This document shows positions 1 through 64,000 of a stretch of DNA of 64,000 bases, piece after piece. The translations under genes and the position numbers were made by a program. Origin of the DNA: a virus; the IMG/VR virus record IMGVR_UViG_3300001398_000004, positions 1 through 64,000 of that record; one strand, given 5' to 3'. The notes below the pieces were generated by a model. It did not search any database. It was not told the origin of the DNA and saw only the letters and a program-made list of their open reading frames with translations. How positions within the stretch are numbered: the first letter of the stretch is position 1; every line of letters begins with the position of its first letter.

Positions 1-3000
1 TCTGTCACCGACTCAGTCTTTGACGGGATCATCAATGTCTCGGTTTCGGACGCTGCCGGTGTCACAGACCAGACCCTAGTTGAGACTATTTTCGCTCAGG
101 ACTCTGTAGCGGTCGGGGACCTCACCAACACTTCCTTGGTCTATTCCGTAGCCTTGAGTGACACTGCCTCTCTATCAGACAGTTCGATTGCGGGTATAAT
201 TGAAAGCGCAGACCCGTTCGACGCGGTCAATATCGCAGACGCTGCCTCTACGGACATCTACTACATCAGGGTACTTCAGGACAACCTGGTAGTTTCTGAT
301 AGCGCCGCCCCCACCACCACTCGTGAAGTGTCCCTGAGTACAGACATCTTGGCAGTCTCTGACTCAGTGGCCGCTGAGCCAACTAGCGGGGTACTCGTTT
401 CGGACGTGGTCTCAGGGATCACGGACTCTTTGGCGGTCACGCGATTCGTCGATCGAAGCCCGGCCGATACGATCGTTATCCTAGACCAGGTCTTTATAGG
501 AGAGACTCGTGATGTAGTCATCGGTACGGATTCTGTTTTGGTATCGGACTTCAGTCTAGCCGAAGCGATCAATATCGATGTCGTGGTGACTGACACGATT
601 TTCGCAGTGCTCGACAGCATTGCTCGTGAAACCACTATTTTGCGGGTCTTCAACGATACAGTATCAGTTACAGACGCTGTATCCGCTGCTCGCGGTGGCT
701 TAGTTGATCGCGACCTCATCGACACGATTACTTTTGGGACTGACTCTGTCAAACAGATCCTATGGCCCGGCTTCGATGACGATCTAGATGTCTTTGATAT
801 TGTCCAGGTCGAGAAGATTGGGACCACGCTGGTGGCTGCTTCTGCGGACGGATTCAGCATCACGGTCCCTTTTCAGAGCGAGATCAGCTACGATCATACA
901 GGGGACCTAAGGAACTACCTCTTCCGACCATTGTTGGGTAGTCGTGGAGTGCCCTTCCAGATTGAAGGTGTAACTCCTGTAACAACGACCCTAGCTTCTG
1001 GGGGCTCCGGCACGCTGATCAGTGTGAATGACCCGAACTTCACTACGAATCTCTTTCAAGTGGGATCGGCAACCTTCAATGCCGGCACGGATGTAGGTAG
1101 GTACCTGGCGATCGGCAATGGACGGGTCCCTGGGGTCTACAAGATAGTTGGTGTGCCCAGCTCCACAAGGGTCCAGCTGGATCGCCCACTACAACTAGCG
1201 GATCCAGCTAACGGCACTTTTTCTTGGGTTTTCACCACAGCTATACAGGCTATAACTTTCAGGACTACTAACAAGGTCACCAATCAAGCAGGGTATACCC
1301 TCTCAATTCAAGGTTTGGTGACCAAAGCCGGAGTGCCTTTCGGACTTGCAGCCGATTTTATCACGACGGGTATTCTTGGACCTAAGCTCTTGGGGGTGAC
1401 ACTTTCTGATGAGGGTCAGCTTGTGGTCAATTACGACCAACCCATGCGAACTGACCGGGATATCGTGCTATCCTCCGAGTATACTGTGACCGGTCCGTCT
1501 AGTGTGTCGGTGCGCCAAGTGCAATCCGTTGGCCCATCCACTGTGGCCCTCGATTTGAATGGCCTGAGCAGTGGCTCTTACGCACTCACGATCAATATTG
1601 CGGGTACTCCAAAGGACGTGGCTGGCAATCCTCTAGAGCCTGCTTTCAATCAGGCAGTGTTCACTGGGTCAGTGCCGCTGACCAATCGGAGTATATTCAC
1701 GGATAAGGGCCCGATTTCAAAACCTGCCCTTTCGCTACAAACGGGTACAGGTGTTACGTTCAACAGCGGTGCAGAGGCCACTCTCACGGGTTCGACCCTG
1801 ACTCCTGATCTGATCAATGAATACTTGAATTTTAGCGGCACCCTTCACAACGACGGGACCTATAAGATTACTGGGGTGCTTTCTCCGACGAAGCTCCGCG
1901 TTCAAGCAAGTTTCGTGCTCCCCGATTCGGCGGGCTCTCCGGTCTGGGAGATTTTTGATCCCCGTAACGGTGAGATCGCTGATGACCCCACGGATGTGGG
2001 GGTCTTAGTGAACGGCACTCCTGTGACGCCAGTCGCTGTAGTGGGCCTATTGGGTCAGGTGGTGCTGCCCACAGCTCCCGAACCAAATGACGATGTTAAG
2101 GTCAACTACAGTTGGATGCCGAATCCTACGGTGGACTTCCGTCGATTGAACTCCAAGGAGTTTCGTCTCAATTCCTGGAACGCTGACACCTTGTACGGAA
2201 AGAGCACGAGCCAACACAGGTATCGCTACAACAACACATTGGTTCGGCCCAGTGAATACGCGCCCTTGGATATCCTGGCGACCCTCGATCAACCCGAGAC
2301 CCGAGACCTGTACTACAGGGCTTTCGAACGAGCCTACACGGCGACACTCAATGACCCGTCATCCCTGCTCCTCAACAGCCCAATCCACAAGATCGCTTTC
2401 CCATCAGCTCAAAGGACCATCAACGAGGCTTTCATCACCTATGAGGCCGAGGTTCTCCCTGAGGCTGCAACGCCTGCCTGGGTGAAGCACGGTGCCGGAC
2501 TGACATCAACATCGGCTGGTCTACTCACGGCCACCGATAACACCTCTGGGCCATATCCCGTAGGTCAGACTTTGTTTTGGACTCAAGAGCTGGATCTGAC
2601 CTTCCCGCATGCCTTTGCTCTTTCGTGGAGATTCTACGGAGCTAGCGTTACCGCATACAACGGGGTTTTCTCAGGCCTTGCTGTAGGCTACTCAGATGAC
2701 GCCGTGGCCTATGCGATCGGATTCATTGAGGTCTCTGGGGTCAAGAAGATCGGTTTCCTAAAGCGAGGCTTCGCTGACGACGCTTCGACGGTTGATTCGT
2801 GGATAGGCGGCCTAGACAACCTAAGTGTTTCCACGGGCTTGCCTGTGACTTTCGACTGGAGCGTTCTACACAGCTACCGTCTATTCCGTGATCGAACAGG
2901 CACAATCTCTCTGTACGTAGATGGAGACATCCTGGCTACCTTGCGGGTGACCCCGGATCAGGTCCCTTTCTTGGAAGAAGTCAACGCTCCTTTCAACGAG

Positions 3001-5550
3001 CTACAGGGAGTATTCTTCGGCTCAATCTCTAGGGAAGCTGAGAGTGTATCCGTCTGGGACTTCGTTCGCTATCTTCTTCTGCCAACCAACCCACTTCAGA
3101 CCAGTCCCTCGTCATTTGTCAGCTATGAGGGCAATATCCTACCAGAAGTGGCTAGCCGACCCTGGACTCCGATCGGTTTCCACGGAACAGAGTCCATCGT
3201 CAACAGTCAACTACTGCTTCTGGATTCCACATCAGCCTCAGACGGCTTCACTGCCTCTGAAGTGGGCGGCATAGGCGGTGACTACCGAGGTTTTGTTCGT
3301 CTAGAACCCCTGCTGTCCTCAGCCTCTGAGATTGTGGTGGACGTTGCTCCGCAGCTGCGGACCTACACCTACGGCGTAGACCCCTATGGGTTGACGGTAG
3401 CTGTAGACGACGGCAATCGTTTGATGCAGCTTGCTTTCTTCCCTAGCGCCGCAACCCCCAAGTTTAGTTACGGCGGACGATCTCTCCCGGAGTCTTTCTC
3501 ACCCTATGTCTGGAGTGCCATGGGTGGAGGCTCAGCCTCTATGCTGGGGCGAGTCCTGAGGATTTCAGATACGACCGTGGGTGATGGCAAGGTCTACTTT
3601 ATCGACGATCTCTCCCCTCCTGTTTCTGATAGCCGTGTAGTGTCTTCAGCTACCGACTACATTTTTGAGTTCCGTGTGCAGGTGGTAAGCTACACCACGG
3701 ATGGTGCGGGATTTGCTGGCGTATTCGGTCAAGTTGATGACGGTTCCAGAGCGCTAGGACTCATGTTCGAAGTCATAGCAGGGACTAAGTACGTAACCTT
3801 CAATTCTGAAGGAGTGCCCCTGGGCAGTTCAGCCAGATTCGCATTCAATTGGAATGACGGTCAACCCCACACCTATCGCTTCGTTAAGAGCACGGGTGGA
3901 GACCTAGTCACGCTGTTCATTGATGCTGTGTTCGTCGGCACGGTGGCATACCATTTGTTTACGGCGACCGGTGGCACGGCCACCGTCTCATTCGGATCGT
4001 CATCGCCTCTAAGTGCGGGGGCTCTTTCGCAGGTGGACTGGCACTACTGCAACGTCTGGCGAACCCGGACCGATTTGAAGCACTATGTGGGCCTCTGGAA
4101 GGGCTATGATGCAGACAGTCTGACTGGGTACCACCTCCCTCTCAAAACCTCAGGACGAGGCGCTCAAATCGTAGGCAATGCCTTAGGGGACAGCCTTGCT
4201 AGCTTCATTGCTGACGGGGTCACCTCTGGGGACACCCTAGTCATTGACGAGGGGCCCAATAAAGGCGTGTATGCCATTGCAGCCGTTTCGGGAGCTACGA
4301 CTCTGACCATCGTTGGAACGTGGCCCTTGAACCCCACACTGACTAGTTACCGCATTGTCAGCGAAGTCGACTGGACTGCCCAGCACAAGTACCGTTTGAT
4401 CAAGGACTCTTCGGGTTTGGTCAGCGTGCTCTACGAGAACGCTACGGATCCTATCATCCAGGTTGGGTACAATTCAATTGATTTGCCGGCCAGTGGCACG
4501 GGTCTTGTTCAGGCGGTGTCCAATGGGATTCCGTCGATTGTATTCGGTTCCTTCAACTCGGAGAACCTTGTCCAATCCTCTTGGGATTTCGTACGATACG
4601 GCATCTCTAGGTCGGCGACCGAGATCACTGCGGCCCCACACCACCAATTCCTCAATCAGAGGAATGTCATGGAGTCCCCAGAGCGCTTGACGACTCTGCT
4701 CTCCCACACACTTACAGACTTCTCCTCAAGCTCTACGGGTATTGTCCCGAAGAAAGCCCCGGAATTCCTCACTAATACGAATCTCCCTGCCTATACCCGG
4801 CTCAATGAGGGGACTCCTTTGGTGCCTAGCACGCAGGATTACCAGGTCAGGAGCCCAACTCCCGTCAAGGAGTTCGTGTCAGCTCTGAACATGCCGCAAG
4901 ACGTGCTCAATACAGCCAGCTTCACCCTCAATGACGGATCTGTTAGATACCGCCTCATCGTACCCGAGGGGGTCCTGTACTCCGCCTTGGATGTGATCGA
5001 AGAGTCTTCTGGGGAAGAGGCTCTGATTACTCCATTTGGAGATGAGGACGGCCATAGCTTTAGCGGATTCAACTACCAGAAGGAAGTCTGCCTTGAATAC
5101 TCTGCCAATGTTCTCCCTGAGAACGATATTGCGGCCCCAACTCCCTGGATTCGTCAAAGCGATAACCCAGGCCAAGTTACGGCCTCAGTGGCTGGTGGTA
5201 TTTTGACATACAGCACCACGGGCTCGGCCACGGTCTACAAGAACAACACGACGTTGCCGGATGCCCCGGGTCTACAGACAGAGGTTAAGTTCCGCCTTAA
5301 GCTGTTGGCCGACGCCACCTTAGGCACGGGGGACACTCAGGTACGCTTTGGTCTTTCGGCTCCTGGACTAACTTTGGCCCTGGCTTTTGTGACCACGCCT
5401 CATGCTGAGAGGTACGTCATGGCTGTTGACCTAAATAACGGAAATAATCTGGGGTCGGTTAGCTTCGACTTCCTCGATGGGGCCTACCATACCTACAGAA
5501 TCGTTAGGGATCCTGGGGCGGGCGTGGTTCGGGTATCCATCGACTCATGA
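1..5550 (+). CDS. Giant tail/adhesin-type protein with LamG-like modules (5' end outside window, 3' truncated)
   Basis: The reading frame is open from base 1, so the true start lies upstream and the visible part is about 1849 residues. The first ~260 residues are degenerate Asp/Ser/Val repeats (DSV-VSD pattern, about 37-40 residues each). Next come an Ig-like segment resembling SbsA/Big_5 domains (around nt 1380-1665) and at least four modules opening with a YE-x-N-x-LPE-type motif (near nt 2431, 3115, 3461 and 5090). These modules contain HSYRLFRD and YVDG-type strands typical of concanavalin/LamG-like sandwiches. The last module stops at VSIDS, exactly where its siblings read on into a VDG strand, so about a third of it is missing. 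A role in host-surface binding is inferred. The truncation lies beside an HNH remnant. Confidence 0.8.
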   Translation, partial: SVTDSVFDGIINVSVSDAAGVTDQTLVETIFAQDSVAVGDLTNTSLVYSVALSDTASLSDSSIAGIIESADPFDAVNIADAASTDIYYIRVLQDNLVVSDSAAPTTTREVSLSTDILAVSDSVAAEPTSGVLVSDVVSGITDSLAVTRFVDRSPADTIVILDQVFIGETRDVVIGTDSVLVSDFSLAEAINIDVVVTDTIFAVLDSIARETTILRVFNDTVSVTDAVSAARGGLVDRDLIDTITFGTDSVKQILWPGFDDDLDVFDIVQVEKIGTTLVAASADGFSITVPFQSEISYDHTGDLRNYLFRPLLGSRGVPFQIEGVTPVTTTLASGGSGTLISVNDPNFTTNLFQVGSATFNAGTDVGRYLAIGNGRVPGVYKIVGVPSSTRVQLDRPLQLADPANGTFSWVFTTAIQAITFRTTNKVTNQAGYTLSIQGLVTKAGVPFGLAADFITTGILGPKLLGVTLSDEGQLVVNYDQPMRTDRDIVLSSEYTVTGPSSVSVRQVQSVGPSTVALDLNGLSSGSYALTINIAGTPKDVAGNPLEPAFNQAVFTGSVPLTNRSIFTDKGPISKPALSLQTGTGVTFNSGAEATLTGSTLTPDLINEYLNFSGTLHNDGTYKITGVLSPTKLRVQASFVLPDSAGSPVWEIFDPRNGEIADDPTDVGVLVNGTPVTPVAVVGLLGQVVLPTAPEPNDDVKVNYSWMPNPTVDFRRLNSKEFRLNSWNADTLYGKSTSQHRYRYNNTLVRPSEYAPLDILATLDQPETRDLYYRAFERAYTATLNDPSSLLLNSPIHKIAFPSAQRTINEAFITYEAEVLPEAATPAWVKHGAGLTSTSAGLLTATDNTSGPYPVGQTLFWTQELDLTFPHAFALSWRFYGASVTAYNGVFSGLAVGYSDDAVAYAIGFIEVSGVKKIGFLKRGFADDASTVDSWIGGLDNLSVSTGLPVTFDWSVLHSYRLFRDRTGTISLYVDGDILATLRVTPDQVPFLEEVNAPFNELQGVFFGSISREAESVSVWDFVRYLLLPTNPLQTSPSSFVSYEGNILPEVASRPWTPIGFHGTESIVNSQLLLLDSTSASDGFTASEVGGIGGDYRGFVRLEPLLSSASEIVVDVAPQLRTYTYGVDPYGLTVAVDDGNRLMQLAFFPSAATPKFSYGGRSLPESFSPYVWSAMGGGSASMLGRVLRISDTTVGDGKVYFIDDLSPPVSDSRVVSSATDYIFEFRVQVVSYTTDGAGFAGVFGQVDDGSRALGLMFEVIAGTKYVTFNSEGVPLGSSARFAFNWNDGQPHTYRFVKSTGGDLVTLFIDAVFVGTVAYHLFTATGGTATVSFGSSSPLSAGALSQVDWHYCNVWRTRTDLKHYVGLWKGYDADSLTGYHLPLKTSGRGAQIVGNALGDSLASFIADGVTSGDTLVIDEGPNKGVYAIAAVSGATTLTIVGTWPLNPTLTSYRIVSEVDWTAQHKYRLIKDSSGLVSVLYENATDPIIQVGYNSIDLPASGTGLVQAVSNGIPSIVFGSFNSENLVQSSWDFVRYGISRSATEITAAPHHQFLNQRNVMESPERLTTLLSHTLTDFSSSSTGIVPKKAPEFLTNTNLPAYTRLNEGTPLVPSTQDYQVRSPTPVKEFVSALNMPQDVLNTASFTLNDGSVRYRLIVPEGVLYSALDVIEESSGEEALITPFGDEDGHSFSGFNYQKEVCLEYSANVLPENDIAAPTPWIRQSDNPGQVTASVAGGILTYSTTGSATVYKNNTTLPDAPGLQTEVKFRLKLLADATLGTGDTQVRFGLSAPGLTLALAFVTTPHAERYVMAVDLNNGNNLGSVSFDFLDGAYHTYRIVRDPGAGVVRVSIDS

Positions 5551-5563
5551 AATCCTGGACTAA

Positions 5564-5665
5564 ATGTGGTTAACCGCAGAAGCAGAGATACTCGCTGAAG
5601 CTGCGAAATGCGAAGTTATTTGTGCCAACTGTCATAGGGCTAGGACTTACGCCCGTAAGCAATAG
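5564..5665 (+). pseudogene. C-terminal remnant of an HNH homing endonuclease
   Basis: A 33-codon frame from ATG 5564 to TAG 5663-5665 ends in AKCEVICANCHRARTYARKQ. This is the characteristic C-terminus of phage/bacterial HNH endonucleases, with the second zinc-binding CxxCH and the catalytic His region. The N-terminal half with the other CxxC and HH residues is absent, and the frame differs from the preceding gene. It lies immediately after the truncated end of the giant tail gene, which suggests one deletion removed the 3' end of that gene and the 5' part of the endonuclease. It is unlikely to be functional. A tiny expressed peptide cannot be excluded, but no Shine-Dalgarno sequence is evident. 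Confidence 0.75.
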
Positions 5666-5673
5666 GACCCGTC

Positions 5674-7404
5674 ATGACCGCCACTGCTCTAATCCAGTTA
5701 ACGCAAGCTACCAACATTGGTCCGAACGGCCAGTCCCTGATTGGCGTTGTCGGGACCGCTGTGACGCTTTCGAATACGGACAACACGGGTGTGGCTTCCT
5801 GGCAAATAGACCTTGTCTACGCGGATCCCTCTAGTGCCCTAGTCCCAGCCACACCCTATGCTTTCAACAATTCTAGTGCCACACCTACCCTAACCTTCAC
5901 TCCTGATGTGTCGGGTTGCTATCGCCTCGTCCTAAAGGTGTGGGGTGTGGCCAATCGTGTGGGTACTCCTACGGACTTGGACATCCGTATCTTTGGGGTA
6001 AAGGAAGCCAACGGAACTCTGGTACCTCCGGCTCAGGTATTCCCTCAGCCTTTGCCTGTGCCCGCCTCTGGTAAGCCGGGGGCCAAGCCATCGGAGTACA
6101 ACTTCGATGGCGTCCCGAACGGCGCTGGCTGGGCGGGGAATGGGTCCAATGATGGATTGTTGAACAACACTCTCAGGATAGTTGATGCGATCAACACCAA
6201 AAGCACACACACTCTATACGTGGACGTGGACACAACGGTGCCGTTCGCTCTTCAAACAGGCAGTAAGGGTCTACCGTTTTCAAGCATTGACGACGCCTTT
6301 TCACTGATAGGCTCAAACTCTGGCACGGCTACTAATTGGTATGTCATGGTCGGGCCTGGACAGTACCCCTCATCGGGTACCACGATCAATGGCGGAAATG
6401 GTACGATCTGTAGGAACATCTGGGTTGAGGGCTCTAAGGGAACTGTCCTTGGTAGTGGGGGGTCTAACACTTTCTACTGGTCGTCCTCAGAGGCCGCTAA
6501 CAACACACTGTCTTTCAGCAACCTGACCCTCAACATCAAGCTAGATGCGTTTGCTAGTACGACTGAGTCGGGTGTGACGCACACCATCGAATTCCACAAT
6601 GTCATTGCTACTGCTGGCACCATTCACACAGACTTCACAAGTGACCCCGTCCTAATTTTGGCCTATGGGACGATGGCTGCTAACCCGACCAACACATACA
6701 TCAGCACTACTTGTCAGTTCGGAGAGATTAGGGCCACGACTGGCAATATTATTTTGAGAGGTTCCAGCTTCAACAGTATCGAAACTGCCACTGATACTGG
6801 GGAGATCATCTGCCAGGACTGCTATTGCCCGTCTACTACCACATCGGATGGCATCTATTCCCACAATATCACATTGGGGAACACTCTGTTCGCGGGTACG
6901 ATCGGAGCTACTGTCCAGATAAACACAGGATTCACCACATTCGGTGCGCTGACTATAGACAGCCCGACTTTTGCATCAATCGTCGCGCACAACGTAGCCG
7001 TCAACAATGGCTTCAACAATATCCGTAGCTTGTACGGAGATGAGCTGGCCATTGAGGGCGCCACACTTCAGATCACCTCAACGGGCACGGTCCCGTTAGT
7101 GACCCTAGATATTAGGGGCCTGCCCTCTGAGGTCGCCATTGCCGTTCGCGCTGTTGTGGCTGCTTTCTCCACAGGGTACACGAGCATCTATGAGTGGGAG
7201 GCAATATTCCTGAAAACCAGCGGTAGCGTGTCTGTAGGAGGTCAAGGAGCCGGGAACTCCGGCTCCAATGGAAAGTACGGTAATAACGCCTCCACCCTGA
7301 ACTTCTCTTCGAATTCTAACAACATTGTCCTGAGTGAGTTTTGCGCCAGTTCTCAGAACTTCTCCTGGCACACGGTATTGTACTTCTCGTTCTCTCACTC
7401 TTAA
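5674..7404 (+). CDS. Tail fibre/tailspike-like protein with predicted beta-helix region
   Basis: 576 residues starting at ATG 5674, nine bases after the HNH remnant. The N-terminal ~120 residues are a small beta domain. After a Pro/Gly-rich linker (around residues 125-165) comes a segment reading like a pectate-lyase-type right-handed beta-helix: LYVDVDTTVPFALQ, then KGLPFSSIDDAF, VMVGPGQY, and many short NNTLSFSNLTL-type strands. The opening resembles tail proteins that begin with a numeric data-series style fold (T-G-S-KGLPFSSI). No catalytic site is recognisable. The neighbours are tail proteins, so a receptor-binding or structural role is inferred. Confidence 0.7.
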   Translation: MTATALIQLTQATNIGPNGQSLIGVVGTAVTLSNTDNTGVASWQIDLVYADPSSALVPATPYAFNNSSATPTLTFTPDVSGCYRLVLKVWGVANRVGTPTDLDIRIFGVKEANGTLVPPAQVFPQPLPVPASGKPGAKPSEYNFDGVPNGAGWAGNGSNDGLLNNTLRIVDAINTKSTHTLYVDVDTTVPFALQTGSKGLPFSSIDDAFSLIGSNSGTATNWYVMVGPGQYPSSGTTINGGNGTICRNIWVEGSKGTVLGSGGSNTFYWSSSEAANNTLSFSNLTLNIKLDAFASTTESGVTHTIEFHNVIATAGTIHTDFTSDPVLILAYGTMAANPTNTYISTTCQFGEIRATTGNIILRGSSFNSIETATDTGEIICQDCYCPSTTTSDGIYSHNITLGNTLFAGTIGATVQINTGFTTFGALTIDSPTFASIVAHNVAVNNGFNNIRSLYGDELAIEGATLQITSTGTVPLVTLDIRGLPSEVAIAVRAVVAAFSTGYTSIYEWEAIFLKTSGSVSVGGQGAGNSGSNGKYGNNASTLNFSSNSNNIVLSEFCASSQNFSWHTVLYFSFSHS

Positions 7405-7487
7405 CCAGGGGCTGCCTAAATTTAGATGCTGACGCTTGCTAAATACCAGACTGTCGAACAGCCTCCAGGCCTTCAAATGGGGCGCTT

Positions 7488-10400
7488 GTGAGCGGCTTTG
7501 CAGGTTCCGGATGGGGTGAAGGGCCCTGGGGCGGAAGTACGCTCGATGATGTCAGTAGTGGCAGCACAATCGACGTAGTCAGTGGGGACACGCTTACGAT
7601 CACAGACTCCTACAGCGTCCCTCTTCGTGTACAGGACGCCGTAGGGACAACGAAATTCTCGGTAAGGGTAGATTTCTCTCAAGACCTCGACATTACATAC
7701 CCAGCGCTGTCTCTGACTTCGAACTACACCATCCCTGGGCTGACAGTTCTAAGTGTCACGATCCTAAGCCTCTCCCAGGTGCTACTGGCGACAACTCCAG
7801 CCCAGCTACCGATCATTTATACGGTCACCGTCGGGGATGCTGTCTCCCTCAATGGGGATATCCTAGGTGTGGATGACCATGCCGACTTCAATGGCTTCAT
7901 TCTAATCCCCACTTTCTTGGCAGGGGCTGAATCTTCGACGAAGGTAGAACTGATCTTCTCCACGGCGATGACGGTTAATTCCGCCCTCACGTCGACCGCC
8001 AGCTACAAGATTCAGGCAACAGACGGGGATGCCATCATTCCCATCCTGTCAGCTGCTGTTTCGGGCCCTTTGCCTCGTCAAAGGGTTACCCTTATATTGG
8101 GTACTCCCCTGACTTCGAAACAGTACTACGCGGTAACTGTCGCAAATACCGTGACTGACGTCTTGGGCTTAAACGTAGTCCCCAACATGTACATCATGCA
8201 ATGGGCTGATATGACTCAGCCTGTTTTCATTGCACCTCTTGAAATACCAGTCAAGGACTTTTCAGGGGAAATACATGGGGGTCTTCTAGGCAATCCCGAT
8301 GGTCAGGTCTTCTTCTCGCCTGCGTTTGAGACGGTCGGAGCGACCTCGACGATCGAGCTTGAGCAGCTATCGGTCTGTACCAAAGCTTACGACGAATACA
8401 CGATTCCCGCTCCCCCTGACCCCATCCCGTTGATGACCTTCTCTCCTGGGTCTCAGTCTGTCATTGGGCCTAGCACAGTTCTGTGGGCTCCTGCGTGGCG
8501 GCTAGGTCAGGTTCAGATGACCTTGGGACGCAACGAGGTGGACCAGATACAGTCAGCTAATGATGGGCCTGTCTATGGAACTCTGGTAGAGACCATCGAT
8601 ATCACTAGGGCCTCGTTCTTGAATGATTCGCGTTGGAGCACCTTCCCCGGCTCTATCGCATTTAGGACTGCAGACAACAAGACTAGCATAGGCCCAGGGC
8701 CGACTTCGTTACGAACTCTGGATTGGCCAAAGATTGTCATTGGCGATGAGATTGACATCGACGACGATGTCAATCTAAGAAGTGGTCTAGACCCACTGCT
8801 CAATGACGTAATCTCTGTCTCAGACGTGGTAACCACAGGTGTCCTAGCTGTTGATATCGAAGACGTTGTCAATGTGTCGGATGTGCTCACACCTACCACC
8901 CAATACGTTAGGTTCGCGAACGACAGCGTTTTCACAACGGACGTTGCTGAGACCGCGATCCAAACTTACAATATCATTGCTTCGGACGCAATAGACATTT
9001 CTTCGGACTCGATCAGCCGCACTACGTTCCAGGTCTTTAGTGTGGCCACCAACGACACAGTATCGACTTCGGACTCGATCAGCCTCACTACGTCCCGGGT
9101 CTTTAGTGTGGTTGCCAACGACACAGTATCGACTTCGGACTCGATCACGATCGGATCTGTCATTGACATATTCATGTTGGATTCGGTTTCGATCACGGAC
9201 TCGATCACTATCGTATCCCACGGAATCATTGACAAGTCAGGGTCGGATTCGATTTCGATCACAGATTCAACGATCAGCGACAACGGACTCGTATCCCAAG
9301 TGTTGCAGGTCTCCGGCAACAAGCTGGTGAATTCGCAGGGGCAGACGGTGATCCTGCGCGGCTTCTCATTCTCGTCAACCGAGACTAGGCCGGTGCAGAC
9401 CTCGACATTCTACGAGCCAATCGCTCCGACGATTGCAGGATTGGGGGCGCGTGCAGGTGCGAACTTTATGCGTATCCCGCTCAACCAAGCCGCATGGCTT
9501 GGCACGGTCACGAACGCTGGGATCTCCGGCGCACCGTACCGCAGTGCTATAGTAAATCTCGTAGCTCAGGTGCGTGCATATGGGCTGTATGCTTTGGTCG
9601 ATCTGCACTGGAACGACCCGCAACCCACAGCCTCGTTTACGCCTAATGCTGCCGCTCAACAGGTTATGGCTAACCGGGACGCGACTGGTGGCACCACGGA
9701 CTCGCGAGCATTCTGGACCTCGGTCGCCAACACGTTCAAGTCTGATACAGGTGTCATCTTTGATCTCTACAACGAGCCCCATGATATTACGTGGGCGCAG
9801 TGGCTCAGTGGTGGAGCGACGCAAACGAACTACCTGAGCGATGCCTCAGGCACTCTAGCGTTCTCATGGACGACCGCGGGTATGCAGGAACTGCTGAACG
9901 CGGTTCGCGCTACGGGCGCTACGAACGTCTGTGTCGCCAATGGCATCGGCTGGGCCAACGCGCTAGGTCAAGACGAATACGACACTACTGGCAACCCTTC
10001 GCTAGGCTGGCTCTCGCACAAACCAACAGACGCGACAGGCAATCTAATGGCCGGCTGCCATCTCTATTCAGGGCAGCCTTATTCAAGCATACCAGCTACA
10101 GCAGATCAACCCTTCTCAACAACAGCGGCTGCGGCAGTGCTTACCGTCGCTGCCTCCTATCCTGTCTTGATTGGCGAGTACGGCGACAAGGTCGGCTCGC
10201 TCATTCCCTACGCCCCAGCGTTGCTTGAATGGGCGGAGCGCAACGGCCTCTCGCACGCGGCTTGGACATTTAACAACTTTGGTGATCCAGAGAACGTCTT
10301 GCTGACGGCCTACAACGCTAGCACGCAGCCATACGAAGTCGTGCCGAATGCTGGTGAAGGTGCCTTCGTGCTTCCGTACATCCGAGCCCGCCGAAGAATC

Positions 10401-11516
10401 ACAATTCCAAATACGAATATCAGTGCAGGCCAGCCGATCTTCGCCAGTTCGAGCACCGGGTCAGCAGTTACCAGAATCACTCAGAGCAACTGGGATGGTA
10501 ACGATTGGAGATCTTCTGGATATCCTGCATCAGTATCGCTAGATCTTTCAGCAGTCACTGCGTCGAAGCGCACAAATATCGCGCTTGCAATGTCCAATTC
10601 AAATTACCAAGGTGATTCATCTACTTTCGTTTCCCCAACATATAGCGCTTGGAGCGACTACAAAATTCAAGGCAATGCAGGAGCTGGAGGCGGGTCGGTG
10701 CCTGGCTCGGGCTGGGTAGACATTTTGTCTGTGACCGGTAATAAACAGAGATCACGTTCGCATCGGCTATTATTCGCGGCCGCGGTCGGCGGCACTCCGT
10801 ACAACTGGCTTCGTGTACTGTTTACTGCTGGAAATAGCCAGAATGACCCTGGCAATTCGGACGCCTCGCTGAATTTGCTCGATGTGAGCGATGTGAGCGC
10901 GGGCAACTATAGCAGCTGGTTCATGATGGGTGATTCCATCCTCAGCCAGACCGTGCGCGCAGACGGCACGGGATTTGGGGCAGCGTACAAATCACGGTAC
11001 TCCGGATTTCCAGCATTATTCGAAATCAACGGTGCGCCAGGATACAAGGCATCCGATTTTGCTTCTGGAGGCTCATACAACACTCAATGGCTCGCCTATC
11101 TGAACGGGACCGCATGTCAAAACGTATACATCGCTTTCGGGACGAATGATGCAAGTCCGGGTGTTGCTGCGACATTCGACTCGAACATGCGAGAACTGAT
11201 CAACAACTGTCTTAGCCACGGTCTTATACCCTGGGTTCCTACGATTCCGTGGTCTACAAATAGCACACGCAATACTAACGCCACTCCGCTAAACGCCAAG
11301 ATCGCTCAGATCTACACCGACTATGGTGGAGTCGTATTCAAAGGGCCTGACTGGTGGACGTTCTACCAATCCGGAATTCTTACATCGGACGAAATTCACC
11401 CAGTCGATCATTATCCTGAAGTAGCGGCAGAGCTTGCGCGCGTACTTGGGTTGCGCGCGCTTCCAGGTGCGAGTGCTGATAATTGGACGCCTCCCACCAT
11501 TGATTTGAGCGCCTAA
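7488..11516 (+). CDS. Tail fibre with GH5 glycoside hydrolase and SGNH esterase domains
   Basis: 1342 residues, GTG start at 7488. Residues 1-430 are structural and include an SbsA-like Ig segment. Residues ~430-600 are DSISxSDS repeats like those of the gene at 1-5550. Residues ~603-945 match a GH5 (cellulase-like) TIM barrel: ILRGFSF near the start, LVDLHWNDP, acid/base Glu763 in LYNEP, nucleophile Glu897 in IGEYGD, and a terminal AAWTFNNF strand. A beta-sandwich linker (~950-1140) leads to an SGNH/GDSL hydrolase with Ser1150 (GDSIL), Asn1220 (GTNDAS) and Asp1301/His1304 (DEIHP). All catalytic residues are present. It probably cleaves and de-esterifies a host-surface or biofilm polysaccharide. 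The substrate is not determinable. Base usage changes near nt 9290, compatible with domain acquisition. Confidence 0.88.
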   Translation: MSGFAGSGWGEGPWGGSTLDDVSSGSTIDVVSGDTLTITDSYSVPLRVQDAVGTTKFSVRVDFSQDLDITYPALSLTSNYTIPGLTVLSVTILSLSQVLLATTPAQLPIIYTVTVGDAVSLNGDILGVDDHADFNGFILIPTFLAGAESSTKVELIFSTAMTVNSALTSTASYKIQATDGDAIIPILSAAVSGPLPRQRVTLILGTPLTSKQYYAVTVANTVTDVLGLNVVPNMYIMQWADMTQPVFIAPLEIPVKDFSGEIHGGLLGNPDGQVFFSPAFETVGATSTIELEQLSVCTKAYDEYTIPAPPDPIPLMTFSPGSQSVIGPSTVLWAPAWRLGQVQMTLGRNEVDQIQSANDGPVYGTLVETIDITRASFLNDSRWSTFPGSIAFRTADNKTSIGPGPTSLRTLDWPKIVIGDEIDIDDDVNLRSGLDPLLNDVISVSDVVTTGVLAVDIEDVVNVSDVLTPTTQYVRFANDSVFTTDVAETAIQTYNIIASDAIDISSDSISRTTFQVFSVATNDTVSTSDSISLTTSRVFSVVANDTVSTSDSITIGSVIDIFMLDSVSITDSITIVSHGIIDKSGSDSISITDSTISDNGLVSQVLQVSGNKLVNSQGQTVILRGFSFSSTETRPVQTSTFYEPIAPTIAGLGARAGANFMRIPLNQAAWLGTVTNAGISGAPYRSAIVNLVAQVRAYGLYALVDLHWNDPQPTASFTPNAAAQQVMANRDATGGTTDSRAFWTSVANTFKSDTGVIFDLYNEPHDITWAQWLSGGATQTNYLSDASGTLAFSWTTAGMQELLNAVRATGATNVCVANGIGWANALGQDEYDTTGNPSLGWLSHKPTDATGNLMAGCHLYSGQPYSSIPATADQPFSTTAAAAVLTVAASYPVLIGEYGDKVGSLIPYAPALLEWAERNGLSHAAWTFNNFGDPENVLLTAYNASTQPYEVVPNAGEGAFVLPYIRARRRITIPNTNISAGQPIFASSSTGSAVTRITQSNWDGNDWRSSGYPASVSLDLSAVTASKRTNIALAMSNSNYQGDSSTFVSPTYSAWSDYKIQGNAGAGGGSVPGSGWVDILSVTGNKQRSRSHRLLFAAAVGGTPYNWLRVLFTAGNSQNDPGNSDASLNLLDVSDVSAGNYSSWFMMGDSILSQTVRADGTGFGAAYKSRYSGFPALFEINGAPGYKASDFASGGSYNTQWLAYLNGTACQNVYIAFGTNDASPGVAATFDSNMRELINNCLSHGLIPWVPTIPWSTNSTRNTNATPLNAKIAQIYTDYGGVVFKGPDWWTFYQSGILTSDEIHPVDHYPEVAAELARVLGLRALPGASADNWTPPTIDLSA
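9001..9160 (+). repeat. 66-bp tandem repeat encoding 22-residue DSI repeats
   Basis: Nearly identical units begin near 9001, 9067 and 9133 (CTTCGGACTCGATCA at each start). The 66-bp period equals 22 codons, so copy-number change keeps the frame. The repeats lie in the spacer between the structural head of the fibre protein and its GH5 domain, so the array would set the reach of the enzyme from the virion. Only about two and a third copies are present. Confidence 0.8.
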
Positions 11517-11605
11517 TGTCTGGCCTCAGTTCACGTATATGGCCTGATTGGCTTTAGGGGTGCCCTGTTCTCTTTATGGGAAGCCTCTTGTGAAAACGAG
11601 AGGAT

Positions 11606-12262
11606 ATGAGCATGAAGATGACCGAGCAGACCCCCAAGCCGCGGAACCAGGTATCCTCAGCCTTCGCTGTGCGTCCCGCCGACAACTTTGGCGAAAAAGG
11701 CTATTACATTCGCGGGGATGTCTTCTTCAAGATGCACGATGGAAAGACCGGAGAACTCCAATGGGAGTCGGAACTCCGGAATCTTGTGGTCATGGACGCC
11801 TCAATTCTCATCGCCCGGCTGATGAAGGACAACCAGGAGGTCCCCCATGGCGTGTTTGCCCTGGCTGTGGGCTCCGGAGACAGCGGTTGGAACGTGATGT
11901 CTCCTCCAGCTCCGACCAGCACCCAAAGGGCGTTGTATTCGGAAATAACGCGAAAGACTTTCTCGGACACTCAATTCGTGGATGGCAACGGTGTTCCAGT
12001 AGCCTACCCCACCAAAGTTGTCGACTTCACTACGAATTTCACAGAATCCGAAGCGGTCGGGCCATTGGTCGAAATGGGCCTCCTCGGCGGCAACGTCAGC
12101 ACTAACCTCTCTGTCAGGGATCCGGTCACCCCTCCAAACGGAACCTACGATTCCACAGTCGACTTGACTCAATTTGACACTCTGGTCAACTATCTGACTT
12201 TTCCAGTAGTCAACAAACCAGCTACATCGACCTTTCAGATCGTGTGGAGGTTGAGTTTCTGA
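11606..12262 (+). CDS. Virion-associated protein, unknown
   Basis: 218 residues from ATG 11606, preceded by GAGAGGATATGAGC. The sequence is globular with an N-terminal YYIRGDVFFKMHDGKTGEL segment and beta-rich remainder (FALAVGSGDSGWN, YLTFPVV, FQIVWRLSF). It has no signal peptide or membrane segment. Its final TGA overlaps the ATG of the next structural gene, showing translational coupling inside the tail cluster. The pattern is seen in phage baseplate/tail accessory proteins, but no named family is recognised. Confidence 0.6.
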   Translation: MSMKMTEQTPKPRNQVSSAFAVRPADNFGEKGYYIRGDVFFKMHDGKTGELQWESELRNLVVMDASILIARLMKDNQEVPHGVFALAVGSGDSGWNVMSPPAPTSTQRALYSEITRKTFSDTQFVDGNGVPVAYPTKVVDFTTNFTESEAVGPLVEMGLLGGNVSTNLSVRDPVTPPNGTYDSTVDLTQFDTLVNYLTFPVVNKPATSTFQIVWRLSF

Positions 12263-14871
12263 TGTCTGCCAAAAATTACGGTACAGGGACTTCTGGCTAC
12301 TTGGATCCGGCAGAGCGCTCTTGGGAGACGACTGTCTACCAAGCTAGTAAGCCCATACTGGACAAAGAGCTGAACCTACTCCAGGACGCCGAGCAGGATG
12401 CCACTCGTAAGATCCTTCGCAGCACTTTTCCTTCGGGATGGGTCAGCGACGACTACTTGGCATCTTCAGCTTCGGCCCTGTTCGCAGGACTGACCAATAC
12501 CTCAAACATCCTCCAGCTCAATTCTTTGGGGGCATACGTCAACGGGTGGTGGGTCAATGTCACGGATACGGGGAACAACACCGGTCTGAACGTTCTTAAT
12601 CTGGGGACGGCCCCCTCAGGAGCGGGTGCTTCGAGGACGGATTTGGTTATCCTTGAAGTTTGGCGTCGGTTGATTCCGGCTTCGCCTTCGACTCTGGGCA
12701 AGAGCCCAGCAGGTCGTATTTGGAAGAACGGTAACGTCAAGATCGCGTCCTCGGACGACATGACCTTGAACTATGCCGATGACATCTTGGATGGAGCGGT
12801 TGGGTCTGAAACTACCAAGCGTGTCCAGATCCAGTATCGCCTTAGGGTCATTCATGGCGTGGATCTATTCACGTATCCTGCTGGGATCAGCGACCCTACA
12901 GTAGTGGCTATGTCAGTCCCTCCGAATGCGGCCACTCCTGACGGATCGTCTACGGTTTTCACTTACGTGAATCAATCCTCTGTAGGTGACCCAGGCCTTT
13001 GGTTAGCAGGAGACGGGGACCCCTCGAATACTTTGGGTACTGTCGATGGGCGAATGTTTGCATTGCCCTTGGCAGCTATCTTCCGTAGGAATTCCACGGC
13101 TTTTGCTAGGAACACCAATCAGAATGGTGGCATCGCCTTCGGTGGATCGTCGGATCGTCCGGACGGGTTGTTCTACGACATCATCAGTGCCCGGGATGTC
13201 TTGGATATGCGCTCGGGGTCTTCACCCACGGGCTGGGATCTCACAGAAGTCCTCCAGAAGAACGTGAACCTCCTGTTCGACAATGTGAACCAGACGGAGA
13301 TTGGTTCGACGTTGTTCGGCGGTGGGATGAACGGCCACACGATCATTCAGGCGGATGAGATCGGTGTCTCCAATGCCAACGGTGGCGACGGCGTCATCAC
13401 AGGTGATACTCCTGGAGCCGACTTCATTGGTGAGTTCGACTCTGTTCGTCGAAGCTTCTCCGACAGGGGTATCTACGAGACGGTGGTACTCAAGTACCTA
13501 CCTTCGGGTGGTTCGTGGGCTACCAATGAGGTCGTCACGATCAGTCCGTCGAATCTGCCCATCTGGCCGTACGCAAACACCAATTGGGCAGCCCACGCAC
13601 CCTCTAACATCTCGTTCGTCGAGATCACAAGGGTTGCGTTTTTGGGTGAAGCCGGGGGCTCCAACAGCACGGACATCACCCACTCTGGGTGGTTCTCCTC
13701 AGGTTTGGGGACTACTCCACAGGGGGCAGTCACCGTACAGTTGACAGGGGCCGGCGCGGCTGCCGGTGGCTCGTCACCAATCTTCATTTGGATCACGGTA
13801 GCCTACCCTTCGGGGGTAGGCCTGTCCAAGACCCCGACAACCATCCTAGGGAATAATGGTACCGCTGGTACGGTACAAGGCGTGTATATCAACAATCCTG
13901 GGCAATTGCCCGCGACTACGCCTATATACTACAACGCTCTGACCACTCCAGTCTTCACTCAGGCCAATCGTGAAGTGCAGCTGACCTACCAGACGGTGGC
14001 TCACACTAGGAACTACTACTCCACTGGAGCAACAACAACACTGTTCATTCCAGAGCGTATCGACAGCAGTCAGCCGGTGACCGTCACGATCAATTCGGTC
14101 CCTTATGGTGGATCCCAAGTAATCTCTGGAGACGGCTATTTCATCACGGTTGCGGGTGGGGCAGTCACAGGTGGTCAGACGATTGTGATCACTTACCAAT
14201 CGATTCGCCCTATGCCTCAGAACAATGAACAATTGACGGTGTATTATGAGGCCAGAGTACCTCAAACCGTTCGGGACGCTCTACTGGGCACTTCTCTCAG
14301 TGTCGTTCCCAGGAGTGTTGCTCAACACCTCTACGTTCTGACAGCAGGTAGCGGTACAGACGGTCAGGCCTATCCGTTCCCATATCAGTACGTTCAGGCA
14401 GGTGGTGTATACCCCACGTCTGGCGGATCCTTTGCAGGGGACCATGAATTGGACGGTGATCTTCGACTGTCGACGACAACTTTGACTGCGGATACAGGTT
14501 TCATGCAGCTTTCAGTGCAGGTTCCCGTAACCCCAGCCCCAGAGGCAGTAACTTTTGTGCGCTCCCCAGGAGCCAAGGATATCGAAGGGCGCACATTCTT
14601 CAATGCGTCAGGTACTCCGTACTACTTCACCGGCATTGCTCAGACTTTGAGCGATCCCAAGAAGCACAAGAATATCCTAGCCATGCTGTGTGAACTATCT
14701 GCCGACACCTTGTTAGGCCCCAAGGGTCAGTTGGTCCTAGTGCTACTTAGCCGTTGGGCCATTTTCGACGATTCGAACTCGGTGGGCTTCGTCACCAACC
14801 TCGCCAATAATTCCACAACTGCAAGTGTCTACAGGCTCAAGGGCAACCTGTTGAGCAACAGGAGAAGCTAA
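12262..14871 (+). CDS. Large virion structural protein (paralogue of the gene at 17364)
   Basis: 869 residues. ATG 12262 is preferred over an upstream in-frame GTG at 12244 because GGAGG lies at a suitable distance and the ATG overlaps the previous stop. The N-terminus (SWETTVYQASKPILDKELN) and several blocks (ILEVWRRLIPASPST, RVQIQYRLRV, GDPGLWLAGDG, RPDGLF) align with the 1351-residue protein encoded at 17364-21416, so the two are clear paralogues. The C-terminus ends with a strand-rich LVLVLLSRWAIFDDSN domain, also shared. The role is probably baseplate or tail structure. It overlaps the next gene by one base. Confidence 0.7.
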   Translation: MSAKNYGTGTSGYLDPAERSWETTVYQASKPILDKELNLLQDAEQDATRKILRSTFPSGWVSDDYLASSASALFAGLTNTSNILQLNSLGAYVNGWWVNVTDTGNNTGLNVLNLGTAPSGAGASRTDLVILEVWRRLIPASPSTLGKSPAGRIWKNGNVKIASSDDMTLNYADDILDGAVGSETTKRVQIQYRLRVIHGVDLFTYPAGISDPTVVAMSVPPNAATPDGSSTVFTYVNQSSVGDPGLWLAGDGDPSNTLGTVDGRMFALPLAAIFRRNSTAFARNTNQNGGIAFGGSSDRPDGLFYDIISARDVLDMRSGSSPTGWDLTEVLQKNVNLLFDNVNQTEIGSTLFGGGMNGHTIIQADEIGVSNANGGDGVITGDTPGADFIGEFDSVRRSFSDRGIYETVVLKYLPSGGSWATNEVVTISPSNLPIWPYANTNWAAHAPSNISFVEITRVAFLGEAGGSNSTDITHSGWFSSGLGTTPQGAVTVQLTGAGAAAGGSSPIFIWITVAYPSGVGLSKTPTTILGNNGTAGTVQGVYINNPGQLPATTPIYYNALTTPVFTQANREVQLTYQTVAHTRNYYSTGATTTLFIPERIDSSQPVTVTINSVPYGGSQVISGDGYFITVAGGAVTGGQTIVITYQSIRPMPQNNEQLTVYYEARVPQTVRDALLGTSLSVVPRSVAQHLYVLTAGSGTDGQAYPFPYQYVQAGGVYPTSGGSFAGDHELDGDLRLSTTTLTADTGFMQLSVQVPVTPAPEAVTFVRSPGAKDIEGRTFFNASGTPYYFTGIAQTLSDPKKHKNILAMLCELSADTLLGPKGQLVLVLLSRWAIFDDSNSVGFVTNLANNSTTASVYRLKGNLLSNRRS

Positions 14872-16652
14872 TGCCATCACAATTTGATGCAAGCCAAGTT
14901 ACCTCGGGACCTGGCAAAATTCACACGGATGTTGTCACGGCGGCTGCTGAGTTGTTTACGTCTGGTGCTAGCGGTGGTGGTGGTGGCGTTACCCCAGATA
15001 TTCTGGCACAGCTTCTGGCGGCTCCTAGCGTCACGGCCCCCATCGTGGCAAACGTCAGCACAGGTGACGCTAGTTACACGATCGTAAATGGTACCTACGG
15101 CGTTTTCTGGACAGGAAGTAGTGGTAGCGAAAGCTTAAACGACCTCTTCAAGGTTGTGAACTCTTCGGACGACACTGACGTGTTCAACCCGATCACGAAC
15201 ACCTATGTGAGCGTGGCGTCGCTGTCGATTGCAGTTGGAAGTGGGTTCTACAACAACCCCATCACATTGACTTTCAATACGTCAGTACCCGCTGGCGTCT
15301 CCTACAAGATATTCTTCAGCAAGCAGACGATTCTATCGGCTTTGCCCAAGGAATTGGCCAGCTTTCCTACGATTCGCAGGTCTGCTGAGAGAGTGCGTTT
15401 TCCAGAGAACATTCGTACGGGACTTGCCCCTACATCAGTGGCCAATCCTCTTGATATCGTGGCCAATCCCTATCCTGATCCATACATGGCTCAGTGGAAG
15501 TCCCTGCTCCGTGGGACGGCAGCGACGTATACGGCTCAGGCGTCTGGTTCGGCCGGTTTCGTCAACATAGGTCGCAAGAAGAACGTTCTTGATGCCAATG
15601 ACGTGTCCTTCGCAGGACACCAGGCGTCCGCGTTCCTAGCGGTCTACGAGAAGGAGATCACTTCAGGGACCTTGAATGGTCAGACGGTCTATACGAAGAT
15701 CGACCCCTCGTTGGCGGCTACTGTGAACCCCACAGGTTCGGCTGATATGGTTCAGCTGAATTCGGCAGACTACTTCCGTCTGACTAGTCCCAGCCACCTC
15801 ACTGCCATTCGTTGTGGGGTGGACATGCTGGAAATCACCTTCGTCTCAGGGCTGAAGGAGGTCTTCATCATTGGGTCGCTGGATGCCACGGATGTGCATA
15901 GAGCGCGTCTTCTGACATTGGGTGGAGCTACGGCTAATTTCCCGACTACTCTCACCAACGTCCACCTGAAATGGATTCGTACAGGGGCCTTCCTAGGTGG
16001 GGACAATGATGCGGGGACAGCTAACCCACACTACTACAAGGGCTTCAGTCATTTGGTTCAGGGTGCCATTACCACAAGTCCTGCGGCTGAACTAGCTCAA
16101 GAACCACCGTTCTTTTCGGCAGGTACTATAGACAATACCCGTGCGGATTTAAGCCGTGGCAACTGGAATATCAAGGCATTCACTTGGGGCGGTTATACCC
16201 AGACAGGCGCGGCCCCTGCGAACATAGGCCAACGTACTATCAATGGGGAACTCTGGGGGGATGGCTCGATCATAACCTTCGGTGGGCGAAACATTGGTCT
16301 CAAGAACAACCGAAGTGTCTTAAGTGTCATAAACAGCAACACTACTACGACATGGGACCCAACGGCCAACAGCATGATTGGGAACATTTTCGTTGGCACT
16401 ACCTCCTGTGTTTGGACGATCGTAATGGCAGGATCTTACGTGCCATTCGAAGGCGACGAGATCACGGTAACAATCAATTACGGCGGCACTATAGGCTCGG
16501 ACAGCGAACTCAGTACAGTGGCTTGGCCCAGTAACTTCCTTTTCTCTGGTTTTGATGCGAACACCCCTTCCCCTACGGGCACTACCTTGAAGTTTAACGG
16601 CACTTACTTCAATAGTAAATTCCTCATGACACGTACCGACTACCAACCCTAA
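14871..16652 (+). CDS. Virion structural protein, unknown
   Basis: 593 residues, ATG overlapping the preceding TAA. The N-terminus has a Gly-rich hinge (SGASGGGGG, ~32-40), followed by beta-rich segments and a region with YPDPYMAQWKSLLRGT and FVNIGRKKNV. It has no transmembrane segments, Cys clusters or recognisable catalytic motif. Its placement between two paralogous structural genes suggests a fibre or baseplate component. The function is otherwise unassigned. Confidence 0.6.
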   Translation: MPSQFDASQVTSGPGKIHTDVVTAAAELFTSGASGGGGGVTPDILAQLLAAPSVTAPIVANVSTGDASYTIVNGTYGVFWTGSSGSESLNDLFKVVNSSDDTDVFNPITNTYVSVASLSIAVGSGFYNNPITLTFNTSVPAGVSYKIFFSKQTILSALPKELASFPTIRRSAERVRFPENIRTGLAPTSVANPLDIVANPYPDPYMAQWKSLLRGTAATYTAQASGSAGFVNIGRKKNVLDANDVSFAGHQASAFLAVYEKEITSGTLNGQTVYTKIDPSLAATVNPTGSADMVQLNSADYFRLTSPSHLTAIRCGVDMLEITFVSGLKEVFIIGSLDATDVHRARLLTLGGATANFPTTLTNVHLKWIRTGAFLGGDNDAGTANPHYYKGFSHLVQGAITTSPAAELAQEPPFFSAGTIDNTRADLSRGNWNIKAFTWGGYTQTGAAPANIGQRTINGELWGDGSIITFGGRNIGLKNNRSVLSVINSNTTTTWDPTANSMIGNIFVGTTSCVWTIVMAGSYVPFEGDEITVTINYGGTIGSDSELSTVAWPSNFLFSGFDANTPSPTGTTLKFNGTYFNSKFLMTRTDYQP

Positions 16653-16666
16653 AGTGGGAGATATAG

Positions 16667-17311
16667 ATGGGAACTCTTTACCTGATTGACGGACACAATC
16701 CGACCCTCGCATCCTCTGCGATCAAGGACACCTATATCCTAACTAGCGGTTCCCGCGAACTTAGAGGTAGTTTCCCCGTGAATCTTCCATTCGACGTGCC
16801 TTTGGAAGGCCCCACCCCTACGATTGTGAGCGGCTTGGTGACCCAGAAGTATGCGGGCCTTTTAAGCATGTACCCCGGGTACAGCCACATCCTCTATGAT
16901 GAGCAGTTGGACGGCACGGGGTGGGACATGACCGCGATTGCAACCAATGGCACGGCCTGTACCGTTGGTTCTAGAAAAACCACCAAATTGATCAATGCTG
17001 GTAGCCTACCCATGCATTCTCTGGCCACGACCTTGGCCACGACCCCCACGAATTACATACTTCGGTATGAGCTGTACAAGTACCAGGACAACGACACTGT
17101 AGGCGGCCCGTACCAGCGTTTATACTCAGAAACCACGGACATCGCGGCTCAGGTCACGGTCTATGCGTCCTTCAACGGCAACTTCCAGCTCGCGACCAAC
17201 GGGGTAGCAGCGGCCATTGCTAGCTTAGACCAAGGCAATAGCTTCCAGCTTCGCTTCCAAAAGACCTCGACGAATCCGGTTTGGATAGGCTCCTGGGCTT
17301 TGATTTATTGA
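16667..17311 (+). CDS. Small virion-associated protein, unknown
   Basis: 214 residues, ATG 16667 with GGGAGA upstream. The protein is beta-rich, opening MGTLYLIDGHNPTLASS and closing with FQKTSTNPVWIGSWALIY, a jelly-roll-like composition. It is flanked by large tail genes in the same orientation with short gaps. It may be a fibre-tip, chaperone-like or decoration protein; no family is recognised. Confidence 0.55.
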   Translation: MGTLYLIDGHNPTLASSAIKDTYILTSGSRELRGSFPVNLPFDVPLEGPTPTIVSGLVTQKYAGLLSMYPGYSHILYDEQLDGTGWDMTAIATNGTACTVGSRKTTKLINAGSLPMHSLATTLATTPTNYILRYELYKYQDNDTVGGPYQRLYSETTDIAAQVTVYASFNGNFQLATNGVAAAIASLDQGNSFQLRFQKTSTNPVWIGSWALIY

Positions 17312-17327
17312 TTGACGATTACAAGCA

Positions 17328-17340
17328 AGGGGTCTCCCCT
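17328..17340 (+). other. Short GC hairpin between structural genes
   Basis: AGGGG-TCT-CCCCT forms a 5-bp perfect inverted repeat in the 52-base gap before the gene at 17364. No U-tract follows, so a full intrinsic terminator is unlikely. It could attenuate transcription or protect mRNA ends. Confidence 0.4.
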
Positions 17341-17363
17341 GTAGCTCAAAATGTGGAGAAGTG

Positions 17364-20300
17364 ATGACTGATAATTTCGGGCCGAATGTTTCACGAGTTC
17401 TGAGCCCCGCGCAAGCCTCCTACAAGACTGTAGTGTTCCAGGCGGGGCGGCCTCCATTGGACAGCGAGATGTCCTTTGCGCAGCAGATTGCGGCAGAATG
17501 GGACCGTTTACACGTTCTGACTGGGACTCCGTCGGGCTGGCTCGATGATGCCATCAATCCTCAAGATTCGTATGTCACCAGCGTCAACTACTCCAACTGG
17601 TTCCAGTACGGCGACCAACAGGCTGGGGAACGCCAGTCCATCATGTGGGCTGTGGTCAACGGTTGGATAGTGCCAGTCACGGGAACCCTGACAGGTGCTC
17701 CCCCGGGCTCTCCCAACGACTCGGACACTTGGAACCGAATTACCTTGCCCCCGCCCCCCGCCAACACAGGGGATGCTCGTATCGATTTCGCCTTTCTTGA
17801 GGTTTGGCAGGCTCGTGTGGCTCCGAATCCGTCGACCACGAACAAGCCCGCTTCCTCGGCCGTCTACCGGTACGGTAACGTCGAAGGTGGCGCTAGCTTC
17901 ATTGCAGATGACATGCAGGACCCTCAAATAGGGTTTGAGACAAGCCAGCGGATTCAGCTCCAATATCGTATCCGCATAGCTTCGGGCTTAGTTGGTTTGG
18001 CCAGCTACCCAGACGGCTTCGACCCCTCAGTGGTCAAGGGTCAGGGCACAGCAACAACGCCTTCGAGCTACGTGTTCACGAATATGCGTACCGAGCTGGG
18101 CGACCCCGGTCTCTGGCGTGCTGGCGACGGCACCCAAAACTCTTTGGGGACTGTCGACGGGTATACCTATGCAATCCCTATTTGCGGCGTCTTCCGCCGT
18201 AACAGTGTGGGTTGGGCGGGGGACCCTAGCCAGAACCTCAACGGCGCCTTCAACCGTAATCCACTGGCCGTGGACCGAACGGGATACAAGACTTTCGCAC
18301 TGGCCCCGACGATTGTAGGCGGGATCACAGCTACCTCTACGAGCCTGACCCTTTCATCAGTCGTTAACCTCTCGATACCTCTGACTCCCGTGACCCCAGT
18401 TGCGATTCAGATTGGCGATGAGATCCTGTACTACTCAGTGATCACAGGCACGACTATGACGCTCAGCGCTCGTGGCGCTTTCGGCTCCAAGGCTGAAGCC
18501 CACAAGACGGGTTCTACCATTAAGACCGTATCCGGTCGTCCGGACGGCCTATTTGCAGACCAGGTTGCAAAGACGGACATTTTGGATCTCCGCCATGTCG
18601 TGAGTCCAAACGGCTTCGACTACGCAGCCCTTCTCAAGGGCAACCTCGACAAGCTCCTCCGGGGTCAGCTGCACTCGACTTGGAAGCGCTCCGGTGGCGG
18701 ACCACAGGGCACCTTCGTGGCTTATCAGGACAAGGTGTCGGCTACGCCGGGTGCTCTGGGTGTCACCAAGCTCGATGCTCCGGACGGTATCCGGCAAATA
18801 TTTGCAGAGCCCGCGTCTTTGCAGCCGGTCATCATCCCAATTTCGTCCCCTGCTTCAACTAGTACATCCCCTCAAGCAATTGGCGGGACCCTGGGTGCGG
18901 CTTTCAACACTGGAGTCACAGCCATCCACCCTGCGGGCACAGGGTTCCAGCCTGGGGATATTATTACGATTTCACGGAGCCTATTCCTGAATTCGTTACC
19001 AGGCAGCGATTCGGATCAACTGCACCTACTGGCCGACAACACCTATTTCTCAATACGCTTCATGGGTGAGACAACAGATTGCTCGAACACGACATATTCG
19101 CTATCCAACGACGGATCGGGGAACCTACTCATCACGTTTGGAGGCGGCTTCACGGTTCGCAATCTAGGAGCTTTCATCACCTTGTATGTGCAGTATGGTG
19201 CCGGACGTGGCATGAGCCGAAAACCCGACGCCATCCACAGCGTGGCTTACCTCTCTGCTTCACCCAACATCTTGGTACAGCAGCAGGGGCTACCAGCTGG
19301 CAATCAGCCAATTCGTACAACATGGGCCGCCCTATGGTCTAAGTTCCAAGCTGGACCGTTCAACGGGCATCTTGCGTCGACTGCTGAGGCCTACGCGGAT
19401 CCAGGCAGCAAGAGTGTTATCTTGACGCCGTTCCGTCGGCACACCTTCAGTGGGCCGAATTTCAAGAGCACCCAGAAGTACGTGAATACCGGCAACCCCT
19501 CAGATGCCCAGTTCGGCGCTATGCCTGCTTATACTCCAGGGGGTTCTCCAAAGTGGACGACAACGGACCCTCTAGGCGTGTTCTCTGGATACTCTGACCC
19601 GACGACAGCTAGGGCCAACATGTGCGTGATCCTACCCAGGCGCCTCATGCCAGGTTACGGTGAAGTCCGTGTTCCAATCTTGTACTCAGACTCGGGGAAC
19701 TTCGCTGAAGGTATCAACTTCGCTTTCAGCGCTCCCAAGGGAGGCACTCCAGGTAATGACTATACGAACTTTGTGCCTCCTACGGACGGCAGCGGCGCAG
19801 CAACCTACGGTGTGTTCTCGACGCTGAACCTCACCAACAGCACACCAGTCGCCTACAATACGGCGTACACAGACGGCCTCCTCATCGCTGGCATGAGGTT
19901 TTTCACAGATACACGGGGCTTGAACCGCCAGGGTCTAGAACTACCGCCATTCTACGGGATTGCTCGCCTATTCGCTGTATACGAGGCTCAGGACTACAAG
20001 GCGCACGGCAGTGCTTACAACCCCACTACTCGCGCTTTCGTGGGTACGGGCGCAACAAACCTACTTCGCCAGAACTTCTCTGGTCCGACCTTCTGGATTG
20101 AGTCCGATGTAGACGGCGACCCTACGTTCATCCTGAACGCAGACGCTATCGATATCACGAAGTCCCCGAATGCGATCTCCGCGTTCAACTCGGCCCATTA
20201 TGTGATCGAGTCCTCGATCTTCGGCTGTGACCGTGGGGCGTTCGACTTGTCCCAGGATTGCCGCATTGTCCTCAGTCGTACTCGCAATGAGGGTACGACT

Positions 20301-21416
20301 GCTGGAGTCACAATGGCTACGAACCCCTCGTTCGTACTGCCGGGTGCTCCGGAAATCGGCGACGAAATAGCAATCAACTATAGCCGCACTCCTTACCAGG
20401 GTGATGCTTGGGGCTCTCAGCAAGCACAGTCTGACATAGGGTACAAGCCTGGCCCGTTGGCAACTTCTGTTCGATACCAGCTATTGAACTCGGTATTAGA
20501 CCAGGCCAACCTGACTCGCCCCAATCAGAAAACCCTTGAAGTCTTGGCGGGAGTCCACTTCGTCACGACCTTGGGTACAGGGCGTTTCTCTGGTTCTGTC
20601 CCGACCTCCAATGACGACTTCAGGAACGTAGGCTTCGAAAGCTGGCTACCTCTGCCGACAACTCCAGTGGATGCGCGACCAACGATTCAGCCCACGGCCT
20701 TGAATGCTCTAGAGCGTGTCATGACCTTGGGTACGGAGTACTTGGGGTGCATTGAGCGCCTGCCTTTGGGAGCCCTCTTCCGGGACAAGGACTTCCGAGG
20801 CAACTACGTCAGTGGTCTGACCCTCACCCAAAATGGGGTCAATGGCCCACTTTCGATGGGTTATGGGGCTCCAGGTCTGATGGGTGCAAGCATTGCTCCA
20901 GACAATAACCTGGAATACACGGTGATCCCAGCCCATACAGCCTCTATCTCTTCCGGCAGCGCTGGAGAAATAGTGGTGCATGTTGACGGCGACGCCGGTA
21001 ACTACAATGTAGTCACCAACTTCCGAACCAATCGTGGTGGCTCCGCTTTCACTGCCTCTGGCTTTGCTGGTGGAGATATCGGCGGCATCCTTCCAGGTTC
21101 GTCAGGGAATACCACCTCGGGTGGCATCCTCTCTGGTATTGCGATGTTGGTTCGTAACGTACCGACCAGCATCGGGTCTACCGAAGTCAGTGCAGGTCAG
21201 GAACTGATGCTTCTGATCGCTACCACGGCTAGGGCTCAGAATAGTGGCGCTAATCTCAACACTGTTCAGGTGAGCACTTCCGGCACTGGCGAGGGTTACA
21301 GTGCCGTCGACCTGTACCGTATTAGTGGTCACCCAATCACCAATGACTCCAGTCGTGAGATTGTCGATCCGACGATTATCAAACTGGCTCGCCCCTCCGA
21401 CATTTTGAGCGTTTAA
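17364..21416 (+). CDS. Very large virion structural protein (paralogue of the gene at 12262)
   Basis: 1351 residues from ATG 17364 (a GTG lies immediately upstream; GGAG at a proper distance favours the ATG). It shares with the 12262 gene product the N-terminal SYKTVVFQAGRPPLDSEM block, the FLEVWQARVAPNPST block, RIQLQYRIRI, GDPGLWRAGDG and the C-terminal ELMLLIATTAR domain. Relative to that paralogue it carries an inserted beta-repeat around residues 318-395 (IQIGDEILYYSVITGTTMTL, then RGAFGSKAEAHKTG), a pattern common in phage tail proteins, plus a long middle section. The protein is probably a baseplate or tail structural component. Confidence 0.7.
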   Translation: MTDNFGPNVSRVLSPAQASYKTVVFQAGRPPLDSEMSFAQQIAAEWDRLHVLTGTPSGWLDDAINPQDSYVTSVNYSNWFQYGDQQAGERQSIMWAVVNGWIVPVTGTLTGAPPGSPNDSDTWNRITLPPPPANTGDARIDFAFLEVWQARVAPNPSTTNKPASSAVYRYGNVEGGASFIADDMQDPQIGFETSQRIQLQYRIRIASGLVGLASYPDGFDPSVVKGQGTATTPSSYVFTNMRTELGDPGLWRAGDGTQNSLGTVDGYTYAIPICGVFRRNSVGWAGDPSQNLNGAFNRNPLAVDRTGYKTFALAPTIVGGITATSTSLTLSSVVNLSIPLTPVTPVAIQIGDEILYYSVITGTTMTLSARGAFGSKAEAHKTGSTIKTVSGRPDGLFADQVAKTDILDLRHVVSPNGFDYAALLKGNLDKLLRGQLHSTWKRSGGGPQGTFVAYQDKVSATPGALGVTKLDAPDGIRQIFAEPASLQPVIIPISSPASTSTSPQAIGGTLGAAFNTGVTAIHPAGTGFQPGDIITISRSLFLNSLPGSDSDQLHLLADNTYFSIRFMGETTDCSNTTYSLSNDGSGNLLITFGGGFTVRNLGAFITLYVQYGAGRGMSRKPDAIHSVAYLSASPNILVQQQGLPAGNQPIRTTWAALWSKFQAGPFNGHLASTAEAYADPGSKSVILTPFRRHTFSGPNFKSTQKYVNTGNPSDAQFGAMPAYTPGGSPKWTTTDPLGVFSGYSDPTTARANMCVILPRRLMPGYGEVRVPILYSDSGNFAEGINFAFSAPKGGTPGNDYTNFVPPTDGSGAATYGVFSTLNLTNSTPVAYNTAYTDGLLIAGMRFFTDTRGLNRQGLELPPFYGIARLFAVYEAQDYKAHGSAYNPTTRAFVGTGATNLLRQNFSGPTFWIESDVDGDPTFILNADAIDITKSPNAISAFNSAHYVIESSIFGCDRGAFDLSQDCRIVLSRTRNEGTTAGVTMATNPSFVLPGAPEIGDEIAINYSRTPYQGDAWGSQQAQSDIGYKPGPLATSVRYQLLNSVLDQANLTRPNQKTLEVLAGVHFVTTLGTGRFSGSVPTSNDDFRNVGFESWLPLPTTPVDARPTIQPTALNALERVMTLGTEYLGCIERLPLGALFRDKDFRGNYVSGLTLTQNGVNGPLSMGYGAPGLMGASIAPDNNLEYTVIPAHTASISSGSAGEIVVHVDGDAGNYNVVTNFRTNRGGSAFTASGFAGGDIGGILPGSSGNTTSGGILSGIAMLVRNVPTSIGSTEVSAGQELMLLIATTARAQNSGANLNTVQVSTSGTGEGYSAVDLYRISGHPITNDSSREIVDPTIIKLARPSDILSV

Positions 21417-21418
21417 TC

Positions 21419-21616
21419 ATGGCCATTGAGAGTATGACCTATCTTGATATTCCGGTGGCCGCTCGCCAAGCGAACGCGGCCAAGGCCATCAACCGACTTG
21501 TGGAGCGCATGAACGAGGTCGGGGTGTCGGCTGAGCAGCGTGAGCTGATGGCTGCCCAAGTCAAGCGCATCGAACAATGGATGCAGGGGACACTCCCTGC
21601 TCCTGAAGGGATTTGA
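21419..21616 (+). CDS. Small helical protein, unknown
   Basis: 65 residues. ATG follows the preceding stop by two bases and the stop precedes the next ATG by three, so it is part of a coupled run. The sequence is almost wholly helical (ARQANAAKAINRLVERMNEV; ELMAAQVKRIEQWMQ) and suitable for a coiled coil. It has no membrane segment. It may be an accessory to the adjacent membrane proteins; no family is recognised. Confidence 0.6.
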   Translation: MAIESMTYLDIPVAARQANAAKAINRLVERMNEVGVSAEQRELMAAQVKRIEQWMQGTLPAPEGI

Positions 21617-21619
21617 GTC

Positions 21620-22297
21620 ATGGACCAAGCAGTACTAGCGTTTCTGACCAAAGGGACCTTCGTCCTTGCGGTTCTTGTCGTTGTCATCAACTTCTTCATT
21701 CGGCGGACTGTCCAGCTGATTCGTCCAGACTTTAAGCCTCTTGGCGGGGCCATGGACAAGAAGGCCATGTACGCAGATACTGCAGCGATGTGGTGGAACG
21801 AGATCGGCCTCTACGCTTTGCCTGTGGTCATTGGTGCGAACTTGGGTTTGGTCAAAGGCCTGGGATTCTTGTTCGATCCTTCGATCAAGACAGTGTCCGG
21901 TCACGTGTTTTATGCGGCAGTCGTGGGTTGGTTCGCGGACTTCTTGTACGAAGTGATTCAGAAGATCCTGTACAAGAGCACGGGTGTAACTTTGCCCAGT
22001 GCCAATGATTTGGGATCAGCCTCCTCCGAGGTTGTGGTCGTTCACGAAGAGCGCAAGGAACACCACGAGGATGCCCCCACAACGACTGTCGCAACCACGA
22101 CTACGACAGTGACGGTGAAGACTCCTGAGCCGGTCCCAGAGGCGGAGCCTGCCACTATTCCAGTTCCTGCTGCGGTTCCAGCAGCCCCTGTAGAAGTCGT
22201 AGCTACAGTAGTTCCTGTTGCTGCTCCAGCTGAAGTTCCGCCGGGCCCAGCTCCTACTGCATTAGGCGGTGGCGAAGAGCCTCCGAAGAGTGGTTGA
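21620..22297 (+). CDS. Multi-pass membrane protein with Pro/Ala/Val-rich tail, holin-like by context
   Basis: 225 residues. Hydrophobic segments lie at about 8-27 (LTKGTFVLAVLVVVINFFI), 64-84 and 93-110, followed by a His/Glu patch and a long low-complexity Pro/Ala/Val/Thr tail. A small multi-span protein in a cassette with a single-span protein and a secreted protein resembles lysis gene organisation, but no endolysin is visible nearby. The holin assignment is therefore inference only. Confidence 0.5.
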   Translation: MDQAVLAFLTKGTFVLAVLVVVINFFIRRTVQLIRPDFKPLGGAMDKKAMYADTAAMWWNEIGLYALPVVIGANLGLVKGLGFLFDPSIKTVSGHVFYAAVVGWFADFLYEVIQKILYKSTGVTLPSANDLGSASSEVVVVHEERKEHHEDAPTTTVATTTTTVTVKTPEPVPEAEPATIPVPAAVPAAPVEVVATVVPVAAPAEVPPGPAPTALGGGEEPPKSG

Positions 22298-22301
22298 TCC
22301 C

Positions 22302-22823
22302 ATGGCGCCTACTACTGAACCTACCTTTTGGTCAGCGGCTTGGGTTTGGACCAAGAAAGCGGCCCGCATGGTGGCCGCTCCCCTTCCGGCCTTGCTGTTG
22401 ATGGCAGGGGCTATCGTCCTAGTCGTTCTAGGGGCTAAGAACATCCAAATCGGTGGTCTATTGGGCAAGTTGTTCGGTAAGGATCCAGCGAGCAGCAAAG
22501 CTGTGGACGTAGCCAACACCATTCCGGCTCATCGGGTGGATTCGAATGGTGCCATCATCCCGGTGGGTACCCCGGATGCAACAGGGCAGACCCAGGCGGT
22601 GGTTGTCCCGATCGCTACCCCCACCATGTTCTCTGACCCGAACACGGTGACGATTACGCCTCCGAACTCAGCTCCCGTGGTCGTGGCGTTGCCTACCGGT
22701 GTAAAGTCATCCGACGTGGACAAGGTCGTGATAGTGAAGCCCGAAATCTACGCGGTTACCGTGAAGGACTCTTCTTCGGTGACCGGGTCCCATATCGACG
22801 ACCTGCTGAAGAAGTATCAATGA
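22302..22823 (+). CDS. Single-span membrane protein, unknown
   Basis: 173 residues from ATG 22302; an upstream in-frame GTG would overlap the previous gene. One transmembrane helix near residues 25-47 (PALLLMAGAIVLVVLGAKNI) is followed by a soluble domain rich in Val/Pro/Thr. The stop overlaps the next ATG by four bases (ATGA). It is part of the membrane/envelope cassette. A spanin- or anchor-like role is possible but unproven. Confidence 0.5.
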   Translation: MAPTTEPTFWSAAWVWTKKAARMVAAPLPALLLMAGAIVLVVLGAKNIQIGGLLGKLFGKDPASSKAVDVANTIPAHRVDSNGAIIPVGTPDATGQTQAVVVPIATPTMFSDPNTVTITPPNSAPVVVALPTGVKSSDVDKVVIVKPEIYAVTVKDSSSVTGSHIDDLLKKYQ

Positions 22824-23428
22824 GAAAAATCCTCCTGATCCTGTTGACGCTATTTTTGGGCATCACGCCAATGGGGGCTCAGGCTCAGGAGTGTGCTCCT
22901 GGCAGCAAGTGTGTGTCCGCAGACGACCTAAACACTCTTCTCACAATAGCGAGAGAGAAGCAGTGCCTACTCAGCACCCAGCCTACCATCACGATGGATC
23001 CGGTCACACTGACTATCGATCGCCAGGGGCGCATCTTCTTCACAGGCTCGGCTCCGCACCCATACTCATTGAAGATGTCTTGGTGCAATTACACCTTGGC
23101 CGCCCAAGGAAAAGTCACTGTTGTGGCTGCTGTCGAAGAGCCGCCGGACTGGGGTTTCCGATTTCGGCCGAAAGCCTACATGGGTGTTTTGCCCCTGGAG
23201 CCTTTCCACACGGGCAACAACGCAAGGAGCGCAGTGGATGCGGGCCTCATGCTCGACCCGCTGTACTACAAGTTCCTGAACCTCAACGTTCACGTAGGAT
23301 TCCGAGCTGTGGGCGCTGGCATTGGAGTAGATCTGACTCGTAATTTTGGGGTGTATGCCGGCTACGCACTCACGTGGGACGGTTTCAGGCAGAATCCTGA
23401 AGCGGCACTCTGGTTTTCTTTCTTCTGA
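22820..23428 (+). CDS. Secreted, possibly outer-membrane beta-barrel protein
   Basis: 202 residues with a classical signal peptide (MRKILLILLTLFLGITPMGA, cleavage near AQA-QE). The mature part has four to five Cys in the N-terminal third and amphipathic strands in the last third (LNLNVHVGFRAVGAGIGVDL; NFGVYAGYALTW). It ends in ALWFSFF, an aromatic C-terminus of the kind recognised by outer-membrane assembly machinery. A phage product modifying the outer membrane (for example superinfection exclusion) or a lysis protein is possible. The family is not recognised. Confidence 0.55.
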   Translation: MRKILLILLTLFLGITPMGAQAQECAPGSKCVSADDLNTLLTIAREKQCLLSTQPTITMDPVTLTIDRQGRIFFTGSAPHPYSLKMSWCNYTLAAQGKVTVVAAVEEPPDWGFRFRPKAYMGVLPLEPFHTGNNARSAVDAGLMLDPLYYKFLNLNVHVGFRAVGAGIGVDLTRNFGVYAGYALTWDGFRQNPEAALWFSFF

Positions 23429-23449
23429 GCGCAGAAGAATAGGTTGATT

Positions 23450-23491
23450 AGCTGTTCGTTGGGCTCTGTTGAGACACAGTCCCCAACAGCT
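23450..23491 (+). other. Compound hairpin between the envelope cassette and the helicase gene
   Basis: AGCTG/CAGCT and TTGGG/CCCAA arms flank an inner CTGT-TGAGAC-ACAG stem, giving a bulged hairpin in the 128-base intergenic gap. No U-run follows, so it is not a clean intrinsic terminator. It separates late-type structural genes from replication genes and may be a processing site or terminator. The remainder of the gap holds a GGTGTA motif at 23538. Confidence 0.45.
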
Positions 23492-23556
23492 AGTGATCAC
23501 GAATCCAGCATTATTTCGCAGGGATCCTCTATTCGGCGGTGTAGATACCTGCACCG

Positions 23557-26500
23557 ATGCCCGACGATATCAAGCTCAGTCCCGAACAGCAGAAACTCTA
23601 TGAGGAGCTGAAAGCCGTCCGTGCTCGCACAGATGTGAAGCTGCCGCCCTCTCCCATTCTTCGTCAGGAAATAGCAGGGCTGGACGGTGTGCTCCAGCCT
23701 TTCACCTTCCGCTATTACCAAGTACAGGGCATCTACCACATGCTTCGCCTGAAGCGTATGGTGCTAGGGGACAGCACTGGCTTGGGCAAGTGTACGACCC
23801 TTGATACTAGGCTCATTACGGACAGGGGGCAGATCTCCTTGGCTGCTTTGAAGCCCGAAGGGGACCTAGTCGAGGGGTTCTATGACCTCCCTTTCCCTGT
23901 TAATGTTTGGACTGGCCTAGAAACTGCCCCTGTCCGTCGGTTCTATTGGGGCGGCATCAAGCCCACGGTTAGGGTGACTACTAGAAACGGATTCGTATTG
24001 GAGGGCAGCCGAGTACATCCTGTGCTCATAAGAAGTGCCACTGGAGAGGTGTTTTCCAAACTACCTGCCCTCAATGAGGGGGACTTTGTTTGCATCGATC
24101 GCAATGAGGCGTACTTCCCAGAGACAGAACCAGAACTCAAAGCATTGGACAAGGAGGTCAGTCCTAACAGGGGGTTCAAGTACCCTGAGCGACTCACTCC
24201 GGACTTAGCTGCACTATTGGGTTGGCACATAGCTGAAGGTTGTAGACACCCAACATCCGTGAATGTGGCTCAGTACATCGACTCCAACCCTGAATGTCAT
24301 GCGGAGATAGAGCGCCTGTTTCAAGTTGTGTTCGGGTGGTTCAACTTGAATAAAAGGGACCTGGAGAAGGTTAACGTCTGCTCTCAGGACATACGTCGAT
24401 TCCTGATTGGGTGTGGTTTAGCTGAAGTGCTGGCGGCTGGTAAAGAGGTCCCTGAGTGTGTCCTTAGGGGATCCAGGGAGTCCGTCCGTCGGTTTCTTAG
24501 TGCATACATGGAGGCCGAGGGGTCAGTGGCCTCTTGTGGGTTCGAGGTCAGCTCGGCTTCTGAGAAGCTGATTAAGCAGGTGCAAGGCCTACTGTTACGT
24601 TTTGGGGTGGTATCAACTAGGTCCCCAAAACACGTAAAAGGCTATGAGCACACCTATTGGCGCCTGTCCTTTTTTTCGAATGACGCCAGGACATTCCAGG
24701 AGAAGATCGGGCTGATCTCTACCCGAAAACGGGAGGCCTTCCGAGACACTCTACAGAAGGACTCAAATCCAAATAAGGATGTAATCCCTCACTCTATCGA
24801 TCATGTGGGCGCCCTAAAAGCACTGCTACTTAAGGCTACTTCTAGGAGTGGGGCTAACGCTAATCGTAAGGGTTCTGGTATCAAGCAATTTGGACACTCT
24901 TTCCAATCCACTTTTACGCATATCCTAACGGGCGTCCGAGACCCAACTTATCAATGGCTGGACAAGCTCCTGGCTGTTGCTAGTGAGTTGGGCTTAGAAA
25001 AAGAGCCAGAATATCAAGAGGTGCAGAGGATTAGGTCCAACAACTACTTCTACGACCCTGTAGTCAAAATAGAACAGAGTGAAGCAGAGGTGGCTGACCT
25101 AGAGATTGAGCACCATTCCCACTGCTTCTCTGGGAACGGCTTCATCAATCACAATACGATCGAGACAATTGGTACTCTTGCATACCTCTGGGAGAAGCGC
25201 CCAGAGACCAAGGTCATCGTCGTGGCCCCCAAGTCGGCTATCCGTCAGTGGTCTGATGAAATAGAACGCTTTACTAAGGGTGTGAAGGTCTACATCGCCA
25301 CGGCCCCCAAAGAGAAGGGAGAGTCCCCCATTGAGGCGAGAGAACGCATCTACGAGGCTTGGGCTAACGCTCCCTCGGGGCCTAACGACCCGAAGGCAGT
25401 CCTCATTCTGAATTACGCCTTGTTGATCAGAGACTGGAATCACGGGGGTTTCCAGCCCCTAAAACCCAACGGGCAACCGGACCCGAAGGCCCCGGTTTTG
25501 CCAGGGTTGTTGGACAAAATAACCAAGAAGGTGGCCGAGAATCTGACTGTCATCTTCGATGAAGCCACTGCTTTCAAGTCAATGCGAACGAAGACTTGGG
25601 AGGTCGTTCGCTTCCTCTCGGATCGATCGAACCGTGTCTATGCGTTGACAGCCACCCTTCTCAAGAACAACCTCATGGAGGGCTACTGCATCTACAAGGC
25701 CATCCTACCGACGCTCTTTGGAGCCAAGACGAAGTTCATGGAGGACTACACCTTCTATGAGTTGAAGTCCGTGGGTAGGGCCAAAGTGCCAGTAATCAAG
25801 GGGTACAAGAACCTGGACCACTTCAAGGCGGCCATCGACCTGTACTTCCTAGGTCGACAGAAGCACGTCGTGTCCAAGGAACTGCCTGTACTGACCACAC
25901 GAGAAATAACCTGCGAGCTGAATGAAGCCGAGGTGCTCAAGTACCGTGAGGCTCTGACAGGGATTCTAGAACTAGGGGACGGCCAGGTCAAAGAGTTCGA
26001 GGAGACGAAGGCCCTCACGAGCCTCATCTACTGCCAACAGGTGGTCAACTCGCTCTCCCTCCTCAAGTTCAATGAGGGTGACGAAGTCGGCGGGTTCGAC
26101 CTAGACCTGAAAGTCGCGAAAATAGGCAACCTTTGCAGTAAAGAGCAGGCCCTATTGGACCTGCTCACCGAGGACTTGGAGGGTGACAAGGTCATCGTCT
26201 ATACTCGTTTTGAAAGCCTCGTGGCGAGATTGCAGGAGATCCTCAAGAAGAATGGGATCAGGAGCGCTCGAATCACAGGCAAAGAGAAGGACACGGATCG
26301 CCAGAAGGCTAAGGCAGCCTTCCAAGACCTGAAGTCAGATGTCAAGGTCATCTTCATCACAGCCGCTGGCAGCGAGGCCATCAACCTCCAAGCAGCCGCC
26401 GGCATGATTTTCTACGACCAGCCGTGGTCGTGGGGTGACTATGTCCAGTGTCTAGATATGGACACTGAGGTCTTAACCAAAAGGGGGTTCTTGAAACGGG

Positions 26501-27753
26501 TCGAGATTGGAGTGGAGGATTCTGTGGCAGCCCTTGACCCTATCAGTTCAAGCATTACGTGGCAGCCAATCTTGTCACTGACAGATCGTGCCCTGGCTCC
26601 GGGAGAGTCGATGTATTCTATAAAAAACCAGCACATTGACATACGTGTAACAGGTGGTCATCGCATGGTTTTCAAGAGAAAGACATCCAAAGATCATGAA
26701 CCTGTTTGGCCCGATGAGTGGGAATTCGTTACCTGTGAAGAGCTGTCAAAAGAAAAGTCTGAATTCAGATTGCCAGTGAGTGGGCTGGAGGCCCTACCTA
26801 CGACAGAAGCCCCCGTGACCGACTCAGAATTACGATTCATTGGCTGGTTTATGTCTGATGGCACTTACAACAAGAAGATAGCGCAGATCCAGATTGTACA
26901 AGCTGAGCACCAACCCCAAATTCATGATTTGAGGGCCTGTCTACAAGAGTGTGGATTTGATTGGAAGGAGTACCGCAGGGACCCCTCGAAGATCAAGGGG
27001 TGCTATCCTAACGGCAAACCTCAAATCCAATTTGCCATTCCTAAGGGTGTCGCAAAAGGGAGTCGGAAACGGAACGGCTGGAACCATTTGGCAGCATACC
27101 TGGATAAGGGCCTAGCCCCCATCATGGAGGATTTGAGCCCTAGGCAATTGGGTGTGTTTCTAGAGGCCCTCCATTTGGGGGATGGGGCAAAGAATTACGA
27201 TTCGTCTTGGACACAAAGAACCTACCATATTTCTACAGGGTCTAAGGTATTTGCGAACAGACTTCAGAGTTTATGCCTGAGGCGCGGGTATCATTGCAAT
27301 CTATATGAGCCTCGTGAGAGCACGACTATTATCCGTATCAAAGAGGTCACGCATCGAAGCTTGTCTGGAGGTAGGACAGCAGGCAGACCTAAGTTTGACG
27401 TTTCTCCCCATGTGGAGGGGGAGAGGGTGTGGTGTGTGGAGAATCCTGTGGGGACTTTAGTTACTCGTCGAAACGGGAAAGTAGCCATTGTAGGCAATTG
27501 TCTGGGTCGCATGATCCGCATCGGTTCGCCCCACACGGGTGTAATGGCCTACCACCTTCTGGCTGAACTGCCGGAAGTGGCCAAGAAAGACCGTAAGACC
27601 ATAGACCATCACGTCCTGGGCATGCTCAGGAAAAAGAAAAACCTCATCGACAAGGTGTTGGGCGAAGCCGCTATCGGCGCCCTGGAATTCGACAGCGAAG
27701 GCTCTTCGTCGTTGAAAGACCTCGTCCGTGCAATGCAAGGAAAAGCAACGTAA
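23557..27753 (+). CDS. SNF2-family DNA helicase containing two inteins
   Basis: 1398 residues before splicing and about 593 after. The extein opens with residues 1-78 ending in motif I (GDSTGLGK). After intein 1 it continues TIETIGT, then VIVVAPKSAIRQW (Ia), IFDEATAFKS (II), ALTATLLKNN (III), VIVYTRFESL (IV) and AAGSEAINLQ (V). Motif VI is split by intein 2 between GDYVQ and CLGRMIRIGS. Such SF2/SNF2 ATPases act in phage replication or recombination by branch migration or protein displacement. The next gene starts within its TAA, and DnaB-like, primase and polymerase genes follow. A GGTGTA motif lies 19 bases before the ATG and no Shine-Dalgarno sequence is evident. Confidence 0.9.
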   Translation: MPDDIKLSPEQQKLYEELKAVRARTDVKLPPSPILRQEIAGLDGVLQPFTFRYYQVQGIYHMLRLKRMVLGDSTGLGKCTTLDTRLITDRGQISLAALKPEGDLVEGFYDLPFPVNVWTGLETAPVRRFYWGGIKPTVRVTTRNGFVLEGSRVHPVLIRSATGEVFSKLPALNEGDFVCIDRNEAYFPETEPELKALDKEVSPNRGFKYPERLTPDLAALLGWHIAEGCRHPTSVNVAQYIDSNPECHAEIERLFQVVFGWFNLNKRDLEKVNVCSQDIRRFLIGCGLAEVLAAGKEVPECVLRGSRESVRRFLSAYMEAEGSVASCGFEVSSASEKLIKQVQGLLLRFGVVSTRSPKHVKGYEHTYWRLSFFSNDARTFQEKIGLISTRKREAFRDTLQKDSNPNKDVIPHSIDHVGALKALLLKATSRSGANANRKGSGIKQFGHSFQSTFTHILTGVRDPTYQWLDKLLAVASELGLEKEPEYQEVQRIRSNNYFYDPVVKIEQSEAEVADLEIEHHSHCFSGNGFINHNTIETIGTLAYLWEKRPETKVIVVAPKSAIRQWSDEIERFTKGVKVYIATAPKEKGESPIEARERIYEAWANAPSGPNDPKAVLILNYALLIRDWNHGGFQPLKPNGQPDPKAPVLPGLLDKITKKVAENLTVIFDEATAFKSMRTKTWEVVRFLSDRSNRVYALTATLLKNNLMEGYCIYKAILPTLFGAKTKFMEDYTFYELKSVGRAKVPVIKGYKNLDHFKAAIDLYFLGRQKHVVSKELPVLTTREITCELNEAEVLKYREALTGILELGDGQVKEFEETKALTSLIYCQQVVNSLSLLKFNEGDEVGGFDLDLKVAKIGNLCSKEQALLDLLTEDLEGDKVIVYTRFESLVARLQEILKKNGIRSARITGKEKDTDRQKAKAAFQDLKSDVKVIFITAAGSEAINLQAAAGMIFYDQPWSWGDYVQCLDMDTEVLTKRGFLKRVEIGVEDSVAALDPISSSITWQPILSLTDRALAPGESMYSIKNQHIDIRVTGGHRMVFKRKTSKDHEPVWPDEWEFVTCEELSKEKSEFRLPVSGLEALPTTEAPVTDSELRFIGWFMSDGTYNKKIAQIQIVQAEHQPQIHDLRACLQECGFDWKEYRRDPSKIKGCYPNGKPQIQFAIPKGVAKGSRKRNGWNHLAAYLDKGLAPIMEDLSPRQLGVFLEALHLGDGAKNYDSSWTQRTYHISTGSKVFANRLQSLCLRRGYHCNLYEPRESTTIIRIKEVTHRSLSGGRTAGRPKFDVSPHVEGERVWCVENPVGTLVTRRNGKVAIVGNCLGRMIRIGSPHTGVMAYHLLAELPEVAKKDRKTIDHHVLGMLRKKKNLIDKVLGEAAIGALEFDSEGSSSLKDLVRAMQGKAT
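23791..25155 (+). mobile_element. Intein 1 (455 aa, LAGLIDADG) in helicase motif I
   Basis: In-frame insertion after Lys78 of the Walker A motif. It starts with Cys79 (CTTLDTRLITDRG), has block B SRVHPVLI, LAGLIDADG-type helices LLGWHIAEG and FLSAYMEAEGSV, and block F leading to GNGFINHN, with Thr as the +1 extein residue. All nucleophiles needed for protein splicing are present (Cys1, penultimate His, terminal Asn, +1 Thr). ATPase activity requires excision. Confidence 0.92.
26449..27498 (+). mobile_element. Intein 2 (350 aa, LAGLIDADG) in helicase motif VI
   Basis: Starts with Cys965 (CLDMDTEVLTKRG), has block B VTGGHRMVF, endonuclease helices FIGWFMSDGTY and FLEALHLGDGAK, and ends NGKVAIVGN before extein Cys. 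The usual penultimate His is Gly here, a known natural variation that can slow Asn cyclisation. Removal restores QCLGRMIRIG. It is unrelated in detail to intein 1, so the two were acquired separately. Confidence 0.9.
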
Positions 27754-28691
27754 TGTCTGAAACCTGTACCCGCTGCGGGTTCGATGTTGTGGAGGGCTGC
27801 ATGCCCAACGGCACTATCAAAGATGCCGAAGACCGCATGCGTCACTGCCCCAACATGGCTCGTAAGCTGAAGATAGCCAACATCAGAGAACGTTTAGGCA
27901 TCCTCTGTAAGGCTACATCAATCAAGACTAGCCCGCTATTCACGCCTTCAGTGAAAGAGGGGGCTCCATTGGTCGATTTAACCACTCAGAACCTCTTCAT
28001 CCGAGGGGTGACCAAGAATGGGTTGCACCCACACCTCAAGCTAGCTCTGGCCGGCAAGATGTGGACCAATCCAACCTATGCCTACAAGATAGTGGAAGAC
28101 CATCGTCTGAAGGACGTGTATCTAGGTGGCGAGTCTTTCAGGAACCGTACCCCGACACAACGGGAGCGTAATGAGACCACCAACATCATCTCTGACATAG
28201 TCGGGGAAGCCTTCGACCTAGTCATCATCATCTTGGGTACGCTGGGTTACAAGAACATCGCAGCTCCAGGCATCCTCAAAGAGGCTCTGATGGTTCGGGA
28301 GTCCTTGGGGAAAGCCACCTGGCTGTTTGAAAGCAAGGACCCTGCGATGCCCTGGAAATTCTCCAAGGACTCGGACATCGAACTCTATGTCGAACGTTTT
28401 CGACCTATCCAATTGGAGTCTGACGATGACTCTAGTGACTGGTCCTACGAAGCGAACGGGATCTCAGTGGATGAGCACGAGCCTCAGCAGCCGGACCTGA
28501 ATCCCGCTGCCCACGAGGTTGATGAGGAGCCCCCTCCTCCCAGCCCCAGGAAGCCTCAGCGTACGGCATCCAGAGAAATCTATAGAGACGAGCCTCCCTG
28601 GAAGCCCTCTGGTGGTGTGGTCGATGACCTGTCTGGTCCCGGTGGGGGCCCCGACGGCAACCGTAAGAAGAAGTTCAAGGGGAAGTGGTAA
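27753..28691 (+). CDS. Zinc-binding, DnaC-like helicase-loader candidate with degenerate ATPase
   Basis: 312 residues, ATG overlapping the helicase TAA. The N-terminus has CTRCG, C16 and HC around residue 32, a probable zinc site. The middle resembles the DnaC AAA+ fold: FDLVIIILGTLGYKN sits where DnaC-type loaders have a Walker B strand, followed by LKEALMVRESLGKATWLFES, similar to the post-Walker B helix and sensor strand. The acidic Walker B pair and a Walker A loop are absent, so ATP hydrolysis is unlikely. The C-terminus is Pro-rich and ends in KKKFKGKW. Placement directly before the DnaB-like gene supports a loader role, by inference. Confidence 0.5.
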   Translation: MSETCTRCGFDVVEGCMPNGTIKDAEDRMRHCPNMARKLKIANIRERLGILCKATSIKTSPLFTPSVKEGAPLVDLTTQNLFIRGVTKNGLHPHLKLALAGKMWTNPTYAYKIVEDHRLKDVYLGGESFRNRTPTQRERNETTNIISDIVGEAFDLVIIILGTLGYKNIAAPGILKEALMVRESLGKATWLFESKDPAMPWKFSKDSDIELYVERFRPIQLESDDDSSDWSYEANGISVDEHEPQQPDLNPAAHEVDEEPPPPSPRKPQRTASREIYRDEPPWKPSGGVVDDLSGPGGGPDGNRKKKFKGKW

Positions 28692-30145
28692 TGTCTAGCC
28701 TACTACGTGGCATCATCGACTACGGAGACAAGAAGATCTCCGAAGAATCCATCACTCTCAATTTCAACACCATCAAAGCGGCGAAGTTCGAATGGCACAA
28801 CCCAGACGAGCGCAAGATCTTTGAGTACATCCTTGCCTACCACCAGGAAAGCTTGGAGCCTCCGAGTGCTCTCACCATTCGAGACTACTTCAATCGAGCC
28901 GACGACTTGGCGGTCATTGAACGCATCAAAGACATTCACGCGGCGCCCATCTACCAGCGCTCGGACTACCGCAACCTACTCAAGGCAGAGCTAGAGAAGC
29001 AGCACCAGACCAAGTTCTTGGCTTTACTCAAGGATGTCGAGGGGATCGTCACTAAGGGCCTCATTGTCGAGAAAGAGACCCTCAAGGGGACAGCCGCTGG
29101 TTTGAAGTACTTGGAACAGAAGGCCTACGAACTACTGCCCTCCGACACCAATGCAGTAACTAGGGGTGAGATCACTAGGGACGTTCAGGCAGAAAAAGAC
29201 GCCTACAAGACCGCCAAGAACAACAAGTCCAAAGTCTACGGCTGTTTTACAGGCTTGGATGACATTGACAAGGTGTGTCACGGTATCAAGAGGGGGGAGC
29301 TGTGGATTCATGCCGCAGAGCCCGGCAATCTCAAGACTGCCTTCGCTACCAACTGGGCTTACAATGGAGTTACCCGGTACAGATACAATACCTTGTACGT
29401 CAGTTTGGAGATGAAGTACGAGCATCTGCGGAAGATCATGTGCGCCATGCATACTTCCAACGGTGCGTTCGCTAAGCAAGGCTACAATGCCTTGGATTAC
29501 CGAAAAATCCGTGACGGAGAGCTGACCCCTGAAGAAGAAGTGTTCTACGACGCAGCTCTGAACGACCTGTCTACCAACCCCAACTACTGCCGTATGCATG
29601 TGTGGGTACCGGATCATGATGTGACGGTCAGGGATATTAGAGCGTACACCGAGCAGCTACACAAGGAGCTAGAGATAGGTTTGGTCATCATCGACCAGGG
29701 CGAACTAGTCAAACCCCCGAAGAAGTACAACGACACGACCTCGGAGCAGAACGCCGTCATTCGTGAGATGAAGCTCATGGCAATGCACTTCAACGGTGGC
29801 GAGGGGGTTCCGATCCTAGATCTTCACCAGATCAATCGTACGGGTATGACCAACAACGAGAAGAACAAGAAGACTCCCGAGGAACTGGGGCAGTACAAGT
29901 ACAGGGACTTGTCCTACGCGAATCAGGCGGAGCGCAGTGCGGACTACATCACGACGACCTATGCTCCAAAGGAACTCATCGAGCAGGGCTACGCGATCAT
30001 CGGAAACATGAAGAATCGCGACAACCAGAAGTTCGATGGTGGCCGCATTGGTGTGGACATGTCCTGTCACAGACTTCGCAATTGGGATGCCCACGCTGCC
30101 GGCTTCGGGGCCGACATGTCTCAAGACGACTACTGTGGGGTATAA
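28691..30145 (+). CDS. DnaB-like replicative helicase (RecA fold) with altered Walker A
   Basis: 484 residues from ATG 28691, overlapping the preceding stop. An N-terminal helical domain (1-150) is followed by a RecA/DnaB core: GCFTGLDDIDKVCHGIKRGELW leads into AAEPGNLKT (209-216), LYVSLEMK (H1a-like), LVIIDQGELV (Walker B Asp335) and LHQINRTG. The usual RPGxGKT loop reads AEPGNLKT, with Leu replacing the last Gly but Lys215 and Thr216 kept. The protein would unwind DNA at the fork. It sits between the loader candidate and the primase zinc-domain gene. The altered loop could mean atypical nucleotide handling. Confidence 0.82.
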   Translation: MSSLLRGIIDYGDKKISEESITLNFNTIKAAKFEWHNPDERKIFEYILAYHQESLEPPSALTIRDYFNRADDLAVIERIKDIHAAPIYQRSDYRNLLKAELEKQHQTKFLALLKDVEGIVTKGLIVEKETLKGTAAGLKYLEQKAYELLPSDTNAVTRGEITRDVQAEKDAYKTAKNNKSKVYGCFTGLDDIDKVCHGIKRGELWIHAAEPGNLKTAFATNWAYNGVTRYRYNTLYVSLEMKYEHLRKIMCAMHTSNGAFAKQGYNALDYRKIRDGELTPEEEVFYDAALNDLSTNPNYCRMHVWVPDHDVTVRDIRAYTEQLHKELEIGLVIIDQGELVKPPKKYNDTTSEQNAVIREMKLMAMHFNGGEGVPILDLHQINRTGMTNNEKNKKTPEELGQYKYRDLSYANQAERSADYITTTYAPKELIEQGYAIIGNMKNRDNQKFDGGRIGVDMSCHRLRNWDAHAAGFGADMSQDDYCGV

Positions 30146-30759
30146 TGGCCAATAACGAGGAGATGATCAAGGCGTGGTACGCAATGCGGCGGGCCACGAT
30201 CCACGAGCAGATCACGGCTCACGACATTCTACGCATGAATGGGGTTACGTTCCGGCACACTTCGGATCGGGAGGAGCAGTTCTCCTGCCCGTTCCACGGT
30301 AAGGACGCCAAGCCTTCCGCCCGTGTGTACCCCGCCAAAGCGGACAGCCGATCACACGTTTGGTGCTACGTGTGCCAGAAGAGCTGGGATGCCATTTCCC
30401 TGTGGAAGAAGTACTCAGGGGACGAGAATGGGCATCATCGTATCCTTACGGAGATGGAGAAGCATCTAGGTATCACACCTCCTAAGGTTCCCGAGGGCAC
30501 TCACGATCTCCCACAGGTGGATACTAGGGCCAAGGACCTGTTCACGACTTTGCTGGACCTTTGCGAGCATCGTTTGAGGACAGCTAGGGACAGCTACTTT
30601 TCCCAGGAGGACATGGCGGGCTTCCTAATAGCCGGCTCCATCTTGGATAAGCTGACTTTTCGAATCGCGGAGGGTAAGCTCGCTTATGAGAAGGCCAACG
30701 AGCTACTCAAGCAACTGATCGACAAGATCGGCGATAGGATTCGTGGCGAGGCACATTAA
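30145..30759 (+). CDS. DnaG-type primase zinc-binding domain protein
   Basis: 204 residues. ATG 30145 overlaps the TAA of the helicase gene, so this start is preferred to an upstream in-frame ATG. CPFHGKD (C48, H51) and CYVC (C74, C77) with surrounding VTFRH and SWDAISLWKKY match the CHC2 zinc domain that reads the template in bacterial and phage primases. No TOPRIM polymerase domain follows, and the protein ends in a helical segment. The catalytic part is presumably encoded elsewhere or supplied by another protein. The position next to helicase and polymerase genes fits primosome function. Confidence 0.82.
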   Translation: MANNEEMIKAWYAMRRATIHEQITAHDILRMNGVTFRHTSDREEQFSCPFHGKDAKPSARVYPAKADSRSHVWCYVCQKSWDAISLWKKYSGDENGHHRILTEMEKHLGITPPKVPEGTHDLPQVDTRAKDLFTTLLDLCEHRLRTARDSYFSQEDMAGFLIAGSILDKLTFRIAEGKLAYEKANELLKQLIDKIGDRIRGEAH

Positions 30760-31168
30760 GCTCCCCACCCGTGAGATGGGTGAAGTACGTCTGCTGTTGA
30801 TACAGCAAGAGGCGGGCGGCACCTGGGAGGACGAGTGGGAACTTCTACGGGAGACTCCCTTCGGCACCCAATTCAGCGTCATTTCCAAAGAGGTCTTAGA
30901 CCATGCCTTGCATCGGTGGTCTAAGCCGCTGGTCGATGCCCTAGGAATTCCTCCGGCGGGCGCACTCAAGAAGATTCCGAAAGTATCCAGAGAGTGTATC
31001 AAACGCAGTCATTGCATCCAGTACGAAGCGAAGAATTGTTTCCCAGAGGCTAAGGCAATGCCCTGGTGCTACGAGCCCGACGGTGTAAATGACGAAACGG
31101 TTCGTCAGACGGCTACTAGAGCCATTCAAGAGTGGCGTGACGGTGTGCATTTGGTCGTGATTCAGTAG
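30743..31168 (+). CDS. Small replication-block protein, unknown
   Basis: 141 residues, GTG start at 30743 with ATAGGA upstream, overlapping the primase gene by 17 bases; ATG 30776 is an alternative. It contains four Cys in its second half (CIKRSHC, C-FPEAKAMPWC), possibly metal-binding, and ends ATRAIQEWRDGVHLVVIQ. Position between primase and polymerase suggests a replication accessory, but no family is recognised. Confidence 0.55.
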   Translation: MARHIKLPTREMGEVRLLLIQQEAGGTWEDEWELLRETPFGTQFSVISKEVLDHALHRWSKPLVDALGIPPAGALKKIPKVSRECIKRSHCIQYEAKNCFPEAKAMPWCYEPDGVNDETVRQTATRAIQEWRDGVHLVVIQ

Positions 31169-31206
31169 TTGTGAACCCCTCTCTTTCCTGATTCCGAAGG
31201 ACGCAT

Positions 31207-34029
31207 ATGCCTGAAGACGTAGAGTTCGAAGAAATAGACAGTTCAGTGGACTTGTTCGAAGCGGCTCCACTTGCTTTGACCAGGGCGCCGACCCCTCGAC
31301 AAGCCACGGTGATCGCTGGGGATCGCCTAGACGAATTCAGAGAGAGCTTGGTAGCTGAGGGCGAAACCGCTGTCGGCGATTTGACCAAGCCGTGGATGAA
31401 GTTCCACCAGTTTGTGCTCGTCAAAACGGTAGAGCAGGTGCGCCAAATAGTTGATTCTATGCTGGAGCACGGTCGCGGGGCTATAGACTTGGAGACCGAG
31501 GGGTTGGACAACCGCATCTACTACGATGAGGAGGACAAGCCCTATACGGTGCACAAGATCGTAGGTTTCTGCCTAGGTTACAAGGGAATAGGGCACTACA
31601 TCCCCGTTCGACATAAGTTCGACACGTTCTACGGAGAGAAGGACCCGAATGTGCCGTCCGCAGGAGTGGAGTCGGAAATACGACGCCTTTGCCTGGCCTC
31701 TCAGCCTGTCTTGACTGAGGAGGGCCTTCAAGAAGACACTCTGGCTTCGCCCAAAATAGCAGTACCTCCTAAGGTCGTGCTGTACTTCTGGCACGCCAAG
31801 TTTGACCAGGAGTTCCTATACCCCATCACGGGTATAGACTTCTGGCACCCAGCCTCGTTTGAAGACGGCATGTTGGCGGCTTATACGACTTTCTCGGATG
31901 ACGATTCCTTGGGCCTCAAGGACAAGGCTTTTCAGCGTCTTCAAATAGAGGACCCTGAACTTAAAGTCGATGGGAAGCCCGTACGGCATCCCTATGAGAT
32001 GATCAAGTTCAAAGAGCTTTTCAGCAAGGGGAAGAGCAACAAGGACATGCACTTTGCCGACCTCTATCCAGAGGAGGGGAGTGCTGTAGTTAAGTACGCC
32101 TGTTCTGACGCTATCTGTACAGAGGCTCTCTGTGAGACCAAGAAGGTCGATTGGGCGTTAACGCAACCCAATCTAAAGGTCCACTACAAGGAAGTACTCA
32201 CAGCCATTACGGACAAGAAGTTCGCGTTCACCTATCGTTTGGAGAAACAAACGGCTCAGGCAACCCGAGTCATGGAGCGCCCTAGGGTCAAGATCGACAA
32301 GAAGGAGATCGTCGCCCTGTTGGCTAGGGCTGAGGCAGAACGGGACAAGTACTCGGCTCTGATCACTAGTATGGCCGAAAAAAGAGGCCTTGAGAACTTC
32401 AATGTAGGCAGCACCAAACAGCTATCTGACTTCCTGTTCACAAGTAAAGGTCTGGACATCAGTCCTAAGCCCGAGCAGAACGCCGCCTCAGGGCAGTACA
32501 AGACGGATGCCGCGACGCTTGAGAAGATGTCCGAGAATCCGGACGCTCAGGAGGTCCTAGTTTGGATCGTCAAATATCGCCAGATCGACAAGATCATTGG
32601 GACATACCTGACTAGCATGTCCACGAACTGCGACGCCAACGACGAGCTACGGTTCGGGTTCAATCAGACAGGCGCTGCGACCGGTCGCTTTACAGCTTCG
32701 GCGGGTATGCCAGATCACGGCTACTCGGGTATCCCCATTCACGGGATCCCTGCTAGGAGCGACCCTAAGAAGCCGGAGGTTGCCCATTCCCTGCGTCGAG
32801 CCTTCGTAGCTAGAAAAGGGTATACCTTGGTCAAGGTCGACTACGCCGGCCAGGAACTACGTGTTGTCGCCAACCTTTCCGGTGAGAAGGTGTGGATCGA
32901 CGAGTTCCTTAACGGAACAGGAGACCTACACACTATCACGGCCAAGGCCTTCTTCGGACAGCACATCACTAAAGAGGATAAAGTCGAACGTACTGCGGGG
33001 AAAACCGCGAACTTCGCTCTAATCTATGGTGGCGGACCTCAAGCTATCATGCGGGCAACTGGGTGTGACAAAGTCGAGGGGACTAGACGTAAGGCCAACT
33101 TTGACAAGAGCGTACCAACGTTCGCTGGTTGGGTGAAGACTCAGCATGCCAATGTGAAAAAGACCAAGGGTGTCTTCACGGCTTTCGGTCGATTCATTGC
33201 CATTCCCGACGCTAATGTGAAGGCAGGAGACCTTGATAACAAGGGGAATCCTATCATTGAGGCCGACGCCCGTAAGATTGGGGCGGCTTGTGAGCGGAAG
33301 TCCACTAATTTCCCGATCCAAGGTTCGGGAGCAGATATCATGAAGATATCCATGGTCAAGCTTGTGAAGGAGTTCACAAAGTTTGGCTGGCTACGTCATG
33401 GTGGGGACGATTCTGTTCGGATGCTCCTCACGGTCCACGATGAAATCGTGTTCGAGGTCAAGCATGAGCGCCTTGCTCAGGCCATGCCCGTCATTATCGC
33501 TACCATGGAATTCCCTTCTAAGATGGCGAAATGGCGGGTCCCGCTAATTGTAGAACCCCTCATCAGCCAGACCTGGGAAGCTAAGCTTGATTGGCACGAA
33601 GTCATGGCCGGCAAGAAAGCGGACGGAACCCCTGTGCCGGTGCCTAAGTGGCTCGAAGGCACCCTCAAGCCTGGAGAGGAGCACGATACTCCAGAGGCAG
33701 TACCCCCTCATCAGGTGACCCCTCTAACGGTATCTACTATCGTTCCCTCGGGGCCTGTCAATCCGACTAAGGGAACCCTTCCAACTTACATCTTCGCTTT
33801 GAACGATACCTACTTGACCCGTCGGTCGGTCGATCTGGTTTTTGAAGCCCTAGCGGCCTCTATCGACCCTGACAGCAGGGTGTTTCTGTGCCTCAAGGAT
33901 AGTCAGCACAATATCTTGATTGACCCGACAAAGAGGAAAATACCAATAAATCCACAGACTTTCTCTATGAAGCTGCGGGACAAGAACCTGGGGTCGGGGG
34001 ATCATATGTACAAAGAAGATCCTTTATGA
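31207..34029 (+). CDS. Family A DNA polymerase with 3'-5' exonuclease and unusual C-terminal extension
   Basis: 940 residues, ATG with GAAGGA upstream. Proofreading exonuclease motifs: Asp94/Glu96 (AIDLETEG), Asp200 (HAKFDQEF), Tyr297-Asp301 (YACSD). Polymerase motif A VDYAGQELR (Asp545), motif B RTAGKTANFALIYGG (595-609), motif C VHDEIVFEV (Asp745). All catalytic residues are kept. After the fold closes near residue 800 there is a Pro-rich linker and a ~75-residue domain (YIFALNDTYLTRR, RVFLCLKD) that recalls the C-terminal domain of DnaE polymerases, which is unusual for family A. This is the replicative polymerase of the phage, at the end of the replication run. Confidence 0.93.
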   Translation: MPEDVEFEEIDSSVDLFEAAPLALTRAPTPRQATVIAGDRLDEFRESLVAEGETAVGDLTKPWMKFHQFVLVKTVEQVRQIVDSMLEHGRGAIDLETEGLDNRIYYDEEDKPYTVHKIVGFCLGYKGIGHYIPVRHKFDTFYGEKDPNVPSAGVESEIRRLCLASQPVLTEEGLQEDTLASPKIAVPPKVVLYFWHAKFDQEFLYPITGIDFWHPASFEDGMLAAYTTFSDDDSLGLKDKAFQRLQIEDPELKVDGKPVRHPYEMIKFKELFSKGKSNKDMHFADLYPEEGSAVVKYACSDAICTEALCETKKVDWALTQPNLKVHYKEVLTAITDKKFAFTYRLEKQTAQATRVMERPRVKIDKKEIVALLARAEAERDKYSALITSMAEKRGLENFNVGSTKQLSDFLFTSKGLDISPKPEQNAASGQYKTDAATLEKMSENPDAQEVLVWIVKYRQIDKIIGTYLTSMSTNCDANDELRFGFNQTGAATGRFTASAGMPDHGYSGIPIHGIPARSDPKKPEVAHSLRRAFVARKGYTLVKVDYAGQELRVVANLSGEKVWIDEFLNGTGDLHTITAKAFFGQHITKEDKVERTAGKTANFALIYGGGPQAIMRATGCDKVEGTRRKANFDKSVPTFAGWVKTQHANVKKTKGVFTAFGRFIAIPDANVKAGDLDNKGNPIIEADARKIGAACERKSTNFPIQGSGADIMKISMVKLVKEFTKFGWLRHGGDDSVRMLLTVHDEIVFEVKHERLAQAMPVIIATMEFPSKMAKWRVPLIVEPLISQTWEAKLDWHEVMAGKKADGTPVPVPKWLEGTLKPGEEHDTPEAVPPHQVTPLTVSTIVPSGPVNPTKGTLPTYIFALNDTYLTRRSVDLVFEALAASIDPDSRVFLCLKDSQHNILIDPTKRKIPINPQTFSMKLRDKNLGSGDHMYKEDPL

Positions 34030-34050
34030 TCCTCCTATTAGAGGCCGAAC

Positions 34051-34692
34051 ATGCCTAGCCAACCCCCGCGTCGAGATCTTCTCCAAGAATGCGATGAGAA
34101 GAAGGTGCCCCTGCAAGAGATCTTGCAGGGGTGGTGCCCTAGGTGTGTGAATCCTGGGTGTACCCGTAGTCAATGGGGGAAGAGCAAGTTTGAGGACAGG
34201 GTCATCCATTGGGAAGACCGCCTGTTCTTGAATCCTGCCAAGCTGGATCCGACCGACCCTCGATTCAGTCTCATTTCTGCGAAGAATTTCTTGACAATCG
34301 CTCCTGGGACCCCAGGGTCTCCGACCTCGGATTGGATAGACCCCAGGCAGACCCGTGCTGAACCCGTAATGGTGCAGGTGCCGGTAACAGTGATGCCAGT
34401 CCCGACGCCTTACACCCCGCCTGTGGTCGTGGTGGAGGCGCCTAAGGCAGCAGAAGTCGAGGCGCAGGCTCCTACAGTCCTTGCTCCCGAGCCTGTAGTT
34501 GTGGTACAAAAGGCGCCGGTCACCCTACCTGCGCTCCAAAATACGGTAGTCAGACCTCAACAAATGATCGACGGTGGGCTCAGGTCGAGTCAAACTTCGG
34601 TGTTAGATCCCTGGGCACCAAAGCCTTCACTGAGCCCTAGCGGCGAACGGGTCGTAACACCTGGCGCCAAAATCAAGCTCGGCGGAGGCTGA
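34051..34692 (+). CDS. Small zinc-site protein with Pro/Val-rich tail, unknown
   Basis: 213 residues. Residues 1-60 are compact and contain CPRCVNPGC, a likely zinc knuckle, followed by KFEDRVIHWEDRLFLNP. The remainder is low-complexity (Pro, Val, Ala) and ends SGERVVTPGAKIKLGGG. No family is recognised. It follows the polymerase gene by 21 bases and may be co-transcribed with it. Confidence 0.55.
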   Translation: MPSQPPRRDLLQECDEKKVPLQEILQGWCPRCVNPGCTRSQWGKSKFEDRVIHWEDRLFLNPAKLDPTDPRFSLISAKNFLTIAPGTPGSPTSDWIDPRQTRAEPVMVQVPVTVMPVPTPYTPPVVVVEAPKAAEVEAQAPTVLAPEPVVVVQKAPVTLPALQNTVVRPQQMIDGGLRSSQTSVLDPWAPKPSLSPSGERVVTPGAKIKLGGG

Positions 34693-34699
34693 CTCAGCC

Positions 34700-34705
34700 G
34701 GTGTA
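34700..34705 (+). promoter_or_regulatory. GGTGTA motif upstream of the DUF2997 gene
   Basis: One of eight intergenic GGTGTA copies found by eye close to gene starts (23538, 34700, 35338, 38858, 39365, 42697, 45363, 48205). Here it precedes the small gene at 34738, which also has a strong AAGGAG. It may be a promoter element. Confidence 0.4.
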
Positions 34706-34737
34706 TGAACCGTAGTTACCCCTAAGGAGATGAGCCC

Positions 34738-34902
34738 ATGAAATTCGAAGTCTTGATTTACCCCGACGGCAAGCGCACCCACGAAGTGATCGAACGTACG
34801 GAGGGTGAGAACTGCGAGAAGATTCTCCAGTTCAACGCCGGCACGATGGTGTCCGATGAACGGACCGGCCCCGACTGCGATAAAGTCGAAGAAACCAACT
34901 GA
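34738..34902 (+). CDS. DUF2997-like small protein
   Basis: 54 residues (MKFEVLIYPDGKRTHEVIE, then GENCEKIL and TGPDCDKVEE). The N-terminal strand, PDG turn, GxxC and final TGxxxxxV are the hallmarks of DUF2997. That family is often found beside Ycf35-like (DUF1257) genes, as it is here. AAGGAG lies nine bases before the ATG. The molecular function of the family is unknown. Together with the next two genes it forms a candidate Ycf46 module. Confidence 0.7.
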   Translation: MKFEVLIYPDGKRTHEVIERTEGENCEKILQFNAGTMVSDERTGPDCDKVEETN

Positions 34903-34944
34903 TTCTCAAAGAAACAAAGAAACAAGGAAACGAAAGGAATAATC

Positions 34945-35268
34945 ATGTCGCACAAAGTGACTTTCAAGTCAGAGTTCAAGGATGCGGAGTTGGTCAAAAA
35001 TGCCCTCACCGCCAAGAAGTACACGTTCAACCAAACGGGCAACGTGTTCGCAATCACCAGTGGCCCGTTCAACCGCGCCACGCTCGACGCCAACACGGGC
35101 GAGCTGACTGGTGATACGGACTACCATCGCAAGGATGAGCTAGGCGCATTCCGTCAAGCATACTCGGAAGCTGAGTTCCGTCGCCAAGCGGCCATCGAGG
35201 GTCTCACCATCGAAAGTCGTACGGAAACCAACGGCATCGTTCGTATGCTTTGCTCTTCGTACGGCTGA
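34945..35268 (+). CDS. Ycf35-like (DUF1257) protein
   Basis: 107 residues, ATG 34945 with AAAGGA at good spacing, behind an A-rich unstructured leader (34907-34944). The MSHKVTFKSEFKDAELVKNA opening, the middle TGDTDYHRKDELGAF strand and the late AYSEAEFRRQAAIEGLTIE helix/strand match DUF1257, encoded in many algal plastids and cyanobacteria as ycf35. Its function is unresolved. The A-rich leader and strong ribosome site suggest high translation. An intrinsic terminator follows. Confidence 0.7.
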   Translation: MSHKVTFKSEFKDAELVKNALTAKKYTFNQTGNVFAITSGPFNRATLDANTGELTGDTDYHRKDELGAFRQAYSEAEFRRQAAIEGLTIESRTETNGIVRMLCSSYG

Positions 35269-35286
35269 TCTCTAGCTCTGGTCGTT

Positions 35287-35328
35287 AAACGGGCCCTGTC
35301 CTTTTTAGGATTAGGGCCCGTTTCTTTT
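35287..35328 (+). terminator. Intrinsic terminator
   Basis: AAACGGGCCCT (35287-35297) pairs perfectly with AGGGCCCGTTT (35313-35323) around a 15-base loop and is followed by CTTTT. It ends the DUF2997/DUF1257 unit and insulates the AAA+ gene, which has its own GGTGTA motif at 35338. Confidence 0.88.
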
Positions 35329-35358
35329 CCATGTCCCGGTGTAAAGCAGAGCACGATC

Positions 35359-36927
35359 ATGAACGAAGAACTCAAATTCCACCTAAGGTCCCTCACTCGG
35401 TTCATCTACTTCGTCACGGAGGAAGAAGACCGCTTCTTGCTGGATATCGAGAAGACCCTGGGTCCGCTTAAGAAGGCCGCCACCTTCGTCTACAATGCGG
35501 CCTTTGGGCTGCAAGCCCTCAAGGGTCTAGCTGATGATTGGAAGTCCCGAGAGCACAAGGTCGACACCAACACCACGAATATCAACGAAGCCCTCATCAA
35601 GGTATACAAGGACGACCCCAGAGAGCTTCAGTTTTACTACGTCATTACGGATCCTGATCGGTATCTGACGGATCCCCATGTCGTGCGGCGCCTGCTCAAT
35701 ATCGCCCACCAGCTCCACAACAATAACGAGATCATCAAGGTCATCATCTTCGCTGGTCCCCGCCTCGTAATCCCGCAGAAGTTGCAGAGGTACATCGAAG
35801 TCGTTCACGATAAGGGTCTGACTGACGATCAGCTCCAAGACACTGTCTCTGAGATCTGTAAGCAGCTGACCATCGCCCCCACAGCGAATATCGCGAAGAC
35901 CTTCAAGGGATTGAATTCCTGGGAAGTTGACGCAGCCATTGCTCAGAGTGTCATCCTCAACCGTGTTCCCGGCAATAGCGAGAAGCGTATTGATGCCAAG
36001 CACATCGCTGAATTCAAGCGACGCCAGCTCAAGAAGACCGACCTCGTCAGCTACATCGATACCAGCGAGTGGGGCTTCGACAGGGTCGGAGGAGCCGATC
36101 GGTTCAAAGCTTGGGCCAACAAGACCAAAGCTGCTTGGACTGATGCTGGGCAGAAGTTTGGCCTGGTGCCACCCAAGGGAGTCCTCCTGGCAGGGCTCTG
36201 GGGTTGTGGCAAAAGCATCTCGGTGAAAGCTCTTGGCAATGCCTGGAAGCTCCCAGTGGTTCAGCTAGAAATGGGCAAACTTCGTTCAAGTGGCGTCGGT
36301 GATTCCGAGGCCAACACCTATCGAGTACTCAATCTGATTGAGTCGGTGGCCCCTTGCATCCTCTGGATTGATGAGGCTGAGAAGTCCCTGTCAGGCAGCG
36401 CTTCTTCGTCCCACAGCGATTCTGGAACGACCTCCCGCATGATCGGTATTCTCTCCACGTGGATGCAGGAGACGAAGGCCAGGGTCTGTACGGCCATGAC
36501 CGCCAACACCCTGAAGAATCTGCCGACAGAATTCGTCAACCGCATGAACGAGCGCTTCTTCTTCGACCTCCCGGCCGAGGAGGAGCGCGTCGATATCCTC
36601 AAGATCCACCTGAAGGCCAAAGGTCAAGACCCCACCAGGTACAATCTGGCCAGCCTCTCGGAAGCCGCCAAGAACATGGTGGGTCGTGAGATCGAGCAGG
36701 CCATCGAAGCGGCAATGACGGAGTCCTTTGACGCCAACAAGGAGGGTCTGGACGGGGAGATCCTGGAGAATGAACTCCAGCAGAAGCCCCGCATCTTCAA
36801 GACCATGAGTGACGAGATCCGGGAACTCACGGATTGGGTTGGCTACGATGACGAGGTAAACGACGGAATCCGTGCTAGGTTTGCGTCCTCCGAACGGATT
36901 TCCCTATACCGCCAAAACAAAGCCTGA
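35359..36927 (+). CDS. Ycf46-like AAA+ ATPase
   Basis: 522 residues. The N-terminal ~200 residues are typical of Ycf46 proteins: FIYFVTEEEDR, a nuclease-like strand VIIFAGPRLVIPQKL, and KGLNSWEVDAAIAQSVI. The AAA+ core has Walker A GLWGCGKS (279-286), Walker B ILWIDEAE (Asp338, Glu339), sensor 1 Asn383, and Arg395/Arg399 as arginine-finger candidates. All catalytic residues are present. The pairing with DUF1257 and DUF2997 mirrors plastid/cyanobacterial gene content. It may drive remodelling of a phage or host complex, possibly with the VWA protein downstream. Confidence 0.85.
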   Translation: MNEELKFHLRSLTRFIYFVTEEEDRFLLDIEKTLGPLKKAATFVYNAAFGLQALKGLADDWKSREHKVDTNTTNINEALIKVYKDDPRELQFYYVITDPDRYLTDPHVVRRLLNIAHQLHNNNEIIKVIIFAGPRLVIPQKLQRYIEVVHDKGLTDDQLQDTVSEICKQLTIAPTANIAKTFKGLNSWEVDAAIAQSVILNRVPGNSEKRIDAKHIAEFKRRQLKKTDLVSYIDTSEWGFDRVGGADRFKAWANKTKAAWTDAGQKFGLVPPKGVLLAGLWGCGKSISVKALGNAWKLPVVQLEMGKLRSSGVGDSEANTYRVLNLIESVAPCILWIDEAEKSLSGSASSSHSDSGTTSRMIGILSTWMQETKARVCTAMTANTLKNLPTEFVNRMNERFFFDLPAEEERVDILKIHLKAKGQDPTRYNLASLSEAAKNMVGREIEQAIEAAMTESFDANKEGLDGEILENELQQKPRIFKTMSDEIRELTDWVGYDDEVNDGIRARFASSERISLYRQNKA

Positions 36928-36929
36928 TG

Positions 36930-36947
36930 CCTCTGAGTATTCAGAGG
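36930..36947 (+). other. Perfect 7-bp hairpin overlapping a possible ribosome site
   Basis: CCTCTGA-GTAT-TCAGAGG is a perfect inverted repeat in the 35-base gap before the gene at 36963. Its right arm contains AGAGG, the only purine-rich ribosome-site candidate there, so it may tune translation of the next gene. No U-tract follows. Confidence 0.5.
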
Positions 36948-36962
36948 TGAATTGAAATAAAT

Positions 36963-38138
36963 ATGCCCGACGAACTCGTAACGACCGAACACCCCCACTC
37001 GGGTTTGGTTCAACGACTGAATCCACAGGTACTGTCCAAGGCCAATCCGGAGGTTGTAGACCTCCTTCAAGCCCGAGCAGACGTTCAAAGGGTGGAATCC
37101 CTCAAGGAGATTTTCCGAAAGTCCGTGACTGAGCAGTGGCCGGATGGTCGCCTTGAATCCGAGGTGACCGCCGGCCTGCGTCAGATCTGGCCTCACGGGG
37201 ATCCTACGGAAGCGGCTCAGTTCCTAGCTGACGAGTACCGCCAGCTAGGAGAGGGCATTCACCTAGTTTCCACAGAGACCGGTCGGGTGACCCTTGTCCT
37301 GACTGAGGCGGACATCCATCAGCCGGCACCAGTTCCCAGGGAGGGCGGCGGCATGGCCACTCCACTCCCCATCATCCGGCCGGATCTGTCGGCGGCATTG
37401 GTGACTTGGAACTACACCAATGCCAGGGAAGCTCAAGTACTGGAGGTGTTGGCTGCCAGAGGGCACCAAACAGAGCTTCTACGGGAATTGGGCGATCCCC
37501 GGCTCCTGGTTGCCTCCAGGGCGGGCCGCAAACACATAGTCGAGTCCTTGGCTCAGATACCCCCCAAGGCCCTCTTGGAGTCAGCTGGCGGCACCTCGGC
37601 CGCGTTCCTTAAGTTCTTCCAGCTAGTGGACGAGCCTTTGACAGAGGTCCCGGCTGGTCATGCCCACTTGAAAGGAGCAACCTCCGCCAAATCGACCATG
37701 GGTATCCAGGACATGCTGACCACGAACCTGTCTTACAACCGCCCTAGGGTTCTCCAGGGTGCCGTGACTCAGGGGTGGATCCGGGATATGGCCAAAGCTG
37801 TTTCTCAGTTCGCATACGCGCCCACGGCCGAAGAGGCTGAGCTAGATGACATTGTGTCATTGCCCGCACAGTTTTGGATTCTACCCCCACAGCTGACGCG
37901 CCCTTTCATGCACATTGACCGAAAGATAACTGTCCTACCTGTAGATGACGCCCACCCAATGGGATTGGCTGGCTCTGCCGGTTACATCTACGTGCCTTCC
38001 CAGTTTCAGGCAAAGAGTAGGGAATTCTTCAGCCGCTGGGAAACAGTAGCTAACCTCGAATTCCAGATCTGGCTCCGTCTAGACGCCCTCCGACCCCTGA
38101 CAATTACAGGTCAGGCTCACGAAGCCCAAGTGGTCTGA
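36963..38138 (+). CDS. Unknown protein between AAA+ and VWA genes
   Basis: 391 residues from ATG 36963. The N-terminal half is helical (VDLLQARADVQRVESLKEIF), and a central Gly/Pro linker (REGGGMATPLP) separates it from a C-terminal mixed domain with LPAQFWILPPQLTRP and YIYVPSQFQAKSREFFSRWE. It has no transmembrane helix, Cys cluster or known catalytic motif. It may be a partner or substrate adaptor of the flanking AAA+ and VWA proteins; that is context only. Confidence 0.6.
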   Translation: MPDELVTTEHPHSGLVQRLNPQVLSKANPEVVDLLQARADVQRVESLKEIFRKSVTEQWPDGRLESEVTAGLRQIWPHGDPTEAAQFLADEYRQLGEGIHLVSTETGRVTLVLTEADIHQPAPVPREGGGMATPLPIIRPDLSAALVTWNYTNAREAQVLEVLAARGHQTELLRELGDPRLLVASRAGRKHIVESLAQIPPKALLESAGGTSAAFLKFFQLVDEPLTEVPAGHAHLKGATSAKSTMGIQDMLTTNLSYNRPRVLQGAVTQGWIRDMAKAVSQFAYAPTAEEAELDDIVSLPAQFWILPPQLTRPFMHIDRKITVLPVDDAHPMGLAGSAGYIYVPSQFQAKSREFFSRWETVANLEFQIWLRLDALRPLTITGQAHEAQVV

Positions 38139-38166
38139 CCGTTCCTTTGATTGAATCTCACAGGGG

Positions 38167-38433
38167 ATGGCCCTGTATAGCTTCATCGTCATAGCCCAGA
38201 AGCCTAGCGGCATTGTTGATCCCATGGTCATGCTCGACAAGGGCTTGAATGTGTTCACTGCTGAGATTCCAGACCTCGACGGCTTCCTGATCCAACTCAA
38301 GGATGAGGGCGTAGTCGTCAAAACAATGAATCGCCTCGATGACTTCGAAGCGGGCGATTCAAGTGATCTTCAATTACCGGGTGAAGACCTCTTCGCCCTG
38401 AATGGGAGTTTTGATGGCGAAGTCGAGACATGA
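38167..38433 (+). CDS. Small protein, unknown
   Basis: 88 residues, ATG 38167 preceded by CAGGGG. It opens MALYSFIVIAQKPSGI and is acidic in the second half (DDFEAGDSSDLQLPGEDLF). It overlaps the next gene by 20 bases. Compact alpha/beta composition, no recognised family. Confidence 0.55.
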   Translation: MALYSFIVIAQKPSGIVDPMVMLDKGLNVFTAEIPDLDGFLIQLKDEGVVVKTMNRLDDFEAGDSSDLQLPGEDLFALNGSFDGEVET

Positions 38434-38695
38434 TTCTGCACCTCCTAGGCAGAAACTAGAAAAAGAGGACGCCAAGGCGGAGATCCTTATCCTATTCAAC
38501 CGCAGTATGCGCCCTCTGCTCATTGGGACAGCAGCTCTTCATCTAGGAAGCTTCTGGTCTATCGACAAGACAGAGGCGCTCTTCCACGAACTTGTGGGAG
38601 AGGGCGAAATACGAGAACTGAATTCGACCGAACGGCAATCCCACGACGTGACCCACGGCTATGTGCTCGTGAAGCGTTTCAGGATGCCAACGTGA
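38414..38695 (+). CDS. Small winged-helix-like protein, unknown
   Basis: 93 residues from ATG 38414, chosen over an in-frame ATG at 38402 because GGGAG sits five bases upstream. Helices around AKAEILILFNRS and TEALFHELVGEG followed by a VTHGYVLVKRF strand pair suggest a winged-helix fold. It could be a small transcription regulator or adaptor. Its stop overlaps the next start. Confidence 0.5.
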   Translation: MAKSRHDSAPPRQKLEKEDAKAEILILFNRSMRPLLIGTAALHLGSFWSIDKTEALFHELVGEGEIRELNSTERQSHDVTHGYVLVKRFRMPT

Positions 38696-38856
38696 ACGGC
38701 AAGTTCAAGACAGAGCCACCGACAATTCCCTTCAGCAAAGAGCACCGAGCCGCAAAGCTTGTGAAGAATTGGGCGGCCTGCTCTACGGAGAGCCAGAAGC
38801 TGATTGAGCAAATGGCCGCTCGCCTAGCGTTGTTGGGACCCAAAGAGGCCAAGTAA
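38692..38856 (+). CDS. 54-residue helical protein, unknown
   Basis: GTG 38692 overlaps the preceding TGA (GTGA) and the frame runs to TAA at 38854-38856. The product is mostly helical (SKEHRAAKLVKNWAACS, ESQKLIEQMAARLALLG). The coupled start and the placement exactly in the gap argue it is real. No function is known. Confidence 0.55.
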   Translation: MNGKFKTEPPTIPFSKEHRAAKLVKNWAACSTESQKLIEQMAARLALLGPKEAK

Positions 38857-38872
38857 CGGTGTAAGGGCTGAG

Positions 38873-39334
38873 ATGCCCATTACGTACTTGAAGGGCGACG
38901 CTACTCGCCCGAAAATAGGTGGCCCCACGGTGATCGCACAGGTGGTCAACACGTCGGGAGGTTGGGGTCGCGGCTTCGTCCTCGCTGTCTCCGAACGCTG
39001 GGAGGAGCCCGAATATGCTTACCGTCGATGGTACGCCTCCAAAGTCGGTTTCGAACTAGGGGCGATCCAGGTCGTAGAAGTCGAGCCCGAACTATGGGTG
39101 TGCAACATGCTCGCTCAGCAGGGCTACTTGACCACCAAGAAGAATGGCCCGCCAATTCGTTACGAGGCGCTCAGGAAGTGCCTCGTACAGCTCAACGAGA
39201 AAGCTATTGAACTAGGCGCTAGTATTTGCCTTCCTAGGATCGGCTGTGGCCTCGCAGGTGGGTCGTGGAATGTGATCGGCCCAATGGTCGAGGAAACGCT
39301 GGCTTCGAGGCCGGTTTACGTCTACGACCTATGA
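38873..39334 (+). CDS. Macro-domain (ADP-ribose binding) protein
   Basis: 153 residues. YLKGDATRP, IAQVVNTSGGWGRGF, WVCNMLAQQGY and LPRIGCGLAGGSW are the nucleotide-binding loops of the macro-domain family, closest in pattern to TARG1/Poa1p-like ADP-ribose hydrolases or phosphatases. The Asp that follows GCGL in TARG1-type enzymes is Ala here, so the chemistry may differ. Likely substrates are ADP-ribosylated proteins or ADP-ribose phosphate. In a phage such an enzyme could reverse host ADP-ribosylation or recycle NAD fragments (inference). A GGTGTA motif lies 15 bases upstream of the start. Confidence 0.85.
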   Translation: MPITYLKGDATRPKIGGPTVIAQVVNTSGGWGRGFVLAVSERWEEPEYAYRRWYASKVGFELGAIQVVEVEPELWVCNMLAQQGYLTTKKNGPPIRYEALRKCLVQLNEKAIELGASICLPRIGCGLAGGSWNVIGPMVEETLASRPVYVYDL

Positions 39335-39442
39335 CATATCCTGACCCACCTGTCTCTGACGGTTGGTGTAGTATGTGGTGCACGATGACAGCACACCCCA
39401 TCGTTCGTCTGTGTGTGCAGTGATCCGCCAAAGGAGAAACCC

Positions 39443-41857
39443 ATGTTCAGCTACAAAGTTGCAGACGCTCTATTCCTCGTTCGCCAGGCCGTTTCCACCG
39501 AAAAGTCGAAGCCGGCTGTCGTGGAAGTCCCGACCAACCATATTATGGTCATCGATTGCAGCGGTTCGATGAGTTACGAGCTGCCAAAGATTCGTGAGCA
39601 GCTCAAGAAGAAGCTCCCGAAGCTCCTCAAGGCCGAAGACACCATCAGCATCATCTGGTTCTCGGGCCGGAGAGAATGCGGGATTCTGCTAGAAGCGGAA
39701 CCGGTAGCCTCCCTGACAGACCTCAAAGCCGTCGAAACGGCCATCGACCGCTGGCTGAAGCCGGTGGGGCTCACGGGCTTCAAAGACCCACTGGACCTCA
39801 TCCCAGGCCTGACCGCGAAGATCTCGAAGACTCGCCCCAATAGCGTGTTTTCGATATTTTTTATGTCCGATGGTTGTGATAATTGTTCGTCCCGTCCGGA
39901 GATCATCAAGGCCGTTGAAGTCGCTGGCCAGTCGGTGGCTTCTGCCACATTCGTCGAATACGGCTATTACGCCGATCGCCAGCTCCTGGCCCAAATGGCA
40001 GAGAAGGCAGGCGGCTCGACCATCTTCGCTCAGCACTTCGACCAGTTCGAACCGGCCCTGGAAGCCAGTCTCCAGAAGCGCACCTCGGGTGCTCCCAAGG
40101 TCGAAGTCAAGATCACGGGTGACTCCATCTGTGGGTTCGCTTTCGGTTTCTCCGGAAACGACCTCTTGACCTTCGCCGTAGAAGGTGGCGCCATCCACGC
40201 TCCAAAGGACCTGCCAGAAGTCTGGTACCTGTCCTCGAACAGTGTCGGAACTCAAGAGCTGGACCTTGTGAAATTCTCCGAGGCAGCGACAGGCTCGACT
40301 AAGACAGCCCCGGCCTCGTATTCGTCGGTGATGGCGGCTACTTACGCTGCGATCTCCCTGTTCTCCAATCGCATGAAGTCGGACGTGGTCCTGTCCCTGC
40401 TCAAGTCGATGGGCGATGTCACCTTCATCGACGCTTTTTCTACGTGTTTTGGTAAGCAGAAGTACAGTGAATTCGTGGAGGCTTCGCAGAAGGCCGCCTT
40501 CGATCCCAGCGTTCGCTTTACCAATGGCCGTGACCTCAACCGCATCCCCAAGGATGACGCCTTCACGGTTTTGGACCTGCTCCGTGTACTGTCCTCGGAC
40601 GAATCCAATCGCCTGCTTCTTGACAGCAAGGACTTCAAGTACAACCGCATTGGCCGTGGTCAAATCGACTCCAGCTCGTTGCTCACGGATGAAGAGCAAG
40701 CCGAAGTCGCTCGCCTGACCGCGGAAATGACCAAGACCAAGGACGGCAAGAAGGTGGCGGACTTCGCTGCCAAGATCGCCACCATTACCAGCTCCAAGGA
40801 CGCTCCCTTGAAGTTCGAGGCGACCCCGCTTCCGGACGGTTGCGAGATCAGTGGTCTGGTCTACAACGAGGAACGCCCGAACGTCAGTGTCAAGGTCTTC
40901 CGCAAGGGTTTAGTTGACCTTACAGAACGTAGGGCTAAGGCCACCAATGCTGGCAATGGCGACCTAGGCAAGATCCCCGCGGTCATCGACACCAACATCT
41001 GGCGTAACTACACGATCATCAAGGATGGCCTAGTAAATGTGGAGCAACTTCCGGTGCGTTTGACGGCTGGTACCATTCGCACCCTCAAGGACAAGGGGAT
41101 GCCGATCGAGACCATCCTCGGTGTCGGTGGCGAGGCTCCTGAGACTGCACGTATCCGTGCTGCCAAGGCCTCGGACGATCGTGATGTCAACGTGGTGTTC
41201 GACCTCAAGGCCCTCCCCATCATCAATCGTCAGATGATCAAGGAGGCCAGTGCCCAGGTGCTATTCGAGAAAGAATACGCCCTGTGCAAGGCCCGTGCGG
41301 CCCAGAAGGTCTTCTCAGGCTTCTTGAAGGAGAAGTTCCCCAAGGTGTCTGCTGGCCTGTCTGAGTCTTTTGGTGAGCCAGCAACCCTGTGGCTCAAGGA
41401 GCTGGGAATCACTGATGGTGGCTTCAACCCCAAGAGCGTACAGGCAGAATCGACTGACGTGTACATGGGCAAGGAATTGAAGACCAGCCTCAAGGGATTG
41501 TCGACGATCCCGTCCGTGAACGAGGCCAAGAAAAAGATCGCAGCCGGAGGCAAGCTAACCCCCTCGGTAGCCCTCATGGCCCCGTATCTTAAGGAAGTCG
41601 ACGATTACCTAGCCAGTCCCGAACACAAGGCCAACGAAGCCGGCTTGGAGCAGTGGGCCAAGGACAAAGCGGAGACCGCCACGAAGACCGTCCGGGGGTT
41701 GCTCTTCGACCTCGCCAACACGAAATTTAGTATTCTGGTAGGTCAAATCTGGTTCACGGAGTTCAAGAGTTTGGATGAAGATACTTTGACTATCACCGTG
41801 GACGGCCAACAGATTGAGGGCAAAGTCCAAATGCGTGAGGTAGAGGTAAAAATCTGA
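39443..41857 (+). CDS. Large VWA-domain protein with intact MIDAS
   Basis: 804 residues. ATG 39443 has AAAGGAG at ideal spacing and is chosen over an upstream in-frame GTG. The N-terminal VWA domain has the metal-site residues DCSGS (MIDAS DxSxS), the Thr in GLTGFKDP and Asp in FMSDGCDN, so divalent-metal-mediated protein binding is likely. The C-terminal ~500 residues are unfamiliar and end with strands FSILVGQIWFTEFKSLDEDT. VWA proteins commonly partner with AAA+ ATPases (MoxR/VWA, magnesium chelatase). Here a Ycf46-like AAA+ lies 2.5 kb upstream in the same orientation. It is followed by a strong terminator. Confidence 0.82.
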   Translation: MFSYKVADALFLVRQAVSTEKSKPAVVEVPTNHIMVIDCSGSMSYELPKIREQLKKKLPKLLKAEDTISIIWFSGRRECGILLEAEPVASLTDLKAVETAIDRWLKPVGLTGFKDPLDLIPGLTAKISKTRPNSVFSIFFMSDGCDNCSSRPEIIKAVEVAGQSVASATFVEYGYYADRQLLAQMAEKAGGSTIFAQHFDQFEPALEASLQKRTSGAPKVEVKITGDSICGFAFGFSGNDLLTFAVEGGAIHAPKDLPEVWYLSSNSVGTQELDLVKFSEAATGSTKTAPASYSSVMAATYAAISLFSNRMKSDVVLSLLKSMGDVTFIDAFSTCFGKQKYSEFVEASQKAAFDPSVRFTNGRDLNRIPKDDAFTVLDLLRVLSSDESNRLLLDSKDFKYNRIGRGQIDSSSLLTDEEQAEVARLTAEMTKTKDGKKVADFAAKIATITSSKDAPLKFEATPLPDGCEISGLVYNEERPNVSVKVFRKGLVDLTERRAKATNAGNGDLGKIPAVIDTNIWRNYTIIKDGLVNVEQLPVRLTAGTIRTLKDKGMPIETILGVGGEAPETARIRAAKASDDRDVNVVFDLKALPIINRQMIKEASAQVLFEKEYALCKARAAQKVFSGFLKEKFPKVSAGLSESFGEPATLWLKELGITDGGFNPKSVQAESTDVYMGKELKTSLKGLSTIPSVNEAKKKIAAGGKLTPSVALMAPYLKEVDDYLASPEHKANEAGLEQWAKDKAETATKTVRGLLFDLANTKFSILVGQIWFTEFKSLDEDTLTITVDGQQIEGKVQMREVEVKI

Positions 41858-41878
41858 GTCTAATAGACTTAGACACGG

Positions 41879-41918
41879 AAAGGCCCCTCTCGACTTTCGG
41901 TTTGGGAGGGGCCTTTGT
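41879..41918. terminator. Bidirectional intrinsic terminator between convergent genes
   Basis: AAAGGCCCCTC (41879-41889) pairs with GAGGGGCCTTT (41906-41916) around a 16-base loop, between the VWA gene and the minus-strand gene ending at 41928. A short U-run follows on the + strand and UUUCC on the other, so it can serve both directions. Confidence 0.85.
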
Positions 41919-41927
41919 CGGCCTGAC

Positions 41928-42623
41928 TCACGCCTTTTGTAGGCCAGCCTCAATCAGTTGATCGACCGTGAAAGCTTCGGGCTCGTAGCTCACGGACATG
42001 AGACCCTGCTCACCTGTGTCGGGGCGTTGGGCCCAGGTATCGGTCACTTTCTTGCAGCCACAATGGGCACAGACTTCGTGGATGACAACTCCGCCGCCAT
42101 GTCCCCAAACGCCAGGATTCTGCTTACAGCCGCCGAACAGCTCATGGGACTGTTGCCAGTCATGCTCGCTTTCGGAGCAATCCGGCTTTCCCTCATACAG
42201 GGTCACGGTATCCTCGTCCTCCTCTCCGGTCTCGTCACAGACTGCTTTCACGTCAATCCAGAGGGTACCCTTGGAGTCTGAGTAGTTGCTGCGGTCGCAA
42301 TTTTCGCGGGCTGCATCGAGAGCCTCTTCAGAGGAGTCTGCGGTGACGGTATCGTATTCGTGACCGCCCTCCAATAGCCGCCACTCCCTAGGGCAGTAGG
42401 AGCCAGACAAGGCTTCGCGGGCTGCATCGAGCGTCGTCTGGGCAACGTCCTGGGCCGCCGTGGCCGCAATATAGAGAGGGTCATCGCCAGAGACTTCGTC
42501 GTCGTTATTCATCAAATCAACGAAATCTGTGGCCGTTTCTAACGCGGCAACGGCAGCCTCGACGGCCAAACGGAGGGGGTGGGTGAGGTCTTCGGTCTGA
42601 GTCGTTTCTTGATTGAGGTCCAT
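41928..42623 (-). CDS. Cys-rich acidic protein, unknown
   Basis: 231 residues. It has an acidic N-terminal half with Ala-rich helices, then a segment with ADSSEEALDAARENCDR, and a C-terminal zinc-ribbon-like part (C-SESEHDW, GVWGHGGGVVIHEVC, CAHCGCKKVTDTWAQ). The WGHGGGV..CxxCGC pattern recurs in phage and plasmid proteins of unknown function. It is one of the few minus-strand genes. Its start is only about 10 bases from a conserved promoter-like element shared with the Ku gene, so it may be expressed at a distinct time. Confidence 0.6.
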   Translation of the reverse strand: MDLNQETTQTEDLTHPLRLAVEAAVAALETATDFVDLMNNDDEVSGDDPLYIAATAAQDVAQTTLDAAREALSGSYCPREWRLLEGGHEYDTVTADSSEEALDAARENCDRSNYSDSKGTLWIDVKAVCDETGEEDEDTVTLYEGKPDCSESEHDWQQSHELFGGCKQNPGVWGHGGGVVIHEVCAHCGCKKVTDTWAQRPDTGEQGLMSVSYEPEAFTVDQLIEAGLQKA

Positions 42624-42632
42624 GCCTAGTAC

Positions 42633-42676
42633 AACGGATCCTTAAGCGAGAAGTTAAGGGAATTTTTAGAGTATTT
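42633..42676 (-). promoter_or_regulatory. Conserved promoter-like element (copy A) for the minus-strand gene
   Basis: On the + strand it reads AACGGATCCT, seven bases, GAAGTTAAGGG, then TAGAGTATTT. The same blocks with the same seven-base spacer occur at 58818-58858 before the Ku gene. Read on the minus strand both copies give TTAACT, 17 bases, then TTGTAC or TTAGAT, a plausible sigma-70-like pair. The rest of the 112-base divergent gap holds a GGTGTA motif (42697) facing the + gene. Confidence 0.55.
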
Positions 42677-42735
42677 TTTCAGGCCTAGTTGGAATCGGTG
42701 TAACCCCCTTATGCAAACCGACAGAGGACATGACA

Positions 42736-43110
42736 ATGACATTCGTAGCAGTGCAGTTCAAAGAGAGTGAAACCGCCCACCAACTAGTGGAGCGTTTCAT
42801 GCAGACCTCGGCTGACAAGGAGTCCCGTTTCAATCAGCTCGAAGTGCTGGGGGTCCTCCTGTTTGGCAAGAACAAGTACCTTCGCTTCCGTACAGACAGC
42901 AAAGACGTGCCGGAAATACTAGGGCAGCTTCTGCTTGAAGGTAGGGGCGTGGTTCACCAGGATGGGGGAGGGTACGCAGTCAAGCTGCCTACTGGCAAGA
43001 AGGGCCCAGCATCGGCATCAGCGATGCAATCCATCGGGGATCCCACCCTAAAGAGGACTTACAAGGGTACTGCCATCCAATTCTGGGATCGGCAATTTAT
43101 GCCCAGTTAA
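42736..43110 (+). CDS. Small protein, unknown
   Basis: 124 residues. ATG 42736 is preferred over ATG 42730 because GAGGA then lies six bases upstream rather than abutting. It opens MTFVAVQFKESETAHQL and has LLFGKNKYLRFRTDS, an alpha/beta pattern with a charged C-terminus. It is divergent from the minus-strand gene at 42623. No recognised family. Confidence 0.55.
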   Translation: MTFVAVQFKESETAHQLVERFMQTSADKESRFNQLEVLGVLLFGKNKYLRFRTDSKDVPEILGQLLLEGRGVVHQDGGGYAVKLPTGKKGPASASAMQSIGDPTLKRTYKGTAIQFWDRQFMPS

Positions 43111-43150
43111 GGGGCTTCAGGATAGGTTAGCCCTCGAATTTCCTTTGATT

Positions 43151-43174
43151 AAAGGGGTCTTGTATGACCCCTTT
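43151..43174 (+). promoter_or_regulatory. Hairpin sequestering the start region of the homing endonuclease
   Basis: AAAGGGGTC (43151-43159), loop TTGTAT, GACCCCTTT (43166-43174): a perfect 9-bp stem. The left arm contains the AAAGGGG ribosome site and the ATG (43164-43166) straddles the loop and right arm. Followed by T, it could also act as a terminator for the upstream gene. Confidence 0.85.
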
Positions 43175-44105
43175 TGGACGGATCTACCTGGTGACGAACC
43201 TGACCAACGGAAAGCGCTATGTTGGCCAAACTACGAAGAGCGTCCGCCAGCGCTGGGTCCAACATAAATCTGAGGCAAGACGCGGTGGGACTATGCCTTT
43301 CCATAGAGCAATTCGGAAATACGGGCCGGATCGCTTTGAGGTGACCGTACTAGAAGAATGCTTCGATCTGAATTCGTTGAATTCAGCGGAGGCTCGCTGG
43401 ATCTCGGTCCTTAAATCTAATATCGATGAAGGCTCCGGCTACAACTGTACCAGTGGTGGAGAGGGGTGCATTGTATCAGAGGCCACTAGGAAGCTTGCTT
43501 CGCTTCAACAGAAGCGTCGTGCTGAAAATCCCGTTCATCGTGCCTGGCTGACTGAAATATCTAGGGCTTTCAATCAAAGTGTTGAGGGACGAGCTATACA
43601 TTCAGAGATAGCACGTCAGGTGTTCTCCGACCCGGTAGTCAGAAAACGTATGTCTGAGGGTCAACTGAACAGACTTTGGACTCCTGAACAAAGGGCTCAA
43701 CGACGTTCTATTGGCAAAGAAACTGGACTCCGCCGCTGGTCTAAGCATAGGGAAGAGCAGGGAGGGTGGATGCCAGAGGATGAGACCAGCTCTTTCATCC
43801 AAGGCTTAACCGTTAAGGAGTACGTTGTAAAGAGACGGAGCAACCCCAGGCTACCTAAGCAAAGTGCCTTTCCGGCAGTGTATGGGAAGACCTTTCAAGA
43901 AGTACGTGATGGCTTTAGGCGAAGTTTGTTCGTCACAGAGTCGGAGTTGAAGCTGGCTATTACAGGCATGGCTCAGACAGAGTATGTGAGACTCAAGAAA
44001 GAAAAGAGACTAGACACAAGGTATCCTCATACAGTCAGTTTCCCGAAAGTATACGGCAAGACCTACAAAGAAATACGAGACGGATCTCGAAAGGCGGGCT
44101 CGTGA
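43164..44105 (+). CDS. GIY-YIG homing endonuclease
   Basis: 313 residues. The N-terminal nuclease has RIYLVTN and RYVGQT (GIY-YIG strands), R-QRWVQHK, and a later Glu in SAEARWISV, then NCTSGGEG. The central part is basic. The C-terminus has two similar units, AFPAVYGKTFQEVRDGFRR and SFPKVYGKTYKEIRDGSRK, probably DNA-binding modules. It overlaps the next gene by four bases, so it inserted without harming it. Translation looks restrained by a hairpin over its start region, as known for several T4 homing endonucleases. Confidence 0.9.
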   Translation: MTPFGRIYLVTNLTNGKRYVGQTTKSVRQRWVQHKSEARRGGTMPFHRAIRKYGPDRFEVTVLEECFDLNSLNSAEARWISVLKSNIDEGSGYNCTSGGEGCIVSEATRKLASLQQKRRAENPVHRAWLTEISRAFNQSVEGRAIHSEIARQVFSDPVVRKRMSEGQLNRLWTPEQRAQRRSIGKETGLRRWSKHREEQGGWMPEDETSSFIQGLTVKEYVVKRRSNPRLPKQSAFPAVYGKTFQEVRDGFRRSLFVTESELKLAITGMAQTEYVRLKKEKRLDTRYPHTVSFPKVYGKTYKEIRDGSRKAGS

Positions 44106-44854
44106 AAGTCGCTGTAATACAGACATCGCCGGTCCTTAAGGACATTGAGGGCAATCTCAGGACTCTGGCCAAGCTAGTGATTGAGGCCGCAGAAAAAGGG
44201 GCTGAGCTAATTACTTGCCCCGAGATGGCTCTCTCCGGATATGGCTACATGTCTACCGCTGAGGCAGACCCCTACGCAGAGGTCATCTCCAATTACATGC
44301 GTGAGGGAGTCGCGCCACCCAGGTCCATGGAGGTCATGGGAGCAATCGCTAGGAAACATCAGGTAGCGATTGCTTGGGGTGTGATGGAAAAAGACTACGT
44401 GACCGGAGCCCTTCACAACAGTCAAGTCTTGATGCTTCCCAACCAAACGTATGTAACTACGCGAAAATTAAACGGATTTTCCAACGACCACCTCTGGTTT
44501 ACACCGGGAACTGCTAGTCCTCCCATCATTGACTTTTTGGGGAAGCGCATAGGGTTGTTGATCTGTCGAGACATCCGCAACAAAGCTGACAAGTTCACCG
44601 ACCTCTACGAGCCTGGTGATGCCGACATCGTCTGCTTCTCCTCCAACTTTGGGGACGGCGGGTTCCCCAGCAATTCTTGGCTGGACTTCGCCAAGGAAAA
44701 CAAGGTCTGGTTGGCCGTTTCAAATCGCTACGGCCTCGAAGTTCCGAATAATTTCGGTGAAGGCGGGATCTGTGTGATCTCTCCCAGTGGCAAAGTCTAC
44801 TGTGAGGGTCTTGTCTGGAGCCAATCCTGCATTGTCTACGCTGACGTACCCTGA
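44102..44854 (+). CDS. Nitrilase-superfamily carbon-nitrogen hydrolase
   Basis: 250 residues, GTG start overlapping the endonuclease stop. The N-terminus MKVAVIQTSPVLKDIEGNL is classical for CN hydrolases. The catalytic triad is visible: Glu in CPEMALSGYG, Lys in TTRKLNGF, Cys in LLICRDIRN. The family cleaves amide or nitrile C-N bonds (amidase, carbamoylase, NAD synthetase glutaminase). The substrate cannot be told. In phages the family is uncommon, and here it may feed nucleotide, polyamine or NAD metabolism (inference). It converges on the minus-strand gene ending at 44859. Confidence 0.88.
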   Translation: MKVAVIQTSPVLKDIEGNLRTLAKLVIEAAEKGAELITCPEMALSGYGYMSTAEADPYAEVISNYMREGVAPPRSMEVMGAIARKHQVAIAWGVMEKDYVTGALHNSQVLMLPNQTYVTTRKLNGFSNDHLWFTPGTASPPIIDFLGKRIGLLICRDIRNKADKFTDLYEPGDADIVCFSSNFGDGGFPSNSWLDFAKENKVWLAVSNRYGLEVPNNFGEGGICVISPSGKVYCEGLVWSQSCIVYADVP

Positions 44855-44858
44855 GATC

Positions 44859-45332
44859 TCAGACCCTGGCCAATACAGCTCGGACCAAGCGCATCATCGC
44901 CAATCCAGCAACATCGGTATCTGAGGTCGCCCGTTCGCTGACCATGTGCATGAGGTCGATACCCCCGGTCACTTTCATCGGAGTATAGCCAAAGAAGAGC
45001 GCGGCCTTTCCGTTGCGGATGGAAACGCCCATATTGAACGCATCCAGGGGCTGACGTGGGGCAAAGTAGTAGAATATCCTACCCTTGCTTTCGGTAGCCG
45101 TCATGTAGTAGCGATCCCCTTGATGCCGAAACAGCTGTTCCAGTATCTTGGGGAGGAACAGGTTGACGGATTCCTGGGCTTCTTGGAGTTCGAACCCGTC
45201 CTCGGAATCGAGGGCATAGGCCGTACGGCCTTCAAAGAAGAATTGCAGGACTTCTTTGGGGATTGGGGACCCGCCTTCGGAGGCCTTCTTGAAAGCCCAG
45301 GCAGCGGCGACGCGGCGTGTTAGCGGATCCAT
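44859..45332 (-). CDS. Unknown minus-strand protein
   Basis: 157 residues if it begins at ATG 45332 (MDPLTRRVAAAWAFKKASEG); an open extension with GTG or TTG starts reaches 45383. It contains VLQFFFEGRTAYAL, DRYYMTATESKGRIFYYF and GKAALFFGYTP, a compact alpha/beta pattern, and ends LAMMRLVRAVLARV. No convincing Shine-Dalgarno sequence is visible for any start. It diverges from the ClpX gene. No family is recognised. Confidence 0.5.
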   Translation of the reverse strand: MDPLTRRVAAAWAFKKASEGGSPIPKEVLQFFFEGRTAYALDSEDGFELQEAQESVNLFLPKILEQLFRHQGDRYYMTATESKGRIFYYFAPRQPLDAFNMGVSIRNGKAALFFGYTPMKVTGGIDLMHMVSERATSDTDVAGLAMMRLVRAVLARV

Positions 45333-45362
45333 CACCAAGGACGGGGTGAGAAAAGGAATTTC

Positions 45363-45368
45363 GGTGTA
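45363..45368 (+). promoter_or_regulatory. GGTGTA motif upstream of clpX
   Basis: GGTGTAGGAT begins 20 bases before the clpX ATG. The same ten bases recur at 48205 before the DUF1848 gene. If the TAGGAT is a -10-like element, the transcript would begin only a few bases before the start codon. Confidence 0.4.
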
Positions 45369-45382
45369 GGATCCTGGAACCA

Positions 45383-46633
45383 ATGAGAAGCTGTAGCCTC
45401 TGCCAACGTCCTGAGAACGAAGTCAAACAGCTAGTCGAGATGACTGGTGGTGCTTGTATTTGCAACAGGTGCGTTGCCACAGCCGCTGGTTTGATAGGTG
45501 CATCTCCTAAGCAAAAGAAGGAGGAGGATGCTCCTCTGCTCAAGCCCAAAGAGATCCACGCTGCCCTAAGTGACTACGTGATAGGGCAGGAACACGCCAA
45601 AAAGGATATCTCCGTCGCCATATACAACCACTACAAGCGCCGCGAGGCCTTGAAGCATGGGATAAACTTCGAGGTTGAGATTCAAAAGAGCAACATCTTG
45701 ATCTTGGGCCCTACAGGTAGCGGCAAGACCGAGCTGGCGCGGACCATCGCCAAGAAGCTGAAAGTGCCTTTGTTCGTGGGAGACGCCACAAAGCTGACTT
45801 CGTCGGGCTACGTGGGGGATGATGTTGAGTCATTGCTCCAGGGTCTAATGACCACTTGTGGCAATGACGTGGAAAAGGCTGAATGGGGCATCGTCTTCCT
45901 GGACGAGGTGGACAAGATCGCTCGTAAGTCCGGTAAATCAGACTCTGGGTTCCGAGACGTGTCTGGGGAGGCTGTCCAGCAGGCGCTCCTGAAGATGCTC
46001 GAAGGTAACCAGGTCTCTGTTCCCCGAGCGGGCAAGTCAGGTATGGGTGGGGAATACGACATCCTCGACACCAGCAACATCCTCTTCATCTGCGCCGGCT
46101 CCTTTGCAGGAATCGAAGAATCTGTCAATCGCCGTAAGAACAGCGGGGCATCCCTGGGATTTGGTGGCCAATCCAGGACAAAGTTCACGGGAACGGACAT
46201 CTACATGGCCGTGGAAGAGGACGACATCCTGGACTTCGGGATCATTCCGGAGATGCTGGGTCGCATTCCCGTGCGAACGACGACTGTACTCCTGACTGAG
46301 GACGAGATGGTGCGGATTCTCACAGAGCCTAAGAATGCCCTAATCAAGCAATTCCAGGCCCTCTTTGAGATGGACGGGATCGACCTGCAATTCGACGAGG
46401 AAGCCCTTAAAGCGATTGGCCGGGAAGCTATCAAACGGCCAACGGGGGCTAGAGCCCTACGAAGCATTGTCGAACGAATCCTCAAACCTTATGCCTACGA
46501 CTCTCCCAGCGACCCCTCAATCAAGGGTATCAGGGTCACCAAGGAAGTGGTGGAGGGGACGGGAACGGCCGCTATTTTGACGGAATCCTCGGAGCAATCT
46601 GAAGTTCTTACGGTATTGACCGCGTCGATTTGA
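45383..46633 (+). CDS. clpX: ClpX-like AAA+ unfoldase
   Basis: 416 residues, the usual ClpX length. N-terminal zinc domain: C4, C7, C27, C30. AAA+ motifs: Walker A GPTGSGKT (109-116), pore loop GYVG (142-145), Walker B VFLDEVDK, RDVSGEAVQQALLKMLEG, GRIPV with the Arg finger, and sensor 2 GARALRSIVE. The ClpP-docking loop reads SLGFGG (258-260, LGF, equivalent to IGF), so docking to host ClpP looks preserved. No clpP is in this window. A phage-encoded unfoldase could redirect host proteolysis or aid virion maturation (inference). Confidence 0.93.
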   Translation: MRSCSLCQRPENEVKQLVEMTGGACICNRCVATAAGLIGASPKQKKEEDAPLLKPKEIHAALSDYVIGQEHAKKDISVAIYNHYKRREALKHGINFEVEIQKSNILILGPTGSGKTELARTIAKKLKVPLFVGDATKLTSSGYVGDDVESLLQGLMTTCGNDVEKAEWGIVFLDEVDKIARKSGKSDSGFRDVSGEAVQQALLKMLEGNQVSVPRAGKSGMGGEYDILDTSNILFICAGSFAGIEESVNRRKNSGASLGFGGQSRTKFTGTDIYMAVEEDDILDFGIIPEMLGRIPVRTTTVLLTEDEMVRILTEPKNALIKQFQALFEMDGIDLQFDEEALKAIGREAIKRPTGARALRSIVERILKPYAYDSPSDPSIKGIRVTKEVVEGTGTAAILTESSEQSEVLTVLTASI

Positions 46634-46651
46634 CGGGCTATATGGGTTCTT

Positions 46652-46672
46652 ATTGCTCAGTACGCTGAGACA
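46652..46672 (+). repeat. Palindromic 21-nt intergenic repeat, copy 1
   Basis: Contains CTCAG-TACG-CTGAG, a 5-bp hairpin with a UACG tetraloop. The full 21 bases recur exactly at 51751-51771. Here it sits 32 bases before the small gene at 46704, preceded by TTGACG (46629) with spacing compatible with a -35 box. Intergenic placement at both sites suggests a regulatory or processing signal. Confidence 0.7.
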
Positions 46673-46703
46673 CTTATTGGGTACACTTAGGCAGGGAGCC
46701 CAC

Positions 46704-46841
46704 ATGAGCCTGACCGCCAAGATCGTAGCCCGACACAAGGAAGACCCCAAGCAGCTGTCCAACGTCACTTGGAGCAACTTCACTGACTGGCTGAACAAGA
46801 ACAAGATCGGCTACGACATGCAGTTCTCCTCCTGGCATTGA
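46704..46841 (+). CDS. 45-residue protein, unknown
   Basis: ATG 46704 with CAGGGAG upstream. MSLTAKIVARHKEDPKQL leads to WSNFTDWLNKNKIGY. Its IVARxK start resembles the beginnings of the proteins at 46846 (RLVARYRFA) and 60945 (RIVNRYLTA). It lies just upstream of the 449-residue gene. Confidence 0.55.
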   Translation: MSLTAKIVARHKEDPKQLSNVTWSNFTDWLNKNKIGYDMQFSSWH

Positions 46842-46845
46842 GACA

Positions 46846-48195
46846 ATGACTGCCCCCACGCGCCTAGTAGCTCGATATCGTTTTGCGTTCGAGCACGCTA
46901 CCGAGAAGGAGATGAACCACTATCTTCATCTCCATCCTCACGCGGACCCGAAGAACCATGTCGTGAAGAAGAACGATGAATCTGGGTCTGCGGAGGAAGA
47001 CGAGCACGGGGGCCATGGCGAGCACGAGGAGAAGGAAGAGACAGCCGTCTCCAACAAGCAGAAGGTGAAGAACGTCTTCAAGGGCTTGTCAGACAAGGCT
47101 AAGGCGCTCGTAAAGAATGCCCCAGCTGTGGTCCAGAAGTTCGTAGTCGACGCAGAGCACCGTGAGAAGGTGATGATGGACGCGGCTAAGTCCGTCTTGA
47201 GGTCACCCAAGGGCTATGCTCGGAACTTGGTGAATGTGGCCAAGGAGGTCCACGAGTTCAAAGAGGCGGGGCTTGCCATCAAGGACGTGATCTCGGGTAA
47301 GAAACTCAACGATCACCAGAAGAAAGCTGTGAAGAAGGTCGCCATCCATATGGCGATCACAGCAGCAGCTGCGGCCATCTCGACCACAGGGATCTTTGCT
47401 GGGGCCGCCTTCATGGGCAAGGCCATGGCCAAAAAGATCGCGATGAAAGCGGCTCTGAAGGCCATGGAGAAGGTCCACATCCTAGGTGAACTTCACCATA
47501 TCAGCCATGAAGCTATCCATGGTATCGTCGAGCTGATGGACAAGTTTGCAGCTGAGGAAGAAACCGGTGACGAAGAGCTGACTCCTGAAGAAGCCCTGGC
47601 CGCGTTGGTGATGAAGTGTATCACAGATGCCTTGGCTGAGTTCAACGAAGAGGACATTGGAGAAGCCCTGGAAGACGCCTCGGAAGAGAAGCAGAAGCTG
47701 TCTTGGAAGCGGACGACGGCCACCTCTAGTGACCTGCCCAAGTTGTTAACCGAAGCAGCGACGGCCATTCGAGAAGTGCAGGCAGTGCTGACACATTTCG
47801 ATCGGTTGATGGTACTTTCCAGGCACAATGCAAGTCAGACGGGCCTATCAGAGGATCGTGTGTGGCAGACATCCTGGGTCAAGTACTTCACTGGGATCGA
47901 GCACCCTCTGACCATTCTTGAGCGTGTATCGGACTCTTTGGATGACATCTACTTGGATGTCCCAGCACAGGCGGACGTGGCCAACGATGCTAGAGGAGCG
48001 CTGATTCTCCCTCGTAAGGCTTTGGTTACCTACGCCATTTCGGATATTGATTTCTCCCCCAACCCGGACACAGGTCGGGAGGGGATCTCCTACAGTGTTC
48101 CAGTACTCAGGGAGTGGTCGAAAGCTCTAGAGGTCTGGGCCAAGTCGTCCCTTACCAAGATCTCGGGGTTGGCTCGAATCAGTACTCGCTGGTGA
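46846..48195 (+). CDS. Helical protein with hydrophobic core, unknown (virion-associated?)
   Basis: 449 residues. The N-terminus TRLVARYRFAFEHATEKEMN leads into YLHLHPHADPKNHVVKK, a short module that recurs at the start of various phage proteins, then a highly charged Glu/His linker. A hydrophobic Ala/Ile stretch (around 165-200, AIHMAITAAAAAISTTGIFAG) could be a membrane or packing helix. The C-terminal half is helical and acidic. No enzyme motif. A structural or injected virion role is possible. Confidence 0.55.
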   Translation: MTAPTRLVARYRFAFEHATEKEMNHYLHLHPHADPKNHVVKKNDESGSAEEDEHGGHGEHEEKEETAVSNKQKVKNVFKGLSDKAKALVKNAPAVVQKFVVDAEHREKVMMDAAKSVLRSPKGYARNLVNVAKEVHEFKEAGLAIKDVISGKKLNDHQKKAVKKVAIHMAITAAAAAISTTGIFAGAAFMGKAMAKKIAMKAALKAMEKVHILGELHHISHEAIHGIVELMDKFAAEEETGDEELTPEEALAALVMKCITDALAEFNEEDIGEALEDASEEKQKLSWKRTTATSSDLPKLLTEAATAIREVQAVLTHFDRLMVLSRHNASQTGLSEDRVWQTSWVKYFTGIEHPLTILERVSDSLDDIYLDVPAQADVANDARGALILPRKALVTYAISDIDFSPNPDTGREGISYSVPVLREWSKALEVWAKSSLTKISGLARISTRW

Positions 48196-48220
48196 GGGGC
48201 CCCTGGTGTAGGATCAAGGG

Positions 48221-49063
48221 GTGAACCTGATCCGCAGCGGTAAAGTCGAGAACCTCCCCTATTCGTTGTCTAGGTGGACGGATGTCCCTGGAAGTGCGAA
48301 CAAATGGTCTTGGTTTCTCCAACAGATGAAGCAGGGCTGGATGACAGCCTTCGACCAACGCACTTCTATACCCCAGAAGTGGAGTCTCAAGCCTGAGGAC
48401 ACCTTGGGGTTGATGTTCTGGACGAAGAACGCTACCAACCTCCTCAACCATCGGGAGCTGTTCAAGCCCTACAACGTGAAGGTGCACGTCACTGTCACGG
48501 GGTGGGAAGAGGTCGAGAAGGGGGCCCCGGGTATTCTAGAGGGGGCGACCCTTCTTCGGGATACGGCCCGAGCCTTTGGGCGTGAGAACGTGACCTGGAG
48601 ATTCTCGCCCGTACCCATCCTGGAGAGTGTGGCCCTGAGGTTCAAGGCCATTGCCTCAGTGGCAGCTGAGGCCGGCGTACAATCGGCCTACCTGTCGTTC
48701 CTACAACCCAATGACTTGGTGCCTGAGACCCGGTCTGAAAGCGATCGTAAAGCCCTCCTGCATAGCCTATCTGACATTGCCAAGGGCTATGGGATAGAGG
48801 TCCGGCTCTGCAATGAGGACTCCCTATTGACGGGGGAGCAGGACTATCCGAACCTGTCCTCTGGAGTCTGCGCAAAACCAGAGGATTTTGCCCTATCCTC
48901 ACGGGATATGCCCCCGGCTGAGGGCTGTGGCTGCGTGATGGCTGTGGATCCGTTCACACTGAATGAGTCGTGCAACTACGGATGTGCCTACTGTTACGCC
49001 TCCGACAAGAGCCTAACACCCAAGAAGCGTAATACTACTCGCAGCCTCCCTGTGGTAAGATAG
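48221..49063 (+). CDS. DUF1848-family putative radical-SAM-type Fe-S protein
   Basis: 280 residues, GTG start with AAGGG upstream and a GGTGTA motif 16 bases before. SRWTDVPG, LMFWTKNATNL and VHVTVTGWE match the conserved blocks of DUF1848. The C-terminus carries GCGC (236-238) and CNYGCAYCYAS, a CxxxCxxC cluster (C251, C255, C258) like that of radical SAM enzymes but at the C-terminus, as is usual for this family. The biochemical role is unknown. It may modify nucleic acid or protein. Confidence 0.8.
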   Translation: MNLIRSGKVENLPYSLSRWTDVPGSANKWSWFLQQMKQGWMTAFDQRTSIPQKWSLKPEDTLGLMFWTKNATNLLNHRELFKPYNVKVHVTVTGWEEVEKGAPGILEGATLLRDTARAFGRENVTWRFSPVPILESVALRFKAIASVAAEAGVQSAYLSFLQPNDLVPETRSESDRKALLHSLSDIAKGYGIEVRLCNEDSLLTGEQDYPNLSSGVCAKPEDFALSSRDMPPAEGCGCVMAVDPFTLNESCNYGCAYCYASDKSLTPKKRNTTRSLPVVR

Positions 49064-49067
49064 GGCC

Positions 49068-49328
49068 ATGAAGCCCCCTCCTTTGGAAGACTCTGAGGAT
49101 TTCACCGCAGAAGAAGCGGAGTACGCCATCCCCGCGGCTACCTCGCAGTTCGTTCTGGCATCGGCAGGCGAGGTAGCAGAGGCCCTACCCGGTAGGTCTA
49201 TCCGGTACGAACTCCGTCGTCGCCGGCCTCACATGTACTGCCGGACTCTGATAGGGACTCCGGGAAACCCGGATAAAGTCTTGGTTTTTCGCCTTGATTG
49301 GCTAAAGGAGATCCCAGATGGCGTGTGA
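49068..49328 (+). CDS. Small protein, unknown
   Basis: 86 residues. ATG 49068 lies four bases after the previous stop with ATAGGG upstream. An acidic N-terminus (LEDSEDFTAEEAEY) is followed by a basic patch YELRRRRPHMYCR and VLVFRLDWLKEI. It overlaps the next gene by 11 bases. No family recognised. Confidence 0.55.
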   Translation: MKPPPLEDSEDFTAEEAEYAIPAATSQFVLASAGEVAEALPGRSIRYELRRRRPHMYCRTLIGTPGNPDKVLVFRLDWLKEIPDGV

Positions 49329-49752
49329 AAATCCTAGTTGTTCATGTAGCGGCAGCTGCACAGAGAAGTTCCACGATACCTGTGGGTGCACTATTGACGG
49401 CGTGCAGGTAGTTAGTCCTGACCAACTGTACGAATTTCAGGGTGGGTCCGCTTGCAATCTCGACCGCAAGAACAACGTGTGGGTTGAGGGTCCCGTGGAC
49501 TCGAACGGCGTTGGAGGCATCTGTTTGCTGGACACTCTGTGTGAGCAACAGATCGTCGATGTCCTTCAACGAGACGACCGGGCTAGAGCGGATCTAGTGC
49601 GGGTCACGACCCACCCTCGTCTATTGGAACTGGCAGCAACTGTGCCACATCTTCCGAAGACCAACGACGGGGACACTCTCCAGAAGGAGATGAATGCGGG
49701 AACGATCCCGTTTTACACTCAATTCCGCGGACAGCCGCCCTTCTCCCAATGA
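49318..49752 (+). CDS. Cys-rich small protein, unknown
   Basis: 144 residues. The N-terminus is dense in Cys (CENPSCSCSGSC, DTCGCTIDGV), likely zinc- or Fe-S-binding, then a VVSPDQLYEFQGG domain with ICLLDTLCEQQIVDVLQ. The C-terminal half is helical. The stop overlaps the next ATG by four bases. No named family. Confidence 0.55.
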   Translation: MACENPSCSCSGSCTEKFHDTCGCTIDGVQVVSPDQLYEFQGGSACNLDRKNNVWVEGPVDSNGVGGICLLDTLCEQQIVDVLQRDDRARADLVRVTTHPRLLELAATVPHLPKTNDGDTLQKEMNAGTIPFYTQFRGQPPFSQ

Positions 49753-50090
49753 GCAGCTTCGGACGTAAGGCCCAGCGAAAGAATCGCCCCAAATCTGCCG
49801 GCGCTTCGACGCAGTTAACGAAAGCGATTGAGGCTCTTGGGCAGATCCAAGCTCTGGGAAACCTAGGAGATCTTGCCCCACTAGTCGAGGAGACACACCG
49901 TTTGGTGGTGTTGGCCTCGGAAGACGTTCAGAACGTTTCCCGAGAGCTGGCTCATCATCGAGCGGTGCTGGAGATTTTGGCCAAGGGGAATGGGGAGGCG
50001 ATCCAGTTGCTCAGCTTCAACGATGACGACGAACTGCCTCAGGTCCCTCAGCTTGAAATTGTAGACGTGAGGCATCGTGACCGAACATGA
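49749..50090 (+). CDS. Small coiled-coil protein, unknown
   Basis: 113 residues, coupled to both neighbours by ATGA overlaps. A basic N-terminus (FGRKAQRKNRPKSAG) is followed by a long helix (LVEETHRLVVLASEDVQNVS). Possibly nucleic-acid associated. No family recognised. Confidence 0.55.
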   Translation: MSSFGRKAQRKNRPKSAGASTQLTKAIEALGQIQALGNLGDLAPLVEETHRLVVLASEDVQNVSRELAHHRAVLEILAKGNGEAIQLLSFNDDDELPQVPQLEIVDVRHRDRT

Positions 50091-50317
50091 AGACCCGCCT
50101 TTTGATTCCACAGACAGCTCGACGAGCCCCAACCTCCCCAATCGAATGGGAGAGGCTGATGCAGGTGGTGCTCACAAGGGCGTCCGCGATCTCGGATCCT
50201 CGTCTGAGCATGTTGAAGGCGGCGATCCCTCAGGGCAAGACCGAGCAGGTGCTTCGTCAAATGGGGATCATCTGCGAAAACGACGTGCAGAGAGAGTTGC
50301 CACTCCCAACGACGTAG
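50087..50317 (+). CDS. 76-residue protein, unknown
   Basis: ATG 50087 overlaps the preceding TGA. The product MKTRLLIPQTARRAPTSPIE leads into LTRASAISDPRLSMLKAAIPQGKTEQVL, a helix-turn-helix-like composition. It overlaps, in another frame, the open N-terminal part of the following gene; protein composition favours this frame as the coding one here. Confidence 0.5.
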   Translation: MKTRLLIPQTARRAPTSPIEWERLMQVVLTRASAISDPRLSMLKAAIPQGKTEQVLRQMGIICENDVQRELPLPTT

Positions 50318-50604
50318 GCGTAATCGAAGATGCCTTGCTTGAGGCATTTAAGCAAGGCGACCCCGAGGCTGCGTACCAGCTCGTTCGCGACCTGGCTGAT
50401 CTGGCTCTTAGTTCAGTGGTAGATGCGGCAAAGGCCAGATTTAAGGCTAACTTTGGCTCTAAACGTTGTCTGAGCTGTGAGGGCTTGGAGGTCAGTCCTG
50501 GGGTTGTGGCGACCTGTGTTCAGGTGAATCAATGCTACTACACGAACTTCAAGCAGGGGGATCTGACACCGAAGCAGGCTCGCATCCTCCGTGTCCTGGG
50601 TTGA
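50146..50604 (+). CDS. Small Cys-containing protein, start uncertain
   Basis: The frame is open from GTG 50077. ATG 50146 (MGEADAGGAHKG) and TTG near 50335 are other candidate starts. The part after about 50320 is clearly protein-like: VIEDALLEAFKQGDPEAAYQ and CLSCEGLEVSPGVVATCVQVNQC, with four Cys. The upstream portion is low-complexity and overlaps the gene at 50087-50317, so the true start may be downstream. The function is unknown. Confidence 0.45.
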   Translation: MGEADAGGAHKGVRDLGSSSEHVEGGDPSGQDRAGASSNGDHLRKRRAERVATPNDVGVIEDALLEAFKQGDPEAAYQLVRDLADLALSSVVDAAKARFKANFGSKRCLSCEGLEVSPGVVATCVQVNQCYYTNFKQGDLTPKQARILRVLG

Positions 50605-50691
50605 CCCTTGCATTGGTGTGAGCTAGGTGTTAGGTATATCAAGGGTGCTCTGCGAACCACAGCACCCATATGTAAATCATAGGAGATAGAC

Positions 50692-51726
50692 ATGACGTTA
50701 GCGAAAGTGTTCCTGCAAATTGGGCAGGGCTTGGACGAAGAGATCGCCAAAGCCGGCCGTACTCTCAATGCTGCGATTGCTAGCAGCCTCAACAATCTGA
50801 TGGCTAGCACCAGCCAGGGCCCCGCCAAGCGAGGTCTGAAGCCAAAGACAGCCATTGCTGCTCCAGTGCCACAACGGGCGAAGCCCAAGACGACGACGGC
50901 GGTAGCTGCTCCCAAAGCTCCCAAAGCTGTCAGCGCAGCCACTCGTGCCGCTGTTTCTAGGGGACGCCAAGCAGTCGTAAACGGGACTAGGCCGAAGGCA
51001 GTAGATGCTCTGGCCACGGTCATGGGCAATGCCACGATGAAGGCTGCGAGTATGGTGGCCGCCCTTGAGTCCCGTGGTTGGCTTCCAAACTCTGGCTCGC
51101 CACAGAACTACGTCAGCTATCTGCTCAGCTCAAACCCCGACATCTTTGAGCGGGTCAATCGCGGCGAATACAGGGTCATCAAGGGTGCCAACCTGGGAAA
51201 AGCGCCAAAGACTGCTCCCAAGGCAGCAGCTCCGAAAGCAGTTGCCAAAACGGCCAAAGCTCCGAAAACCCAAAAGTTGGGTGCTAAGGCACCCAAAGCA
51301 GCCCCGGTGATTAACGCCGGAACAGTCCCGGGCGGAAAACGGCCGAAGGCGGTCGATGCTCTGGCCACGGTCATGGGCAATGCCACGATGAAGGCGGAGG
51401 ATGTGGTCGCCGGCCTGGAGTCCCGTGGTTGGCTCCCCAATTCAGGAAAACCGCAGAACTACGTCAGCTACCTGCTCAGTTCGAACCCCGACATCTTTGA
51501 GCGGGTCAATCGTGGTGAGTACAAGGTCATCAAGGACGCCAACCTGGGAAAAGCGGCAGGGGTCTCTAGCAGCGAAAACGGAAGCTCGGAGGCGGTAATT
51601 CCGGCTCCGAGCGCTTCCGTAGCTAGTGGCCCAGCCCCTCAAGAACTGGACGAAGACCTTGTTGACCTGCTTGGTGTGGGCCAAACCAGCGAAGTTGCTG
51701 GGAACCCCTACCACGCCAGAACCTGA
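50692..51726 (+). CDS. Histone H1-like DNA-binding protein with duplicated HARE-HTH-type domains
   Basis: 344 residues. Two ~72-residue copies (about 100-171 and 217-288) of a winged-helix domain, each with RPKAVDALATVMGNATMKA and ESRGWLPNSG-x-PQNYVSYLLS, are joined and preceded by Lys/Ala/Pro linkers (KAPKAPK, AKTAKAPKTQK). The pattern of HARE/HB1-type winged helices with KAP-rich tails resembles eukaryotic linker histones and bacterial H1-like proteins. The likely job is coating or compacting phage or host DNA. The tail is acidic. ATG 50692 has AGGAGAT upstream. Confidence 0.75.
   Translation: MTLAKVFLQIGQGLDEEIAKAGRTLNAAIASSLNNLMASTSQGPAKRGLKPKTAIAAPVPQRAKPKTTTAVAAPKAPKAVSAATRAAVSRGRQAVVNGTRPKAVDALATVMGNATMKAASMVAALESRGWLPNSGSPQNYVSYLLSSNPDIFERVNRGEYRVIKGANLGKAPKTAPKAAAPKAVAKTAKAPKTQKLGAKAPKAAPVINAGTVPGGKRPKAVDALATVMGNATMKAEDVVAGLESRGWLPNSGKPQNYVSYLLSSNPDIFERVNRGEYKVIKDANLGKAAGVSSSENGSSEAVIPAPSASVASGPAPQELDEDLVDLLGVGQTSEVAGNPYHART
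50989..51555 (+). repeat. Two nearly identical 216-bp segments inside the H1-like gene
   Basis: Copy 1 spans 50989-51204 and copy 2 spans 51340-51555. Long identical stretches, such as the one coding ALATVMGNATMKA, show a recent in-frame duplication or ongoing gene conversion. The 135-bp spacer encodes the KAP linker. Confidence 0.85.
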
Positions 51727-51750
51727 TAAATTGGGGATCTTTCAGATTCA

Positions 51751-51771
51751 ATTGCTCAGTACGCTGAGACA
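51751..51771 (+). repeat. Palindromic 21-nt intergenic repeat, copy 2
   Basis: Identical to 46652-46672, core CTCAGTACGCTGAG. The last base is the A of the ATG at 51771, so the hairpin ends only a few bases before the start codon and there is no Shine-Dalgarno sequence in between. It may act as a translational or processing signal. Confidence 0.7.
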
Positions 51772-52112
51772 TGGATGATCTCCTCTTTCGGACCACGGTA
51801 ATGATCGCCAGACGGCTGCTCAAAAGCCGCCTCAGGCTGTTCTTGAGCCGGATCATGGAAAGTGGGCCGGATGGCGAAAACTGGAAACCCGTCATCACCT
51901 TCGAAGAAGGTGTAGAAGAGGAGGCCAAGCAAGCGTGGCGTAACGTCCGCGGGTGTTGGGCCACCTCTTCTACATCGAAGGCCATGCTGGAATTCGCTGC
52001 CAAGCAAGCCTACCGTCAAGCTAAGCTTGATGTTATCGACTTGTTCCAGGCAGAGGTGGACGATAAGTGGCTGAAGTCTTCAATCCGCAGTTACCGCCCG
52101 ACTCTGGAGTAA
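51771..52112 (+). CDS. Small protein, unknown
   Basis: 113 residues, ATG immediately after the palindromic repeat. A basic helical N-terminus (TTVMIARRLLKSRLRLFLSRI) and the helix AKQAYRQAKLDVIDLFQAE flank a central CWATSSTSKA segment. No family recognised. It is separated from the next gene by two bases. Confidence 0.5.
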   Translation: MDDLLFRTTVMIARRLLKSRLRLFLSRIMESGPDGENWKPVITFEEGVEEEAKQAWRNVRGCWATSSTSKAMLEFAAKQAYRQAKLDVIDLFQAEVDDKWLKSSIRSYRPTLE

Positions 52113-52114
52113 AA

Positions 52115-52621
52115 ATGGAAATAGGTGATGTCACGCTCTACCAGAATCAGTACTGGAAGCTGGTTACACGGAACACGAACTTCCGCACGTGCGTGATCAC
52201 GGACTTTGACGGCAACAAAGTCGAGATCCCAGATGACCTAGACAAGTCCGACAAATTGGCTGTGCTATACAATCCGTCGAAGTCTTGGCCCTTCACTTCA
52301 GTCCCCGACAAAATCAAGGCAGGACCTCTTCGAAGAGTGTCTAGGGGTACAACGCTGCTACGTCCCATGGTCGACTGGATGCCCAGCGACTTCCTGAGGT
52401 CAGGGGGAGCAATTTTCTTCAATCCCGCCCTACGGTTGAGCACGGGCGAGATCCTAGTGGCCACCCACCAAAGCGGGGCCCTAAGCCGAATCACTATTAC
52501 CAAAGCCTTCGGTACAGTGAGGCGTAAGATAGCTAGGGCTGAGAATAGGAGCGCCCCTCCGAAAGAGCCCATGTCCGTCTACGACCGCCTTATGGCCGGC
52601 GACATCTTTGAGGACAAGTAA
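52115..52621 (+). CDS. Small protein, unknown
   Basis: 168 residues. ATG 52115 is chosen because GGAG lies five bases upstream; an open extension overlaps the previous gene. It is beta-rich at the start (DVTLYQNQYWKLVTRNTNF, VITDFDGNKVEIPDD) with a C-terminal basic helix. It ends exactly where the IS605-type element begins, so the insertion spared it. Confidence 0.55.
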   Translation: MEIGDVTLYQNQYWKLVTRNTNFRTCVITDFDGNKVEIPDDLDKSDKLAVLYNPSKSWPFTSVPDKIKAGPLRRVSRGTTLLRPMVDWMPSDFLRSGGAIFFNPALRLSTGEILVATHQSGALSRITITKAFGTVRRKIARAENRSAPPKEPMSVYDRLMAGDIFEDK

Positions 52622-53835
52622 TCAACCCCATCCCTAAAGGGCGGAGTTTTGCAGATCAAGTCCATGGCTCACAACCACTTCAACCCTGTCCGCGTTTGGC
52701 CTGATTACGGTGGCCCGGCTAGCAATTACGCTAGCCGCGTTGGCGTCGGCATCCGCGCTGTGCCCACATGCAAGACAAGCAAACAGATCGCGAGTCTTAC
52801 GGTTGGCCTTCTCGATATGACCGCAAACGCGGCATTCCCGGGAAGTATTGCGAGGATCGACAAAACAGACAGCAACCCCAGCACGCTTGGCTTTGTACCC
52901 GATCTTGCTTTGCAAGTCAGCGAAGGCCCAAGAGTGCAGAGAGCGTCGTTGCGACCTGGAAGCTCGGATCCGGGAGCGGATGCCATCGAGGTTTTCGATG
53001 GCTATACCGCGTCCGGTGCGTTCGGCAGCATCGACAATCTGTTTAGAAATAACATGATTCACATGCGAAGAAAATCGGGATTCTTTGCGACGACGCTTCT
53101 TGAGCAGCCGTTTAGCGCTTTTGGTGCCTTTCGTTTGGAGCTTTTTGCGCAACCGGAATGCCCGTCCGCGGAGTGCATTAAGGTGTGTTCCGCTGAAATT
53201 CTGGCCGTCGCTAGTGGTAGCAATATTCACGATGCCAACGTCTACCCCGAGCCAGCCAAGCGTCTTATGCTCTTCGGTGTCAGGCACATCGACAGTGACA
53301 AACAGGTAGAATTTTCGGTCACGAAGGATGAGATCGGTTTCGCCACGCTCGTACTTGAGCAAGGCTCGCTGGTGGGTGCCACAAACGAACGGGATACGTT
53401 GACGGCCGTTGACTGTCCAGATATTGGTGGAATCTCCCCGCCACGACAGGATCCTAGCATCGTACGAGATGGCCCCCAGCGGCCGGAACGTTCGACGACA
53501 GATTTTGTCGAGTTTGTAGGAGTCAGCGACCTTGGCGATGCATCGCACGACTACCTGCGAGGACATTCCTGGAAATTCAGAGCGAGCGTCGTGATAAGCG
53601 AGCTTATGGAGGGCGAATTGCCGGAAGATCTGTCCTTCCCAGGCGCGGTCGGAAATCCAGTTGCAAGCAGCATTAGCTCGACGGATCGTAGCCTCAAGCG
53701 CAGCAAATTGCTCAGCCGTCGGCTTGAGCTGAACTTGCACCACGAGCTTCATTTCACAATGCTAGCAGTTTCTATACTTGAAGCAAGCCAAGCCGTAACA
53801 AGTCTGCGCTCCATCCCGAACGGTCGGGTTTCCGC
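52622..53835 (-). mobile_element. IS605/IS1341-type element carrying only tnpB
   Basis: Oriented leftward. The right end (near 52622-52650) has the typical subterminal hairpin CCGCCC-TTTA-GGGATGG (minus strand), overlapping the tnpB stop. The left end holds a CCCGA-ACGG-TCGGG hairpin near 53816-53829. No tnpA (Y1 transposase) is present, so movement would need a transposase in trans. The insert lies precisely between two phage genes. The boundaries are approximate by a few bases. The omega-RNA would be expected over the tnpB 3' end and right end. Confidence 0.8.
52634..53752 (-). CDS. tnpB: TnpB RNA-guided nuclease (IS605 OrfB family)
   Basis: 372 residues. N-terminal basic helical domain, then the RuvC-like nuclease: GVDVGIVNIAT (Asp171), AIENLDGI (Glu253), and DADANAA (third acidic site near 334-336). 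A zinc ribbon, CRVCGH and CLACGH (C307, C310, C326, C329), interrupts RuvC as usual. All catalytic residues are present, so the nuclease is probably active. TnpB proteins are RNA-guided DNA endonucleases ancestral to Cas12 that favour element retention. The + strand frame over the same interval is an antisense shadow. Confidence 0.93.
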   Translation of the reverse strand: MKLVVQVQLKPTAEQFAALEATIRRANAACNWISDRAWEGQIFRQFALHKLAYHDARSEFPGMSSQVVVRCIAKVADSYKLDKICRRTFRPLGAISYDARILSWRGDSTNIWTVNGRQRIPFVCGTHQRALLKYERGETDLILRDRKFYLFVTVDVPDTEEHKTLGWLGVDVGIVNIATTSDGQNFSGTHLNALRGRAFRLRKKLQTKGTKSAKRLLKKRRRKESRFSSHVNHVISKQIVDAAERTGRGIAIENLDGIRSRIRASRSQRRSLHSWAFADLQSKIGYKAKRAGVAVCFVDPRNTSRECRVCGHIEKANRKTRDLFACLACGHSADADANAASVIASRATVIRPNADRVEVVVSHGLDLQNSAL

Positions 53836-53847
53836 CTTGGAGACGGT

Positions 53848-54471
53848 ATGAAACGACGCCTTCCAGTGGTGAGTGAGCTACGCCTGGCCTCCGAGGAACT
53901 GGCGAGCAGCTACGAGCTTCAAATACAGTCAAAGCTCAGCGATACAGGGGATTCGATCTCCTGTCGGAAGGGCTGTAGCAACTGTTGCTCCCACCCTCTG
54001 TTGCTGACGATCCTCGAAGGACTTCACATCTACCAATGGCTGGCAGAGCATCGTCTTTGGAGCGGCGCCCTGAAGAAGTCGTTGACAGAGCACTCTGATA
54101 AGACCTTAGGACTTTCCCTAGAAATATGGTTGATGAGCCGGATCCCTTGTCCGCTACTAACAGACAAGGGCCTTTGCCAGGCCTACCCTGCCCGTCCGTT
54201 TTCCTGCAAGGTCACGTATTCCGTGGGAGATCCTGCCGAATGCGAGCCACATGCAGTGAGTTCGAGTGTCAGCCTCATCCCTAAACGGGCTATCCTCGAC
54301 GCCATTGCCTCGACGGAAGCGGCTTTGTTACATCGGCACAATCTGCCTCATGTACGAGTCCCCTTGTCGACGGCCCTGCTTTATGGGGAACGCATCGTCA
54401 AAGAAGAGCTGGATCTAGAGGACTTTCAGCGTTTCCTCAGTAAGGACATCGATGCCATCAACCAAAGTTAA
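53848..54471 (+). CDS. YkgJ-like CxxCxxCC putative metal-binding protein
   Basis: 207 residues, ATG 53848 with TTGGAG upstream. CRKGCSNCCSHP, then CPLLTDKGLCQAYPARPFSC, form the conserved Cys set of the YkgJ/UPF0153 (zinc or iron chelating) family. The rest is helical. The family function is unclear; metal or Fe-S chemistry such as protein methylation has been proposed for some members. It lies directly downstream of the IS element and overlaps the next gene by 20 bases. Confidence 0.8.
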   Translation: MKRRLPVVSELRLASEELASSYELQIQSKLSDTGDSISCRKGCSNCCSHPLLLTILEGLHIYQWLAEHRLWSGALKKSLTEHSDKTLGLSLEIWLMSRIPCPLLTDKGLCQAYPARPFSCKVTYSVGDPAECEPHAVSSSVSLIPKRAILDAIASTEAALLHRHNLPHVRVPLSTALLYGERIVKEELDLEDFQRFLSKDIDAINQS

Positions 54472-54748
54472 GTGTCTGATCTGCTCTGGAGAGCGCAACC
54501 GATCTGCCTGTAAAGTCATTGTTTTGACCTCGGCCGAACGTTCGGTTACGCAAAATCCACTCGATGAGTACGTTTACTGCAACCCCTGCTGGAAGATTAT
54601 GAAGAATCCGTCGACTGCGTCGGATTTGATGAGCGGGATTATGCTCATGCACCTCCAGCGGCTTGGTGTAAGTAACTCGAAGGAACTGGCTGCCAAGTAC
54701 AAGGCTGGCCTTTTGCGTGGGATTACCGATGCCTCAAATGAAAGTTGA
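54452..54748 (+). CDS. Small zinc-finger protein, unknown
   Basis: 98 residues, overlapping both neighbours. CLICSGERNRSAC and YCNPCW form a plausible four-Cys zinc site in the first half; the second half is a helix (LMSGIMLMHLQRLG). Possibly nucleic-acid binding. No family recognised. Confidence 0.55.
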   Translation: MPSTKVKCLICSGERNRSACKVIVLTSAERSVTQNPLDEYVYCNPCWKIMKNPSTASDLMSGIMLMHLQRLGVSNSKELAAKYKAGLLRGITDASNES

Positions 54749-55370
54749 CGAAGTCATAGAGCAGATGCGTCAAATCCGCGAGAAGAGCGGTGAAGCCGCC
54801 TTCATCTCTGCTCGGGACAGCCTCGTGAGGATGCTGGTCAACACACCTAGGGGTGAGGACTTTCTGAAGACGGTGTTCCCGGACTTGGATCTGGAACCTT
54901 ACAAGGGGCAAGCTTCTGCCACCGATGAGAGCATGATGGCAGCTCTTCGGGCCAAGACTCCGAATCTGAAGACGAAGATGCAAATGCAGCTCCTGGTGAC
55001 GGGCGCTGACGCCTACATGTTGGCCATGGATTGCCTGTTTGCTGGCAAGAAGGAAGAAGCCAAGCAGGCTATGAATGCTGTCATTGCTATCTGGGATGCC
55101 ACTGAAAAGGCCACCGAGATCAGCGAGAAAGTAGCTGAGATCCCGGCAGAAGAACGTAGCGCCTCCGCCTCGGAGTTCGTGGATGCTCCCGATCAAGAGG
55201 AATACACGTACACTCAACTTATGTACGAAATGGCCCTGATCACCAGCAAGGAAGCTTTGGAGATCTGGTATCGGGACAAGCGCCAGGAGATGGAGAAGCT
55301 TCGGTCCCCAAAGTACCGCAATGGATTCTTCGATCGTATCCGTGACTTGAAGGGGTCATTTTCTAACTGA
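54729..55370 (+). CDS. Helical protein, unknown
   Basis: 213 residues from ATG 54729 (GTG 54717 and ATG 54738 are alternatives). It is almost entirely helical and acidic (VIEQMRQIREKSGEAAF, MQMQLLVTGADAYMLAMD, EISEKVAEIPAEE), ending in a basic tail. It has no membrane segment. No function recognised. Confidence 0.55.
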   Translation: MPQMKVDEVIEQMRQIREKSGEAAFISARDSLVRMLVNTPRGEDFLKTVFPDLDLEPYKGQASATDESMMAALRAKTPNLKTKMQMQLLVTGADAYMLAMDCLFAGKKEEAKQAMNAVIAIWDATEKATEISEKVAEIPAEERSASASEFVDAPDQEEYTYTQLMYEMALITSKEALEIWYRDKRQEMEKLRSPKYRNGFFDRIRDLKGSFSN

Positions 55371-55373
55371 AAG

Positions 55374-55874
55374 ATGGATATGGAAAATCAAATCTGCATC
55401 GGCCTATTCGGTACTTGCGACAAGATACGCTGGCGAGACCCCTTCATGGCCGCCTACGATGCCAAGGGAGTCTCGTACTTCAACCCTATGGTCGACAACT
55501 GGCATCCAGGCATGGTCCCATTGGAAGCCCAGCACCTCGCTGAGGACCCGATCATTCTCTTCCCAATCCTCAAGGACTCCTACGGCCTGGGCTCGTTATC
55601 CGAGGTTGGCTTTGGACCCCTGAGGGCTCTACGTCAGAACAAGTACCGCTCCTTCGTGGTACTCATCGACGATGACGTGACCGATGCCCTCAAGGCAGAT
55701 GCACTTCGTGCCAAGGATTCGACTAGGGGTCGGGCTCTCGTCAAAGGACATCTCAAGAACATGGGCATGTCCAACCTTTACCTGGTGGAGACTCTAGACC
55801 AGATGCTGGAGACCAGCCTGAAGCTCCACAAGATTCACTCGAACTTGGAAGAACTTCAGGCTCTTCGAGCGTGA
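55374..55874 (+). CDS. Nucleoside 2-deoxyribosyltransferase-like protein
   Basis: 166 residues. GLFGTCDKIRWRDPFMAAYD, YFNPMVDNWHPGM, HLAEDPIILFPI, and YGLGSLSEVGFGPLRAL give the order of motifs of the nucleoside deoxyribosyltransferase-like fold: a Rossmann-type start, NP-V-W loop and catalytic Glu in SEVGF. Family members transfer or hydrolyse deoxyribosyl groups, and some relatives cleave nucleotides in defence contexts. It may act in phage nucleotide salvage or in handling modified nucleotides. It overlaps the following GTG start. Confidence 0.7.
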   Translation: MDMENQICIGLFGTCDKIRWRDPFMAAYDAKGVSYFNPMVDNWHPGMVPLEAQHLAEDPIILFPILKDSYGLGSLSEVGFGPLRALRQNKYRSFVVLIDDDVTDALKADALRAKDSTRGRALVKGHLKNMGMSNLYLVETLDQMLETSLKLHKIHSNLEELQALRA

Positions 55875-56071
55875 TCCATCTTCGAAAAGATGGCCGTCGT
55901 GCCAAGATCCCTACGACTTGGTGCGGCGCCGATCCAACCTTAGAGATAGCGGTGCGTCAGGACGCCAAAGTTACATGCCTGAAGTGTCTTACCACTCTGA
56001 GCAGCTTTATTCTTGAGGCTGTTGAGAATGGTGAGCGTTTCCTCGCTACCTTTCCCGAAAGCAACCCATGA
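55871..56071 (+). CDS. 66-residue zinc-site protein, unknown
   Basis: GTG start overlapping the previous stop (GTGA) and ATGA overlap with the next gene. TTWCGADPTLEIAV and VTCLKCLTTL give three Cys in a ribbon-like pattern. Phage proteins with this short Cys pattern are common and uncharacterised. Confidence 0.55.
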   Translation: MIHLRKDGRRAKIPTTWCGADPTLEIAVRQDAKVTCLKCLTTLSSFILEAVENGERFLATFPESNP

Positions 56072-57414
56072 TCGAAATAGATAAAATACGAGCAGTCAAC
56101 CACATCCTCGTCCATGACAATTGTTCGGACGGGACTGCCAGCGCTATGATCCTCAGGAACGTCCTACCCAATGTGAAGGTCACCTTCATGCAGTACGAGA
56201 CGGAAGCCCACAAGACGCTGGATCCAGAGCCTGGGCAGCTCTTCTGCGATCTCAGCCCCCACAGGGACCGTTACAAGGCCTTCTTGGAGGCCGGCGCCAT
56301 CGTGCTTGACCATCACAAGACCGCCAAAGGCGTTGTTATGCCCTTCGTGGAGGCGGGCTTGGGAGCTTTCGGAGACGAAATAGCTAACCCAGGAGTGTGC
56401 GGGGCGGTATTGGCCTTTAGTGAGGTCTGGTCCGTCGTCAATGCTGACGAAATACTTCGGGAACATGTCGCCGACTTCTTGGAGGGGGCTCAAGACCTCC
56501 TAGATGAGGCGGAGACTGAAGCGGACCTGCTGTCTGTTCGGACGCTTCTGCTGGGCAAAAATGGGCCTATGACTGGGATTCTGAAAAGTTTGGGGACTGT
56601 GCTCGCCCCTAAGCGGGCTGAAATAGGCACCACAGTCAATGCTGCTAGGGATCACGTGGAAGCGCTATACAACCACCATCGAACCCGGATGCTGGGAATG
56701 CCCTATGGGGACACCCCTAGTACATACGGCCGAGGGACTTCAGGTGTAGTCCGCGTCATGCAAGAACTCGCCACGTTGGCGGGCATCCGCGACACCTGGC
56801 AGAAGCAGGACCCACGGTTCCGCGAAGCCTGTGAGCAAGCTGACGCCCTGCATTGGTGGCCTTGGGAGAAAATAGACGGCACCAACTGGAGGGACTGGTC
56901 CAAACACCTGCTGGAAATAGGCCCGGTGCTCTACAATCGTAGCCTCAAGCACGTCGACAAGGCGATTGCAGGATCCTACAAGTTCACTTCAGAGAAGGGT
57001 CGCAAGGTCACGGTGTTCGAAGGCACGAAGCCGACCTCGGACGCAGCTGAGAAGATGGGAGCCGACAACGATTTGACGATCGGTTTCGCCCTGTTCGTGG
57101 AAGACGGTAAGCAGAAGATGATCTTCTCCACCCGTTCCCGAGGGGACTTCGATTGTAGCGCCTTTGCCGCCGCTTACGGTGGGGGTGGGCACACCAAAGC
57201 TGCCGGCTTCAGCCGTGACCTCAAGCCCCTGGACTTGCAGCCCTTCGCCCTGATTCAGCGCCTGTTCGAGATCTACGAGGGTCTGGAGGCCGATTGGAAG
57301 GTCCTGTTCAACTCCGAGGAGTACAAGAACAAGACCTTACCCAAAGACACCTACCAGAAGATGGTTACGAAGTACCTCGATGACCGGTTTGGGTCTTCAA
57401 GGATTACCCTCTGA
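56068..57414 (+). CDS. DHH/DHHA1 phosphoesterase with inserted PheRS-alpha N-terminal-like coiled coil
   Basis: 448 residues. The DHH motifs are VHDNCSDGTASA (Asp17, Asp21), FCDLSPH (Asp61) and VLDHHKT (81-83); the DHHA1 domain ends with GGGGHTKAAG (371-380). These enzymes degrade short RNA or single-stranded DNA ends (NrnA/RecJ type). Residues ~138-210 (nt 56479-56697) align without gaps to the tRNA-binding helical hairpin of bacterial phenylalanyl-tRNA synthetase alpha: VRTLLLGKNGPMTGILKSLG and then IGTTVNAARDHVEAL. This insert is unexpected in the family and suggests a tRNA-related substrate (inference). Confidence 0.85.
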   Translation: MIEIDKIRAVNHILVHDNCSDGTASAMILRNVLPNVKVTFMQYETEAHKTLDPEPGQLFCDLSPHRDRYKAFLEAGAIVLDHHKTAKGVVMPFVEAGLGAFGDEIANPGVCGAVLAFSEVWSVVNADEILREHVADFLEGAQDLLDEAETEADLLSVRTLLLGKNGPMTGILKSLGTVLAPKRAEIGTTVNAARDHVEALYNHHRTRMLGMPYGDTPSTYGRGTSGVVRVMQELATLAGIRDTWQKQDPRFREACEQADALHWWPWEKIDGTNWRDWSKHLLEIGPVLYNRSLKHVDKAIAGSYKFTSEKGRKVTVFEGTKPTSDAAEKMGADNDLTIGFALFVEDGKQKMIFSTRSRGDFDCSAFAAAYGGGGHTKAAGFSRDLKPLDLQPFALIQRLFEIYEGLEADWKVLFNSEEYKNKTLPKDTYQKMVTKYLDDRFGSSRITL

Positions 57415-57743
57415 TTCTTCATCGGCAGTAGCTCCGATGAAGATCTCCACCTCCATTCCCCGGATCTTGTTGAACAGGACGGGGTCTGGGGGCGGGATGT
57501 ATTTGACGATCGGGTGCAGTTTACAACCCTCGTCCTGGCAAACTGAGGCCTCATCGTCCAGGGCATTGGGGTTGAAGATGCGAAGCTCCGCTTCTTATTG
57601 CTAGCCGTGAACCCCACCATCTCCCAATCAGCCCCCTCTGGAGGAACTGGATCAGAGGGTAGCGTATCGTATGAATCACCATCCCGATCCATGTACTCAT
57701 GGTAGAGACTGCCGTGGGTTGTCTTGTATTCGTACTGTGTCAT
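57397..57743 (-). pseudogene. Small gene with apparent frameshift
   Basis: From ATG 57743 the first frame encodes MTQYEYKTTHGSLYHEYMDR to PPEGADWEMVGFTASNK, a DUF4177-like start. It then continues as nonsense-like sequence. The -1 frame immediately takes over with EAELRIFNPNALDDE, CQDEGCKLHPIVKYIPPP and MEVEIFIGATADEE, ending at 57397. One missing base near 57592-57600 would join both as ASNKEAELRIF. A mutation, sequencing error or programmed shift are all possible; no classic slippery heptamer is seen. The 3' end overlaps the DHH gene antisense. Confidence 0.65.
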
Positions 57744-57787
57744 TTCCTATCCTAACGGCTAGATGCCGGCGGGGATAAGGGGTTGCC

Positions 57788-57991
57788 TCACCAAAGAGGC
57801 TTCCCCTCGATGTGGGCAACGGCCAGGGTAGGGTGTCCACAATGGGCCTCGTTCTCCCAAACCAGTGTACCCTCAGTGCCCCTGGAAAATACATATTTTG
57901 GGTAGCGATACTCGATGGATTCCAAAGCCGCTGTGACACTGCTGTAGAAAGCAGAGTCCTGCTTACCTTCCATGTACTTGATCTGATACAT
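57788..57991 (-). CDS. 67-residue protein, unknown
   Basis: ATG 57991 lies one base after the Ku stop, so it is translated behind Ku. MYQIKYMEGKQDSAFYSSV, then GTEGTLVWENEAHCGHPTLAV: a small beta-rich protein. No function recognised. Part of a minus-strand operon. Confidence 0.55.
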   Translation of the reverse strand: MYQIKYMEGKQDSAFYSSVTAALESIEYRYPKYVFSRGTEGTLVWENEAHCGHPTLAVAHIEGKPLW

Positions 57992-57992
57992 C

Positions 57993-58781
57993 TTATTTCT
58001 TGCTCTTCTTCGGCGAGGTCTTCTTGGCGTCGTTCAAGCTCATCTTCAAGGCGTCGAAGAGGTCGACGATGGTTGCCTGGGTGGAGGTTGTGACGACGCT
58101 GATCTCCTTGCCGGCGACCTTCTCCTCGACAGCGGCCTTGACCGCCTTGGCGTACTCATCCTCGTACCGGTGGGACTCGAACGCCTTGGAGGTGAGGTGG
58201 GCCACCAGCTTCTCAGCCAGCTCCATCTCAGAGGGCGTCACCAGGCAGGGGATGACCGTGACTTCCTCGAAGTTCCGGACCTCATTGGCGTAGAACAGGA
58301 CCTGAACCACCAGGCGATCCCCGTACGGGCGAAGGGCAACCAGGTGCTCCTTACCCTTGGTGCTCCACTTGGCGATGGCGACGACGCCCTTCTTCTTCAT
58401 GACCTGGGCCAGGAGGCAATAGCCCTTGTCGCCACCCTTGTCGGGGCCGCAGTAATAGGACTTATCGACCTGAATTTGGTCAATATCGGAGGCGGGGACG
58501 AATTCCTGAATGGTGATCGTCTTGGTCGAAGGCAGAGCCAGAGTGTCCAGTTCATCGCTGGTGAAGGTCACGAACTGGCTTTTGGCGAATTCGTAGCCCT
58601 TGAGTAAGGAATCGTACTCGACCACATCTCCGGTCACGGAATCGACGTTCTGCTGCTTAATGCGATTTTTGGAGGGGGTCAGGAGGTTGAATTTGAGGGC
58701 CTCGTCCGAAGCCGAAACGTACAGCTTCACTGGAACGGAAACTAGACCGAAAACGATAGAGACACTGGCAGTCGAGCGCAT
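57993..58781 (-). CDS. ku: Ku-family DNA end-binding protein
   Basis: 262 residues, the size of bacterial Ku. VSIVFGLVSVPVKLYVSA, VDSVTGDVVEYDSLLKGYE, TITIQEFVPASDIDQI, DKSYYCGPDKGGDKGY and GKEHLVALRPYGDRLVVQVL match the homodimeric ring core. It ends in a Lys-rich tail. Ku binds double-strand ends and recruits LigD in bacterial NHEJ; no LigD is in this window. Phage Ku could join or protect phage genome ends or recruit a host ligase. The promoter-like element at 58818-58858 precedes it. Confidence 0.93.
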   Translation of the reverse strand: MRSTASVSIVFGLVSVPVKLYVSASDEALKFNLLTPSKNRIKQQNVDSVTGDVVEYDSLLKGYEFAKSQFVTFTSDELDTLALPSTKTITIQEFVPASDIDQIQVDKSYYCGPDKGGDKGYCLLAQVMKKKGVVAIAKWSTKGKEHLVALRPYGDRLVVQVLFYANEVRNFEEVTVIPCLVTPSEMELAEKLVAHLTSKAFESHRYEDEYAKAVKAAVEEKVAGKEISVVTTSTQATIVDLFDALKMSLNDAKKTSPKKSKK

Positions 58782-58817
58782 GGGGCAGATTCCTTTTGAG
58801 GGGTTGATGCCCTATCT

Positions 58818-58858
58818 AACGGATCCTCCCTGGGGAAGTTAAGGGCGCTAGGGTATTT
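58818..58858 (-). promoter_or_regulatory. Conserved promoter-like element (copy B) for the Ku operon
   Basis: AACGGATCCT (58818-58827), seven bases, GAAGTTAAGGG (58835-58845), TAGGGTATTT (58849-58858). Same arrangement as at 42633-42676. Minus-strand reading gives TTAACT, a 17-base spacer and TTAGAT. The gap 58782-58875 is the divergent region between Ku and the topoisomerase gene. Confidence 0.55.
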
Positions 58859-58875
58859 ATCGCCAAGCTCCTGTG

Positions 58876-59880
58876 ATGTCGTGCATTTGCCCAAGCTGCG
58901 GCTCTGATCTGACCTACGATGACGGTAGGGATGCCTGGACGTGCCTTAGCTGCGGCTTCTTGGGGCCGAATGACTCTGTGTGCCCCAAGCCTGGGGACGA
59001 CCAGTCCTATAAATGGACCGGCCCGGATGCTGACGGGTTCTACAGAGTCAACACTGCCGCCGTTCGTAGGGTCGTGGCCAAGTACAAAGAGAAGAAGAAG
59101 AACCCGAATGGCGGCGACCCAATTTACCTCTACTCGGAGGGGGACGTAACCAAGCGAAATAAAGCCAAGGCTGAGCGGCTTGAAAAGCTCTCGGGCAACA
59201 TCGAAAAGCTTCGTACTCAGTACAGGAAAGACCTGAAGTCTGATGACCTAAAGACAGCTTTGGTTAGCCTGGCCGTCGCCCTCATCGACGAAACGGCGGA
59301 ACGTGTCGGCGGCGTTGAGAGCACCAAGGGGGACAACGAAGATGGCAAGCCTCATTATGGTGTGACTACATGGAAGAAGAGTCATGTCCGCTTCAAGGGA
59401 TCCGGAGCTACCATAGCCTATGTGGGTAAGAGTGGCGTTCCACAGAAAAAGCAAGTGACAGACAAGGCTATCGTAACAGCGCTTCGTAAGGCTCATAAAG
59501 AATGCTCTGGAGAGGATCTATTCTGTCATGACGAGGTGACCATAGACGCTTCAAAGGTGAACGCCTACCTCAAGGACCTGGACCTAGGAATCACGGCGAA
59601 GGATCTTCGCGGATTTCATGCAAATTTTGCGATGAAGGAAGAACTCAAGAAGGCCCGAGCCAAGGGCGGCAAGCTTCCCACTGACAAGAAGGAAAGGGAA
59701 GACAAACTCAAAAAAGAGTTCAAGTCTTGCTTAGAGATCGTCGCAAAAGAGGTCGGAGGTCATACCGTTTCGACGCTCCAAAATCAGTACTTAGTCGACT
59801 CCATCGAAGAGGATTACCTGAAGGATGGGTCTGTCGGTGCTAAGATGACTGCTTCAGTCATGTCTAGGTTCAGGGGTTGA
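58876..59880 (+). CDS. DNA topoisomerase IB with N-terminal zinc ribbon
   Basis: 334 residues from ATG 58876; a GTG directly precedes it. The N-terminus has CPSCG and CLSCG, a zinc ribbon. The catalytic residues of type IB enzymes can be placed: Arg143 (ETAERVGG), Lys185 (YVGKSG), Arg245 (TAKDLRGFHAN), His296 (GGHTVST) and Tyr305 (QNQYLV). The nine-residue His-to-Tyr spacing equals that of the vaccinia enzyme. It would relax supercoils ahead of phage forks or transcription. It is divergent from Ku. Confidence 0.86.
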   Translation: MSCICPSCGSDLTYDDGRDAWTCLSCGFLGPNDSVCPKPGDDQSYKWTGPDADGFYRVNTAAVRRVVAKYKEKKKNPNGGDPIYLYSEGDVTKRNKAKAERLEKLSGNIEKLRTQYRKDLKSDDLKTALVSLAVALIDETAERVGGVESTKGDNEDGKPHYGVTTWKKSHVRFKGSGATIAYVGKSGVPQKKQVTDKAIVTALRKAHKECSGEDLFCHDEVTIDASKVNAYLKDLDLGITAKDLRGFHANFAMKEELKKARAKGGKLPTDKKEREDKLKKEFKSCLEIVAKEVGGHTVSTLQNQYLVDSIEEDYLKDGSVGAKMTASVMSRFRG

Positions 59881-59886
59881 GACGCC

Positions 59887-60945
59887 GTGCCCAGCAAACT
59901 GACCATTGAAGAGATGAGATCCTTGGCCTCAGCTAAGGGTGGTAAGTGTCTGTCTTCGGAATACTCTAGTAATCGTGTCAAGCTATTGTGGACGTGCCAT
60001 AAAGGGCATGAGTGGCTAGCTAAGCCCCAACACATAAAGGCCGGGAGTTGGTGCCCTAACTGCGCGTCTAATGCACCCGTATCTATTGAGGATGCTCGTA
60101 AGGCAGCGACATACAACAATGGTGAGTGCCTATCTGATAGTATTCTAACTTCCAACCCTATTCTTAAATGGAGGTGCGCTAAAGGACATGAGTGGGAAGG
60201 CTACTTAGGTAAAGTTCGTCGCGGTGAATGGTGCCCCCGCTGTGCTGGGAAACGGAATACCTTGGATGATATGCAAGAATTGGCCGCATTATATGGCGGA
60301 AAATGCGTATCTCAAAAGTATGCCCCTAATACTAAGCTTAATTGGAAATGTCAATATGAGCACACATGGACGGCTTATCCCTATGTGCTAAAGCAGGGTT
60401 CATGGTGCCCCATTTGTGCTGGGCGTGGTAGTACCATCGAGGACATGCAGAGGCTTGCCCATGCAAATGGGGGGTGGTGCCTCTCGACTAAGTACATTAC
60501 ATGTCAGAAACATTTAACATGGCAGTGTGCTAATAAGCATATTTGGTCCACAGCACCTCTGACTATACGTCACGGGGCGTGGTGTCCGGAGTGTAAGCAG
60601 AACAAGCGAGAACGTGCTTGCAGGGCAGTATTTGAGACCTTGTTTCAGACTACTTTTGCGAAAGCCCGCCCACCTTGGCTTCGCAACTCTCGTGGAAACA
60701 TGATGGAATTAGACGGATACTCTAATTCTCTCGCTATTGCCTTCGAGTACCAGGGATTTCAGCATTACGAACAATGCTATTGGCATTCAGGGCCTGAGGA
60801 TTTCGCTTGGCAGCAGCAAAAAGATCAGGAGAAACGTCTTTTATGTAAAGCCAATGGGGTCACTTTAATCGAGGTGCCTTGGCATACAAAGGATATCACG
60901 GCTTTCATTCGGGGGCAGACTCTGGGCCTAGCAAAGGCTTCTTGA
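59887..60945 (+). CDS. Zinc-ribbon repeat, Vsr-like homing endonuclease
   Basis: 352 residues, GTG start. Four similar ~55-residue units (IEEMRSLASAKGGKCLS, W-C-KGHEW, GSWCPNC and variants) each form a treble-clef-like zinc site and probably read DNA. The C-terminal nuclease has ELDGYSNSLAIAFEYQGFQHYE and DQEKRLLCKANGVTLIEVPW, the restriction-like/Vsr-type fold seen in free-standing phage homing endonucleases. Base usage is more AT-rich than its neighbours. A degraded copy of the first repeat lies at 62598. Confidence 0.82.
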   Translation: MPSKLTIEEMRSLASAKGGKCLSSEYSSNRVKLLWTCHKGHEWLAKPQHIKAGSWCPNCASNAPVSIEDARKAATYNNGECLSDSILTSNPILKWRCAKGHEWEGYLGKVRRGEWCPRCAGKRNTLDDMQELAALYGGKCVSQKYAPNTKLNWKCQYEHTWTAYPYVLKQGSWCPICAGRGSTIEDMQRLAHANGGWCLSTKYITCQKHLTWQCANKHIWSTAPLTIRHGAWCPECKQNKRERACRAVFETLFQTTFAKARPPWLRNSRGNMMELDGYSNSLAIAFEYQGFQHYEQCYWHSGPEDFAWQQQKDQEKRLLCKANGVTLIEVPWHTKDITAFIRGQTLGLAKAS

Positions 60946-62594
60946 TGCCCAGCAAACGAATAGTAAATCGCTACCTTACGGCTCTTGCCTCTGTGAGAAC
61001 GGCCTCAGTCTTAACTAAGGGGTGGATCTTAGGCTTGAGGAGGGGTTGGCTAAAGGTCTGGGAGCGTCATCCCCGGGACTGGCACGGCATCCACGAAGGG
61101 TTCCGGACCCTCAAGCAGTTCTTGCTCAATCTCAAGGAGCAGCTCTTCTATGCCCGTCGTGGACCCTACACGGGTACTCAGACGATGACTGAGGGGAAGA
61201 AGGTCTCGGACCTGATTGACCAGCTTCTACGGGAAGTCTCAGACGAGAGCAGCAAAGCAGATCATTGGGACAGCACTGCCAATGGCAGGAACATCCTTCC
61301 AGGCTTCCGTCAAGAAGACGGCGAGCACATGTATAGCCTCTACAAGAACAGCTTCTTCGAGACGGCTGGCGGTAAGGATATGCTTGTCACGTTCGATAAG
61401 CTTCTGAAGCTTCTACGGGAAGACGCTCAAAGGGTTGTCGACCACGATACGAAGACTCCAGAGGATCCGTTCCAAGACACCTCCGTCTACAAGGAATTCG
61501 ACCTCTACGGGATGAAGGTCGTGGTGGACGACCGCACTGTGACTCCTACCGAGATCAAGCAATACATCAAGTTCCTGGACGAGGCCCATGCCCGTATGAA
61601 GATCAAGGGCTTTGCCAAAGCCTGGTATGGAACGGTCTTCATATCTTGTGAATCATGTGGGGGAGAGAATTCGAACGGGGCCGACTTGGGGGTTGCTGGC
61701 GACTACCGCATAGGTCAGGACACCGTCCAGGTCTACAATCGTCCCGGCCGATTCGTCGTCGAGTTGATGGCTCACGAGCTGGGACACCGGTACTGGTACA
61801 AGCAGATGTCCTCTGGCCAGCGGGAGAAGTTCCGGGCCTTGATCAGGGTCCGCAAGGGTCCTAAGCCAGAATGGCGAGAGAAGAAGAAGTACCCTGACGA
61901 GGGCAAGTGGGCGGTTGACAAGGCTGTAACCCCTCTACGGGAGGCCCTGAAGGACTTCGCTGGGGAACGACCCAAGTGGTGGAAGGATGCCTACACCAAA
62001 TTCGAGACGTTGATTCCAAACCTCGCTTGGGATATGAACAACACCGTCCTCGATGCAATGCACAAGCCAGGTGCGAATGCAACCATCAACGCTGAGGTCA
62101 AGGGTCTGTTTGATGACGCTCTGAAAGCTAGGGGAGAACTCCTCAGGGCTTGCCAGAACATGTCAGAGGGTATCCTCGACCCTCTGCACAAAGAGCCAGA
62201 GCCGGCGAAGCGTCCCAAGAGCCTGGACAAGTATTGGTGGGGCGTGTTCGATAAGGCTCGTGACAACTGGATCAAAGAGATCGAGCAGAAGATCGAAGCG
62301 GTTGTCACCACAGCCTACATCTACATTGACGCCTCGGTGGAGGCCTTCAACAAGGCTGAAGCCGACCGAGTTGAGCAGGCCACGAAGAAGTGGGAGACGG
62401 AGCTGGATGGCGATCCACGTTCGGTTCTTCCTGTCTCGGATTACGGCGGAAGTAACATTTCGGAGGCATTCGCTGAAGTCTTTGCCTATTATGTGATGGA
62501 CAAGGACATGAGTCGTGATCAAATTGAATCCTTCAAGTCCATCCTCCCATCTTTGAAAGCTGCCTCAATTGTGGCTAGGTTCTTGGCTGGTTGA
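60945..62594 (+). CDS. Putative zinc metalloprotease, phage-specific
   Basis: 549 residues, ATG overlapping the endonuclease stop. HELGH (277-281) in VVELMAHELGHRYWYKQM is a zincin motif with the catalytic Glu278, and SEAFAEVFAYYVM near residue 505 is a candidate for the third metal ligand. A Cys pair (CESCGG) precedes the active site. The N-terminus MPSKRIVNRYLTALASV resembles those at 46704 and 46846. A role in capsid or tail maturation, or as an injected protease, is possible. Confidence 0.75.
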   Translation: MPSKRIVNRYLTALASVRTASVLTKGWILGLRRGWLKVWERHPRDWHGIHEGFRTLKQFLLNLKEQLFYARRGPYTGTQTMTEGKKVSDLIDQLLREVSDESSKADHWDSTANGRNILPGFRQEDGEHMYSLYKNSFFETAGGKDMLVTFDKLLKLLREDAQRVVDHDTKTPEDPFQDTSVYKEFDLYGMKVVVDDRTVTPTEIKQYIKFLDEAHARMKIKGFAKAWYGTVFISCESCGGENSNGADLGVAGDYRIGQDTVQVYNRPGRFVVELMAHELGHRYWYKQMSSGQREKFRALIRVRKGPKPEWREKKKYPDEGKWAVDKAVTPLREALKDFAGERPKWWKDAYTKFETLIPNLAWDMNNTVLDAMHKPGANATINAEVKGLFDDALKARGELLRACQNMSEGILDPLHKEPEPAKRPKSLDKYWWGVFDKARDNWIKEIEQKIEAVVTTAYIYIDASVEAFNKAEADRVEQATKKWETELDGDPRSVLPVSDYGGSNISEAFAEVFAYYVMDKDMSRDQIESFKSILPSLKAASIVARFLAG

Positions 62595-62597
62595 GCT

Positions 62598-62804
62598 ATG
62601 CCGAAAAGATACACAATCGAGGATATGCAAGCGCTGGCGATTAGCCGGGGTGGGTCCTGTCTTAGCCCCACTTATCTAGCAAAGAAGCATTTACATTGGA
62701 AGTGCTCAGAAGGACATGAGTTGGAAGACCAAAGCTCTCGACAATTCCGACTACATCTAGGTCTGTCATTTCAAATACTCACGTCACCACCAGCAGCTCT
62801 TTGA
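62598..62804 (+). pseudogene. Truncated zinc-ribbon homing-endonuclease remnant
   Basis: The frame encodes TIEDMQALAISRGGSCLSPT, then LHWKCSEGHELED, matching a single zinc-ribbon repeat of the protein at 59887. Soon after it loses similarity (near 62735) and runs into the 3' end of the methylase gene. No further repeats or nuclease domain remain. It is thus a decayed or deletion-truncated endonuclease. Confidence 0.75.
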
Positions 62805-63630
62805 TGGCGCCTCGGCCATCGCCCTTGGAGTTGATGTTTCTACGGGCCATGATCTCCCGGATCTCGTAGGCTTGATACAGCTCACGGACCAGAGGCGTGT
62901 CCGAGTTCGAGAGGACGACTTTGACCTCCCGGTCGGCAAGCTCGTGGACGACATTGGCAAGGCGCTTCTGAGCTTCGAGCCCGAAGCCCACCTCTGTGTA
63001 CGAGGCGAAGTTCGAGGTGATGTTCAGCGGCACGTAGGGCGGATCGAAGTAGACGAGGTCGCCCTTCTTCGCTACCTCTAGCTTATCTTCGAAGTCTCCG
63101 TTGTTGATCCAGGTGTCTTGCAGTGCCCGATGACAGGCGAGGATGTTCTCCTCGATGAAGAGAGTGGGTGGAGTCTTGTAGGACCCAAAAGGGACATTGA
63201 AGGATCCACTCTTGTTGACTCGGTAAAGCCCGTTGAAACCATTCCGGTTGAGGTAGATCATCCTTGCGGCTCGGGCCACGTCAGATAGTTCCTTGGGGAC
63301 CAAGGCCCGTTGGGCAAGGAACACGTCCTTGGATCCGCTCTTCATCTTCCCCAAGGCATCCATCAGCGCCTTGGGGTCGTCCCGAACCACTCGATAGCAG
63401 GTGATGAGTTCGGTGTTCCAGTCGTTGATCCAGCCTTCCTTGAAGGCCTTCTTGCCTGCTAGGTGCCAGAACATGGCCCCACCCCCAACGAACGGCTCGA
63501 AATAGGTGTCGATGCTCTCTGGGAACGACTTGACTATTTCAGGGATGAGCTTGGACTTCCCCCCTACCCATTTCAGGAAAGGGCGTGGAATTGAGCTTAT
63601 TTCAGGGAGGAATTCGGTCAAACTTGACAT
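62779..63630 (-). CDS. dam: DNA adenine methyltransferase (Dam/DpnIIA type)
   Basis: 283 residues. FLKWVGGKSKLIPEI (AdoMet entry), FEPFVGGGAMFWHL, and VYFDPPYVPL (catalytic DPPY) are diagnostic of the alpha-class N6-adenine methyltransferases that usually act on GATC. GATC sites are common in this window, so modification rather than avoidance is expected. No cognate endonuclease is adjacent. It likely protects phage DNA from host enzymes or times replication. Its start overlaps the end of the upstream small gene. Confidence 0.93.
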   Translation of the reverse strand: MSSLTEFLPEISSIPRPFLKWVGGKSKLIPEIVKSFPESIDTYFEPFVGGGAMFWHLAGKKAFKEGWINDWNTELITCYRVVRDDPKALMDALGKMKSGSKDVFLAQRALVPKELSDVARAARMIYLNRNGFNGLYRVNKSGSFNVPFGSYKTPPTLFIEENILACHRALQDTWINNGDFEDKLEVAKKGDLVYFDPPYVPLNITSNFASYTEVGFGLEAQKRLANVVHELADREVKVVLSNSDTPLVRELYQAYEIREIMARRNINSKGDGRGAIKELLVVT

Positions 63631-63926
63631 ATCGCCATCGCCTTGTTCATGTGCTGAGTAAATTCGTCAATCGAAAGGCCCGAGCCAGCTTCTCTGGGGC
63701 TCCCCATGATCATGTTGCCGCCGCCCCAGCAATCAGCTGGTTTGCAGCTCTCGACCTCGTTTAAGGTCTTGGTCAGTCGCAACAAATCGAGGGGGTTGAA
63801 GTGGTCCCTGCTGTGCGCAGTGCTTTTCATCTCGTTCAAAGTATTTGAGTCAGAGGGGGTCATGTACGTGGGTACTCCCGTGGAAGGATGTCTATTTCTT
63901 GTGGTGGGTTCTGCTAGACTTGACAT
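63618..63926 (-). CDS. Small protein upstream of dam, tandem paralogue
   Basis: 102 residues. The end FTQHMNKAMAICQV is nearly the same as the end of the partial gene at the right edge (FTQGMNRAMSICQV), so at least two related copies lie in tandem. Its own start MSSLAEP overlaps that upstream gene just as the dam start MSSLTEF overlaps it. The central CKPADCWGGG could bind metal. No function recognised. Confidence 0.55.
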   Translation of the reverse strand: MSSLAEPTTRNRHPSTGVPTYMTPSDSNTLNEMKSTAHSRDHFNPLDLLRLTKTLNEVESCKPADCWGGGNMIMGSPREAGSGLSIDEFTQHMNKAMAICQV

Positions 63927-64000
63927 ATTGACATTGCTCGATTCATGCCCTGGGTAAAAGCGACCACGTTTGAGGATTTTCGAGCTGGTGTGAGATCTGA
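63914..64000 (-). CDS. Partial small gene at the right edge
   Basis: Reading leftward, the last 28 codons end ...NVVAFTQGMNRAMSICQV with TAG at 63914-63916; the start lies beyond base 64000. The last ~14 residues parallel the end of the 102-residue protein at 63618. It is therefore a paralogue, at least at the C-terminus. Confidence 0.55.
   Translation of the reverse strand, partial: SDLTPARKSSNVVAFTQGMNRAMSICQV

Follow-up and report, generated by a model that had tools for sequence, protein, structure and literature searches.

A jumbo-phage-type tail-region protein with predicted GH5 glycoside hydrolase and SGNH esterase domains

The window analysed here is a stretch of 64,000 nucleotides that opens an IMG/VR virus record of 82.8 kb (IMGVR_UViG_3300001398_000004). 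By homology the 82.8-kb fragment is a relative of jumbo phages, and its genes from 136 to 21416 match the tail region of the jumbo-phage contigs G001 (308.9 kb), G004 (406.7 kb) and L015–L018. The neighbouring genes have their relatives in phages that infect Acidobacteriota or Bacillus, as well as in unhosted metagenomic phages. All window features described below lie on the + strand. The first gene (136–5550), truncated at its 5′ end by the contig start, encodes a tail-region protein with DSI repeats at its N-terminus and is 68% identical in the closest relative, G001/L014. It is followed by an extra 576-aa gene (5674–7404), absent at the colinear position in that relative, whose product appears beta-helix-like by eye and gives no family match; it occupies the next gene boundary beside the gene of interest (7488–11516). 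Downstream are a conserved tail-region gene (11606–12262; phrog_5417) with a weak match to a baseplate wedge/tail fibre network, 81% identical in L014, and a gene for a tail fibre-like protein (12244–14871). The homologue of the latter in phage Tunturi_5, a 309-kb myovirus isolate of Tunturiibacter (PMC11924767), is annotated as a tail fiber protein and is situated among tape-measure, lytic-tail and baseplate genes.

The gene at 7488–11516 begins with GTG and encodes a 1342-aa product with no internal stops. It comprises an N-terminal structural part, a DSI repeat linker, a GH5 domain, a beta-sandwich-like domain and an SGNH domain, such that two predicted carbohydrate-active domains with full sets of catalytic residues are present on a single predicted chain. 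The initial annotation had placed GH5 and SGNH domains on this protein, and Pfam assigns both regions to enzyme families with complete catalytic residues; the residues it had named (E763 in YNEPH, E897 in IGEYG, S1150 in GDSI, N1220 in GTND, and D1301 and H1304 in DEIH) are all at the positions it gave. The N-terminal part (residues 1–430; 7488–8777) is Ig-like with a weak Big_5 match and is kept in the jumbo-phage relatives, with residues 26–429 sharing 66% identity with G001/L014 and 28–43% with L015, L017, L018 and G004. The linker (residues 433–598; 8784–9281) has a period of 22 aa, with an autocorrelation of 0.55 against a maximum of 0.24 among 200 shuffles, so that the repeats reported earlier are borne out; similar repeats occur in the window gene at 136–5550 and in the relatives.

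The GH5 catalytic domain (residues 615–931; 9330–10280) matches PF00150 with an E-value of 8.3e-29 and 101.4 bits against a cut-off of 23.5, covering profile positions 2–271 of 272. None of the eight classical GH5 active-site residues is missing (R662, H707, N762, E763, H858, Y860, E897 and W926), and conservation at these positions is 90% or more across an alignment of 50 rows. From sequence and alignment, E763 (9774–9776), within an NEP motif, is the predicted acid/base and E897 (10176–10178) the predicted nucleophile. An AlphaFold2 model of residues 600–1342, a check proposed with the initial annotation, resolves the GH5 domain as a TIM barrel with pLDDT mostly 80–98, and Foldseek searches with the GH5 model rank GH5 endo-beta-1,4-glucanases first (best E 6e-15; target TM 0.61–0.68 among the first ranks).

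GH5 had been described as uncommon in tailspikes, and a tblastn search of the GH5 part against 50,697 phage records indeed gives no match at 1e-5; matches at E up to 10 are mainly Erwinia phage cellulases. Single-sequence pattern searches of viral contigs and genome contigs recovered no relative, and only a three-row GH5 alignment used as the query did so. The closest cellular relatives, at 32–44% identity, are from soil Chloroflexota, Actinomycetota, Dormiibacterota, Myxococcota and others. Because the window GH5 has no more than 44% identity to any relative found and lies on a long branch of the tree, substrate specificity is not transferable from these relatives. Virion-type GH5 domains are placed together on one supported side of the tree (98/96) along with one bacterial row; a single clade of virion-type GH5 is not asserted, given the long branches and arbitrary rooting.

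The C-terminal portion contains an SGNH/GDSL hydrolase domain (residues 1147–1305; 10926–11402) preceded by a beta-rich, beta-sandwich-like domain of ~170 aa (residues ~966–1135; 10383–10892). SGNH blocks I, II, III and V are all present (GDSI with S1150, NGAPG, GTND with N1220, and DEIH with D1301/H1304), as had been claimed, and the PF13472 score is near the cut-off of 32.9, falling just over it for the isolated domain (33.0 bits; E 1.1e-7) and below it for the whole protein (29.3 bits; E 1.5e-6). The beta-rich domain, which the initial annotation had missed, has no Pfam match; its strands are seen in a low-confidence model, and its co-conservation with SGNH in a second virus protein (L035, described below) indicates that it is part of the SGNH module. 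An AlphaFold2 model of the module built on a two-sequence alignment has a mean pLDDT of 33, and the module is also unresolved within the 600–1342 model, there being a single homologue to align. The SGNH part has no tblastn match at 1e-5 among the 50,697 phage records and no credible relative at E up to 10. Nor does the SGNH module turn up in six bacterial genomes or in 297 others from the L090 phylum (Acidobacteriota), a search run with no positive control. An NCBIfam scan gives no match.

A change in sequence composition at the domain border had been noted earlier. Such a break does exist, but it is positioned at the border of the SGNH module, and the GH5 part has a GC3 of 0.64 that is ordinary for the phage. 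The SGNH module has a GC3 of 0.49–0.55 and a codon-usage score lower than any 200-codon window gives in eight other phage genes. The compositional break between the GH5 part and the SGNH module is a modest signal; since codon usage is atypical in the SGNH module and not in GH5, it hints that the module may have been acquired separately.

Comparison with the relatives suggests how the protein arose. G001 has the same gene order, and its homologue is a 438-aa protein that stops at the equivalent of residue ~430, where the repeats of the window protein begin; moreover, neither PF00150 nor PF13472 has a match across the whole 308.9-kb contig. The repeat-GH5-SGNH part thus appears to be an added C-terminal module, or else one lost in all these relatives, with the homologous genes in L015, L017, L018 and G004 also being without an adjoining enzyme domain. 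The conserved gene at 11606–12262 fixes where the gained module ends on its 3′ side. The exact protein occurs on only one contig in the sets searched, as it would if an assembly chimera had fused a tail gene to a host glucanase gene. However, the frame is intact through repeats that are common to other genes of the same virus, the GC3 of the GH5 part is that of the phage, and both flanks are colinear with G001 at 68% and 81% identity; the last of these led us to reject a chimera, which we regard as extremely improbable.

The earlier description of the protein as a tail fibre stands for its location and not for its type. Colinear tail clusters and the annotation of the neighbouring gene in Tunturi_5 place it in the tail region, and it is accepted on gene neighbourhood and homology as a tail-region protein, which may be a fibre or another tail or baseplate component. 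The conserved N-terminus and the position in a tail cluster are features by which a tail depolymerase or receptor-binding protein is recognised, and virion anchoring is presumed. These features bear on the proposal that, in the style of auxiliary metabolic genes, the enzymes would help to acquire carbon or cause lysis rather than let the virion enter. GH5 genes do occur in soil viruses, and endomannanase activity has been demonstrated for one of them (PMC6786970); the GH5 found in G004 (L013) has a lipoprotein-type signal and a Ser/Thr linker. The window protein differs from this signal-peptide type, its gene is inside a tail-gene cluster, and relatives keep its N-terminal domain in their own tail clusters, such that an auxiliary role seems very unlikely. 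Other GH5 domains that have no signal peptide are encoded next to a fibre-like gene (L038) or to genes of the neck or tail (L037 and L027).

A second pairing of GH5 with SGNH emerged when viral contigs were searched with a profile made from the GH5 alignment. The 1157-aa protein L035 is encoded by IMG/VR records 3300014904_000032 and 3300015368_000213, with 12,753 bases around the gene being identical in the second record. Its GH5 domain is split into two pieces (residues 227–379 and from about 905) with the beta-sandwich and SGNH module between them, inserted inside the barrel after the NEP loop. BLASTP alignment of the window protein with L035 gives 35% and 46% identity for the two GH5 pieces and 26% for the SGNH module (E 7e-12), and the SGNH catalytic blocks of L035 are complete. 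The neighbouring genes are of phage neck and baseplate types, on a virus backbone that differs from that of the window. By sequence comparison, a homologous pair is therefore present in two virus backbones and two topologies, tandem in the window and nested in L035, although both arrangements may descend from a common ancestor and not have arisen independently. A depolymerase paired with a deacylase on one tail protein had been proposed from the window alone, and the predicted pair recurs in this unrelated phage. That the pair recurs in two topologies is the strongest argument that the two domains function together.

It also weighs against separate targets, in which GH5 would act on a glycan and SGNH on lipopolysaccharide, teichoic or membrane esters, the two having been joined by chance through tail-module shuffling. 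Tail proteins often shuffle modules, which favours such a joining, as does the codon usage suggesting that the SGNH module was acquired apart from GH5. Yet chance joining does not readily account for a homologous SGNH module nested inside the barrel of a homologous GH5, and we consider separate targets rather improbable.

We think it probable that this protein belongs to the tail region of a jumbo-type phage and has gained an enzyme module, by which it acts as a receptor-degrading depolymerase and deacylase. We infer that it is part of the virion and enzymatically active, and our inferences extend to its substrate, the order in which the domains act and a role in adsorption. The N-terminal part would anchor the protein in the tail, with the 22-aa repeats as a spacer. 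The virion would bind a beta-linked polysaccharide of the host surface or matrix; the SGNH domain would strip ester groups from it, probably O-acetyl, and the beta-glucanase-type GH5 domain would cut the backbone so exposed, clearing a path through the layer to the cell. By analogy with the phage S6 cellulase gp095, SGNH tail esterases and the bacterial enzyme CtCel5C-CE2, the protein would likely deacylate and cleave an acylated beta-linked polysaccharide during adsorption. The initial annotation had suggested a sequential attack on cellulose-like EPS or capsule; the analysis supports neither that choice of target nor that order specifically.

The same domains could instead mainly bind polysaccharide, making the product a receptor-binding or adhesion tail protein with little or no catalysis in infection; the polysaccharide would possibly be plant-derived, and virions would stick to the litter where hosts live. 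CtCE2 binds cellulose via its esterase active site (PMC2661963), and the window GH5 belongs to a family of secreted glucanases of soil bacteria. Against this, the window protein keeps all catalytic residues of both domains, and L035 keeps those of SGNH; binding as the main role is unlikely in our judgement, if less so than the other alternatives.

The receptor-degrading reading has a wider implication. Phage depolymerases usually do one of two things, cutting a polysaccharide or removing its decorations, and one tail protein here appears able to do both. The pair, wired in two ways in two unrelated phages, points to acylated beta-glucans as a possibly overlooked phage receptor in environmental bacteria. 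As a tentative extension, which we hold to be possible and somewhat doubtful, these would be instances of a recurrent virion-borne glucanase-esterase machine, in which unrelated soil-type phages pair GH5 with a dedicated SGNH deacylase in at least two topologies so as to enter hosts behind an acylated beta-glucan or mannan (e.g. acetylated cellulose) that serves as the first receptor. The predicted enzyme pair is also a ready candidate for trials on acetylated polysaccharides, modified bacterial cellulose among them.

Each half of the protein is already known on phage proteins. Erwinia phage S6 gp095 is a GH5 enzyme that degrades carboxymethylcellulose, a cellulose model substrate, and cellulose is the first receptor (PMC9544554). 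Like the window protein, it is encoded in a tail-associated variable gene region and has N-terminal non-catalytic domains and a C-terminal GH5. However, the Erwinia phage cellulases are weakly similar to the window GH5 (tblastn E 5e-3 to about 4, over at most half of the domain), they have no reported SGNH domain, and the phage backbones are unrelated. SGNH tail proteins have been confirmed as esterases (PMC13123978), and they remove O-acetyl groups in coliphage G7C (gp63.1), Acinetobacter phage Aristophanes and Klebsiella prophage receptor-binding proteins (PMC13123978, PMC11058221); these differ in having the esterase without GH5. No published virion protein with both GH5 and SGNH was found in a limited search of open-licence literature, and their union in one tail-region protein, in two topologies, is apparently undescribed.

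Among cellular enzymes, CtCel5C-CE2 of Clostridium thermocellum carries GH5, then a jelly roll and SGNH, in one chain (PMC2661963). It resembles the window protein in having a beta-sandwich and SGNH esterase (CAZy CE2) C-terminal to GH5, and differs in being a secreted cellulosome enzyme with a dockerin between its modules. The phage module also keeps the DxxH Asp, which CtCE2 does not use (PMC9487903). Membership of CE2 is not proposed, as the module matches no solved CE2 chain in the PDB at E up to 10 and its beta-sandwich is without a Pfam match, although a distant relation is possible. L035, also a phage tail-array protein, has a GH5 and a beta-sandwich and SGNH module that are both homologous to those of the window protein; it differs in its fn3-like N-terminus, in its virus backbone, and in the nesting of SGNH within the GH5 loop that follows NEP.

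A second, unrelated phage carries a tail-array protein (L035, IMGVR_UViG_3300014904_000032, 5368–8841) in which the SGNH module is nested within the GH5 barrel, with an additional beta-type insertion ahead of the second GH5 glutamate. The next gene (8865–11015) encodes a GHL15 glycosidase-like domain (E 4e-6).

The closest relative lacks the window's 576-aa gene (5674–7404) at the corresponding point of the colinear gene order. A family match was sought for this gene's product and none was found; by eye it has the look of a beta-helix tailspike. Elsewhere in the window, a SNF2-type helicase gene (23557–27753) houses an intein that carries a LAGLIDADG endonuclease (Pfam matches at E 6e-20 and 2e-6), and 43164–44105 is a homing-endonuclease gene (phrog_314, E 3e-27).

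The GH5 of the 406.7 kb jumbo-phage contig IMGVR_UViG_3300044680_000280 (L013, L034) stands alone, with a lipobox-like signal and a long Ser/Thr linker, and is apparently a secreted glucanase rather than a virion one. GH5 proteins without a signal peptide are encoded in three further viral contigs (L027 5998–7503, L037 5323–7068 and L038 2364–3728), where neck, minor-tail or collagen-like fibre genes adjoin them. Virion GH5 may be more frequent in soil-type phages than in isolates.
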